Part shown: piece after piece, positions 1 to 36,116 of the stretch
Position numbering within the stretch: position 1 is the first letter of the stretch
Layout of the letters: the number at the start of each line of letters is the position of its first letter
Assembly (NCBI GenBank): GCA_913060565.1
Contig: CAJXRU010000031.1
Location: forward strand, 1-36,116
Length of the DNA: 36,116 nucleotides
Direction of reading: 5' to 3'
Source of the DNA: an uncultured Gammaproteobacteria bacterium
Lineage (GTDB): Bacteria; Pseudomonadota; Gammaproteobacteria; Enterobacterales; Psychrobiaceae
The notes under the pieces: generated by a model
What the model was told of the DNA's origin: nothing
The model's input: only the letters and a program-made list of their open reading frames with translations
Databases searched by the model: none
Made by a program: the position numbers and the translations under genes

Positions 1-322
1 ATTGAATATCGTCTCGTGTGATTTTTCCAAGCCAAGCATCTAATTTGTCAAACGCCGCATCAGCAAAACAACAGAAGTGTTTTAATCCAACAAAGAGACT
101 ATATTTGGGTACTCGACTATCAACGCGATTAGCATTATTGAAAAACTTTCGAGACGCGTTTCTTGCACTCGCTCCTGTAAGATGCATAAAAGCGATTACA
201 GGAAACATCACCACCCACAGAATTCGTCGGCCAAATAATCGATAAACCCACAATAAGATTTTGATGCCAATAACAGTCCCGCGCTCTTCAGTATTGGACC
301 AATGTTGATTCAATTTACTCAT
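1..322 (-). CDS. LpxL-like lysophospholipid acyltransferase of the aryl-polyene cluster (partial, 3' end outside window)
   Basis: Open frame on the minus strand from an ATG at 322 to the window edge, 107 codons without a stop. The N-terminus reads HWSNTEERGTVIGIKIL, followed by a hydrophobic segment (LLWVYRLF, ILWVVMFPVIAFM). This is the usual start of the LpxL/HtrB-like acyltransferases found in aryl-polyene clusters. The family moves an acyl chain onto a lipid or sugar acceptor at the inner membrane. The catalytic HX4D motif would lie beyond the window. Its ATG overlaps the end of the glycosyltransferase gene by 8 bases, so it is the next gene of the same operon. The family call rests on the N-terminal part only. 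Confidence 0.75.
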   Translation of the reverse strand, partial: MSKLNQHWSNTEERGTVIGIKILLWVYRLFGRRILWVVMFPVIAFMHLTGASARNASRKFFNNANRVDSRVPKYSLFVGLKHFCCFADAAFDKLDAWLGKITRDDIQ

Positions 323-1055
323 CTTTCTTAAATTTTCTAACGATTAACGATGGAATTCGAATCAACATTCCAAAACAAAGTCTTGTATGCATCCAAGATA
401 TTCGAACATTGTCTTCAAAGGCTTTAAAGTGGGAAATTCCCGATTCAGGATAAATCACTTTGGTATCAAAAAATTGAGTGACAGTACCACGCCAAAAGAG
501 CCGTACAAGCACTTCAATATCAAAGTCCATGCGTTTCCCCAAGTTAACATCATTAATTAAAGCAACACTAGGAACAAGAGGATAGATACGATAACCACAC
601 ATGGTATCTTTGAGCTTAAATGATAATGTTTCTATAACGACCCAGAAATGAGTGATATATCTTGCCCAATACCGATGCTTGGGTACAGATTCATCATAAA
701 TTGGCTTGCCACTAATAACATCATTAGGGTGATCTTTTGACAAGGCCAACAGCTTATTTATATCATCAAGGCAATGCTGCCCGTCAGCATCTATTTGAAT
801 CGCGTAATCAAACCCTTGAGAATGAGCAAACAAGAGACCTGTTTGCACAGCGCCACCTTTTCCTTGGTTGGTCTCATGATGCAATAACGTTAGTGATGAG
901 TGTTGTTCTGATAATGCAATTAATTGTGTTGTTATCGATGAATCGCTTGCATCATTTACCATGATAATAGGAAGCTCAAAAGCATTGAGAGACTCTATAA
1001 GCGACTCAACGTAATCTGCATGATTATAATTGGGAATCACAAAACAATATTTCAA
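315..1055 (-). CDS. Family 2 glycosyltransferase (aryl-polyene cluster)
   Basis: 246 aa GT-A fold enzyme, dolichyl-phosphate-mannose-synthase-like. VIPNYNHADYVESLIESL stands at the N-terminus, then QGKGGAVQTGL, then the metal/nucleotide-sugar DXD motif in QIDADGQH. It probably transfers a sugar from a nucleotide-sugar or polyprenyl donor onto the aryl-polyene lipid or its anchor; the substrate cannot be read from the sequence. The start is a TTG at 1053-1055 directly abutting the TAA of the dehydratase gene (TAATTG). A later ATG would remove the essential VIPNYNH strand, so the rare start is well supported and implies translational coupling. The 3' end overlaps the next acyltransferase by 8 bases. 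Confidence 0.88.
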   Translation of the reverse strand: MKYCFVIPNYNHADYVESLIESLNAFELPIIMVNDASDSSITTQLIALSEQHSSLTLLHHETNQGKGGAVQTGLLFAHSQGFDYAIQIDADGQHCLDDINKLLALSKDHPNDVISGKPIYDESVPKHRYWARYITHFWVVIETLSFKLKDTMCGYRIYPLVPSVALINDVNLGKRMDFDIEVLVRLFWRGTVTQFFDTKVIYPESGISHFKAFEDNVRISWMHTRLCFGMLIRIPSLIVRKFKKDE

Positions 1056-1418
1056 TTAAGACTCCTCAAGGACAATACGTCCAGACGAGTGTACGCCCTT
1101 CTCAGATTCATATTTAAACGTAAACTTATGGTCAGACTTTTTCACAAGCATCAAATTAACACGATCTTCAGGTTGAATAACAACTTGAAACTTTAACACT
1201 TCTACATTTTTCACTGCAGCCTGACAAAGATCCAAATGCTTAAATCCAAAGTGAATAGCCCAGTCTAATTGAACGACACCAGCAAGGATCGGAGCTTGTG
1301 GAAAGTGACCAGTAAAATAATCGATTTGCGAACCAACATGTAATGCCACTGCAACAGTATCTAACTCCGTTGAAGACACGTTTATTTCTTTAGGTAAAAG
1401 GCAATCTAACTCAGACAA
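1056..1418 (-). CDS. Hotdog-fold 3-hydroxyacyl-ACP dehydratase (ApeI/FabZ-like)
   Basis: 120 aa single hotdog domain. The helix motif GHFPQAPILAGVVQLDW (His38 as catalytic base) matches the FabA/FabZ pattern GHFPxxPxxPGV. In aryl-polyene assembly such enzymes dehydrate the 3-hydroxyacyl-ACP formed in each elongation round, building the conjugated chain. The start overlaps the end of the AMP-ligase gene by 8 bases, and the stop abuts the glycosyltransferase start. The short length agrees with the stand-alone dehydratases of these clusters. The ketosynthase, ketoreductase and second dehydratase are not in view and would be expected beyond base 1. Confidence 0.85.
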   Translation of the reverse strand: MSELDCLLPKEINVSSTELDTVAVALHVGSQIDYFTGHFPQAPILAGVVQLDWAIHFGFKHLDLCQAAVKNVEVLKFQVVIQPEDRVNLMLVKKSDHKFTFKYESEKGVHSSGRIVLEES

Positions 1419-2760
1419 ACAACTTCTCCAGTTCCATTAAAGGCAGTTTGCCCTGTGAATTATAAGGTAGCTCTTCAACATACCGCCATTTTCGCGGCAA
1501 AGTAATCAATTCAAAGTGAACCAGCAAGTGCTTTTTAATACATTGATTAATATGCCGTTTACCGGCGTTTACCAGCATTATTTCACCGTCATCACTTAGT
1601 TGAACAATCGCGGCGAGAATTTGCCTCTCTCCAGTTAAAACAATCAGTTTTATGTCTTTTACCCAATGATGCTCAAGAGATTTTTTTTCGATCTGGCTTA
1701 AATTAACACGTTTTTCTTCTAACTTAACGGTTCTATCTACGCGCCCTAATAGCTTAAGCTTCCCATCTACGATCTCTCCTCGATCATCTAACATCATGGA
1801 AGACTGATGAATAAACGGCGAACAGAGTTGTAAACGACTCCTATCGTTAGTAGAAATACACGAAACTTCAGGGAAAAAATTCCAATAAGTCTCTTCTTTA
1901 CTTTCAATTTGACGATAGGCTATGCCACCAGTTTCTGTACTGCCATAAACCTGTACAATTCCTGTTCCAAATTGTTTATAAAGTGACAAAGCATCAGCAT
2001 CTTGCAATGGCCCGCCTGAACTAAAAATGGTTGAAAAATGCGTTTTAAATTCAGACAATACGTTATCTTCAGACAACCTACTCAGAAAGGCTGGGCTAGA
2101 GATTAATACCACATCATTGTTTGTTTTCAATACGTCCACAATATGCTCTGGATAATCAAACGTACTAAAAATAGAACCCCCTAATTGCAAAGGTAGCAAT
2201 GCTCTAAATAACAAACCGTAAATATGCTGATGTGAGACTGTCGCTATAAAAGTAGATTGAGGTTGACAGATAAATAACGATTTCAGCACATCCAATTCAT
2301 TATTAAGTAACTCCCAATCTTTTATGATTGCTTTCGCATGGCTTGAAGATCCTGAGGTGTAAAATATTACTCGACCATTAGTTGGCCAACTCAATACTTC
2401 ATTAACCTGTGGAGCATTTGTGCAATTGTCTAATGATACCAAGCGTGAAATCACAATAGAGCCCGCATAAAAATCAACAGTATCGGCCAATTCAGTTAGT
2501 GTTCCCTGCTGATCATTTGGCGGAAGTATCACTGTATGCCCGTCTTGTCCTAGCGCAATAAAACGAACTAAGAATGCAAAAATATCATTATCATATAATA
2601 AAACTCTGGCAACCTTTCCTTGGGGTACTAAGTGCCTAATTTTATTTCTGAAAGCAGCGACCTGTTCCATAAAATCATCAGTAGAGCGTGTTGTATCACC
2701 GCTAAACAAATTCATATTACTTGGTATCAGTGGCGACATTTTATTTATTTCTTTTAACAT
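1411..2760 (-). CDS. AMP-dependent acyl/aryl-ACP ligase (ApeH-like)
   Basis: 449 aa adenylate-forming enzyme. The phosphate loop YTSGSSSHAK is at about 134-143, the YGSTETGG motif at 272-279, the hinge motif LGRVDRTVKLEEKRVNLSQIEK follows, and the catalytic Lys438 lies in NSQGKLP. In aryl-polyene clusters this enzyme activates the aromatic starter acid (4-hydroxybenzoate type) and loads it on an ACP. Substrate preference here is inferred from context only. The first ATG (2760) overlaps the membrane-protein gene by 20 bases. A second in-frame ATG at 2739, preceded by AAAGAA, is an alternative start giving 442 aa. Confidence 0.88.
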   Translation of the reverse strand: MLKEINKMSPLIPSNMNLFSGDTTRSTDDFMEQVAAFRNKIRHLVPQGKVARVLLYDNDIFAFLVRFIALGQDGHTVILPPNDQQGTLTELADTVDFYAGSIVISRLVSLDNCTNAPQVNEVLSWPTNGRVIFYTSGSSSHAKAIIKDWELLNNELDVLKSLFICQPQSTFIATVSHQHIYGLLFRALLPLQLGGSIFSTFDYPEHIVDVLKTNNDVVLISSPAFLSRLSEDNVLSEFKTHFSTIFSSGGPLQDADALSLYKQFGTGIVQVYGSTETGGIAYRQIESKEETYWNFFPEVSCISTNDRSRLQLCSPFIHQSSMMLDDRGEIVDGKLKLLGRVDRTVKLEEKRVNLSQIEKKSLEHHWVKDIKLIVLTGERQILAAIVQLSDDGEIMLVNAGKRHINQCIKKHLLVHFELITLPRKWRYVEELPYNSQGKLPLMELEKLFV

Positions 2761-3298
2761 AACACCGGACTAAATATTCAATACCAAACAGTAGGCCCAT
2801 TGCCATATACGATAGAAGCCCATTGTATAAAGTCCATGCATCTTTGGACATATATAACGCAGTATAAAGAGCAATAGACCCATTTAAGACAAAGAAAATA
2901 CACCAGAAAAAAGTAACTTTTTCAGTATATTCAACTCCTTGAGCATCTAAATTTGGTTCACGTAGTCGAGCAAAACCTTCAATTATGCTTGGCTTTTTAT
3001 ACAATGAATAACCAAAAGCTCCCAGCATGGCAGCGTTTATTGCAACGGGATAAAGCAAGATACCTAAGTCATTATTAAACGCTGTTGAAAAAAGCAAAAC
3101 GAGAGCACCAAGTCCTGTAGCAATTGGCAGCCATGGCATTTTGCTTACTAATGACTTTGAAAGAAATAAGCGAATAGAAATAATACAGAGCAAAAAAATA
3201 GCCAACCATCTCGGCTCAACATATTTAAGTCCTATAAAAACAACAAATGGATATGCTAGAAGTAGCATACCCATCAATAAATTCACTATTACTTTCAT
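2741..3298 (-). CDS. COG4648-like membrane protein of aryl-polyene clusters (ApeG-like)
   Basis: 185 aa, strongly hydrophobic, with about six predicted membrane segments (for example LLMGMLLLAYPFVVFIGL at the start and LLSYMAMGLLFGIEYLVRCYV at the end). Proteins of this size and profile sit between the ACPs and the AMP-ligase in aryl-polyene clusters. Their biochemical role is not established; a transport or membrane-assembly function is a guess. The start overlaps the ACP stop by one base (TAATG), which argues for coupled translation. Confidence 0.75.
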   Translation of the reverse strand: MKVIVNLLMGMLLLAYPFVVFIGLKYVEPRWLAIFLLCIISIRLFLSKSLVSKMPWLPIATGLGALVLLFSTAFNNDLGILLYPVAINAAMLGAFGYSLYKKPSIIEGFARLREPNLDAQGVEYTEKVTFFWCIFFVLNGSIALYTALYMSKDAWTLYNGLLSYMAMGLLFGIEYLVRCYVKRNK

Positions 3299-3546
3299 TA
3301 TTTAAGAAGCAAAGCCTCTAGTTCATCAACAACATCACCGACTGTTCTTACTCGCTTAAAGGCATCTGGATTAATTTTTTTGCCCGTTAATTCACTTAAC
3401 TTAACCACCAGATCTACCGCATCAATACTGTCTAATTCTAATTCTTCATACAAATGAGTTTCTAGCTTTACATCGGCGGCATCAATTTCAAAATCTTCGA
3501 CTAAAATTTCAGTCAATGTGTTTAACAGTTCTTCTCTTGATTTCAT
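3298..3546 (-). CDS. Acyl carrier protein 2 (ApeF-like)
   Basis: 82 aa acyl carrier protein from the ATG at 3546. The 4'-phosphopantetheine attachment motif is ELDSIDAVDL with Ser40. It carries the starter or growing polyene chain for the ketosynthase and dehydratase partners. A GTG at 3567 would add seven residues and overlap the upstream ACP gene. The ATG at 3546 is preferred because a Shine-Dalgarno-like GAAGGT sits just upstream of it. It is one of two adjacent, clearly different ACPs, the standard arrangement in this cluster type. Confidence 0.9.
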   Translation of the reverse strand: MKSREELLNTLTEILVEDFEIDAADVKLETHLYEELELDSIDAVDLVVKLSELTGKKINPDAFKRVRTVGDVVDELEALLLK

Positions 3547-3550
3547 TTCG

Positions 3551-3811
3551 TTACTTACCTTCAACACTTTCTATGAATGCACATAGACTATTTACTGATG
3601 AAAAATGTTGTTTTGTATCTTCTGAATTTGCGTCTAATTTGATATTAAAACGCTTCTTAATCGCAAGGCCTAGCTCCAAAGCATCAATGCTATCCAACCC
3701 TAAACCGTCGACAAATAATGCGTCGTCATTGTTAATATCGTCAACATTTATATCTTCGAGATCAAGCGACTCAATTATTAGTGTTTTTATTTCAAGTGCT
3801 AAATTACTCAT
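3551..3811 (-). CDS. Acyl carrier protein 1 (ApeE-like)
   Basis: 86 aa acyl carrier protein with phosphopantetheine motif LGLDSIDALELG (Ser41). It is acidic and helical as expected. The ATG overlaps the TGA of the acyltransferase gene (ATGA), and the second ACP follows directly. The two ACPs differ markedly, so they probably serve different partners, for example starter loading and elongation. That split is inference from the family. Confidence 0.9.
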   Translation of the reverse strand: MSNLALEIKTLIIESLDLEDINVDDINNDDALFVDGLGLDSIDALELGLAIKKRFNIKLDANSEDTKQHFSSVNSLCAFIESVEGK

Positions 3812-4566
3812 ATTTTCTCTAATTCCTCGTTAAAATGCTGCTCCAATGCAGCCGTAAACTGGCGACTCTTAAGACTCATCGCGACGTTATTCATACAGTC
3901 AAACTCAACTTCCTTACAGGGAACTTGAAGACTAAATTCAAATCGCCTTTCTGGTATTTGGTACCAATTTTCCGATTTGGTTAACGTCGTTGGTGTCACC
4001 TTTATAAGCACCGTAGTCACCGATGCCTTACAGCGTAGTGCAATATTTGCAGCACCACGTTGAAACTTCATTGCCTTACCTGGAGTGGTCCGTGTTCCTT
4101 CGGGAAATATAATTAAATTATTGCCATTTGCCAACGATTTACCACAATCTTCTATTAGTTCATCAGTATTATCATTACTAATATAGCCTGTTGTATTCAA
4201 CACCCCTCTCATAAACGGATTGCTAAATAAATTAGCTTTTACGACACAATCAGCATTTGGAATGATAGAAATCAGTACAACCACATCAATCAATGATGGA
4301 TGATTGGCCATAATTATATGTCCTTGCAATTTGTCTAGTTTATCTGAATCTTTTATATAAAAACGCGAGACACCGCTCTCTTGCAGCAGAAAAACAAAAA
4401 ACTTAAAAAGACGATGAACTAATTTTCGAGACTTACTTTTTCTTATTTCTGTGTCTCGATACAAAATCCATAATAAAGGAGATGCCACTACAGGCACTAT
4501 CAATCCCCCGAGACCAAATACGAAGAAACAAAAACCAGTGGCGAACAATCTCCAGTAATAATTCAT
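3808..4566 (-). CDS. 1-acyl-glycerol-3-phosphate acyltransferase-like protein (ApeD-like)
   Basis: 252 aa PlsC-type acyltransferase. An N-terminal membrane segment (GFCFFVFGLGGLIVPVVASP) is followed by the catalytic HX4D motif in ANHPSLIDVV (His89, Asp94) and the acceptor-binding FPEGTRT motif (Glu156). The family acylates lipid acceptors at the inner membrane. Here it likely helps anchor or build the aryl-polyene lipid, as the presence of two acyltransferases in the cluster suggests. It overlaps both neighbours by four bases (ATGA). Confidence 0.87.
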   Translation of the reverse strand: MNYYWRLFATGFCFFVFGLGGLIVPVVASPLLWILYRDTEIRKSKSRKLVHRLFKFFVFLLQESGVSRFYIKDSDKLDKLQGHIIMANHPSLIDVVVLISIIPNADCVVKANLFSNPFMRGVLNTTGYISNDNTDELIEDCGKSLANGNNLIIFPEGTRTTPGKAMKFQRGAANIALRCKASVTTVLIKVTPTTLTKSENWYQIPERRFEFSLQVPCKEVEFDCMNNVAMSLKSRQFTAALEQHFNEELEKI

Positions 4567-5273
4567 CGCAGGATCTCAAGGCGCCAATCATTCTGACTAC
4601 CTGGTATTGTTATTTTTGCGGCGCCATTAAATAGCGCATCAATGAAAGCCAACGACTGAGGAACATTAAGCTCTTTGTGACTTCTTTCGTGTTGTTGCTC
4701 AATATTTAATGTAACAGCAGTTCCATCATCTTTACTCATCACGAATGCAACTGCATGATCTATCTGCTGCTCATCTTGAAAACATAAATAGTCTAGCGGC
4801 AATGCCTGATCGCAATGAACGACTAAGACTTTGTCACAAGCGCCGCTATTAATTCTTGCGTAGGCATCAACCAATGCCATCAAAAAACTATCGCGGCCAG
4901 CAGAGACAGTGTTTGATGCGCAACGATTACCTGTAAAAATACTAAGTAATCCAGCAGACGCATTATGTACCGACATGCTAAAAGCTGTTGGCGAAAGGGA
5001 GTCATTTTTTGCTAAAGAATCTAATAGCGCAGAAGTTTTATGCAGGTCACCATGTCTCGACGAGAAAACAACGGCGATTTCACCATCATTTCGTCCAGCT
5101 TCATAAGCACAATGCAGTGCCATTTTGTTAAATGCACTTAATCTCCTTTTTTGCATAGGCTTTAGCCATTGCAAATCAGGCAATTGATTTTTATCTAGCA
5201 CGCATACACCGTTATTTTCAGCAGTATTTGGTTCAGCACGAAGATAATTAAGATGTTTAACAGCAAATAACAT
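4563..5273 (-). CDS. Ketosynthase-like protein without active-site Cys (chain-length-factor type, Ketoacyl-synt_2)
   Basis: 236 aa, about the length of an N-terminal ketosynthase half and far shorter than a full ketosynthase (about 400 aa). SVHNASAGLLSIFTGN (101-116) matches the thiolase-fold core. At the nucleophile position, where catalytic enzymes carry Cys, it reads NTVSAGRDSF (Ser124-Ala-Gly), and the C-terminal half with the two His residues is absent. It is therefore expected to be non-catalytic and to pair with a full ketosynthase outside the window. It is the first gene of the minus-strand operon, with a promoter-like sequence about 60 bases upstream. Confidence 0.82.
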   Translation of the reverse strand: MLFAVKHLNYLRAEPNTAENNGVCVLDKNQLPDLQWLKPMQKRRLSAFNKMALHCAYEAGRNDGEIAVVFSSRHGDLHKTSALLDSLAKNDSLSPTAFSMSVHNASAGLLSIFTGNRCASNTVSAGRDSFLMALVDAYARINSGACDKVLVVHCDQALPLDYLCFQDEQQIDHAVAFVMSKDDGTAVTLNIEQQHERSHKELNVPQSLAFIDALFNGAAKITIPGSQNDWRLEILR

Positions 5274-5332
5274 TGACGAATAGCGTCCCTACTAACTCGA
5301 CACTGAAATAGCATCAAATAAAAGAACGATGA

Positions 5333-5360
5333 ATTATATCTATAAATTTGATAAATTCAA
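5333..5360 (-). promoter_or_regulatory. Candidate sigma-70 promoter for the aryl-polyene operon
   Basis: On the minus strand, a perfect -10 TATAAT (5338-5333) lies 16 bases from a -35-like TTGAAT (5360-5355). A leader of about 50 bases would precede the ATG at 5273. The surrounding 284 bases (5274-5557) are very AT-rich and also have to hold the start of the plus-strand lipoprotein genes. AT-rich sequence makes chance matches likely. Confidence 0.45.
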
Positions 5361-5557
5361 TTTTAATACAGCACAAAATATTTGGGTAAAATCGCAATGT
5401 ATTGTTTATAAAAATAATATCTATCTAACATGCGTTAAAGATGAGACAACGATTCAGCGAAAAAATGTAGCCCAGCTTATTTTTATCTACTATACTCTAT
5501 GCCCTCTCACGGAAGAACACAGCAATGTGGCATTCAATAATTTAAAGTGTTTTTAGC

Positions 5558-5863
5558 ATGAAATTAAAAAAAACTGTATTAATTTTAGTACCCTTTTTTC
5601 TCTCAAGTTGTACCGTTTTCTTAGGCGAACCTAAAGAACGCGTTAACAAATTCAATGATTGGGAGCTATGCACTGAACTGGCCAATAAGACGTTCAAATA
5701 CCACCCACAATGGCATTGGGCTATTACAAGCGAGATAAAATCAAGACAATTGAATAATGCTGATATATGTCGCTCTGCCTATGATGCTCGAATGGGCAGA
5801 TTCTCAGCTAAGCGAAGAATTATAGCAATTCCTTTCCAAGATGCACTAGCTCATAAATTCTAA
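5558..5863 (+). CDS. Small predicted lipoprotein, unknown function
   Basis: 101 aa. The signal peptide MKLKKTVLILVPFFLSSC ends in the lipobox LSSC, giving a lipidated Cys at residue 18. The mature part has Cys residues at ELC and ADIC that could form one disulfide, and no domain I recognise. The phrase NNADICRSAYDARMG resembles short repeats in other small proteobacterial lipoproteins, but this gives no function. First of three consecutive plus-strand lipoprotein genes diverging from the aryl-polyene operon. The ribosome site before its ATG is poor. Confidence 0.72.
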   Translation: MKLKKTVLILVPFFLSSCTVFLGEPKERVNKFNDWELCTELANKTFKYHPQWHWAITSEIKSRQLNNADICRSAYDARMGRFSAKRRIIAIPFQDALAHKF

Positions 5864-5898
5864 TAATATTCAACAAATTATTATTAAGGAACTTACTT

Positions 5899-6258
5899 TT
5901 GAAAAAACTTGCTACCATCGCTACTATCACTATCGTCATGTCTGGATGTGTTAAATTAGAGCTTAACCCTGGAAATCTCATTAATGACACGATAGAAGCG
6001 AGTAAAGAGCTCTATAAAACCGTGAAAAGAAAAAGTAATGGTGAAGAAGAGAGAATATATAATCATTCAATTCCTGCTACTAATAGCCAATATGATAATC
6101 AGAAGATTATCCAGTGCCATAATCAAATTAAATCTAGAATTAGCGCTTCAAAACTAGAAATAACTGAAGTATTTTCGGAGTCATCTAAAGTAACAACAGA
6201 TGGGGAATTACGCTCAGTTAATTGTGCGTTCGAAGTGACTGTTAAAAGTGTCTCATAA
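5899..6258 (+). CDS. Small predicted lipoprotein, unknown function
   Basis: 119 aa from a TTG start, with AAGGA at 5886-5890 eight bases upstream. MKKLATIATITIVMSGC is a short lipoprotein signal with lipobox MSGC. The mature part has a charged stretch (KELYKTVKRKSNGEEERIY) and two Cys (IQCHNQ, VNCAFE). No known domain is recognised. It sits 35 bases after the previous lipoprotein gene and 36 before the next, so the three are probably co-transcribed. Confidence 0.7.
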   Translation: MKKLATIATITIVMSGCVKLELNPGNLINDTIEASKELYKTVKRKSNGEEERIYNHSIPATNSQYDNQKIIQCHNQIKSRISASKLEITEVFSESSKVTTDGELRSVNCAFEVTVKSVS

Positions 6259-6294
6259 ATATGTTACTCAATAATAAGGACTTTATTCACCGTT

Positions 6295-6873
6295 ATGTTT
6301 AAAAACATCATTTCAATAATATTTGTCATTGGCCTAATGGGTTGTAGTACAACTCAAATTAAAAATAAAATTAGCAATGTCATTGATGAGCATGTTTATT
6401 CAAACTCACCAGAGCAGTCCACTGTCGACCTAAGTAATCAATACAAAGTTTTAAAATCAATTCCCTTTGGTGAAAACTCTGTCATTGATGAGCGTGTAAA
6501 AACTGAATGTAAAAATTTGGGGAATCAACTTTCAAGCAATATTGTTGAAAACGCACCCAAATTTGATATTAAAATGACCCAAGTATTGGAGAGACCAGTA
6601 TCAACCGGTGTATTTGTCGATGTTTACTTTGTGAATATATATACCCGTGGAAATGCTTTCATTGGTCACCGAAAATCCACCGCAATAAAGGCTGATTTAT
6701 ATTTAAATAATAAACTCCTATCTTCAAAATCAATCGCACGTAACTCTAATGGAGGCTTCTTTGGTTCATTTAAGAGTTCTTGTTCTGTTTTAGAACGAAC
6801 GGTAGATGCATTAGGCAGTGATATCGCGAAATGGTTATCAACACAAGATACAAAAGTAAAAGCGAGTTCGTAA
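6295..6873 (+). CDS. Predicted lipoprotein, unknown function
   Basis: 192 aa. The signal MFKNIISIIFVIGLMGC ends in a lipobox (LMGC). The mature region contains a probable beta-rich stretch (FDIKMTQVLERPVSTGVFVDVYFVNIYTRG) and ends in SCSVLERTVDALGSDIAKWL. It resembles small outer-membrane-associated lipoproteins in general layout, but I cannot name the family. The nearest AAGGA lies 14 bases before the ATG, rather far, and no better in-frame start is present. Last of the lipoprotein trio. It ends 84 bases before the convergent DUF1579-like gene, and no clear terminator is seen between them. Confidence 0.72.
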   Translation: MFKNIISIIFVIGLMGCSTTQIKNKISNVIDEHVYSNSPEQSTVDLSNQYKVLKSIPFGENSVIDERVKTECKNLGNQLSSNIVENAPKFDIKMTQVLERPVSTGVFVDVYFVNIYTRGNAFIGHRKSTAIKADLYLNNKLLSSKSIARNSNGGFFGSFKSSCSVLERTVDALGSDIAKWLSTQDTKVKASS

Positions 6874-6957
6874 AGTCAATTAGGCAGCTAATGACCTCAC
6901 AAGAATCGTAAGCTGTTTTATATCCTAAAATTTGAAACACTATGTCTGATTTTCTTT

Positions 6958-7470
6958 TTAATTAACCACCTTTTTATACAAGCCATCAAATATTGACTGC
7001 CACTTCTTTCCTTTATTATTGGATACCAACCATTGCTGACGCACAGTACCATCGGCATTTGGTGTCCAAATAATTCTATTAAGCACCTTTTTGCCATCTT
7101 TATTATATGTGACGCCGGATAATGTCATTTTTCCTTGCTCAAATTTACCATCAAGTTGCAGTAATGTGCCGCCATTATCAATCCACGTTTGATGCCACTG
7201 CTCAGTCGTTGCATCATAGATATTTAGGCTTTTTCCTTGGTATCCCGCTGCTGTAGTGTACTCTTCTAAAATACCGCAGCCATCGTTGATGAGTGAAATA
7301 CTGCTCTGACTGACATTGCTATTTTGCTTATTTGACACCTGCCATTCACCCACCCAGAAATCAAACTGTCGATGCTGTGGCGCATCACATTTAGCAATAG
7401 CTTGAGTGCTGGTAAAAAGTGCTACGGTTATAACAGCGGCAACAATGGCGTTATTCAATGAAACAGACAT
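6958..7470 (-). CDS. Secreted DUF1579-like protein
   Basis: 170 aa with a Sec signal peptide (NNAIVAAVITVALFTSTQAIA, cleavage near residue 26). The mature start RQFDFWVGEWQVSNK is the hallmark of the DUF1579/lipocalin-like group (FDFWIGEW). The rest is a repeated short-strand pattern fitting a small beta-barrel. Its ligand is unknown. It stands alone on the minus strand, downstream of the gal operon and beyond a hairpin at 7547-7576. A Shine-Dalgarno-like AGGAA precedes the ATG. Membership in the gal regulon is possible by position but is not shown. Confidence 0.72.
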   Translation of the reverse strand: MSVSLNNAIVAAVITVALFTSTQAIAKCDAPQHRQFDFWVGEWQVSNKQNSNVSQSSISLINDGCGILEEYTTAAGYQGKSLNIYDATTEQWHQTWIDNGGTLLQLDGKFEQGKMTLSGVTYNKDGKKVLNRIIWTPNADGTVRQQWLVSNNKGKKWQSIFDGLYKKVVN

Positions 7471-7546
7471 GGTGATTCCTAATGGTGACTAAGTACGATT
7501 GCTAGTTATACCACTATAAGGAGGAAAGTGCTTTATTTGACGAGAA

Positions 7547-7576
7547 GCCATACCTTACGCCACTGTAAGGTATGGC
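7547..7576 (-). terminator. Hairpin after the gal operon (possible terminator)
   Basis: A perfect 11-bp inverted repeat, GCCATACCTTA (7547-7557) and its complement (7566-7576), with an 8-base loop, nine bases past the stop of the FAD oxidoreductase gene. It is not followed by a clear T-run on the minus strand. It may be a weak terminator, an mRNA-stabilising hairpin or a pause site. Confidence 0.5.
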
Positions 7577-7584
7577 GTAACGGG

Positions 7585-9864
7585 TTACTCTACATCGATG
7601 GCAAAAACTGCCACGGGAATGTTTTGATCTGTTTGCTCAAACTCAAACACTAAACCATTAACATCAACTGGCGTCTCTAACGTTATTTTATTAACGGTTT
7701 GATGATTATCTTTTTGCTCAAACAAAACATTTCCAGCGTCATCGAGTACTTTGTAGTTCGCGACACAAAACGGAATGCGACTTTCGGGGTGTCCCATCAA
7801 TGTCGACTCTAATGGATGGTCAAAATCGGTATCAAAATGCAGCGTAATGGCAGAAACCTTCTGCGTTTGTGGCCATTTCATTGACAATAGTGGTGCTTTT
7901 TCATCGAGCGCAGCAATCCATGCGTTACTTGATAGCCAGGCACGCGTATAACCATTCACAAGGTTATCAACCTTAAAATCATCAATCGCAGGGCTGATTG
8001 TCATAGCAAGATTATGTCCCTCTGGACGTCTTGATGGGATCCAAAATTCGAATTCATCAATGCCATAATCACCATCAACAGCTTGCTTTCCGTTATTTGA
8101 AACGGCTTTGTTGGTACCATTAAAGGCCGACACAATTCCGCTCACTCGTTGTTGTGAATACTCTACTTCAATCGCGTCATTTTTCATGAAACAAATAAAG
8201 CCATATTGGTCAAATTCAGTCGCTTCATCAAACTGAATTTCAACCTGATGCTCGCCAACACCAAGTGGTGTTTCTATCTCCTGCAAAGTGACATTCGGCG
8301 TGTAGTTTTCGTGTTTGTCACTTACTCTTAATTGACTAATTAATGTGGTCTCAACTGTAACTTTTACATTGACGGTAATTGTGTAGTTTACACTGGCTTT
8401 CATCGGCAATAACTGCGCGGCAGAAATAGTTAACGGTTTGAATAGTTCATCATGGCTAAAGCTTGATAACGCCAGTTCACTACTGGCATTTAAGGTCGCT
8501 AATGACGCTAAGTTTGTCTTTTTATTCGTTGGTATGTGTGGAATAAAATGGCCAGTTTTGTTTAAATCATTTTGCAATTCACTAACTTTCTCTTCTTCGA
8601 GTAATGCTTGAGGTGCAAGCTGCTCTTTAATACATTTAGCTGCTGCGGCGCCGACCGCTTGACCGCCATGAGCCGATGTTGCCATTACGCGAGTCGAGCC
8701 AAACGCGATATGTGATGCACTAATAATACGCCCCGCCAGGAATAAATTATCAATCCCCCGACTAATAAAGCACCCTAATGGAATTTGATAAATACCTTTA
8801 CCGTGATATTGAAGACACGGACTTTCTTCGCTAAATACCCCTTCACTTGGGTGCAAATCTATTGCCCAACCACCAAAAGAAATCGCATCATATTGTGGGC
8901 GTTGTTCAACGATGTCTTTTTGTGTCAGCATTTTATGGCCGATAAAACGTCGACTTTCACGCTTACCCGGAATAGTCCCGACCCATTCAAGCGTGAGGTT
9001 ATCAACATCATCGAACTCGCCGCTGTTTTTAATGTGATCCCAGATGGTGTAAACCACAGACCACAATTCCCATTTGATATCTTCAGTGCCATAAATCGTG
9101 TCTGTTGTACCGCCATACTCTATCCACCATAGGCGCACTCCGTCTTCACCTTTATTGACTCGTCCTAAGCGCTCTTTAGAAATATTGGTATTTTTAGCGT
9201 AGTCCGGCAAGGTAAAATCAACGTGCTTGCCAGCGTCTTTACTATAGAAAAATAATGTATGACCTAGTAACTCGGTTTGCTCTTCTTTGGGCGCCATCTT
9301 TTCATCGAATTCTTGAGCAGATTCGGCGCCAATAACAAAGGGAGCTCCCGCCATAAATCCTAATACCCCATCTCCTGACGAGTCACAAAAAAGCGGGGAT
9401 TTAATATGATAATCAATCGATGTTTGTGAACAAAACGCGTTGACTGAACCAATTGAATTACCAGATGATTTGGTCGCGTTGTATACAGATGTATTGAGTA
9501 ACAGTGTGATATTTTTCTCAGCTTTGACCTTATCAAGCAAAATCGTGTCGAAGATAACCGCATTACCCTCTTTATTGCGATAAAGATTTTCTATTAACAG
9601 TTCATCAATAATGCCACCTTCACGTGACCATCGGTTATTGTTACCTAAATGAGATGTTGCCCCTAAAATCCACACGCGGATCTCACTTGAACCACAACCA
9701 CCTAGCACAGGGCGATCTTGTACTAAACATACCTTAATACCACTACGCGCCGCTTGGATGGCACTACAAACACCAGCCATACCGCCGCCAACAACAGTAA
9801 AGTCGGTGCTGATTTCAACTGATTTATTTTTACGACCATCTTGATCAAGTTCTACTCTTAACAT
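7585..9864 (-). CDS. FAD-dependent oxidoreductase (FAD_oxidored family) with C-terminal beta-sandwich region
   Basis: 759 aa from the ATG at 9864. A GTG 18 bases upstream is rejected because it lies inside the GAGGAG ribosome site. The Rossmann FAD motif VVGGGMAGVCSA is at about 24-35, followed by RPVLGGCGSSEIRVWI, DSSGDGVLGFMAG, a central RESRRFIGH motif and the second FAD-binding stretch LFLAGRIISASHIAFGSTR. Together these define the PF12831-type family. Residues beyond about 430 are a separate beta-rich part; its last 130 residues resemble an F5/8C or galactose-binding-like sandwich. There is no signal peptide, so it is cytoplasmic. It starts four bases after the symporter gene in an operon with galTKE, so it probably acts on the imported sugar or a derivative. 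Reaction and substrate are unknown. Confidence 0.82.
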   Translation of the reverse strand: MLRVELDQDGRKNKSVEISTDFTVVGGGMAGVCSAIQAARSGIKVCLVQDRPVLGGCGSSEIRVWILGATSHLGNNNRWSREGGIIDELLIENLYRNKEGNAVIFDTILLDKVKAEKNITLLLNTSVYNATKSSGNSIGSVNAFCSQTSIDYHIKSPLFCDSSGDGVLGFMAGAPFVIGAESAQEFDEKMAPKEEQTELLGHTLFFYSKDAGKHVDFTLPDYAKNTNISKERLGRVNKGEDGVRLWWIEYGGTTDTIYGTEDIKWELWSVVYTIWDHIKNSGEFDDVDNLTLEWVGTIPGKRESRRFIGHKMLTQKDIVEQRPQYDAISFGGWAIDLHPSEGVFSEESPCLQYHGKGIYQIPLGCFISRGIDNLFLAGRIISASHIAFGSTRVMATSAHGGQAVGAAAAKCIKEQLAPQALLEEEKVSELQNDLNKTGHFIPHIPTNKKTNLASLATLNASSELALSSFSHDELFKPLTISAAQLLPMKASVNYTITVNVKVTVETTLISQLRVSDKHENYTPNVTLQEIETPLGVGEHQVEIQFDEATEFDQYGFICFMKNDAIEVEYSQQRVSGIVSAFNGTNKAVSNNGKQAVDGDYGIDEFEFWIPSRRPEGHNLAMTISPAIDDFKVDNLVNGYTRAWLSSNAWIAALDEKAPLLSMKWPQTQKVSAITLHFDTDFDHPLESTLMGHPESRIPFCVANYKVLDDAGNVLFEQKDNHQTVNKITLETPVDVNGLVFEFEQTDQNIPVAVFAIDVE

Positions 9865-9868
9865 GCTA

Positions 9869-11557
9869 TTACTGCTCCTCACGATGGTTTACATTGGATT
9901 TAGAAAGATTGCGTTGTTGAAATAATTTGATAGGGTTAAGCACAATTAATGCGGGAATGGCGATGATAGCGCCCACCACGGCCGTGATGGTTTGCCCTTT
10001 GTCGGCAAGCATTCCTAACACCACGATTAACAACCCGATACCTGAGATCCCCGTAAAAATAACATTGCGACCAAATTGAGACTCTTGATCGTCAGGTACT
10101 TCTAATGACGCTTGCGGTGTGTCGTCGACGGTTAAATTTTCGCTGCTAGCTTGCGACGTCGGTTTTAAGATAAGCTCAAACATAACTAACAGAACAACCG
10201 GCGTCATCACTCCCATTAACATCTCTTCACTACGTGATAACTCAAGCCCGAATAGGCTTGGCGCCACAAATTTGAAGAACAGATTAATCCCTAAACTAAC
10301 GAAAGTCGTTGTTACAATAGAAAAGCCCGTTTGGCGCTTTGAAAACAAGGTCCAGATTGGCGGTAAATAAATGGGAGCGCCAGTAAGCGCCGCAACCGTT
10401 AACACCACCTCAACAATCCCACCCATACTCTGAATAGATAACGCGATACCAATGGCACATAATCCAAAAACGACTGTTGAAACACGCGCTATTGTCATTA
10501 AATGAGTTTGGGTTGTATTCGGTTTTAAGCGCTTATAGATATCATTAGTAATGACTCCCGATGCAATGTTTAGTGTGGTATTTACCGAACTTGCTGTCGC
10601 AAATACCATGGCACCAAACACCAGCCCGAGTAAGCCAGATGGCAAAACTAACTTACTAATAAGTAAGTACGCACTTTCGGTTTCACCGCCTGATAGTTCA
10701 GGTACTAATACGCGGTATATCATTGGCGGGATCATCCATACCAATGGCGCAATCAGATATAACCCACCAAATAAATAAGCAACTTTTTTGGCATTAATTG
10801 GACTAGAGACGCTGGTATAACGTTGCACATATGCCCAGTTTCCACCAATAAATACCGTGTTATAAATAAAGAATGCAAACAGAAAAGTTAAATTATATTC
10901 ATCATTTGAAAGCGCTGTAAAACCGTCAGGTAACTTATCAAGGAACGTACTCACACCGCCGACTTCACCAAAGGCCATTGGTATCACTAAAATAACTGCC
11001 GCCGTTAATACAATAAACTGCAACACATCGGTCACTAATACCGCCCATAAACCGCCAAGCGTGGTATACGCAATAATGAGCAAGCCGAGAATAATGATTG
11101 CTGTTTCTAGTTGTAATCCGGTGGAGACTTCTATAATTTTGCCCACTGGATATAAAAATGCACCGGCACTAAATAAACTAATAAAAAGGAAGATAACGGT
11201 GAATGTTTTTTGGGTGGTAACGCCCAATCGCTCTTTAATATATTCAGCAACCGTCATGGCACCAGTGCGATTCCATGCTGGTGCGATAACAAACGCAATC
11301 ACAAATCCTGATAGTGCCATGGTCATTTGAATCGACACCGATACTAGCCCATCGGCATAAGCAATCGCCCCCCACACCACGAAGGTTCCAACTGAGAAAA
11401 AACTCATAAAAAGCGACAACCCACTTACCCACCATGGCACCGCGCCACCTGCTGCGAAAAATGATTTCATGCTCTTGCCATTTCTCGCCAGCGTCATGCC
11501 TAGCGCGATAATGAACACCGTGAATATCAGCGCAACGTAAAAATCAAAACTATTCAA
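9869..11557 (-). CDS. Sodium:solute symporter (SSS family), probable galactose/galactoside importer
   Basis: 562 aa inner-membrane protein with about 13-14 membrane helices. SSS features include an N-terminal FFAAGGAVPWWVSGLSLF segment, the conserved TTLGGLWAVLVTDVLQF helix and ASSVNTTLNIASGVITNDIY. The family couples Na+ entry to uptake of sugars, amino acids or organic acids. The location after galE in a gal operon makes galactose or a small galactoside the likely cargo (inference). The start is a TTG at 11557 with a well placed AGAGGT; the next ATG would remove most of the first helix. The 78-base gap to galE holds a short hairpin (11573-11590). Confidence 0.87.
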   Translation of the reverse strand: MNSFDFYVALIFTVFIIALGMTLARNGKSMKSFFAAGGAVPWWVSGLSLFMSFFSVGTFVVWGAIAYADGLVSVSIQMTMALSGFVIAFVIAPAWNRTGAMTVAEYIKERLGVTTQKTFTVIFLFISLFSAGAFLYPVGKIIEVSTGLQLETAIIILGLLIIAYTTLGGLWAVLVTDVLQFIVLTAAVILVIPMAFGEVGGVSTFLDKLPDGFTALSNDEYNLTFLFAFFIYNTVFIGGNWAYVQRYTSVSSPINAKKVAYLFGGLYLIAPLVWMIPPMIYRVLVPELSGGETESAYLLISKLVLPSGLLGLVFGAMVFATASSVNTTLNIASGVITNDIYKRLKPNTTQTHLMTIARVSTVVFGLCAIGIALSIQSMGGIVEVVLTVAALTGAPIYLPPIWTLFSKRQTGFSIVTTTFVSLGINLFFKFVAPSLFGLELSRSEEMLMGVMTPVVLLVMFELILKPTSQASSENLTVDDTPQASLEVPDDQESQFGRNVIFTGISGIGLLIVVLGMLADKGQTITAVVGAIIAIPALIVLNPIKLFQQRNLSKSNVNHREEQ

Positions 11558-11635
11558 TGTAAACCTCTCTTGTGAAGAATGACTTCTTCATTATTCTTAT
11601 TATTGCGACTCTTGTTACCCTTATTAATACGATAA

Positions 11636-12640
11636 CTAATAACCTTGAGGATTGTTCGTTTGCCAGCGCCATGTATCTATTACCATGTCACTGAGAGATA
11701 ACTTTGTTTCCCAATCAAGTAATTGGTTCGCTTTATCACAGGCGGCATAGCAAATTTCCACATCGCCTTGGCGTCTTGGCACAAATATCGTGGGCACCTT
11801 AACATCATTTAATTTACTAAAAGCATCAACGACTTCTAACACCGAATAGCCTTTGCCAGAGCCAAGATTAAGGGTGGTAAATTGATTACTCTGGTGTAAA
11901 GCTTCGAGCGCTTTTACATGCCCCTGTGCTAAATCAACAACATGAATATAATCGCGAACGCCAGTGCCATCGACGGTATTGTAATCATTACCAAACACTC
12001 TTAATTCCGGATGAGTACCAACTGCAACCTGAGAGATAAACGGTAATAAATTATTCGGAATGCCCGTTGGGTTCTCACCAATCATGCCTGATTGATGCGC
12101 GCCAACCGGATTGAAGTAGCGCAGCATGACCGCCGTAAAATCATCTTGTGCCGCCGATAGATCTTTGCACATTTGCTCAACCATTAACTTAGTTTGTCCA
12201 TAAGGACTTTGCGGTTGTAATTGAGAGGTTTCGTCAATAGGCACAATTTTAGCTTGACCATACACAGTGGCTGATGAACTGAAAATTAGTGTTTTTACAC
12301 CGTGTTTCTTCATCATACGAAGTAGATTCAAACTCCCCTGCACATTATGTTGATAATAACTGAGCGGCTCTTTAGTCGACTCACCAACCGCTTTTAATCC
12401 GGCAAAATGAATCACCGCATCAAACTGGTGTTCTTCAAACACTTGTGCCAATTCAACATCACAAATATCAACTTCATAACACGTAATCTTCTTATTGGTT
12501 AACGCCTCAACCCTTTCTACCGCTTTAGGGCTACTGTTAGAGAAATTATCAACTACCACGACGTCGTGTTGACTCTCTAATAATTCAACACAGGTGTGTG
12601 AACCAATATATCCAGCGCCACCAGTGACTAAAATTTTCAT
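11636..12640 (-). CDS. galE: UDP-glucose 4-epimerase
   Basis: 334 aa short-chain dehydrogenase-type epimerase interconverting UDP-galactose and UDP-glucose in the Leloir pathway. The NAD-binding motif VTGGAGYIGSHT is at 5-16, Ser123/124 in FSSSATVYG, and the catalytic YxxxK pair is Tyr147/Lys151 in SPYGQTK. Length and C-terminus (QGDVEICYAAC, DWETK) match E. coli GalE-type enzymes. It overlaps galK by four bases, so the two are translationally coupled. The cluster has no galM homologue. Confidence 0.96.
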   Translation of the reverse strand: MKILVTGGAGYIGSHTCVELLESQHDVVVVDNFSNSSPKAVERVEALTNKKITCYEVDICDVELAQVFEEHQFDAVIHFAGLKAVGESTKEPLSYYQHNVQGSLNLLRMMKKHGVKTLIFSSSATVYGQAKIVPIDETSQLQPQSPYGQTKLMVEQMCKDLSAAQDDFTAVMLRYFNPVGAHQSGMIGENPTGIPNNLLPFISQVAVGTHPELRVFGNDYNTVDGTGVRDYIHVVDLAQGHVKALEALHQSNQFTTLNLGSGKGYSVLEVVDAFSKLNDVKVPTIFVPRRQGDVEICYAACDKANQLLDWETKLSLSDMVIDTWRWQTNNPQGY

Positions 12641-13815
12641 ACCAGCTCCTTATTAGCTGTCGAGATAGCTGTTTTCAGAAATGGACCATCGGTGGCATAA
12701 CATTCAAAAACTGTTGCGTTTAACCCCGTATGATCAATGTATTGCTCGCGCACTAGCGAAGTAACATCATCTAGCATCGCTTTCGGTACAAGACACACAA
12801 CGCAGCCGCCAAAGCCGCCGCCTGTCATACGAACGCCACCGTTATCTCCAATTTTCCGGTGGATAGTGTCCACCAGAAAATCGATTTGCGGTGTTGAAAC
12901 ATTAAAATCATCTTTCAATGACAAATGAGATTGGCGCATAAGCTCACTTAAATGTGCAACATCATTATTTTTTAACGCCTGATGCGCCGCTACTGTGCGC
13001 TCATTCTCGCTAATAACATGTAGTGCGCGGCGATATAATACAGGCGATAGTTTTGACTGATGTTGTGCTAATTTTTTCATATCAACTGTGCGTAGTGATG
13101 ATTCACCACAAATGGCTGCCGCTTCGTCACATTGCGCTCTGCGTAAGTTGTATTCGCTATCCACTAATCCCCGCTTAACGCCGGAATCAATGACAACAAT
13201 CGCCAATTGTTCAGGGATTGATGTGTAACTGTATTGAAGGTTTTGACAATCTAGCAACATTGCGTTGTCAGCTTGCCCTAGTGCTGAAATCAGCTGATCC
13301 ATGACGCCGCAATTACAACCGACAAATTCGTTTTCTGCTTTTTGAGCTAACAGTGCCGCATTAATACCGCTAATCTCAATATCATATAGCTGACAAAAGC
13401 TATGGATTACCGCCACTTCTAATGAAGCCGATGAACTTAGTCCCGCGCCTTGTGGGATGTTGCCTGCTATCACTAAATCAGCGCCACTGAATTCCGCGCC
13501 TGACGCCAACAAATATTTAAGAGCACCTTTGACATAATTACTCCATGTTTCAACTTCATCACTCACTATATTTTGTAAATCAAAGGTATAAATTGAATCA
13601 GCAATATCGCTAGCAATCATTCGTACTGTTTTATCGGCGCGAGGTGAAGCCGCAATATATGTTCCAAAGTTAATTGCTGCTGGCAGCACAAAACCATCGT
13701 TGTAATCGGTGTGATCGCCAATTAAATTCACTCGTCCCGGCGCCTGTGTTATTTGCGCTGGCACAGCGGAAAAATGTTTCATAAAAGTCGCTGCTACATC
13801 AGTTGCAATAGTCAT
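12637..13815 (-). CDS. galK: Galactokinase
   Basis: 392 aa GHMP-family kinase phosphorylating alpha-D-galactose at C1 with ATP. The galactokinase signature PGRVNLIGDHTDYNDGFVLP is at about 26-45. The ATP-binding GHMP motif is in GNIPQGAGLSSSASLEVA, and the C-terminal glycine-rich MTGGGFGGCVVCLVP is present. The start overlaps the galT stop by one base (TAATG), with GGAG upstream, and the end overlaps galE. Full length and intact. Confidence 0.96.
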   Translation of the reverse strand: MTIATDVAATFMKHFSAVPAQITQAPGRVNLIGDHTDYNDGFVLPAAINFGTYIAASPRADKTVRMIASDIADSIYTFDLQNIVSDEVETWSNYVKGALKYLLASGAEFSGADLVIAGNIPQGAGLSSSASLEVAVIHSFCQLYDIEISGINAALLAQKAENEFVGCNCGVMDQLISALGQADNAMLLDCQNLQYSYTSIPEQLAIVVIDSGVKRGLVDSEYNLRRAQCDEAAAICGESSLRTVDMKKLAQHQSKLSPVLYRRALHVISENERTVAAHQALKNNDVAHLSELMRQSHLSLKDDFNVSTPQIDFLVDTIHRKIGDNGGVRMTGGGFGGCVVCLVPKAMLDDVTSLVREQYIDHTGLNATVFECYATDGPFLKTAISTANKELV

Positions 13816-14861
13816 TATAATTGCTCCTGTTTATAGTGTGTTGTTGGCACATCACGCAGCATTTGCGCTGCCTGCTCTGGCGTTAAGTCACGCTGTGATT
13901 CAGCCATTAACTCGTAACCCACCATAAACTTTCTAACACTGGCGGAGCGTAGCAGCGGCGGGAAAAAATGTGCATGCAGCGTCCAATGCGCATTGTCTTC
14001 ATTATTGTATGGCGCGCCATGCCAGCCCATCGAATAAGGAAAAGAACATTGGAACAAGTTGTCGTATTTAACGGTGATTTGCGACAACATATCCGCTAAA
14101 TCACGTTGCTGTTGTTCATTGAGTTGCGGTAATTGTTGCACTGAAAATCGCGGTAATAATAATGCCTCAAACGGCCACGCCGCCCAATAAGGTACAACCA
14201 CCATCCAATGTTCATTACTACACACCACGCGTTCACCAGCAACCAATTCTCGTTCTGCATAATCTGTTAACAATGGCGATTGGTACTGTGAGAAATAATT
14301 GGCGAGATTGCTTTGTTTTTTCTGCGCCAACGTAGGTAAATGGTTTTGCGCCCATACTTGACCATGAGGATGAGGATTAGAACACCCCATCATACTGCCC
14401 TTATTCTCAAACACTTGAACCCAGTCATAAGTGGCGCCCAGCTCTTCACTTTGCTGCTGCCAACATTTAATGACATGAGCAATATCTTGTGGCGTCATTT
14501 CTGCGAGCGTTTTACTGTGATCAGGCGAAAAGCAGATCACTCGGCTTTCGCCTTGCTCTGTTTGAAACCTAAATAAGGGATCGTCACTTTGCGCCATTGG
14601 CGTATCTGAAGCTAGTGCAGCAAAGTCATTCTTAAAAACGTAAGTGTGAGTATAACTGTCGTTCACATCGCCAGAAATTCGTGTATTTCCAGCACATAGG
14701 AAACAGCTGTCATCATAACTTGCAGCCTGCGACTCTTCTGCGCTCTCAGTTTGCCCCTGCCAAGGTCTTTTACTGCGATGAGGTGAAACTAAAACCCACT
14801 CTCCCGTTAACGCGTTATATCGTCGATGCGGGTGCTCTGTGGTATCAAACTCTAAAGACAT
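13815..14861 (-). CDS. galT: Galactose-1-phosphate uridylyltransferase
   Basis: 348 aa HIT-superfamily enzyme exchanging UMP between UDP-glucose and galactose-1-phosphate. The active-site [10 protein letters not shown] holds the nucleophile His166, the same number as in E. coli GalT. Cys53 and Cys56 of CFLCAGN match the zinc ligands. The N-terminal [25 protein letters not shown] is the conserved family start. First gene of the gal operon: the ATG at 14861 has a good GGAG and a promoter with a palindrome about 30 bases upstream, facing the divergent IclR regulator. Confidence 0.96.
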
Positions 14862-14886
14862 CTTTACTCCAAACTCACATTAAGTG

Positions 14887-14901
14887 TATCTATTATAGAT
14901 A
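14887..14901. promoter_or_regulatory. Palindrome over the gal promoter -10, candidate IclR operator
   Basis: TATCTATTATAGATA is a perfect 15-base palindrome around its central base. It overlaps the likely galT -10 element. The inner 10-mer TCTATTATAG recurs at 22377-22386 and, inverted, at 22541-22550, both upstream of the TonB receptor gene. That placement fits repressor binding by the adjacent IclR protein. The AT-rich context and overlap with a -10 box make chance possible. Confidence 0.45.
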
Positions 14902-14919
14902 TAGTTAAATTCGTGTAAA
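14892..14919 (-). promoter_or_regulatory. Candidate sigma-70 promoter of the gal operon
   Basis: On the minus strand a -35-like TTTACA (14919-14914, five of six consensus bases) is 16 bases from a perfect TATAAT (14897-14892). The leader to the galT ATG at 14861 would be about 25 bases. The rest of the 287-base divergent region to the iclR start shows only AT-rich sequence and the second palindrome at 15036-15052. Confidence 0.55.
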
Positions 14920-15035
14920 GATCTAAATTCACTATTAGTGACAATATTTAATTTATTAAATAGTCTTTACGCAGGAAACAACGAGCTTTTTCGATTAATA
15001 ATGCACAAATAATAGAAAGTTAATTTTGTTTCTTT

Positions 15036-15052
15036 AATAGATATATACTATT
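15036..15052. promoter_or_regulatory. Inverted repeat upstream of the IclR gene, possible autoregulatory site
   Basis: AATAG-N7-CTATT lies about 100 bases before the regulator ATG and overlaps weak promoter-like sequence (TTGTTT at 15026, TATACT at 15044). The half-site AATAG/CTATT is shared with the gal-promoter palindrome and with an AAAAATAG-N9-CTATTTTT repeat at 22435-22459. Confidence 0.35.
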
Positions 15053-15148
15053 CTGTGAGCCAAGTTTTGATAGTAGAAGAAGCGCTACTGTTAATTTAAT
15101 GTGTTTGAGATTAAAATAGTCTCATTCAATTTTAAGGATAATTTGTCG

Positions 15149-15925
15149 ATGAGTTTATCTATGGCTTCAATTGTTAATGACAAAAAAATAAATAAATACG
15201 GCAGTCAGCTCAATCTTAGCCTCATTCATGGCATAGAGACGTTGCAAGGAATAGCATCAAGTGATCATCCCGTCGGTAGCCGAGAGTTATCGCGCATGTT
15301 GGATTTAGATATTACCAAAGTAAATCGCATGCTTAGAACCTTGGCTTATTTAGGATTGGTTAGACAGACACCTGATAGAAAATATACGTCAGGCCCTGGC
15401 ATGCACGTATTGGCGGCCCAAAGTTTGTACGCCACTGGTTATATTCAAAATGCAATCAAACCACTAGAGTCGCTAAAAGAGTTGGGGCTGATTGTTGCGA
15501 TGGGCGTATTGTGGCAAGACAAGGTTACTTACCTTTACCACGCATTACCCGGTATGGATTCAGTCGATGCGATGGGACGTCTTAGTTATTACCCAGCGAC
15601 CTTAAGTGGCATTGGCTTATCATTATTATCTGAGCTTGATGATGATGAAATTGCACATCTCTATGAAGGTAAAACCATTGAGGGCTTTGACGATGACTAC
15701 AGTGCCCTACTCAACAAAATAAATGAAATAAGAACATTGGGTTACTCTCGTGTTGAAACGACCAGTCCCACCTTAAAATCGAGTAAAACTTACACCCTTG
15801 CGATTAATGTTGGTCAGCCTGTTTACAGTGCTATTGCATTATCAGGCTGGTTACCTGAGGGTTCAACGGATGAACTAGTTGCCGTGTTACAAGAGAAAGC
15901 ATTAGAGATTGTTAGTAACGATTAG
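15149..15925 (+). CDS. IclR-family transcriptional regulator, probable gal/galactoside regulator
   Basis: 258 aa from the ATG at 15149. This start is chosen because AAGGA sits ten bases upstream and the 16 codons before it lack a ribosome site. The N-terminal winged helix-turn-helix (about 20-85) includes GSRELSRMLDLDITKVNRMLRTLAYLGLV. It is followed by an IclR effector-binding domain (ARS: GMGVLWQDKVTYLYHALPG, SGIGLSLLSELDDDEI, GYSRVET). It diverges from galT and lies between the gal operon and the TonB/GH31 unit, so it most likely controls both in response to a sugar ligand. Whether it represses or activates cannot be read from the sequence. Confidence 0.88.
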   Translation: MSLSMASIVNDKKINKYGSQLNLSLIHGIETLQGIASSDHPVGSRELSRMLDLDITKVNRMLRTLAYLGLVRQTPDRKYTSGPGMHVLAAQSLYATGYIQNAIKPLESLKELGLIVAMGVLWQDKVTYLYHALPGMDSVDAMGRLSYYPATLSGIGLSLLSELDDDEIAHLYEGKTIEGFDDDYSALLNKINEIRTLGYSRVETTSPTLKSSKTYTLAINVGQPVYSAIALSGWLPEGSTDELVAVLQEKALEIVSND

Positions 15926-15945
15926 AAACTAATACAGAGCTTAGT

Positions 15946-15981
15946 AAAAAAGGATAATACATTGCTGTATTATCCTTTTTT
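15946..15981. terminator. Bidirectional rho-independent terminator
   Basis: A perfect 16-bp stem, AAAAAAGGATAATACA (15946-15961) and its complement (15966-15981), with a TTGC loop. It lies between the convergent IclR gene (stop 15925) and the GH31 gene (stop 16048). The A-run and T-run at its ends give a U-tract in both directions. Confidence 0.85.
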
Positions 15982-16047
15982 ATTTTACGAGTAAGTTACT
16001 TTTTTAATACTAGGCATTTTAATGCTAAGTGTTTTAATAAAAGCGGG

Positions 16048-19000
16048 TTAATAAACCTCTATTTCATAAAGTTTGATCCAATCATTACTTTGCAGTCTGA
16101 TTTTTGATGTTTCTACAACATCAAATACCTTATCAACAGCCGATTGCGTATTATTAGTCTCTTGTACTAAATCAATCCATGCCGTGCCATCCCAATACGT
16201 CAAACGATAATCTTCTAAAGGCAAATTATAGCCATTCCAGCCTGTCCAAAATTTAATTTGCGAGACCTGATGAGCTGCGCCTAAATCAACTTCGACGAAG
16301 TGAGGGCCATCAAATTCATTCGATATCCAACGACTGCTATTACTCTCTTTATCGCCGTCTACAGCATTTTCGCTGGCATAACTCGCGTTGTAATCACTGC
16401 TTGAGGTAACGTTTTTCCCCAAGGCAATATTCTGTTGTGTGCCAAATACTTCAACTTCATAAATTTTTGCCCATGAAGTGGTTGTTAGGCGGACCTTAGT
16501 CGTCTTTACACTATCAAACTGCTCTGAAACTTCAGCCGACGAATTATTGGCGTTTTCTTTAATTGTTAACCACTGTGCACCATCCCAATATGCCAACGTA
16601 TAGTTTTCTAACGGACTGTTATAGCCATTCCATCCCGTCCAAAACTTAATGCTATCTACGTTGTAAACACTAGGTAAAGCAATTTCCAGCCAATGACTCT
16701 CGCCGTTATCTTGCGATATCCAACGACTGCTGTTTGATGAATTATCCCCATCCACTGCGTTTTGCGCAGTGTAGGAAGCGTTATAATCATCACTTGAAAT
16801 AGCTGTTGTATTTTCAATCTTAGCCGCCGCTTCACTGAAAATAGCAATCTCATAGAGCTTGATCCAATCGTTGGACGATAATCTTATTTTCGACGTAAAA
16901 ACCGCTGCGAACTCCTCAGTTATAGCACTACTAGTATTTGAAGTTTTACTAACAATAGATTGCCATTCACTGCCATTCCAATATGACAAAGTATAGCTAC
17001 CTAGTGCGCCACTACCTTGAAATCCCGTTGAAAACTTGACCTCATTAACCTTCATTGCACTTTCTAAATCAACTTCAATGTAATGTAACGAAGAATCATT
17101 AGCTGACATCCAGCGACTGCTATCACTATTTTCATCACCATCAACGGCATTATTTCCGACGTAAGCATCGGAGTAGATTGAATCAACAGTCACAGGTTTA
17201 CCCAAGGCAACATTAACCGCTTTCTCAGTTAACGAGCCCACGTTAGGGCCACCAGCATTTACCTCTGTACCGCCACCTGAAACGCGATAATTATTGCCGG
17301 CAACCAGAGTGAAATCAATGCCTCCGCGTGTTGCAACAGACACAACATCAGTAATGGTTGCACCCGTTGTTAAATTGGTCACGACTAATTGTGAAATATC
17401 CCATCCCGTATTTTCAAGCGTTATGGTAGACACAACATCACTACCACCTTCTTGAGTTTCAAAGTGGCGATATTCATAAGATACGCTAGCAACATCATTT
17501 GGTTTAATTGGCCACACTTGTGCCGTCAGATGTGCCGCATTCTTGTGAATTACAACGCCTTTACCACCGATGAATACTGGCATTCTGGTCCCAGACTGAT
17601 CGTAATCAGCTAATATTCCCGGTCCTTGATAGGCGATGCTTGTATTGCTATCAATCCAATAACCTGTGGGTAAATAGACATCTCGTAGCCCGCTGCCGTT
17701 ACTTGAATTAAACACGGGTGCCGCCAGCATCGACTCATCAATAAGCCATTGCCACATACTGCTGTTATCTAAATTGTAGGTCTCGCTATCTGCTGGAAAA
17801 GCAATTGGCATTGGTGTTGCGGTATATGGATACCCCGTTTTATATGCCTTTAGCGCCGCACTATAGATATAAGGGCGATACTTTTCGTGCCAATCTGCTG
17901 CTGCTTTTATATTAGCGGCAGTGCTTAATGACCAAGGATTTGCACCAAATGACATACTAGCGGTTAGCGCTGCAAGCTTAGCGTGACGTTCCATATAGGT
18001 CGCATTTGATCCCTGATGATTACCAACGATATCAGTGTAAACATTCGGAGCGCCGCTGGCGGCATAAGAAAGAACTAACTGCGGGATCCGAGCTTGCTGA
18101 CCACTGGTATCATTTAAACGCTGAATACTTCCCGGACTACTAACATAAGCATTTCGAGCCATCACATAATCACCCCGCTCGTGCAGCGCAACCATTGGCG
18201 CGTTCCAGGCTCCAGGATGATAAATACCAGAGGTTAACATTGAGTCTTCTTTCCAGCCATCAACGCCCCAGAGAGCCGTTTTATCGCGATACCATTGAAC
18301 AGCAGCTTCGTTGCCTGCATCTAATAACTCAAAGTCTGTGTCCCACTGTGGAAAGATATTTGATGCACTTTCAAAATTAGAACCATCAGACTTTTTCGCA
18401 AAATAATTATGACTATTAGCCTGTGCGTGCTCAGGTGGTTCAACTAGCGGATCATAACAAGAGCCTTGACCACCATCAGTACTGCCACCAGAGAAATCAT
18501 TTGAGCCTTTACATTCGGTGAAGTTAGTACGTAAACCAAACATGATCTTAGCGCCTTTGCTTCGCACTGAATCGATAATATCTGGTATGCCATCGCCGTT
18601 AGCATCAGGGAATTTAGTTAGATTAAAGCGACCAAAGCTCGTTGTTGTGCCGCCATCTTCCCAAAATCCAGAGCCAATAACAGCCCAACTTAATGGGTAG
18701 TCGTAATTATCAACAAAGTTGGTAATGCTTGCACCGACAGTACTCGCATCGGTAGCATACTTTTGAAATGGCCACGCCTCCCAACCAATACCAAACATGC
18801 CATAAAGCGGTTTAACATCAGCATATCCTGCGGTTTGCTTAGCTAATGAGAACGACTGATAAATGTCTTTTGTCGAGCCAAAGAAATAATAGAAATGTTT
18901 ATTGGTGTTAACGTTATGGGTGCCCATCTCAGTGGCTGTATCATTGAGCGTAACTTTGTGGGGTACCGTAGAATTTTCTTCTGAGAGATGACGCTCGCCA

Positions 19001-19587
19001 ACTTGCGAGATGGCAACTTGCGCAAAGGCGCTGTTTGGCGCAATAGCGAATGTTGAAATAAATCGGTCATGGCCGCCATCATTACCGATTGTCTTATCAT
19101 TAAGGTTATTAAGATTACCAACTCGCCCGTCATCGCCTAAGCCATAAAATGGTCCAGTTACAGCCCCTAATCGCGCATAAATACTATGTGCACTGTTACT
19201 TACAGTTGGCTCTACACTTATTCGAACAGACTTACCCAGCGGGAATACTGTTACTAATGCCGTTGATTGATCTGAGAATGTAACATCAAACTGCACTTGT
19301 TCAGCGTTAGAGCTAGTCGCTTTATAAACCGCAGAAATGGCATTAGCGCCATTAAGCGTTAAACCAGAGATAGCGTGGCTTGGAGCAATCACGGAATTAT
19401 CAATATGGTTAAATGAATATTTAAACTGATTAAGCATAATATTCATGTGGTAAGTGTCATCACTAATGGTAACGGTGCTGCCATTGTTCACAACGGACGC
19501 GGCCCATGTACTGCACGGTATTGCCATTAACATTAGGATCGATAGTTTCTTACATAGATGATTCTTTACAACATTTTTATTCTTCAT
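16048..19587 (-). CDS. Secreted GH31 glycosidase with three C-terminal F5/8C (CBM32-like) domains
   Basis: 1179 aa from the ATG at 19587, which is preceded by AAAAGG; an upstream in-frame ATG is rejected because it would bury the signal peptide. Signal peptide about 1-30 (LSILMLMAIPCSTWA). An N-terminal beta-sandwich is followed by the GH31 barrel: GIGWEAWPF, then the nucleophile Asp448 in GVDGWKEDSM, and a probable acid/base Asp519 in VYTDIVGN. A C-terminal beta domain follows. Three related discoidin domains lie at about 790-920, 922-1050 and 1052-1179, sharing NAVDGD..SSRW. GH31 covers alpha-glucosidases, alpha-xylosidases and alpha-galactosidases. The gal operon next door favours alpha-galactosidase, but this is inference. 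A DANGDGIPD loop sits within the barrel (328-336). Confidence 0.85.
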   Translation of the reverse strand: MKNKNVVKNHLCKKLSILMLMAIPCSTWAASVVNNGSTVTISDDTYHMNIMLNQFKYSFNHIDNSVIAPSHAISGLTLNGANAISAVYKATSSNAEQVQFDVTFSDQSTALVTVFPLGKSVRISVEPTVSNSAHSIYARLGAVTGPFYGLGDDGRVGNLNNLNDKTIGNDGGHDRFISTFAIAPNSAFAQVAISQVGERHLSEENSTVPHKVTLNDTATEMGTHNVNTNKHFYYFFGSTKDIYQSFSLAKQTAGYADVKPLYGMFGIGWEAWPFQKYATDASTVGASITNFVDNYDYPLSWAVIGSGFWEDGGTTTSFGRFNLTKFPDANGDGIPDIIDSVRSKGAKIMFGLRTNFTECKGSNDFSGGSTDGGQGSCYDPLVEPPEHAQANSHNYFAKKSDGSNFESASNIFPQWDTDFELLDAGNEAAVQWYRDKTALWGVDGWKEDSMLTSGIYHPGAWNAPMVALHERGDYVMARNAYVSSPGSIQRLNDTSGQQARIPQLVLSYAASGAPNVYTDIVGNHQGSNATYMERHAKLAALTASMSFGANPWSLSTAANIKAAADWHEKYRPYIYSAALKAYKTGYPYTATPMPIAFPADSETYNLDNSSMWQWLIDESMLAAPVFNSSNGSGLRDVYLPTGYWIDSNTSIAYQGPGILADYDQSGTRMPVFIGGKGVVIHKNAAHLTAQVWPIKPNDVASVSYEYRHFETQEGGSDVVSTITLENTGWDISQLVVTNLTTGATITDVVSVATRGGIDFTLVAGNNYRVSGGGTEVNAGGPNVGSLTEKAVNVALGKPVTVDSIYSDAYVGNNAVDGDENSDSSRWMSANDSSLHYIEVDLESAMKVNEVKFSTGFQGSGALGSYTLSYWNGSEWQSIVSKTSNTSSAITEEFAAVFTSKIRLSSNDWIKLYEIAIFSEAAAKIENTTAISSDDYNASYTAQNAVDGDNSSNSSRWISQDNGESHWLEIALPSVYNVDSIKFWTGWNGYNSPLENYTLAYWDGAQWLTIKENANNSSAEVSEQFDSVKTTKVRLTTTSWAKIYEVEVFGTQQNIALGKNVTSSSDYNASYASENAVDGDKESNSSRWISNEFDGPHFVEVDLGAAHQVSQIKFWTGWNGYNLPLEDYRLTYWDGTAWIDLVQETNNTQSAVDKVFDVVETSKIRLQSNDWIKLYEIEVY
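16051..17218 (-). repeat. Three tandem F5/8C domain-coding repeats
   Basis: The 3' third of the GH31 gene encodes three consecutive domains of about 125 residues. Domains 2 and 3 share SSDYNASY-type starts, FWTGWNGYN and LTYWDG/LAYWDG. Domain 1 is more diverged (FSTGFQGSGALG). The pattern suggests an older duplication followed by a more recent one giving domains 2 and 3. Such domains bind galactose-type sugars or cell-surface glycans. Confidence 0.8.
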
Positions 19588-19647
19588 AACATAACCTTTT
19601 ATTATTTTGTTTTGGTATTGTCGTGACGATGGGTGAAAGTAAAAAAA

Positions 19648-19674
19648 ATCCCTACTCATATCATAAGTAGGGAT
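19648..19674 (-). terminator. Rho-independent terminator between the TonB receptor and GH31 genes
   Basis: Inverted repeat ATCCCTACT (19648-19656) and AGTAGGGAT (19666-19674) with a nine-base loop. On the minus strand the stem is followed directly by eight T residues. It sits 14 bases after the receptor stop and about 60 bases before the GH31 ATG. Partial read-through would set a lower level of the glycosidase than of the receptor, unless GH31 has its own promoter in the short gap. Confidence 0.82.
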
Positions 19675-19687
19675 CGAGAGAGATAGA

Positions 19688-22276
19688 TTAGAAGTTAGCT
19701 GATAAAGTCACCTTATAGCTGCGTCCAAACTCAACATTTCGCTGAATCGCTTCTTCAAACGCATTGAATTGTTCTTGACGGGTATCTAGTAAATTAGCCG
19801 CTTCAAAATTAATACTGATGTTCTCATTGATTTCCCAATTAGCCGTGGCAGACAGATCAGCGTAATCTTTAAAGTAAACCCCTGTACCTGTTGATGCTAA
19901 ACCTTGTAAATATTTGTCGCGCCAGTTATAGGCTAATCTGAAACCCACACCATCTGTTTCGTAATAAGCAACAAAGTTAATGTTATTTTCTGATAAACCA
20001 GGCATTGGCAAACCATTGCCAGAAGAATCTTCAAATGGGGTCTCACTGTCGATAAACGAATAAGTTGCCATCACACCAGTACCTTCGATAAAATCTAAGG
20101 GTTGTTGGTAAAGTAACTCAAGGCCTTTAATTTTTCCGCCTTCGCCGTTAATTGGCTCTTCAACAAATACTTCCTGATCAAATCCAGGTAAATCACGGGC
20201 AGTAATTTCACTGATAATGAACGATTCGACATCTTTGAAGAATACACCCGCTGAGAGAATTGCTGATTCGTCAAAGTACCATTCTGCTGAGAAATCTAAC
20301 TGGTTAATCACAAACGGGTTAAGCTCAGGGTTACCACCACTACCAGTGAAATCACCTTTTACTTGAACGCCACTATTTAGGTTGCCTGTGTTAGGGAATG
20401 TTAGCGTTTTTGCGCCGCCTAAGCGTAAAACTAGGTCGTCAGTTACGTCAAATTTAATAACCGCCGATGGTAAAAACTCAGTGTCATTAACCTTTACAAC
20501 ATAATCTGATTCGCTATTATCCGGCGAAACTAAAATTCCCTGCGACGTTAAATCACGGTTCACATAACGCACACCAAAATTACCAGAAATAGGAACATCG
20601 CCCCAATCGGAATCAAAATTAACTTGCGCATAAAGGGCTAAAATATCTTCTGATACAGTATAACCACGTGGTGCTTCATAACCTTCAGCACATTCAGCTT
20701 TTTGAGCGTCGTCGTAAAATTCGTTAAGTGTTTTACAGCCATCCCATGATTTGTCAGCAACTAGATAACTATTATTGATTGCCGGTGCATCGCCAGAGAA
20801 GAAGTCATTATTTGTGTGAAGCGTTGAAATATTTGGCAGGCCAGACAAAGGTAAGTTAGGACGAACATCACGATGCGTCGCTTTTTGCGTTGTCTCGGTT
20901 GAGTTATAACGCGTTCCTAAATCGACACTAGAGAAGAAATCATGATTAAAGTCTCTTGAAAAATCTAAGCGTGCTGCTTGATCTGATGTTTCCTGTACCG
21001 TTGTAAAATCAAAAATAATGGCAACATTTAAATCTTCAATTGCTGTTAAATCAGCATCACCAAAAGATAACGACGGCACATCACCAGCGGTCAGATCATA
21101 ACTTACATCAACTTTTTCCGCAGTTTGATATCGTATAAAGTCTTGCGCCATAATCGAATCTGATTCAGTACTCGACAGTTCACCTGAAATAGTCCATACA
21201 TCACCATACCAAGTGCCGCCAATCGCAGTACTGATAAATTTAGATTCAGCGTCAACATATTCAGTATTTGTTTGAACTGGACGATTAACGGTTGCTGCCG
21301 TTAAAACATTATTTTCAGAAATGGTCGCATTTTCATAACCACAACAGTTCCAAAAACCAGTCCAAAAGCGACTGCGATCAGATTCTACTTTTGAGTAAAA
21401 GCTATCAACATATAAGTCTAACTCGCTCGTTGGCTGCCATTGAATCATGCCGTTAACGCCAGTTTTATCACGTTTATCATTTATCTGCCAAAAACGCATA
21501 TCACGGTTAACAAGTACATTCTCTGTCGTACCTACCGTATCAAAACCATATCCTGAAAAAGTATTTAACCCATCTTCTTGAAATTCACGATCAGAAGTTG
21601 AGATCGCTAGTTGGATCCCCAACGTGTCATCATTAAAGGTGTTAGAGTACAAACCAGATAGCTCAACCCCCGTATCATCTGACAATTCACCATATGCACC
21701 ACTAATACTACCAACAATTTTTTGACCAGACTGATCAAGTGGCTTACGAGTCTTGATATTGACGACACCGCCCAATGCCCCTTCAATTTGACTCGCATTC
21801 GATAGTTTAGACACTTCTAGCCCTGACACTAAACTAGACGGAATCAATGAAAGTAAGCTGTAAGTTGAAGAGCCTAGAGTATCGGGCCCTTTGTCACCCC
21901 GTCCGCCCGCAGTCGTTACTTGACGCCCATTAACCAAAACAATATTTTGGGTTAAACCACGAATAGACACCGTGCTTCCTTCACCAATTCCTCGCTCTAA
22001 TTGCACACCAGATACGCGCTGAAGAGATTCTGCAACATTGGCATCTGGAAGCTTTCCCATATCATCAGCTGAAATAGCATCAACAAACTGGGAATCACCG
22101 CGCTTAGCTGCGACGGCTTTAGTTAACTGGCTTCGAATACCCGTAACTTCAATTGTTTCTACTTTCTTCTTAGCTTCTTTCTTGGTTTCTGCTGCATAAA
22201 CATTGGTAGTGCAGACCATAGATACAGCTAAGGCAACCATGCTTAAGTGGTGCTTGCCAGATACTTTATGTTTCAT
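19688..22276 (-). CDS. TonB-dependent outer-membrane receptor
   Basis: 862 aa. Signal peptide about 1-29 (SMVALAVSMVCTTNVYAAE), a Lys/Glu-rich linker, then a TonB-box-like VETIEVTGIRSQL. The plug domain follows with DAISADDMGKLPDANVAESL, RVSGVQLERGIGEGSTVSIRGL and NIVLVNGRQV. The beta-barrel ends in YKVTLSANF with the terminal Phe typical of outer-membrane insertion. This Alteromonadales-type subgroup usually imports oligosaccharides. With the GH31 gene 101 bases downstream and the gal operon nearby, an oligogalactoside substrate is likely (inference). SD AGGGGAA precedes the ATG. Confidence 0.9.
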   Translation of the reverse strand: MKHKVSGKHHLSMVALAVSMVCTTNVYAAETKKEAKKKVETIEVTGIRSQLTKAVAAKRGDSQFVDAISADDMGKLPDANVAESLQRVSGVQLERGIGEGSTVSIRGLTQNIVLVNGRQVTTAGGRGDKGPDTLGSSTYSLLSLIPSSLVSGLEVSKLSNASQIEGALGGVVNIKTRKPLDQSGQKIVGSISGAYGELSDDTGVELSGLYSNTFNDDTLGIQLAISTSDREFQEDGLNTFSGYGFDTVGTTENVLVNRDMRFWQINDKRDKTGVNGMIQWQPTSELDLYVDSFYSKVESDRSRFWTGFWNCCGYENATISENNVLTAATVNRPVQTNTEYVDAESKFISTAIGGTWYGDVWTISGELSSTESDSIMAQDFIRYQTAEKVDVSYDLTAGDVPSLSFGDADLTAIEDLNVAIIFDFTTVQETSDQAARLDFSRDFNHDFFSSVDLGTRYNSTETTQKATHRDVRPNLPLSGLPNISTLHTNNDFFSGDAPAINNSYLVADKSWDGCKTLNEFYDDAQKAECAEGYEAPRGYTVSEDILALYAQVNFDSDWGDVPISGNFGVRYVNRDLTSQGILVSPDNSESDYVVKVNDTEFLPSAVIKFDVTDDLVLRLGGAKTLTFPNTGNLNSGVQVKGDFTGSGGNPELNPFVINQLDFSAEWYFDESAILSAGVFFKDVESFIISEITARDLPGFDQEVFVEEPINGEGGKIKGLELLYQQPLDFIEGTGVMATYSFIDSETPFEDSSGNGLPMPGLSENNINFVAYYETDGVGFRLAYNWRDKYLQGLASTGTGVYFKDYADLSATANWEINENISINFEAANLLDTRQEQFNAFEEAIQRNVEFGRSYKVTLSANF

Positions 22277-22719
22277 AAATTCCCCTAGTTTTATTATTGC
22301 AGAATAAATTAGTTCTATATTAGATACAAATTATTCCGTCTTTCTATTTATCTGCACAATAAATTACCAGCACAAATCTATTATAGCAACACTTTAACAA
22401 TATAAAATATGGTCTATTTTTAACACGCACTCACAAAAATAGATAAAACAACTATTTTTCAATTACTTATTTAGTTCATAAAAAATACAACATAGAAATA
22501 ACATGCGACTTAGAACAAATTATCAAAACAACTATCGTTGCTATAATAGACCCACTAATATTCAGTGGTATTAAATTTCAATGTTAAAAGGGAAGTTTTC
22601 GGAGTGTGAAGTAGCAAAGTTGCCCCTTACTGACTCGTTATAAAAAAATATAGCCAGCTATCATTAAGATGACTGATATCCAATTCACGAAAAATATTTT
22701 GGAATATTTGATGAGTGGA

Positions 22720-22760
22720 GTGCACTTTGTTCTCAACAAAAATTAACAAGAACAAAGCAC
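22720..22760 (-). repeat. Imperfect stem-loop downstream of the ABC exporter
   Basis: CTTTGTTCT (22725-22733) pairs with AGAACAAAG (22749-22757). Outer GTGC/GCAC tetramers flank it with a small bulge. It lies just beyond the 18-bp inverted repeat and could be a second terminator-like hairpin for the minus-strand exporter transcript. Confidence 0.4.
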
Positions 22761-22772
22761 AAAGATAAAATC

Positions 22773-22839
22773 TAGTTGATTATTGGTGCTTTAAGCAACG
22801 AGACGACTGTTGATTTTAACTAGCACCAATAATCAACTA
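22773..22839 (-). repeat. Perfect 18-bp inverted repeat with 31-base loop after the ABC exporter gene
   Basis: TAGTTGATTATTGGTGCT (22773-22790) and its exact complement (22822-22839) enclose 31 bases. It starts 17 bases after the exporter stop. On the minus strand it is followed by GATTTTATCTTT, a weak T-run, so it may act as a terminator. The loop is unusually long for that. The arms lack the features of an integron attC site, and no flanking duplication marks a mobile element. Confidence 0.5.
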
Positions 22840-22856
22840 ATTTAGCGTAATGAACA

Positions 22857-24632
22857 TTACTCATCATTAGATTGTTGCAGCTCCCACAAGGCAGCGTACT
22901 CACCAGTTAATGACAATAGCTGTTGATGTGTTCCTTGTTCAGCGATAACACCATCTTTCATTACAATAATATTATCAGCATCGACAATTGTGGACAGCCG
23001 ATGAGCTATCACCAAGCTTGTATTATTGGCGGTGACGTCATTAATCGCTGCCATAATTTGTTGTTCGCTGTAGCTATCAAGCGAAGATGTGGCTTCGTCG
23101 AATACCAATACATGAGGGTTCTTCAAAATAGTTCGCGCAATGGCAACTCGCTGTTTTTCACCGCCAGATAATTTCAAGCCGCGCTCTCCCACGGTAGTTT
23201 GTTCTTTGTCGGGTAAACTACTAATAAACTCAGTTAAATGAGCGAGTTTGATGGCGTGAGCGACATCCTCATCGGTTGCATCAGGTCGTCCGTAGCGAAT
23301 ATTTTCAATCAGCGTTGTGTTAAATAACACGGTATCTTGTGGCACTATACCAATCGCTTGGCGCAATGAGTCCTGCGATACTTGTTTAATATCTTGTTCA
23401 TCAAGGCTAATAACACCACCATTAACTTCATAGAAACGATAAAGCAGTTTTACCAAAGTCGATTTACCACTACCGCTTGCACCAACCACGGCTACTTTTT
23501 GTCCCCGTTCAATGTTAAAGCTGATGCCTTTAATAATTGGACGATCTTCGTGATAAGAAAAATGAACATCATTAAACTGCACAGTGCCTTTGGTGACATC
23601 AAGTGATTGGGCACTTGATACATCAACAATAGATGGCTTTTTATCAAGCAGGCCAAACATCTGCTCTATATTAGCCAGAGAGCCTTTAATTTCTCGATAA
23701 ACAAACCCAAGAAAATTTAGTGGCATGAATATTTGCATGGTAAAAGCGTTGATTAAAACGAAATCACCAATGGTCATTATTCCTTGGCTTACCTGATAAG
23801 CCGCCATTCCCATCATTGATGTCATGGCAATGGCAATAATAAATGCTTGGCCGCCGTTAAGTGCAAAAAGCGATAATCTATTTTTACGTCTTGCCTGCTC
23901 CCACACTGCTAGTTGCTCATCATATGCATTCGCTTCATATCTTTCGTTGCCAAAATACTTAACCGTTTCGTAGTTAATGAGGCTATCAATAGCGCGGGTA
24001 TTAGATGTGGAGTCCGCTGCGTTTGCTTCTCGAATAAACTTAGTTCGCCAATGGGTGGCCTTAACGGAATAACTGACATAGCTAACAACTGCTGTCGCAA
24101 TAATCAGCGCGAAACTGTAGCCATAGTTGATGAGCAATATACCAATAACAAAACACAACTCAATCATAATGGGCACTATGTTAAACACCATAAAACGCAT
24201 AACAAAGCTTATACCGGTAATGCCACGTTCCATGTCGCGAGCAACACCGCCTGTTTGACGGTTAAGGTGATAATTCAAATCAAGGCGGTGTAAATGATTG
24301 AAAACTTCAAGACCAATACGGCGCATAGCGCGCTCGGTGACTCGCCCAAATAATGTGTCGCGCAGCTCACCAAACAATACTGAACTTAGTCGTAGTGCAC
24401 CATAGGCCAAGACTAACGCAATAGGCGCTGCGAGCATTTTTTGTTTACTATCAAGGTCATCAACAATATATTTCAGCACAAATGGCAAATAGACCGTGGC
24501 AACTTTTGCCATCACTAAACACAACACCGCCATTAAGACACGCCATTTATATTCGGCTAAATAAGGCGCAATACTTTTAAAAACGGCCCAATTAATGGTC
24601 TCTGGCACGTCAACTTGTTTCATTGAACGCAT
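22857..24632 (-). CDS. ABC exporter, Atm1/HMT1-type (ABCB7-like)
   Basis: 591 aa half-transporter with six membrane helices and one nucleotide-binding domain, working as a homodimer in the inner membrane. Walker A is GASGSGKS, signature LSGGEKQR, Walker B VLVFDEATSSLD, and the H-loop IAHRLSTI. The membrane part carries LNRQTGGVARDMERG and INYETVKYFGNE, both characteristic of the Atm1 group. That group exports glutathione-linked sulfur or heavy-metal compounds. All catalytic residues are present. GGAAG lies ahead of the ATG at 24632. It appears monocistronic. Confidence 0.87.
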   Translation of the reverse strand: MRSMKQVDVPETINWAVFKSIAPYLAEYKWRVLMAVLCLVMAKVATVYLPFVLKYIVDDLDSKQKMLAAPIALVLAYGALRLSSVLFGELRDTLFGRVTERAMRRIGLEVFNHLHRLDLNYHLNRQTGGVARDMERGITGISFVMRFMVFNIVPIMIELCFVIGILLINYGYSFALIIATAVVSYVSYSVKATHWRTKFIREANAADSTSNTRAIDSLINYETVKYFGNERYEANAYDEQLAVWEQARRKNRLSLFALNGGQAFIIAIAMTSMMGMAAYQVSQGIMTIGDFVLINAFTMQIFMPLNFLGFVYREIKGSLANIEQMFGLLDKKPSIVDVSSAQSLDVTKGTVQFNDVHFSYHEDRPIIKGISFNIERGQKVAVVGASGSGKSTLVKLLYRFYEVNGGVISLDEQDIKQVSQDSLRQAIGIVPQDTVLFNTTLIENIRYGRPDATDEDVAHAIKLAHLTEFISSLPDKEQTTVGERGLKLSGGEKQRVAIARTILKNPHVLVFDEATSSLDSYSEQQIMAAINDVTANNTSLVIAHRLSTIVDADNIIVMKDGVIAEQGTHQQLLSLTGEYAALWELQQSNDE

Positions 24633-24844
24633 GAAATGCTTCCATTGTTGAAAAACAATTAGTTTACGCAGCTACCACCACACTGTCAGTACGATTTTTA
24701 ATCACTGTTCAAATATATTCACACTCTTTAACAAAAAGTCTACAAAACAGTTAGCCAAAGGTGAGACATTCGGGACAAAGCTTGATAGCATCGAGACAGA
24801 AAAATTGGCACTAATAAGCCAATACAAGATAAAAAGGTTTAAGT

Positions 24845-26269
24845 ATGAACGATAATAGAGAGCAATTTGGATCTCGACTTGGATTTATTTTAGCCGCTGC
24901 CGGCAGTGCAGTTGGCATTGGTAATTTAGTTGGATTTCCCGTTAACGCAGCCAAAAACGGCGGTGGTGCATTTTTAGTAATGTACGCCATCTTCGTCGTT
25001 GCCTTATGTCTACCTGTCATGATGGCAGAGTTAGCCATGGGACGAAGCAATCAAAAAGGTCCAGTAGGGGCATTCACAGGTCTTTCATCGTCAGAGAGTA
25101 AATGGCGTTTTGCCGGCATTCTGGGCGTATTAACGCCGTTTATGATTGGTATTTTCTATACCGTGATTAGTGTTTGGATCCTTGGCTATCTATTTATGGC
25201 CGCCACTGGCGATCTTGCGCATCTAGCTGCCGATGGCACCTTTGGTAGCTTCGTCAGTAGTTACTACATCTTTGCAGCCATGATTGGTGTTGTGGCCATT
25301 ATTTACTTTATCTTAAAAATGGGCGTTCAAGACGGTATCGAGAAAGTATCGAAAATACTCATGCCAGCCTTATTCTTTATGCTAATTGGTTTAGTTATTT
25401 TTGTATTAACGCTCGATAATGCAGCTGCTGGTGTTGAATTTTATGTCATTCCTGATTTCACTAAGATTAGCGCGTCAGTGATTAATGGCGCGTTATCTCA
25501 AGCCTTCTTCTCGCTGTCACTGGGTATGGGTATTTTGATTACCTATGGCTCATATTTAAGTCGTAAAACCAACATTGTTAGCTCTGCTAAGATGGTTGCA
25601 GTTGCTGATACGTCAGTGGCATTTATTGCAGGTTTAATGGTGATGCCAGCCATTTTCTCATTTAACCCATCAGTTAATCCAGGTGAGTTGAGTGATTCTT
25701 CTGTTGGTTTGATTTTTGTATTGTTACCTAAAATCTTCCTAGCGCTACAAGCATCAATCGGCTTTATTGGCGCAAGCATTGTTGCGACATTATTCTTCTT
25801 ATTAGTGTTCTTTGCTGCTATTACCTCACTGGTTTCAATCATTGAAGTACCTGTGTCTTACCTAATGGATGAGAAGAAACAAACACGTAAAAAAGCACTT
25901 TCAACCATTGGACTATTCGGCGGTGTGTTAACTATTCTCGCTAGTTTATCACTAGGTATGGTTGGTTTCTTAACAGAGATGGTAACTTACGGTAGTGGCG
26001 TTAAATCGTTCTTCGATATTATCATCGATATTTTCTACGAAACAATCTTGCCACTTAATGGTTTATTAGTGTGTTTATTCGTTAGCTATCGCTGGAAAAA
26101 GCATAACCTCAATAAAGAACTCAGCGTTGGTGATGACAGCTTCGAAGGCTCTTTAATGAAAAAGTACGTTAACTTTTCGTTAGGCACCTTTATTCCAGTT
26201 ATCTTGTTGGTCATTTTCTTAAATACCGTTGCTGATAAGTTCTTCGCTCATTCGTTGTTTGGTTTCTAA
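24845..26269 (+). CDS. Sodium-dependent transporter, NSS (SNF) family
   Basis: 474 aa with about 11 membrane helices. The NSS signature GFILAAAGSAVGIGNLVGFPVNAAKNGGGAF forms the unwound helix 1 that binds Na+ and substrate. The family imports amino acids or related amines with Na+ in bacteria (LeuT, Tyt1). The cargo here is not readable. The N-terminus DNREQFGSRLGF is standard. AAAAGG precedes the ATG, and a strong terminator follows at 26292, so it is monocistronic. Confidence 0.9.
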   Translation: MNDNREQFGSRLGFILAAAGSAVGIGNLVGFPVNAAKNGGGAFLVMYAIFVVALCLPVMMAELAMGRSNQKGPVGAFTGLSSSESKWRFAGILGVLTPFMIGIFYTVISVWILGYLFMAATGDLAHLAADGTFGSFVSSYYIFAAMIGVVAIIYFILKMGVQDGIEKVSKILMPALFFMLIGLVIFVLTLDNAAAGVEFYVIPDFTKISASVINGALSQAFFSLSLGMGILITYGSYLSRKTNIVSSAKMVAVADTSVAFIAGLMVMPAIFSFNPSVNPGELSDSSVGLIFVLLPKIFLALQASIGFIGASIVATLFFLLVFFAAITSLVSIIEVPVSYLMDEKKQTRKKALSTIGLFGGVLTILASLSLGMVGFLTEMVTYGSGVKSFFDIIIDIFYETILPLNGLLVCLFVSYRWKKHNLNKELSVGDDSFEGSLMKKYVNFSLGTFIPVILLVIFLNTVADKFFAHSLFGF

Positions 26270-26291
26270 ACTTCTAACAATAACAATAAAT

Positions 26292-26318
26292 AAAAAGGTT
26301 GCTGCGGCAACCTTTTTT
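26292..26318 (+). terminator. Rho-independent terminator of the NSS transporter gene
   Basis: AAAAAGGTTGC (26292-26302) pairs perfectly with GCAACCTTTTT (26307-26317) around a TGCG loop and runs into six T residues. It begins 22 bases after the stop codon. The preceding A-run could also serve the other strand. Confidence 0.9.
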
Positions 26319-26430
26319 GTATTTTAACAGTAGAGAAAAATATTCGACTAAGTAGCAATAAGATATTCATTGCAGCATTACTATTTCGAAGATAGAGTAT
26401 GTAAGCATAATTAAATCAAGGAGCTAGCTA

Positions 26431-27171
26431 ATGCTAAATAGATTTCTTAAAATTTTTGCGTGTTCTTCAATCGCCTTTTCATTATCAGCTCATTGTGACA
26501 CTTTTAATGTGGGCTTATTAAAATCTGGGCATCCCCCTTTTTCATTTCCAGCATCTCACCATCAAAAGGGTATTTACGTCGATATATTACAGCAGATTAC
26601 CCTAATTACTGGCGACAAATTCATTATCAATTATTATCCTAATAAGCGATTGATAAAGTCATTTAATGACGGTTTAATTCACATTGAACCAGGCGTCAGT
26701 CCACTATGGCGCACCCAATGGAAAGATATCTCACGTTATAGTATTGCGTTTACACAGTACACTGATGTAACTGTTTTTAGAAAAAATGAACTATTTAAAA
26801 TTAACAGTGCAGCTGACTTAATGGATAAAGGCGTGGCGACAGTAAAAAGCTATTATTATCCTGGGTTTCAAAATGCGTTTAATAGTGGAAAAATAAAGCG
26901 ATACAGCTTAAATCATGAACTGCAATTACTGAAGTTTTTATCAAAGAAACAACGAGGTGCAGACGTCGGGTTTATCAATGAGTATGTATTAATGTATTAC
27001 ATCAAAAAAGAAGGTTTTTCATTTGATATAGGTAACTCGATTGGCAATGTACCAATTATGTTTCGGTTTCATGTAGACAACTCTTCATCAATTAATCGCT
27101 TTAATAAAGCGCTAGAAACTTTGATTAATAACGGCTCAGTCTCTGCTATCATTGAAAAATACAAGCGCTAA
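26431..27171 (+). CDS. Periplasmic substrate-binding protein (SBP_bac_3-like), orphan
   Basis: 246 aa. Signal peptide about 1-23 (FLKIFACSSIAFSLSAHC), then FNVGLLKSGHPPFSFP and GIYVDILQQI, the typical opening of the extracellular solute-binding family 3 fold. The C-terminus INNGSVSAIIEKYKR also fits. These proteins usually bind amino acids or similar small solutes, but no ABC permease or ATPase lies nearby. Orphan copies of this type are frequent in marine gammaproteobacteria and may be sensors or use remote permeases. AAGGAG lies eight bases before the ATG. Confidence 0.8.
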   Translation: MLNRFLKIFACSSIAFSLSAHCDTFNVGLLKSGHPPFSFPASHHQKGIYVDILQQITLITGDKFIINYYPNKRLIKSFNDGLIHIEPGVSPLWRTQWKDISRYSIAFTQYTDVTVFRKNELFKINSAADLMDKGVATVKSYYYPGFQNAFNSGKIKRYSLNHELQLLKFLSKKQRGADVGFINEYVLMYYIKKEGFSFDIGNSIGNVPIMFRFHVDNSSSINRFNKALETLINNGSVSAIIEKYKR

Positions 27172-27250
27172 TAAAATTAATATATATTATTTAAGATCTG
27201 TGGAAATTTTGATTTTTTTGCAGCAATTTGTTTTTCCTACATAACAGAAC

Positions 27251-27821
27251 ATGTGTGGTATAGCAGGCATTGTTTTAGGTATTGCTAAATCAATTCTAAA
27301 TCGCGACAAGATACGGTGAATACTTGTTATCAATTACAACGAGATATTTTTTTCCGTCCACCATCTTATACATAACAAGCTTGAAGTTAATAATTTCGAC
27401 GGGCTTTTACTTCCCAGGAGGCACAACAAACCAGCTAGAGAGTATCTAGAATAAGGTTTTCTACAAGCATCAGTCGTTGAATTCTTTGCGGCTAACAAAC
27501 CTGTTTCTACAATTTGTCATGGCACTATTGTTACAGTTAGAAGCATTCCCCCTAAGTCAAATCAATCCGTATTATACGATTATCAAACAACGGCATTATA
27601 AAAATAGCAAGCATTAGCAGGATGCAACTTAATTCGATGATGGTTCGATGATTTTTACTTAACTTACCGTGAAATAACCGTTAAAGCGGGAGTTGAATCG
27701 ATACTCCTAGTCAATTACACCGTGGTTTTACGTGCAAGATACAAACTTTACATCAGCACGATGGCCAGATAATTTACACTACTTTTCAAATGCACTCATT
27801 ACGTTAGTTAAGAATAATTAG
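27251..27821 (+). pseudogene. Decayed DJ-1/PfpI (type 1 glutamine amidotransferase) family gene
   Basis: No intact ORF, but conserved family blocks appear in order across three plus-strand frames. They are GIVLGIAKSILNRDK (from about 27269), NNFDGLLLP followed by a GGH-like site and KPAREYLE (about 27391-27450), FFAANKPVSTICHGTIV with the catalytic-type Cys-His (about 27480-27532), SVLYDYQTTAL, DDFYLTYREITV, and the end VQDTNFTSARWPDNLHYFSNALITLV with a stop at 27819-27821. Several in-frame stops and at least two frameshifts separate them. The N-terminal 60 or so residues are missing. The remnant overlaps the 3' end of the convergent ykgJ-like gene by 14 bases. Confidence 0.8.
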
Positions 27822-28209
27822 CCCGCCTGCTTGCTTTCATTAAATTATCAAGCCGCTGTTGAGATCTCTTAACATTTTGCATATCAGCCGCTTCAATCAT
27901 CTCACACTCATCGTGAATCATCTCTGTGATTAAGCTAGGATAATGGCGGCAGTCTTCTGGCCGATCAAGATAAATACTACAGCTATATTTTCTCGACACA
28001 CCGTCTTGTTCGATAGAAATAATTTCTAAAAATGGGCACTGTTTCAGTTTGCTCCCAGTGGCCGGATCAAACCAAATTTCGTCATCCTTTACATATGCAT
28101 AGATTTCTGGGTTAAATATTTCCCATAGTGCTATTTCATCAGCAGTCGCCGACAACGCACCATCGCCATATTTTATGCAACATTTCCCGCATTGGTTACA
28201 GTCTTTCAT
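27808..28209 (-). CDS. YkgJ-family cysteine cluster protein
   Basis: 133 aa. The N-terminal CNQCGKCC (Cys4, 7, 10, 11), then CPFLEI, YSCSIYLDRPEDCRHYP and a late HDECEMIEA. This Cys spacing is the YkgJ (CxxCxxCC) pattern, which likely binds zinc or an Fe-S cluster. Function is unknown. It stands alone on the minus strand, and its 3' end overlaps the decayed DJ-1/PfpI gene. The 240 bases to chrA show no clear signal. Confidence 0.85.
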   Translation of the reverse strand: MKDCNQCGKCCIKYGDGALSATADEIALWEIFNPEIYAYVKDDEIWFDPATGSKLKQCPFLEIISIEQDGVSRKYSCSIYLDRPEDCRHYPSLITEMIHDECEMIEAADMQNVKRSQQRLDNLMKASRRANYS

Positions 28210-28449
28210 TACACACCATTAATCATTCCGCTATTATGAAGAATAATATCATTGGTGAGTACAACAATAATACTGACAAAATGAGTTTATCTGCCCAATA
28301 TAATATTAAAAATTTATGACAATCGAAATAAGCGCTATGCGCCAATTCGCAACTCAATTATTATAAACGCCTGTTGATATTTGGTTTCATATTATATTCA
28401 ATCGACAACCTTCAAAACCCCTTAACACGCTTAAAAAGATAGTTCAGTT

Positions 28450-29601
28450 ATGCTTGATGTTATAAAACAGTTTTTCATTTTAGGTCTGATGAGTTTTGGT
28501 GGCCCCGCTGCTCACATTGGCTATTTTCATAAACAATTCGTTGGGCAGTTAAAGTGGCTGTCTGAAGAAGAATTCGTAAGTATTGTCGCCATTAGTCACC
28601 TTTTGCCAGGGCCTGGTTCAAGTCAGGTAGGTTTTGCAATAGGCTACCACCGTGCAGGCTGGCTTGGTGGATTGAGTGCCTTCATCGGCTTTACCTTACC
28701 ATCCTTTGCGCTAATGATTGCTTTTGCTTATTTTGGCAATATTTTTCACGACAACTCTATTCTGGAAAATATAATTCATGGCTTAAAATTATTAGCCGTT
28801 ATTGTCGTCGCTGATGCTGTCTTTGGCATGTTCAGTAATTTTTGTAAAAACAAGCTCACTCAAGCCTTATGTATCCTAACCGCTGTTTCAATTTTACTAT
28901 TCCAGTCGATAGCGGTTCAGATGATAGCTATTGTTGTGGCAGGCGCTCTAGGTTACAAATTCTTATCAACACCTAAGCGCTCAAATACAAGCAGCACACC
29001 ACTGAGCCTTAACAAACCAATATTCGTGATATCTATCATTTTGTTTGGCGCAAGTTTCATTGCATATGAACACGATTTACTAAGTGTCTTTTTCAGCTAC
29101 TTTCAAGCAGGAAGCTTAGTGTATGGCGGTGGCCATGTCGTGTTGCCATTATTACAAAACATCACAAGTGACACCTTAAGTCATGACACCTTTTTAACAG
29201 GTTATGCCTTAGCACAAGGTGTGCCGGGTCCTATGTTTACACTAGCCACGTTTCTTGGCTATAACACACATGCCGATACGCCGTTACTTGGCGCAACACT
29301 CGCCACCTTAGGAATATTTTTGCCGGGATTTTTATTGTTAACCTGCTTTAAATCAAGCTGGAGCGCTGTATCGAGCAATCCAACATTAAAAGGAATTACC
29401 GCCGGTATTAATGCGAGCGTCGTTGGGCTGTTAATTGCTGCACTTTATCAACCTATTTTCACCAGTGCGGTCATTAATGCTTCAGATTTTGTCGTCGTAT
29501 TAATTGGATTACTTGCCCTTAAATCACAAAAGCTGTCTATCTTAAAACTAATTTTCGTGGTGTTATTATGCAACTTTTTGCTAATGCAATTTACTTTTTA
29601 A
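28450..29601 (+). CDS. chrA: Chromate transporter, ChrA type
   Basis: 383 aa long-form CHR protein built of two homologous halves, each a membrane domain. The first half has QFFILGLMSFGGPAAHIGYF and LLPGPGSSQVGFAIGY. The second has FQAGSLVYGGGHVVLPLL and AQGVPGPMFTLATFLGY. These paired FGGP/GGGH and PGP motifs define the family, which extrudes chromate across the inner membrane. The ribosome site is weak. It stands 80 bases upstream of an ArsR gene, so the metal-resistance genes are grouped, though co-regulation is not shown. Confidence 0.9.
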   Translation: MLDVIKQFFILGLMSFGGPAAHIGYFHKQFVGQLKWLSEEEFVSIVAISHLLPGPGSSQVGFAIGYHRAGWLGGLSAFIGFTLPSFALMIAFAYFGNIFHDNSILENIIHGLKLLAVIVVADAVFGMFSNFCKNKLTQALCILTAVSILLFQSIAVQMIAIVVAGALGYKFLSTPKRSNTSSTPLSLNKPIFVISIILFGASFIAYEHDLLSVFFSYFQAGSLVYGGGHVVLPLLQNITSDTLSHDTFLTGYALAQGVPGPMFTLATFLGYNTHADTPLLGATLATLGIFLPGFLLLTCFKSSWSAVSSNPTLKGITAGINASVVGLLIAALYQPIFTSAVINASDFVVVLIGLLALKSQKLSILKLIFVVLLCNFLLMQFTF

Positions 29602-29681
29602 GTACTCTATAACCTGTTATTATCGTTGCCCTCGCCTAACACATGGTGAGGTGCAATTATGATTTGAAGTGAGTACTTTCC

Positions 29682-29990
29682 ATGACTACCACCATTGAAG
29701 ACACTGCCAAGGCGCTAAAAGAACTTGGACATCCAATTCGATTAACTATATTTAAACGCTTGGTAAAATCGGGAATTCAAGGATTAGCAGTGGGGCAACT
29801 CCAAAAAGAACTTCAAATTCCCAACTCAACGTTATCTCACCATATATCGAGTCTCGCTTCGGCGTCACTTATTCGTCAGCGCCGTGAAGGAACCACGCTT
29901 TATTGTGTCGTTGAATACGATCGTTTTATGCAAGTAATCAGTTTTTTGCAAGATGAATGTTGTATCGAATCACCTTCTCCAATTAGCTAA
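29682..29990 (+). CDS. arsR: ArsR/SmtB-family repressor with C-terminal Cys pair
   Basis: 102 aa winged helix-turn-helix protein. The recognition region is LQKELQIPNSTLSHHISSLASASLI (about 41-65), followed by the wing RREGTTLYCVVEY. The classical ArsR metal site CVCDL in the recognition helix is absent. Instead there is a vicinal Cys93-Cys94 pair in FLQDECCIES near the C-terminus, plus Cys75. A C-terminal Cys pair is known from the organoarsenical-responsive ArsR of Shewanella putrefaciens, which sits next to arsP, and an ArsP-like permease follows here as well. The sensor specificity is inference. Confidence 0.87.
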   Translation: MTTTIEDTAKALKELGHPIRLTIFKRLVKSGIQGLAVGQLQKELQIPNSTLSHHISSLASASLIRQRREGTTLYCVVEYDRFMQVISFLQDECCIESPSPIS

Positions 29991-30153
29991 GATCAGTGAC
30001 TTAACTGTTTAATCAGTATTCAACTCACATTATTAGCACGCTATTTCCATAAACATAGAAATAAGAATTGATCTTTTTACAGATCCTCATTATATTTCAT
30101 AAAAAACTATTTCGGTACTTTTAGAAATACAATTTTACAATAGGAATCCAATC

Positions 30154-31068
30154 ATGAATATCACACAAGAAATGATAGAAAACACCCTCGGGATGTTTGC
30201 ATTCTTAGCAGTAGAACTCACCATTCTATTTTTAGTTATTAGCTACCTAGTTGGCGTATTACAACTGTATATACCGCCACAAAAAATCCAACGTATCCTC
30301 AGTGATAAAAACGGTAAAGGCTATATCATTGCCGGTTTTCTTGGTGCGATAACGCCGTTTTGCTCGTGTTCAACCATTCCTTTTTTAAAAGGGCTGTTAA
30401 GGGCTAAAGCAGGATTTGGCACCATGATGGTATTTTTATTCGCCAGTCCATTACTCAATCCGATTATCATCGGTCTCTTTGCTGTGACATTCGGACTTGA
30501 AGTCACCCTGTTTTATTTTGTGATGGCAATGGGGGTCTCTATTATTGCGGGGTTTGTTTTGGAAAAACTCGGGTTTGAAAAATATGTTAAAGAAGAGGCT
30601 TATGCCGAGCCACAATCAACTGGCTGTGGCACGGGATGTGGCGGCGCTGTTAAGCCGGAAAGCAAGTGGCTAAAAATATGGCGTAGTACTTGGACGGACT
30701 TTGTTAAAGTATTGCCGTACCTTATTGGCGGTATTGCGCTAGGCTCAATGATTTACGGCTTTATGCCAACAGAGTTTGTTGCCCAAGTTGCTAGTGAAGA
30801 CAACCCTTTAGCAATCCCGATTGCGGCAGTTATTGGTATTCCGTTATATATCCGCGCTGAAGCTGTTATTCCTCTAAGTGCAGCACTAGCCGCTAAAGGC
30901 ATGGGACTCGGGGCGGTAATGGCTTTGATCATAGGAAGTGCAGGAGCGAGTTTGACAGAGGTCATTTTGTTAAAATCAATCTTTAAAAACAAAATGATTG
31001 CAGCGTTTCTTTTCGTTATTTTATCAATGGCAATCGGCGCAGGCTTTTTGTATAGCGTTATTTTCTAA
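30154..31068 (+). CDS. Permease of the UPF0718/ArsP family, possible organoarsenical exporter
   Basis: 304 aa with about eight membrane helices. The first half carries GFLGAITPFCSCSTIPFLKGLLRAKAGFG (Cys70, Cys72) and FLFASPLLNPIIIG. The second carries GIPLYIRAEAVIPLSAALAAKG and LIIGSAGASLTEVILLK. A Cys/Gly-rich cytoplasmic loop CGTGCGG (Cys158, Cys162) separates them. ArsP members of this family extrude trivalent methyl- or aromatic arsenicals, while other members are uncharacterised. The ArsR neighbour with a Cys pair supports arsenical export. AGGAA precedes the ATG, and the 163-base gap to arsR could hold a separate promoter. Confidence 0.82.
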   Translation: MNITQEMIENTLGMFAFLAVELTILFLVISYLVGVLQLYIPPQKIQRILSDKNGKGYIIAGFLGAITPFCSCSTIPFLKGLLRAKAGFGTMMVFLFASPLLNPIIIGLFAVTFGLEVTLFYFVMAMGVSIIAGFVLEKLGFEKYVKEEAYAEPQSTGCGTGCGGAVKPESKWLKIWRSTWTDFVKVLPYLIGGIALGSMIYGFMPTEFVAQVASEDNPLAIPIAAVIGIPLYIRAEAVIPLSAALAAKGMGLGAVMALIIGSAGASLTEVILLKSIFKNKMIAAFLFVILSMAIGAGFLYSVIF

Positions 31069-31075
31069 ACACAGT

Positions 31076-31120
31076 AAATGATGTGCTAAGTAGTGATGAT
31101 TTACTTTTAGCACATCATTT
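31076..31120. terminator. Bidirectional terminator between the permease and SIMPL genes
   Basis: AAATGATGTGCTAA (31076-31089) and its exact complement (31107-31120) form a 14-bp stem with a 17-base loop between two convergent genes. The plus-strand side runs into TTTATTTT. It is moderately AT-rich, so its strength is uncertain. Confidence 0.7.
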
Positions 31121-31135
31121 TATTTTGTGTTCAGC

Positions 31136-31879
31136 TTACTTGAGTTTATAAACCACATTAATAGTTTTACGTAGCTCAATCGTTTCTGGTGCGAACATGT
31201 TGTAGTTGCCGCCACGATCAGACATTTTCATAGCTTCAAATCGTCCCATGTTCTCTTGGCGTAAGCCAAATCGTGCAAAAAATTCATTGAAGCTGCTGTC
31301 TTGGGTTGCCGCAAATACATTGCCTAACTTGGCATCTAATCCTGCCGCTAAGTCTTGCGCTTTTTGTTTAGCGTCTTTACCTGCTTTCCTCACAAGCGCC
31401 TGTATTAACGATTGGCGGTTAGATACATCAAAATTGATGGTGACATTATTGACGTTTTTCATCGCAATTAATTTATCCATCACCAATGAATAATGCTCAA
31501 TATTACGCAAGGTTACTTCAAAACGCTGGTTAACTTCATAGCCAGAGATCTTGCCTTGGCCATAACCATTGGTACGTTCACGCTGAATCTGTTTGTTGAG
31601 ATTATAGGATTTTATATCGTTTCTTTTCACATCTAGCTCATTTAATAGTTTTACTATTTCTCTGCCACGTAAACCAACGGTAAATAATGCCTGTTCAGGA
31701 TCTTTATCAAATGCCATTAAATTTAAATGGATAGTTGCCATATCGGGTGCAACTTTAGTTTTTGCCTCTCCAGTGACTAAAACAAATGGAAAATCAGGTA
31801 AGTTACTCGCCTGCGCGTATTGAGACACAAAAAATAACGACGATATGAACATGGTCGTTGCAGTTAAAAATTTAATCAT
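31136..31879 (-). CDS. SIMPL-domain (DUF541) periplasmic protein
   Basis: 247 aa. Signal peptide about 1-24 (LTATTMFISSLFFVSQYAQA), then FVLVTGEAKTKVAPDMATIHLNL, the standard opening of the SIMPL/DUF541 family, and a central GYEVNQRFEVTLRN strand. The family is periplasmic or outer-membrane associated (YggE, BP26); YggE is linked to oxidative-stress tolerance, but the molecular activity is unknown. AAAGGA lies upstream of the ATG. It diverges from the xdhC-like operon across 236 bases. Confidence 0.88.
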   Translation of the reverse strand: MIKFLTATTMFISSLFFVSQYAQASNLPDFPFVLVTGEAKTKVAPDMATIHLNLMAFDKDPEQALFTVGLRGREIVKLLNELDVKRNDIKSYNLNKQIQRERTNGYGQGKISGYEVNQRFEVTLRNIEHYSLVMDKLIAMKNVNNVTINFDVSNRQSLIQALVRKAGKDAKQKAQDLAAGLDAKLGNVFAATQDSSFNEFFARFGLRQENMGRFEAMKMSDRGGNYNMFAPETIELRKTINVVYKLK

Positions 31880-32115
31880 TAGAATCCTTTATTACAAAAT
31901 TAAACGAACGCCAAGGCACTGTAGCGCCTTAAAACTGAATAGAAACTTGATGGACTTTAGCTGTTTTTAATTCCTAAAACTACAAAGATTACATTTAGCA
32001 ACAATTGCTCAGCGGCACAATGATTGCAATTATCGCTGTTGGCTCATATAGTAGATTTCAGCACAAACATTGCCTATAAATTGAGCGCCCAATAAAAATA
32101 ATAGCAGGGACAGTT

Positions 32116-33138
32116 ATGAGTAATCGATTTCAAGATATTGTCAGCCAATGGCACCAACAAAAAGACGATGTGGACTGGGTATTAGCAACCATCGTTCAAA
32201 CGAAAGGATCCTCGTACCGAAAAGCCGGCGCGCACATGATGATCAATAGCCTTGGTCAAAGCTTTGGCATGCTGTCTGGTGGGTGTCTTGAGGCTGATTT
32301 AAAGCGCCAAGCACGCAAGTGTTGGATCACTAATCAATCGCAAATTGTTTGCTATGACATGAGTGATGAAAGTGACATTGCGTGGCAGCTGGGTATTGGC
32401 TGTGGCGGCATGGTGCGCGTATTTATTCAGCCGATAAATCAAGCCAATAGTTACCACCATCTACACCTTGTTTATCAGGCATTTATTGATAACCAATCGA
32501 TAGACTATCAGCTCATTGTTAACGACGTTGATGCGCTTAATCAGTGTGTATTCACCGCAACAAATCTTGATAAATCCAGTTCCTTTGATGAAACAACGCA
32601 ATGCTTCACAAGTCATCTAAAAAGTAAGCCAAATATTGTAATCTTTGGTGGTGGTATTGATACCTTGCCATTAGTTTCATTAATGAAAACAATGGCATGG
32701 AATATCACACTAATTGATGCGCGTAGTAACTATGCACGGCCATCAGTATTTAAAAGCGCCGATACGATTATTAATCAATCATATCAGTCGCTTACAAAAC
32801 ATCCCGCGTTGATTAATTGTAACGCAATTGTCATTATGCATCACAATATTGAATACGATGCACAAGCGATAAAACTGGCTCAATCTAGCCCTGCATCCTA
32901 TGTTGGATTATTAGGGCCAACGCATCGCACAGAGCGCGTTTTCGAACAAAAGTGTTTAGGCGATATTTCATTGCGCTGCCCGTTAACCAATCCAATTGGA
33001 TTAGCGCTAGGTGGTGATCTACCAGAAACCATTGCCCTCTCCATTGTCAGCGAAATTCAAGCGCACTTATCGCAAGCTTCTGCGACACCTTTAAGTACAT
33101 TTGAGCCTTGTGCAAATGAGGTCAATCATGCCTCTTAA
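32116..33138 (+). CDS. XdhC/CoxI-family molybdenum-hydroxylase maturation protein
   Basis: 340 aa. The N-terminal XdhC/CoxI domain has VLATIVQTKGSSYRKAGAHM and GMLSGGCLEADL, with GCGGMVRVFIQP after it. The C-terminal Rossmann domain starts at VIFGGGIDTLPLVSLM and includes the LLGPTHRTERVF motif. XdhC proteins bind molybdenum cofactor and help insert the sulfurated form into xanthine-oxidase-type enzymes. First gene of a four-gene operon with its client subunits, so its target is almost certainly the enzyme encoded downstream. AGGGA precedes the ATG. Confidence 0.9.
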   Translation: MSNRFQDIVSQWHQQKDDVDWVLATIVQTKGSSYRKAGAHMMINSLGQSFGMLSGGCLEADLKRQARKCWITNQSQIVCYDMSDESDIAWQLGIGCGGMVRVFIQPINQANSYHHLHLVYQAFIDNQSIDYQLIVNDVDALNQCVFTATNLDKSSSFDETTQCFTSHLKSKPNIVIFGGGIDTLPLVSLMKTMAWNITLIDARSNYARPSVFKSADTIINQSYQSLTKHPALINCNAIVIMHHNIEYDAQAIKLAQSSPASYVGLLGPTHRTERVFEQKCLGDISLRCPLTNPIGLALGGDLPETIALSIVSEIQAHLSQASATPLSTFEPCANEVNHAS

Positions 33139-33709
33139 CGCCATCATTTTAGCAGCAGGAAAAAGCACTCGTTTTAACGGTATCAAGCAACTTGCTAACC
33201 TCAACGGCGACAGCCTTGTGAATCATACGATTAGTCAAGTTGATTGCCCGACAATCAACCACGTGTATATAACACTTGGTGCCCATAGTTGCCGCGTCAT
33301 GTCGCAACTTCCCGAACATGTCAGCCCTATCATCAGTCAAAACTGGGAGCTGGGAATGGGGCACAGTCTGGCGGATTCCGTTAATGAATTATCACTATCA
33401 AGTGGTCGTTTACTGGTGTGCCTAGCCGATCAGGTAGCCGTTTCACCAAACCATTATCGCCAGCTTACAGAGCTAAGTCGTCAGCACCCTGATGCCATTA
33501 TTGCCTCTTGTGTCAACGATCGCGCCTGCGTGCCAGCGATCTTTCCAAGACGTTTCTTTACACCGTTATCCCAACTTCAAGGGGACCAAGGAGCCAAAGA
33601 AATTCTCAAACAACACGCTGCTGATGTGGTAACCGTAAATTGCCCCTGTGCTCAGCAAGATATTGATACCAATGAAGATCTCTTTATGTATCAGCAACAT
33701 CAACTTTAA
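33128..33709 (+). CDS. MocA-like molybdenum cofactor nucleotidyltransferase
   Basis: 193 aa from the ATG at 33128, overlapping the xdhC-like gene by 11 bases. GAGGT directly upstream and the family start PLNAIILAAGKSTRFNGIKQ support this over an earlier ATG at 33101. The motif LAAGKSTRFNGIK with Lys20 binds the nucleotide, and LVCLADQVAV is the metal-binding strand. The MocA/MobA-like family joins CTP or GTP to molybdopterin. In xanthine-oxidase-type operons the cytidine form is usual, which fits this one. Confidence 0.87.
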   Translation: MPLNAIILAAGKSTRFNGIKQLANLNGDSLVNHTISQVDCPTINHVYITLGAHSCRVMSQLPEHVSPIISQNWELGMGHSLADSVNELSLSSGRLLVCLADQVAVSPNHYRQLTELSRQHPDAIIASCVNDRACVPAIFPRRFFTPLSQLQGDQGAKEILKQHAADVVTVNCPCAQQDIDTNEDLFMYQQHQL

Positions 33710-33737
33710 CTAATTTCTGAAAAAGAAAGGTAAATCT

Positions 33738-34223
33738 ATGATAACGCTTAATATTAATAATAACGACGTAGCTATCGATGCCCCACCAGAAATGCCTTTG
33801 TTGTACGCCCTGCGCGATATAGCACAAATGACCGGCACTAAATTTGGCTGTGGCCAAGGTTTATGTGGTGCCTGCACAGTTCATCTAAATGGTCAGCCAA
33901 TTCGCTCGTGTGTCACGCCAATTGCCGCCATTGGTGAGCAAAAAATCACAACGATTGAAGGGCTAGCTGATACGGCTCAGCACCACGTTCAAATTGCATG
34001 GCGCGAATATAAAGTACCACAGTGTGGATATTGCCAAAGTGGTCAACAAATGAGTGCTGCTGCGTTACTGGCACAAAATAATTCACCAAGTGACGAGCAA
34101 ATCGATCAACACATGCAGGGTAATATTTGCCGCTGTGGTACTTATAAACGAATCAAAGCCGCTATCAAACAAGCGGGTAACGCGATTGCGCAAGAAGCGA
34201 CAACCCAAGGAGCTCAATCATGA
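33738..34223 (+). CDS. 2Fe-2S subunit of an aldehyde/isoquinoline-oxidoreductase-type enzyme (IorA-like)
   Basis: 161 aa small subunit. A plant-type ferredoxin cluster uses Cys38, 43, 46 and 58 (GCGQGLCGACTVHLNGQPIRSC). The second 2Fe-2S domain uses Cys96, 99, 131 and 133 (CGYCQSGQQ, NICRCGTYKRI). It passes electrons from the molybdenum centre to an acceptor. There is no FAD subunit, as in Ior-type enzymes that use cytochromes or other external acceptors. Its stop overlaps the next start (ATGA). Confidence 0.93.
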   Translation: MITLNINNNDVAIDAPPEMPLLYALRDIAQMTGTKFGCGQGLCGACTVHLNGQPIRSCVTPIAAIGEQKITTIEGLADTAQHHVQIAWREYKVPQCGYCQSGQQMSAAALLAQNNSPSDEQIDQHMQGNICRCGTYKRIKAAIKQAGNAIAQEATTQGAQS

Positions 34224-36116
34224 ATTCAACCATTGAGCTCAATCGCGATGACAATGTCGAAAATGTCAGTCGTCGCCGTTTTATTCAAGGACTAGGATTA
34301 GGCTCTAGCGCCTTTGTGCTTGGCGTTGCCATTCCGCTCTCGTCAAATGCAGCGTCAATGACAACATCAGCAAAAGATGGCCAGTTGCCACTCAATTTCT
34401 TTGTTAGTTTAGATAAGCTAGGCGCCATCACTATTGTTTGTCATCGCAGTGAAATGGGGCAAGGGATCCGTACTTCAGTGCCGCAAATAATTGCCGATGA
34501 AATGTGTGCAGACTGGAATAATGTAACAGTGGTTCAAGCGCCTGCCGATCGTGAAAAATACGGTTCACAAGGTACAGCGGGATCCGCGTCGATTCGCAGC
34601 CACTTTAAAACAATCCGAACTATTGGCGCCACTGCTCGTCACATGCTTGAACAAGCTGCCGCTAACGTGTGGTCTGTCGATAAATCAGTCGTTAATGCCG
34701 ACAACGGATTTGTTATTAACACGACGAATGGCAAAAAGTTAAGCTTTGGTGAGTTAGCGAGTATCGCCGCAAAAATCACAGCGCCTGACAAAGTTTCGCT
34801 AAAATCTGTCAGTGACTTTTCACTCATTGGCCGTGATGTGAAACTCAGTGATCTTGATAATATCGTTGCTGGTAAAGCGGTATACGCTCAAGATATTCAA
34901 CTCCCTAATATGTTGATTGCTAGCATTACGCGCCCTCCTGTCGTTGGCGCAACAATCAAATCACTTGATGACAAAGCAGCGCGTAAAGTCGCAGGCGTAG
35001 TTGATGTTATTCGATTAAAGCCCCGTAGTTTTCCTGTTAATGTGAATCCATTAGGCGGCGTTGCTATTGTTGCAACAAATACTTGGGCAGCGCTTGAAGG
35101 ACGTAAAAAACTGATTATTGAATGGGATCGTGGTGTTAAGGGTAATCACAACAGTGAAGCCTTTAAAAAAGAGCTCGCCAATGCCGTTAAAAATAAAGGA
35201 AATATTATTCGTCAGCGCGGGGATGTTTATCAACATGTCTATGATGAAAATGCATTAGAAGCTACTTACACAGTGCCGTACTTGCACCACGCATCAATGG
35301 AAACGCCAGCGGCAACCGCTGTAGTTGATGGTGACAAATGCGAAATTTGGGCAGGCACCCAAAATCCACAATGGGCGCAAAGCCAAGCGGCAGGTGAATT
35401 GGGTTTACCGCCGGAGAAAATGAGTAATATAACCCTCAATGTTACGCTAATGGGCGGCGCATTTGGGCGTAAATCGAAAGGCGATTTTGTCGTTGAAGCC
35501 GTTGAATTAGCCAAGGCTACCAAGCGTCCAGTGAAAGTTGTTTGGAGCCGTGAAGATGATGTAAAACATGGTTTTTATCATTCCATTGCCGCTAATTATC
35601 ACAAGGCACAAATCAACAAAGACAAATCTGTCGATTATTGGATTGGCCGCAATGCCTATCCGCCGATAGGCTGGTTATTCAATGATAAAACCAAAACGCC
35701 AAGTGATAGCCAATTGTCGTTAGGTTTTGCTGACTTACCCTTTAATATTGATAACTTAAGCTGTGAAAACCACGAAGTAGAATCATACGTTAGACCCGGT
35801 TGGCTTCGTTCTGTTGCCTGTATTAATAACGGGTTTGCATTAGGTTCTTTTGTGGACGAGTTAGCTGACAAGGCCAAAACCCCAACGCGCCAGATGTGGC
35901 TGAACTTATTAGGTAAAGACAATTTTATCGATCCACGTGAAGATGGCTTTGATAAATGGTCAAACTACGGCATGGTCAATGAAAAAGACCATAGAATAAG
36001 CACTAAGCGAATTAAAAACCTTATCAATCTCGTTAGCGACAAAGCGAATATCGACGAAAAGCTACCGAGTAATGAAGGTTGGGGAATCAGCTTTTTACGC
36101 AGTTTTGGCAGTTATG
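34220..36116 (+). CDS. Molybdopterin-binding subunit, IorB/aldehyde-dehydrogenase type, Tat-exported (partial)
   Basis: Open from the ATG at 34220 to the window end, 632 codons without a stop; the 3' end, with the catalytic Glu, is outside. The N-terminus has a twin-arginine signal, SRRRFIQGLGLGSSAFVLG (Arg18-Arg19), so the enzyme is moved folded to the periplasm, probably carrying along the signal-less 2Fe-2S subunit. Features of the xanthine-oxidase family include HRSEMGQGIRTSVPQIIADE, GSQGTAGSASIRSH, LMGGAFGRKS and a WLRSVACINNGFALGSFVDELA block. The substrate (aldehyde or N-heterocycle) cannot be told. Start overlaps the small-subunit stop by four bases. Confidence 0.92.
   Translation, partial: MNSTIELNRDDNVENVSRRRFIQGLGLGSSAFVLGVAIPLSSNAASMTTSAKDGQLPLNFFVSLDKLGAITIVCHRSEMGQGIRTSVPQIIADEMCADWNNVTVVQAPADREKYGSQGTAGSASIRSHFKTIRTIGATARHMLEQAAANVWSVDKSVVNADNGFVINTTNGKKLSFGELASIAAKITAPDKVSLKSVSDFSLIGRDVKLSDLDNIVAGKAVYAQDIQLPNMLIASITRPPVVGATIKSLDDKAARKVAGVVDVIRLKPRSFPVNVNPLGGVAIVATNTWAALEGRKKLIIEWDRGVKGNHNSEAFKKELANAVKNKGNIIRQRGDVYQHVYDENALEATYTVPYLHHASMETPAATAVVDGDKCEIWAGTQNPQWAQSQAAGELGLPPEKMSNITLNVTLMGGAFGRKSKGDFVVEAVELAKATKRPVKVVWSREDDVKHGFYHSIAANYHKAQINKDKSVDYWIGRNAYPPIGWLFNDKTKTPSDSQLSLGFADLPFNIDNLSCENHEVESYVRPGWLRSVACINNGFALGSFVDELADKAKTPTRQMWLNLLGKDNFIDPREDGFDKWSNYGMVNEKDHRISTKRIKNLINLVSDKANIDEKLPSNEGWGISFLRSFGSY

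Follow-up and report, generated by a model that had tools for sequence, protein, structure and literature searches.

A flavoprotein encoded behind an SSS symporter in a second galactose operon of an uncultured Psychrobiaceae bacterium may act on an imported galactose compound

A single regulon under IclR control that serves a galactose-containing compound rather than free galactose, with an FAD enzyme acting between an SSS symporter and GalK, GalT and GalE, is the reading favoured here, at a probability of about 0.55, for the window, i.e., the whole stretch of 36,116 nucleotides analysed (GenBank assembly GCA_913060565.1, contig CAJXRU010000031.1, positions 1 to 36,116), which derives from an uncultured Gammaproteobacteria bacterium of the Psychrobiaceae. 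The FAD enzyme and its importer probably open up a galactose compound that is unusable by the ordinary galactose enzymes.

Transcription of the operon runs on the minus strand from galT (13815..14861) through galK (12637..13815, overlapping galT by 1 base), galE (11636..12640, a 4-base overlap) and, after 78 bases, the SSS symporter gene (9869..11557, TTG start) to the FAD enzyme gene (7585..9864), four bases further on; with galK, galT and galE all present, it is a Leloir pathway operon. The gene of an IclR-type regulator lies on the plus strand (15101..15925), followed on the minus strand by those of an exported GH31 protein (16048..19659) and a TonB-dependent receptor (19688..22276, TIGR01782). 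Scans for Rfam families and tRNAs found nothing in the window.

The first-pass annotation had described the FAD enzyme as a 759-aa PF12831-type protein beginning four bases after the symporter gene of a galT-galK-galE operon, lacking a signal peptide and ending in a beta-rich, discoidin-like sandwich, and these features hold. The gene extends from an ATG at 9864 to the stop at 7585 and the symporter gene stops at 9869; an alternative GTG at 9882 would give 765 aa, but the ATG is preferred because several homologues align from it and GAGGAG lies upstream of it. As the Rossmann GGG is already reached at residues 26-28, there is no room for a signal peptide. In a Pfam profile search, PF12831 (FAD_oxidored) matched residues 27-440 of the 765-aa frame (E 9.4e-87) over its full length (profile 1-416 of 416, 292 bits vs a cut-off of 27), and the six Pfam families that matched with E up to 0.01 include no GMC oxidoreductase domain. 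The FAD-binding catalytic part comprises residues 17-445 (8530..9816, minus strand), of which 103 of 429 positions are invariant in an alignment of 33 of the 47 sequences, gaps ignored. The C-terminal region (residues 446-759; 7588..8529, minus strand) is predicted to adopt a CBM32 or F5/8-type C (discoidin) jelly-roll fold: the model of this region has a mean pLDDT of 88.9, against 82.7 for the AlphaFold model of the whole protein, and the CBM-type sandwich of 4zz5 is its best structural match (Z 17.6, 122 residues, rmsd 1.7). The alignment for the C-terminal model comprised 32 of the 33 sequences (L033 left out). In the predicted model a second sandwich is inserted into this one at about residues 474-575. 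The CBM32 and F5/8-type C Pfam models had no sequence match in the protein at E 0.01, and a Rhizobium homologue has a weak PF00754 match (E 4e-5, below cut-off). An acidic loop of the same region (residues 678-686; 7807..7833, minus strand), with invariant D678, D680, D682 and E686, perhaps faces the active site. The PDB matches listed span mainly the dinucleotide-binding start, no family member with a solved structure or a tested function was found, and a search with the Enterobacter gene as DNA query found no close E. coli relatives.

The symporter (PF00474, E 4.3e-40), whose PDB matches include SGLT structures, was aligned with those of 19 of the 28 SSS loci and with an SGLT-like symporter encoded on contig C27 of the same genome, to which it is 23% identical. 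The latter has Asn, Gln and Glu, which we take to be the TM1/TM2 sugar site of SGLT-type galactose symporters, and the window protein has Phe53, Thr58 and Gln77 at the same places; judged by the sugar-site positions compared, it is not an SGLT-type galactose symporter. The sialic acid site of SiaT is formed by Thr58, Ser60, Thr63, Gln82 and Arg135 (PMC5931594); the window symporter keeps the equivalents of Ser60, Thr63 and Gln82 but has Phe for Thr58 and Ser for Arg135, and it does not appear from its sequence to be a SiaT-type sialic acid symporter. The Arg135 position is occupied by Ser, Thr, Gly, Leu or Tyr, and never by Arg, in the 20 SSS proteins compared. An acidic substrate, suggested by these SiaT-like residues and by the type of an MFS transporter found in a related locus, was given less weight, as the arginine that would bind the carboxylate is absent. 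The distances among the SSS proteins correlate with those among the FAD enzymes (r 0.36, 1 of 5000 permutations, 20 loci).

The host is a marine bacterium with ordinary galactose genes and a second set under a separate regulator. Contig C27 carries a second complete galETK operon with the SGLT-like symporter, and the window set is thus not needed for plain galactose; this operon resembles that of the window in combining an SSS gene with galE, galT and galK, but lacks the FAD enzyme and has another type of SSS, and the two galT copies are 52% identical. Compared with the congener G280, the C27 operon shows 73% (galT), 81% (galE) and 66% (galK) identity. The single galT of the congener G279 is 53% identical to the C27 copy and 57% to the window copy; since it is no closer to the former, only G280 speaks for the C27 operon being the older of the two. 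Neither the FAD gene nor the IclR gene was found in any of eight congeners, five of them at least 90% complete. The galactose link of the FAD enzyme is specific in this genome.

The regulator has the DNA-binding and effector domains of the IclR type according to its sequence (PF09339, 29.4 bits vs a cut-off of 22; PF01614, 23.9 vs 24, just below), and is 82% identical to the IclR protein encoded beside the SSS-FAD pair in Pseudocolwellia. A perfect palindrome, TATCTATTATAGATA (14887..14901), is a putative operator and covers the -10 hexamer of a promoter-like site upstream of galT (14892..14919, minus strand; TTTACA-16-TATAAT, 11/12), promoter-like sites overall being at chance level in the window (43 vs 40.9 expected). 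This is the single perfect match in the 4.35-Mb genome, and the identical 15 bases occur in Pseudocolwellia between iclR and SSS-FAD, the pattern having been derived from the window and locus L002 themselves. With one mismatch allowed it occurs at 18 places genome-wide vs 21 for the reversed control, i.e., without excess; one such site lies at 15029..15043. Three copies with two mismatches precede the TonB receptor gene, at 22312..22326, 22375..22389 (AATCTATTATAGCAA) and 22538..22552, the second identical in letters to a site before the FAD gene of Catenovulum adriaticum (L048, 14954-14968), where operator-like sites are no more numerous than chance allows (13 of 100 shuffles). The sites given for the window do not rest on the 16-base operator pattern, which counts every palindrome on both strands. 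In the Enterobacter locus L035 no palindrome stood clearly above shuffles. The IclR-type regulator and the palindrome would thus tie galTKE-SSS-FAD to the exported GH31 and the TonB receptor through putative operators. Between receptor and GH31 lies a terminator-like hairpin of 13 pairs with a T run (19647..19675, minus strand), such sites being above chance (24 vs 13.2 expected).

The GH31 protein has a signal peptide, as read from its sequence, and three F5/8-type C modules, and is 31-36% identical to GH31 proteins encoded beside the FAD gene in other loci. It had no match in the PDB at 1e-5 and none in the Pseudocolwellia genome. A seven-sequence profile, for which GH31 proteins of its branch from six of seven loci were aligned with it, matches alpha-glucosidases, alpha-xylosidases, a sulfoquinovosidase and alpha-galactosidases; the best match of the L044 homologue is the alpha-galactosidase 8j50 (E 6.2e-14), but the profile ranks other GH31 enzymes higher.

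A scan of genome contigs with six peptide patterns of the query, which reached close relatives (42-72%), yielded 46 related loci, which are not independent (e.g., four are from Algoriphagus, four from Gilvimarinus and two from Didemnitutus); 36 of them have at least 2.5 kb of flank on both sides. The record labels of the homologues are those of Bacteroidetes, Verrucomicrobia, a planctomycete, Acidobacteria and Proteobacteria. Neighbouring genes were labelled, with all frames searched, by phmmer against representatives that had mostly been Pfam-scanned, rather than by a Pfam scan of each protein. A same-strand transporter lies near the FAD gene in 30 of the 36 loci (26 SSS, 4 MFS), and six have neither at the tested place (L010, L011, L024, L031, L035 and L047). 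In the more distant Paenibacillus and Rhizobium homologues, ABC sugar transporters take the place of the importer, and no other recognised sugar enzyme directly adjoins the FAD gene there. The place directly behind an SSS, MFS or ABC sugar importer is one often held by a cytoplasmic glycosidase. Genes of galactosidase or agarase types (GH2, GH31, GH36, GH97, GH86 or GH117/43-like) occur in 25 of the 36 loci, and rhamnosidase, GH95, GH29 or GH43 genes in some; the loci are therefore mostly sugar loci, whereas the first-pass annotation had named homologues mostly outside such loci as speaking against its proposal. Galactokinase genes accompany the FAD gene in just three of the 46 loci, L008 (galK and galT), L036 and L046 (galK), two of which share one genus, so galactose is perhaps not the product of the FAD enzyme everywhere. 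In the other 43, neither galK nor galT was seen over the stretch covered, which is short in some, and the galE-like match of L019, weak at 98 bits, was left out of the counts. Of the linkage of the family with SSS and gal genes, the part concerning the symporter is thus conserved (26/36), but that with galK and galT is mostly absent: the recurrent unit is a transporter plus the FAD enzyme, not the FAD enzyme plus gal genes.

The idea that the enzyme prepares an imported galactose compound for the Leloir route accordingly survives in part: the sugar loci, the spare Leloir set, the non-SGLT symporter and galK in L008, L036 and L046 speak for it, and the missing recurrence of FAD and gal genes as a unit against it. 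In the regulon proposed here, the TonB receptor would import an oligosaccharide, the exported GH31 would trim it, and the symporter would bring a small compound of galactose, either a galactoside or a modified form of the sugar, to the cytoplasm. We infer that the flow runs in this direction and that the FAD enzyme would be the first and one new cytoplasmic step, freeing galactose or a form acceptable to galactokinase; the sugar may be held in part by its predicted discoidin-like region, and once released would pass to central metabolism through the dedicated set of GalK, GalT and GalE. In the mechanism rated most likely, the flavin would take a hydride from a ring hydroxyl, loosening the bond to the partner group, and might hand it back afterwards. 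Prevotella, Paludibacter and Ereboglobus are anaerobes, and since FAD loci occur in these genera, a redox-neutral reaction is as possible as a net oxidation. That PF12831 with a discoidin-type tail constitutes a class of flavin-dependent glycoside-cleaving enzymes, which take the hydride from an imported galactoside, let the partner leave and return the hydride, is a speculative, rather unlikely extension; if true, one soluble flavin enzyme would take over the role of a cytoplasmic glycosidase.

It is conceivable, if doubtful, that the FAD enzyme acts on the non-galactose half instead, GH31 freeing galactose outside the cytoplasm for GalKTE while the symporter and the FAD enzyme handle the partner (e.g., L-galactose, a methylated or an acidic sugar). 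The glycosidases of the loci mostly look exported (7 of 8 GH31, 15 of 15 GH2), so galactose could be freed outside, but the crude hydropathy test for signal peptides is an unspecific, rough guide: responding to the frame ahead of the start codon and to the Rossmann strand, it flags 20 of 57 FAD frames too. GH95 or GH29, families with L-galactosidases, lie near the FAD gene in L003, L025 and L032. The match of the scanned MFS gene (L017) to the galactonate-type model TIGR00893 is below cut-off (208 vs 395), and the residues shared with SiaT come without its carboxylate-pairing arginine. No further recognised catabolic enzyme for a partner sugar stands beside the FAD gene in Pseudocolwellia or Enterobacter.

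An improbable variant would make the FAD enzyme a redox-neutral epimerase converting a rare hexose imported by the symporter to galactose or another Leloir substrate. It fits the position of a single cytoplasmic enzyme between the importer and the Leloir genes and needs no electron acceptor, none being encoded in the operon, but we know of no such rare sugar that agar-type, plant-type and soil loci would have in common, nor of an epimerase of this fold. That the symporter and FAD genes joined the gal operon by chance, with a function unrelated to galactose, is hardly probable: it would suit the few other loci with gal genes and Pseudocolwellia, where the stretch covered holds SSS-FAD and the IclR gene without gal genes, but the galT palindrome is the one preceding SSS-FAD in that genus, and the genome retains its other Leloir set for plain galactose. 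Oxidation of free galactose, in a side or detoxifying route, is very improbable; although dehydrogenases and reductases have related folds, the neighbours of the FAD gene in the window include no recognised gene of the galactonate pathway; Leloir genes stand there instead, and an SGLT-like symporter is present elsewhere in the genome. The regulon for a galactose compound thus remains the preferred reading.

The family is strongly conserved, widespread and recurrent with importers in glycan loci, with no described function in the literature searched, and glycan breakdown could gain a flavin-dependent step from it. The window is a convenient entry point, since its dedicated galactose set has a regulator and a palindrome of its own and lies in a genome that already has such a set; knowing a single substrate of the importer would indicate what the whole family does. 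NAD-dependent redox glycosidases constitute GH4 and GH109; they would be the model for a redox-neutral glycoside cleavage by the FAD enzyme, but use NAD instead of FAD and belong to other families. In the literature searched, PF12831 is named in a single paper, on Brucella flavoproteins. The enzyme was not described among the matches listed in searches for flavin enzymes with glycan, agar or Leloir metabolism or for flavin-dependent glycosidases, most subscription journals being outside their coverage. Many FAD loci resemble described agar and carrageenan loci in their GH16, GH86, GH117, GH2, sulfatases and TonB or SusCD importers (PMC5849685, PMC5943477, PMC5698469). The main text of the cited agarose paper is silent on a symporter, FAD or an oxidoreductase, and the described 3,6-anhydrogalactose routes use enzymes of other types. 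Some carrageenan loci include a 'fumarate reductase/succinate dehydrogenase' gene, according to the legend of Fig. 9 (PMC5698469), which may or may not belong to this family. FAD-GO of Rhizobium sp. GIN611, a GMC/AA3 enzyme with a catalytic His493 and proposed reoxidation by oxygen, differs from the window protein, which has no GMC Pfam match, but its oxidation of a sugar 3-OH leads to loss of the aglycone and is a precedent for the chemistry proposed here (PMC4650693).

The FAD protein gene stands last in a row of five genes that follow one another on the minus strand, with overlaps or short gaps between them: galT (13815-14861), of which the genome has a second copy, galK (12637-13815), galE (11636-12640), the gene of a sodium:solute symporter-type protein (SSS, 9869-11557), and that of the 759-aa FAD protein (7585-9864). 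An IclR-type gene (15101-15925) adjoins galT on the opposite strand, and beyond it a TonB receptor and an exported GH31 protein with three F5/8-type C modules are encoded on the minus strand. The first-pass annotation had described a PF12831-type protein in a gal operon, and in the points tested it was right. The PF12831 profile is matched over its full length (E 9.4e-87). The best 25 of 43 NCBIfam models (E up to 0.01) stay far below their cut-offs and match mostly the dinucleotide-binding start. A terminator-like hairpin of 13 pairs with a T run (19647-19675), perhaps an attenuator, separates the stop codon of the receptor gene from the start that GH31 probably uses. At 315-5273 the minus strand carries glycosyltransferase 2, AMP-binding enzyme, acyltransferase, and ketoacyl synthase genes, a set that looks like part of an aryl-polyene-type cluster, and at 28450-34223 chromate transporter, ArsP-type permease, and SIMPL protein genes are followed by XdhC-type and 2Fe-2S genes, which we take to resemble part of a molybdenum hydroxylase cluster.

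The SSS/transporter-FAD arrangement is a real, recurrent gene pair. A scan of one genome per species (84,980 species) found 46 FAD loci, with proteins 42-72% identical to that of the window. Among the 36 loci with at least 2.5 kb on each side of the FAD gene, 26 have an SSS gene no more than 2.6 kb away in the same orientation, four have an MFS gene so placed, and six have neither; in Gilvimarinus and Catenovulum sediminis a single GH117-like gene separates SSS from FAD. The window SSS is 32-74% identical to 19 aligned SSS proteins, and SSS distances correlate with FAD distances (r 0.36 over 20 loci, reached in 1 of 5000 permutations, which ignore shared ancestry). In Paenibacillus cellulositrophicus (37%) and Rhizobium sullae (34%), more distant homologues follow ABC sugar permease genes, and a haloarchaeon has one (38%) whose neighbours are sulfatase and ABC transporter genes and a beta-galactosidase gene. 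The homologue in the Lelliottia amnigena plasmid record (L051, 10001-12101) matches in six pieces and several frames and looks broken; Enterobacter (L035) has an open copy flanked by genes resembling housekeeping genes. IclR relatives adjoin FAD in both.

Most of the loci are sugar loci. Of the 36, 15 have a recognisable gene for SusC, SusD, or a TonB receptor, and 25 have GH2, GH31, GH36, GH97, GH86, or GH117/43-like genes. A GH31 gene related to that of the window directly follows FAD in loci L022, L025, and L027 and lies one gene beyond it in L004, L014, L016, and L044. The order in Gilvimarinus agarilyticus is GH16, SSS, GH117-like, FAD, sigma factor, FecR-LamG, GH86, and on annotated plasmids of Catenovulum adriaticum and Persicobacter psychrovividus the pair lies amid GH16, GH2, and other sugar genes. 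Leloir genes recur as neighbours in a Saprospiraceae MAG (L008; galK and galT beside FAD-SSS) and in two Didemnitutus MAGs (L036 and L046; galK beside FAD-MFS). Two further families accompany these loci. The first, of about 810-1180 aa, is represented at L004 12278-14866 and in ten other loci, where it lies near FAD and in many cases together with GH97 and MFS; its matches to GH88 or GH127 are weak or absent, and it is perhaps an undescribed glycosidase family. The second, represented near GH31 or FAD at L004 17170-19464 and in seven other loci, has an F5/8 module, a CelD_N match, and a large remainder without assignment.

The galactose genes of the window are probably a dedicated set. The genome possesses another complete operon, SSS-galE-galT-galK, on contig C27, whose galT is 52% identical to that of the window and which is close to that of the congener G280 (galT 73%, galE 81%, galK 66%). 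The C27 SSS shares the residues ANISAEQ and the ASYEW motif with the Vibrio sodium/galactose symporter of known structure (2xq2). It is 23% identical to the window SSS, which has Phe, Thr, and Gln at three compared positions against Asn, Gln, and Glu and lacks the SGLT-type residues there. The compared residues presumably take part in sugar binding. Ser55, Thr58, Phe59, and Trp62 of the window SSS motif are common to all 19 aligned FAD-linked SSS. Among nine genomes of the family, which belong to a single genus, the FAD gene and the IclR gene were each found in one, and FAD was found in one of 274 genomes sampled from the class, in each case that of the window; completeness is below 90% for three of the eight congeners. 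A few kilobases from the C27 operon, two open frames (L062 695-2658) read in translation like a class II aldolase and an enolase-superfamily enzyme, possibly a sugar-acid route.

The palindrome TATCTATTATAGATA (14887-14901), a putative IclR operator, covers the -10 hexamer of the top-ranking promoter-like site upstream of galT. It emerged from a match of 17 of 18 bases in the Pseudocolwellia iclR-SSS gap (14-15 in six shuffles); the identical perfect 15 bases lie there between iclR and SSS-FAD (L002 8146-8160), and the IclR proteins are 82% identical. The perfect palindrome has no further occurrence elsewhere in the window's genome. When its degenerate form is searched with up to two mismatches, six sites are found in the window against 1.6 expected (six reached in 1 of 100 shuffles), two of them in the galT-iclR gap and three before the TonB receptor; the galE-SSS gap has no such match, in keeping with one transcript. 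With one mismatch it occurs genome-wide in 18 places against 21 in the reversed control, so weaker sites alone mean little. Upstream of FAD in Catenovulum adriaticum (L048) stands AATCTATTATAGCAA, identical to window 22375-22389, though the number of sites in that locus is within chance.

The AlphaFold model of the whole FAD protein (alignment of 33 sequences) has a mean pLDDT of 82.7, with low stretches at ca. 57-73 and 241-259. Its FAD part is similar in fold to Thi4, flavocytochrome c3, and urocanate reductase (Z about 16-17 over about 200-225 residues). Conservation is concentrated in the catalytic part, where 103 of 429 positions are invariant when gaps are ignored. In the C-terminal region 15 of 314 are invariant, and many of these lie near 601-612, 641-658, and the acidic loop at 678-686; we infer that they point towards the active site. 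Modelled separately (pLDDT 88.9), the C-terminal 314 residues match 4zz5 (Z 17.6) and galactose-bound 2v72 (Z 15.9) in predicted fold; such CBM32-type modules match about 116-135 residues, from both ends of the region, and by strand order in the model residues about 474-575 are read as a second sandwich inserted in the first. The fold is no proof of sugar binding, since DOC domains, which share it, are also among the matches.

From gene content, the TonB receptor and the exported GH31 would handle oligosaccharides, the SSS would carry a probably small compound across the inner membrane, and the FAD protein would convert it in one step into something the Leloir enzymes accept; it would have to do the whole conversion, since the operon has no other new cytoplasmic enzyme. 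Several loci count against a simple galactose reading: L041 with rhamnosidases and GH28, L003 with GH43 and GH95, Paenibacillus cellulositrophicus with GH95 and rhamnose genes some kilobases off, Paenibacillus urinalis with a 35% relative by Gfo/Idh/MocA and sugar-isomerase genes, and L031, L034, and L047, where the neighbour-gene survey recognised no galactosidase. A less likely reading, though one with an appreciable chance, is that the FAD protein handles the partner of galactose. The pair is here wired to galactose, and the undescribed step in galactose use proposed by the first-pass annotation is a fair hypothesis, to which we give somewhat better than even odds, better worded as one that acts on a compound containing galactose. 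No description of the SSS-FAD pair was found in the literature searched. In FAD-GO enzymes (PMC4650693), deglycosylation can follow when the flavin oxidises a hydroxyl of the sugar ring; those enzymes, however, belong to the GMC family, and the FAD protein of the window does not.
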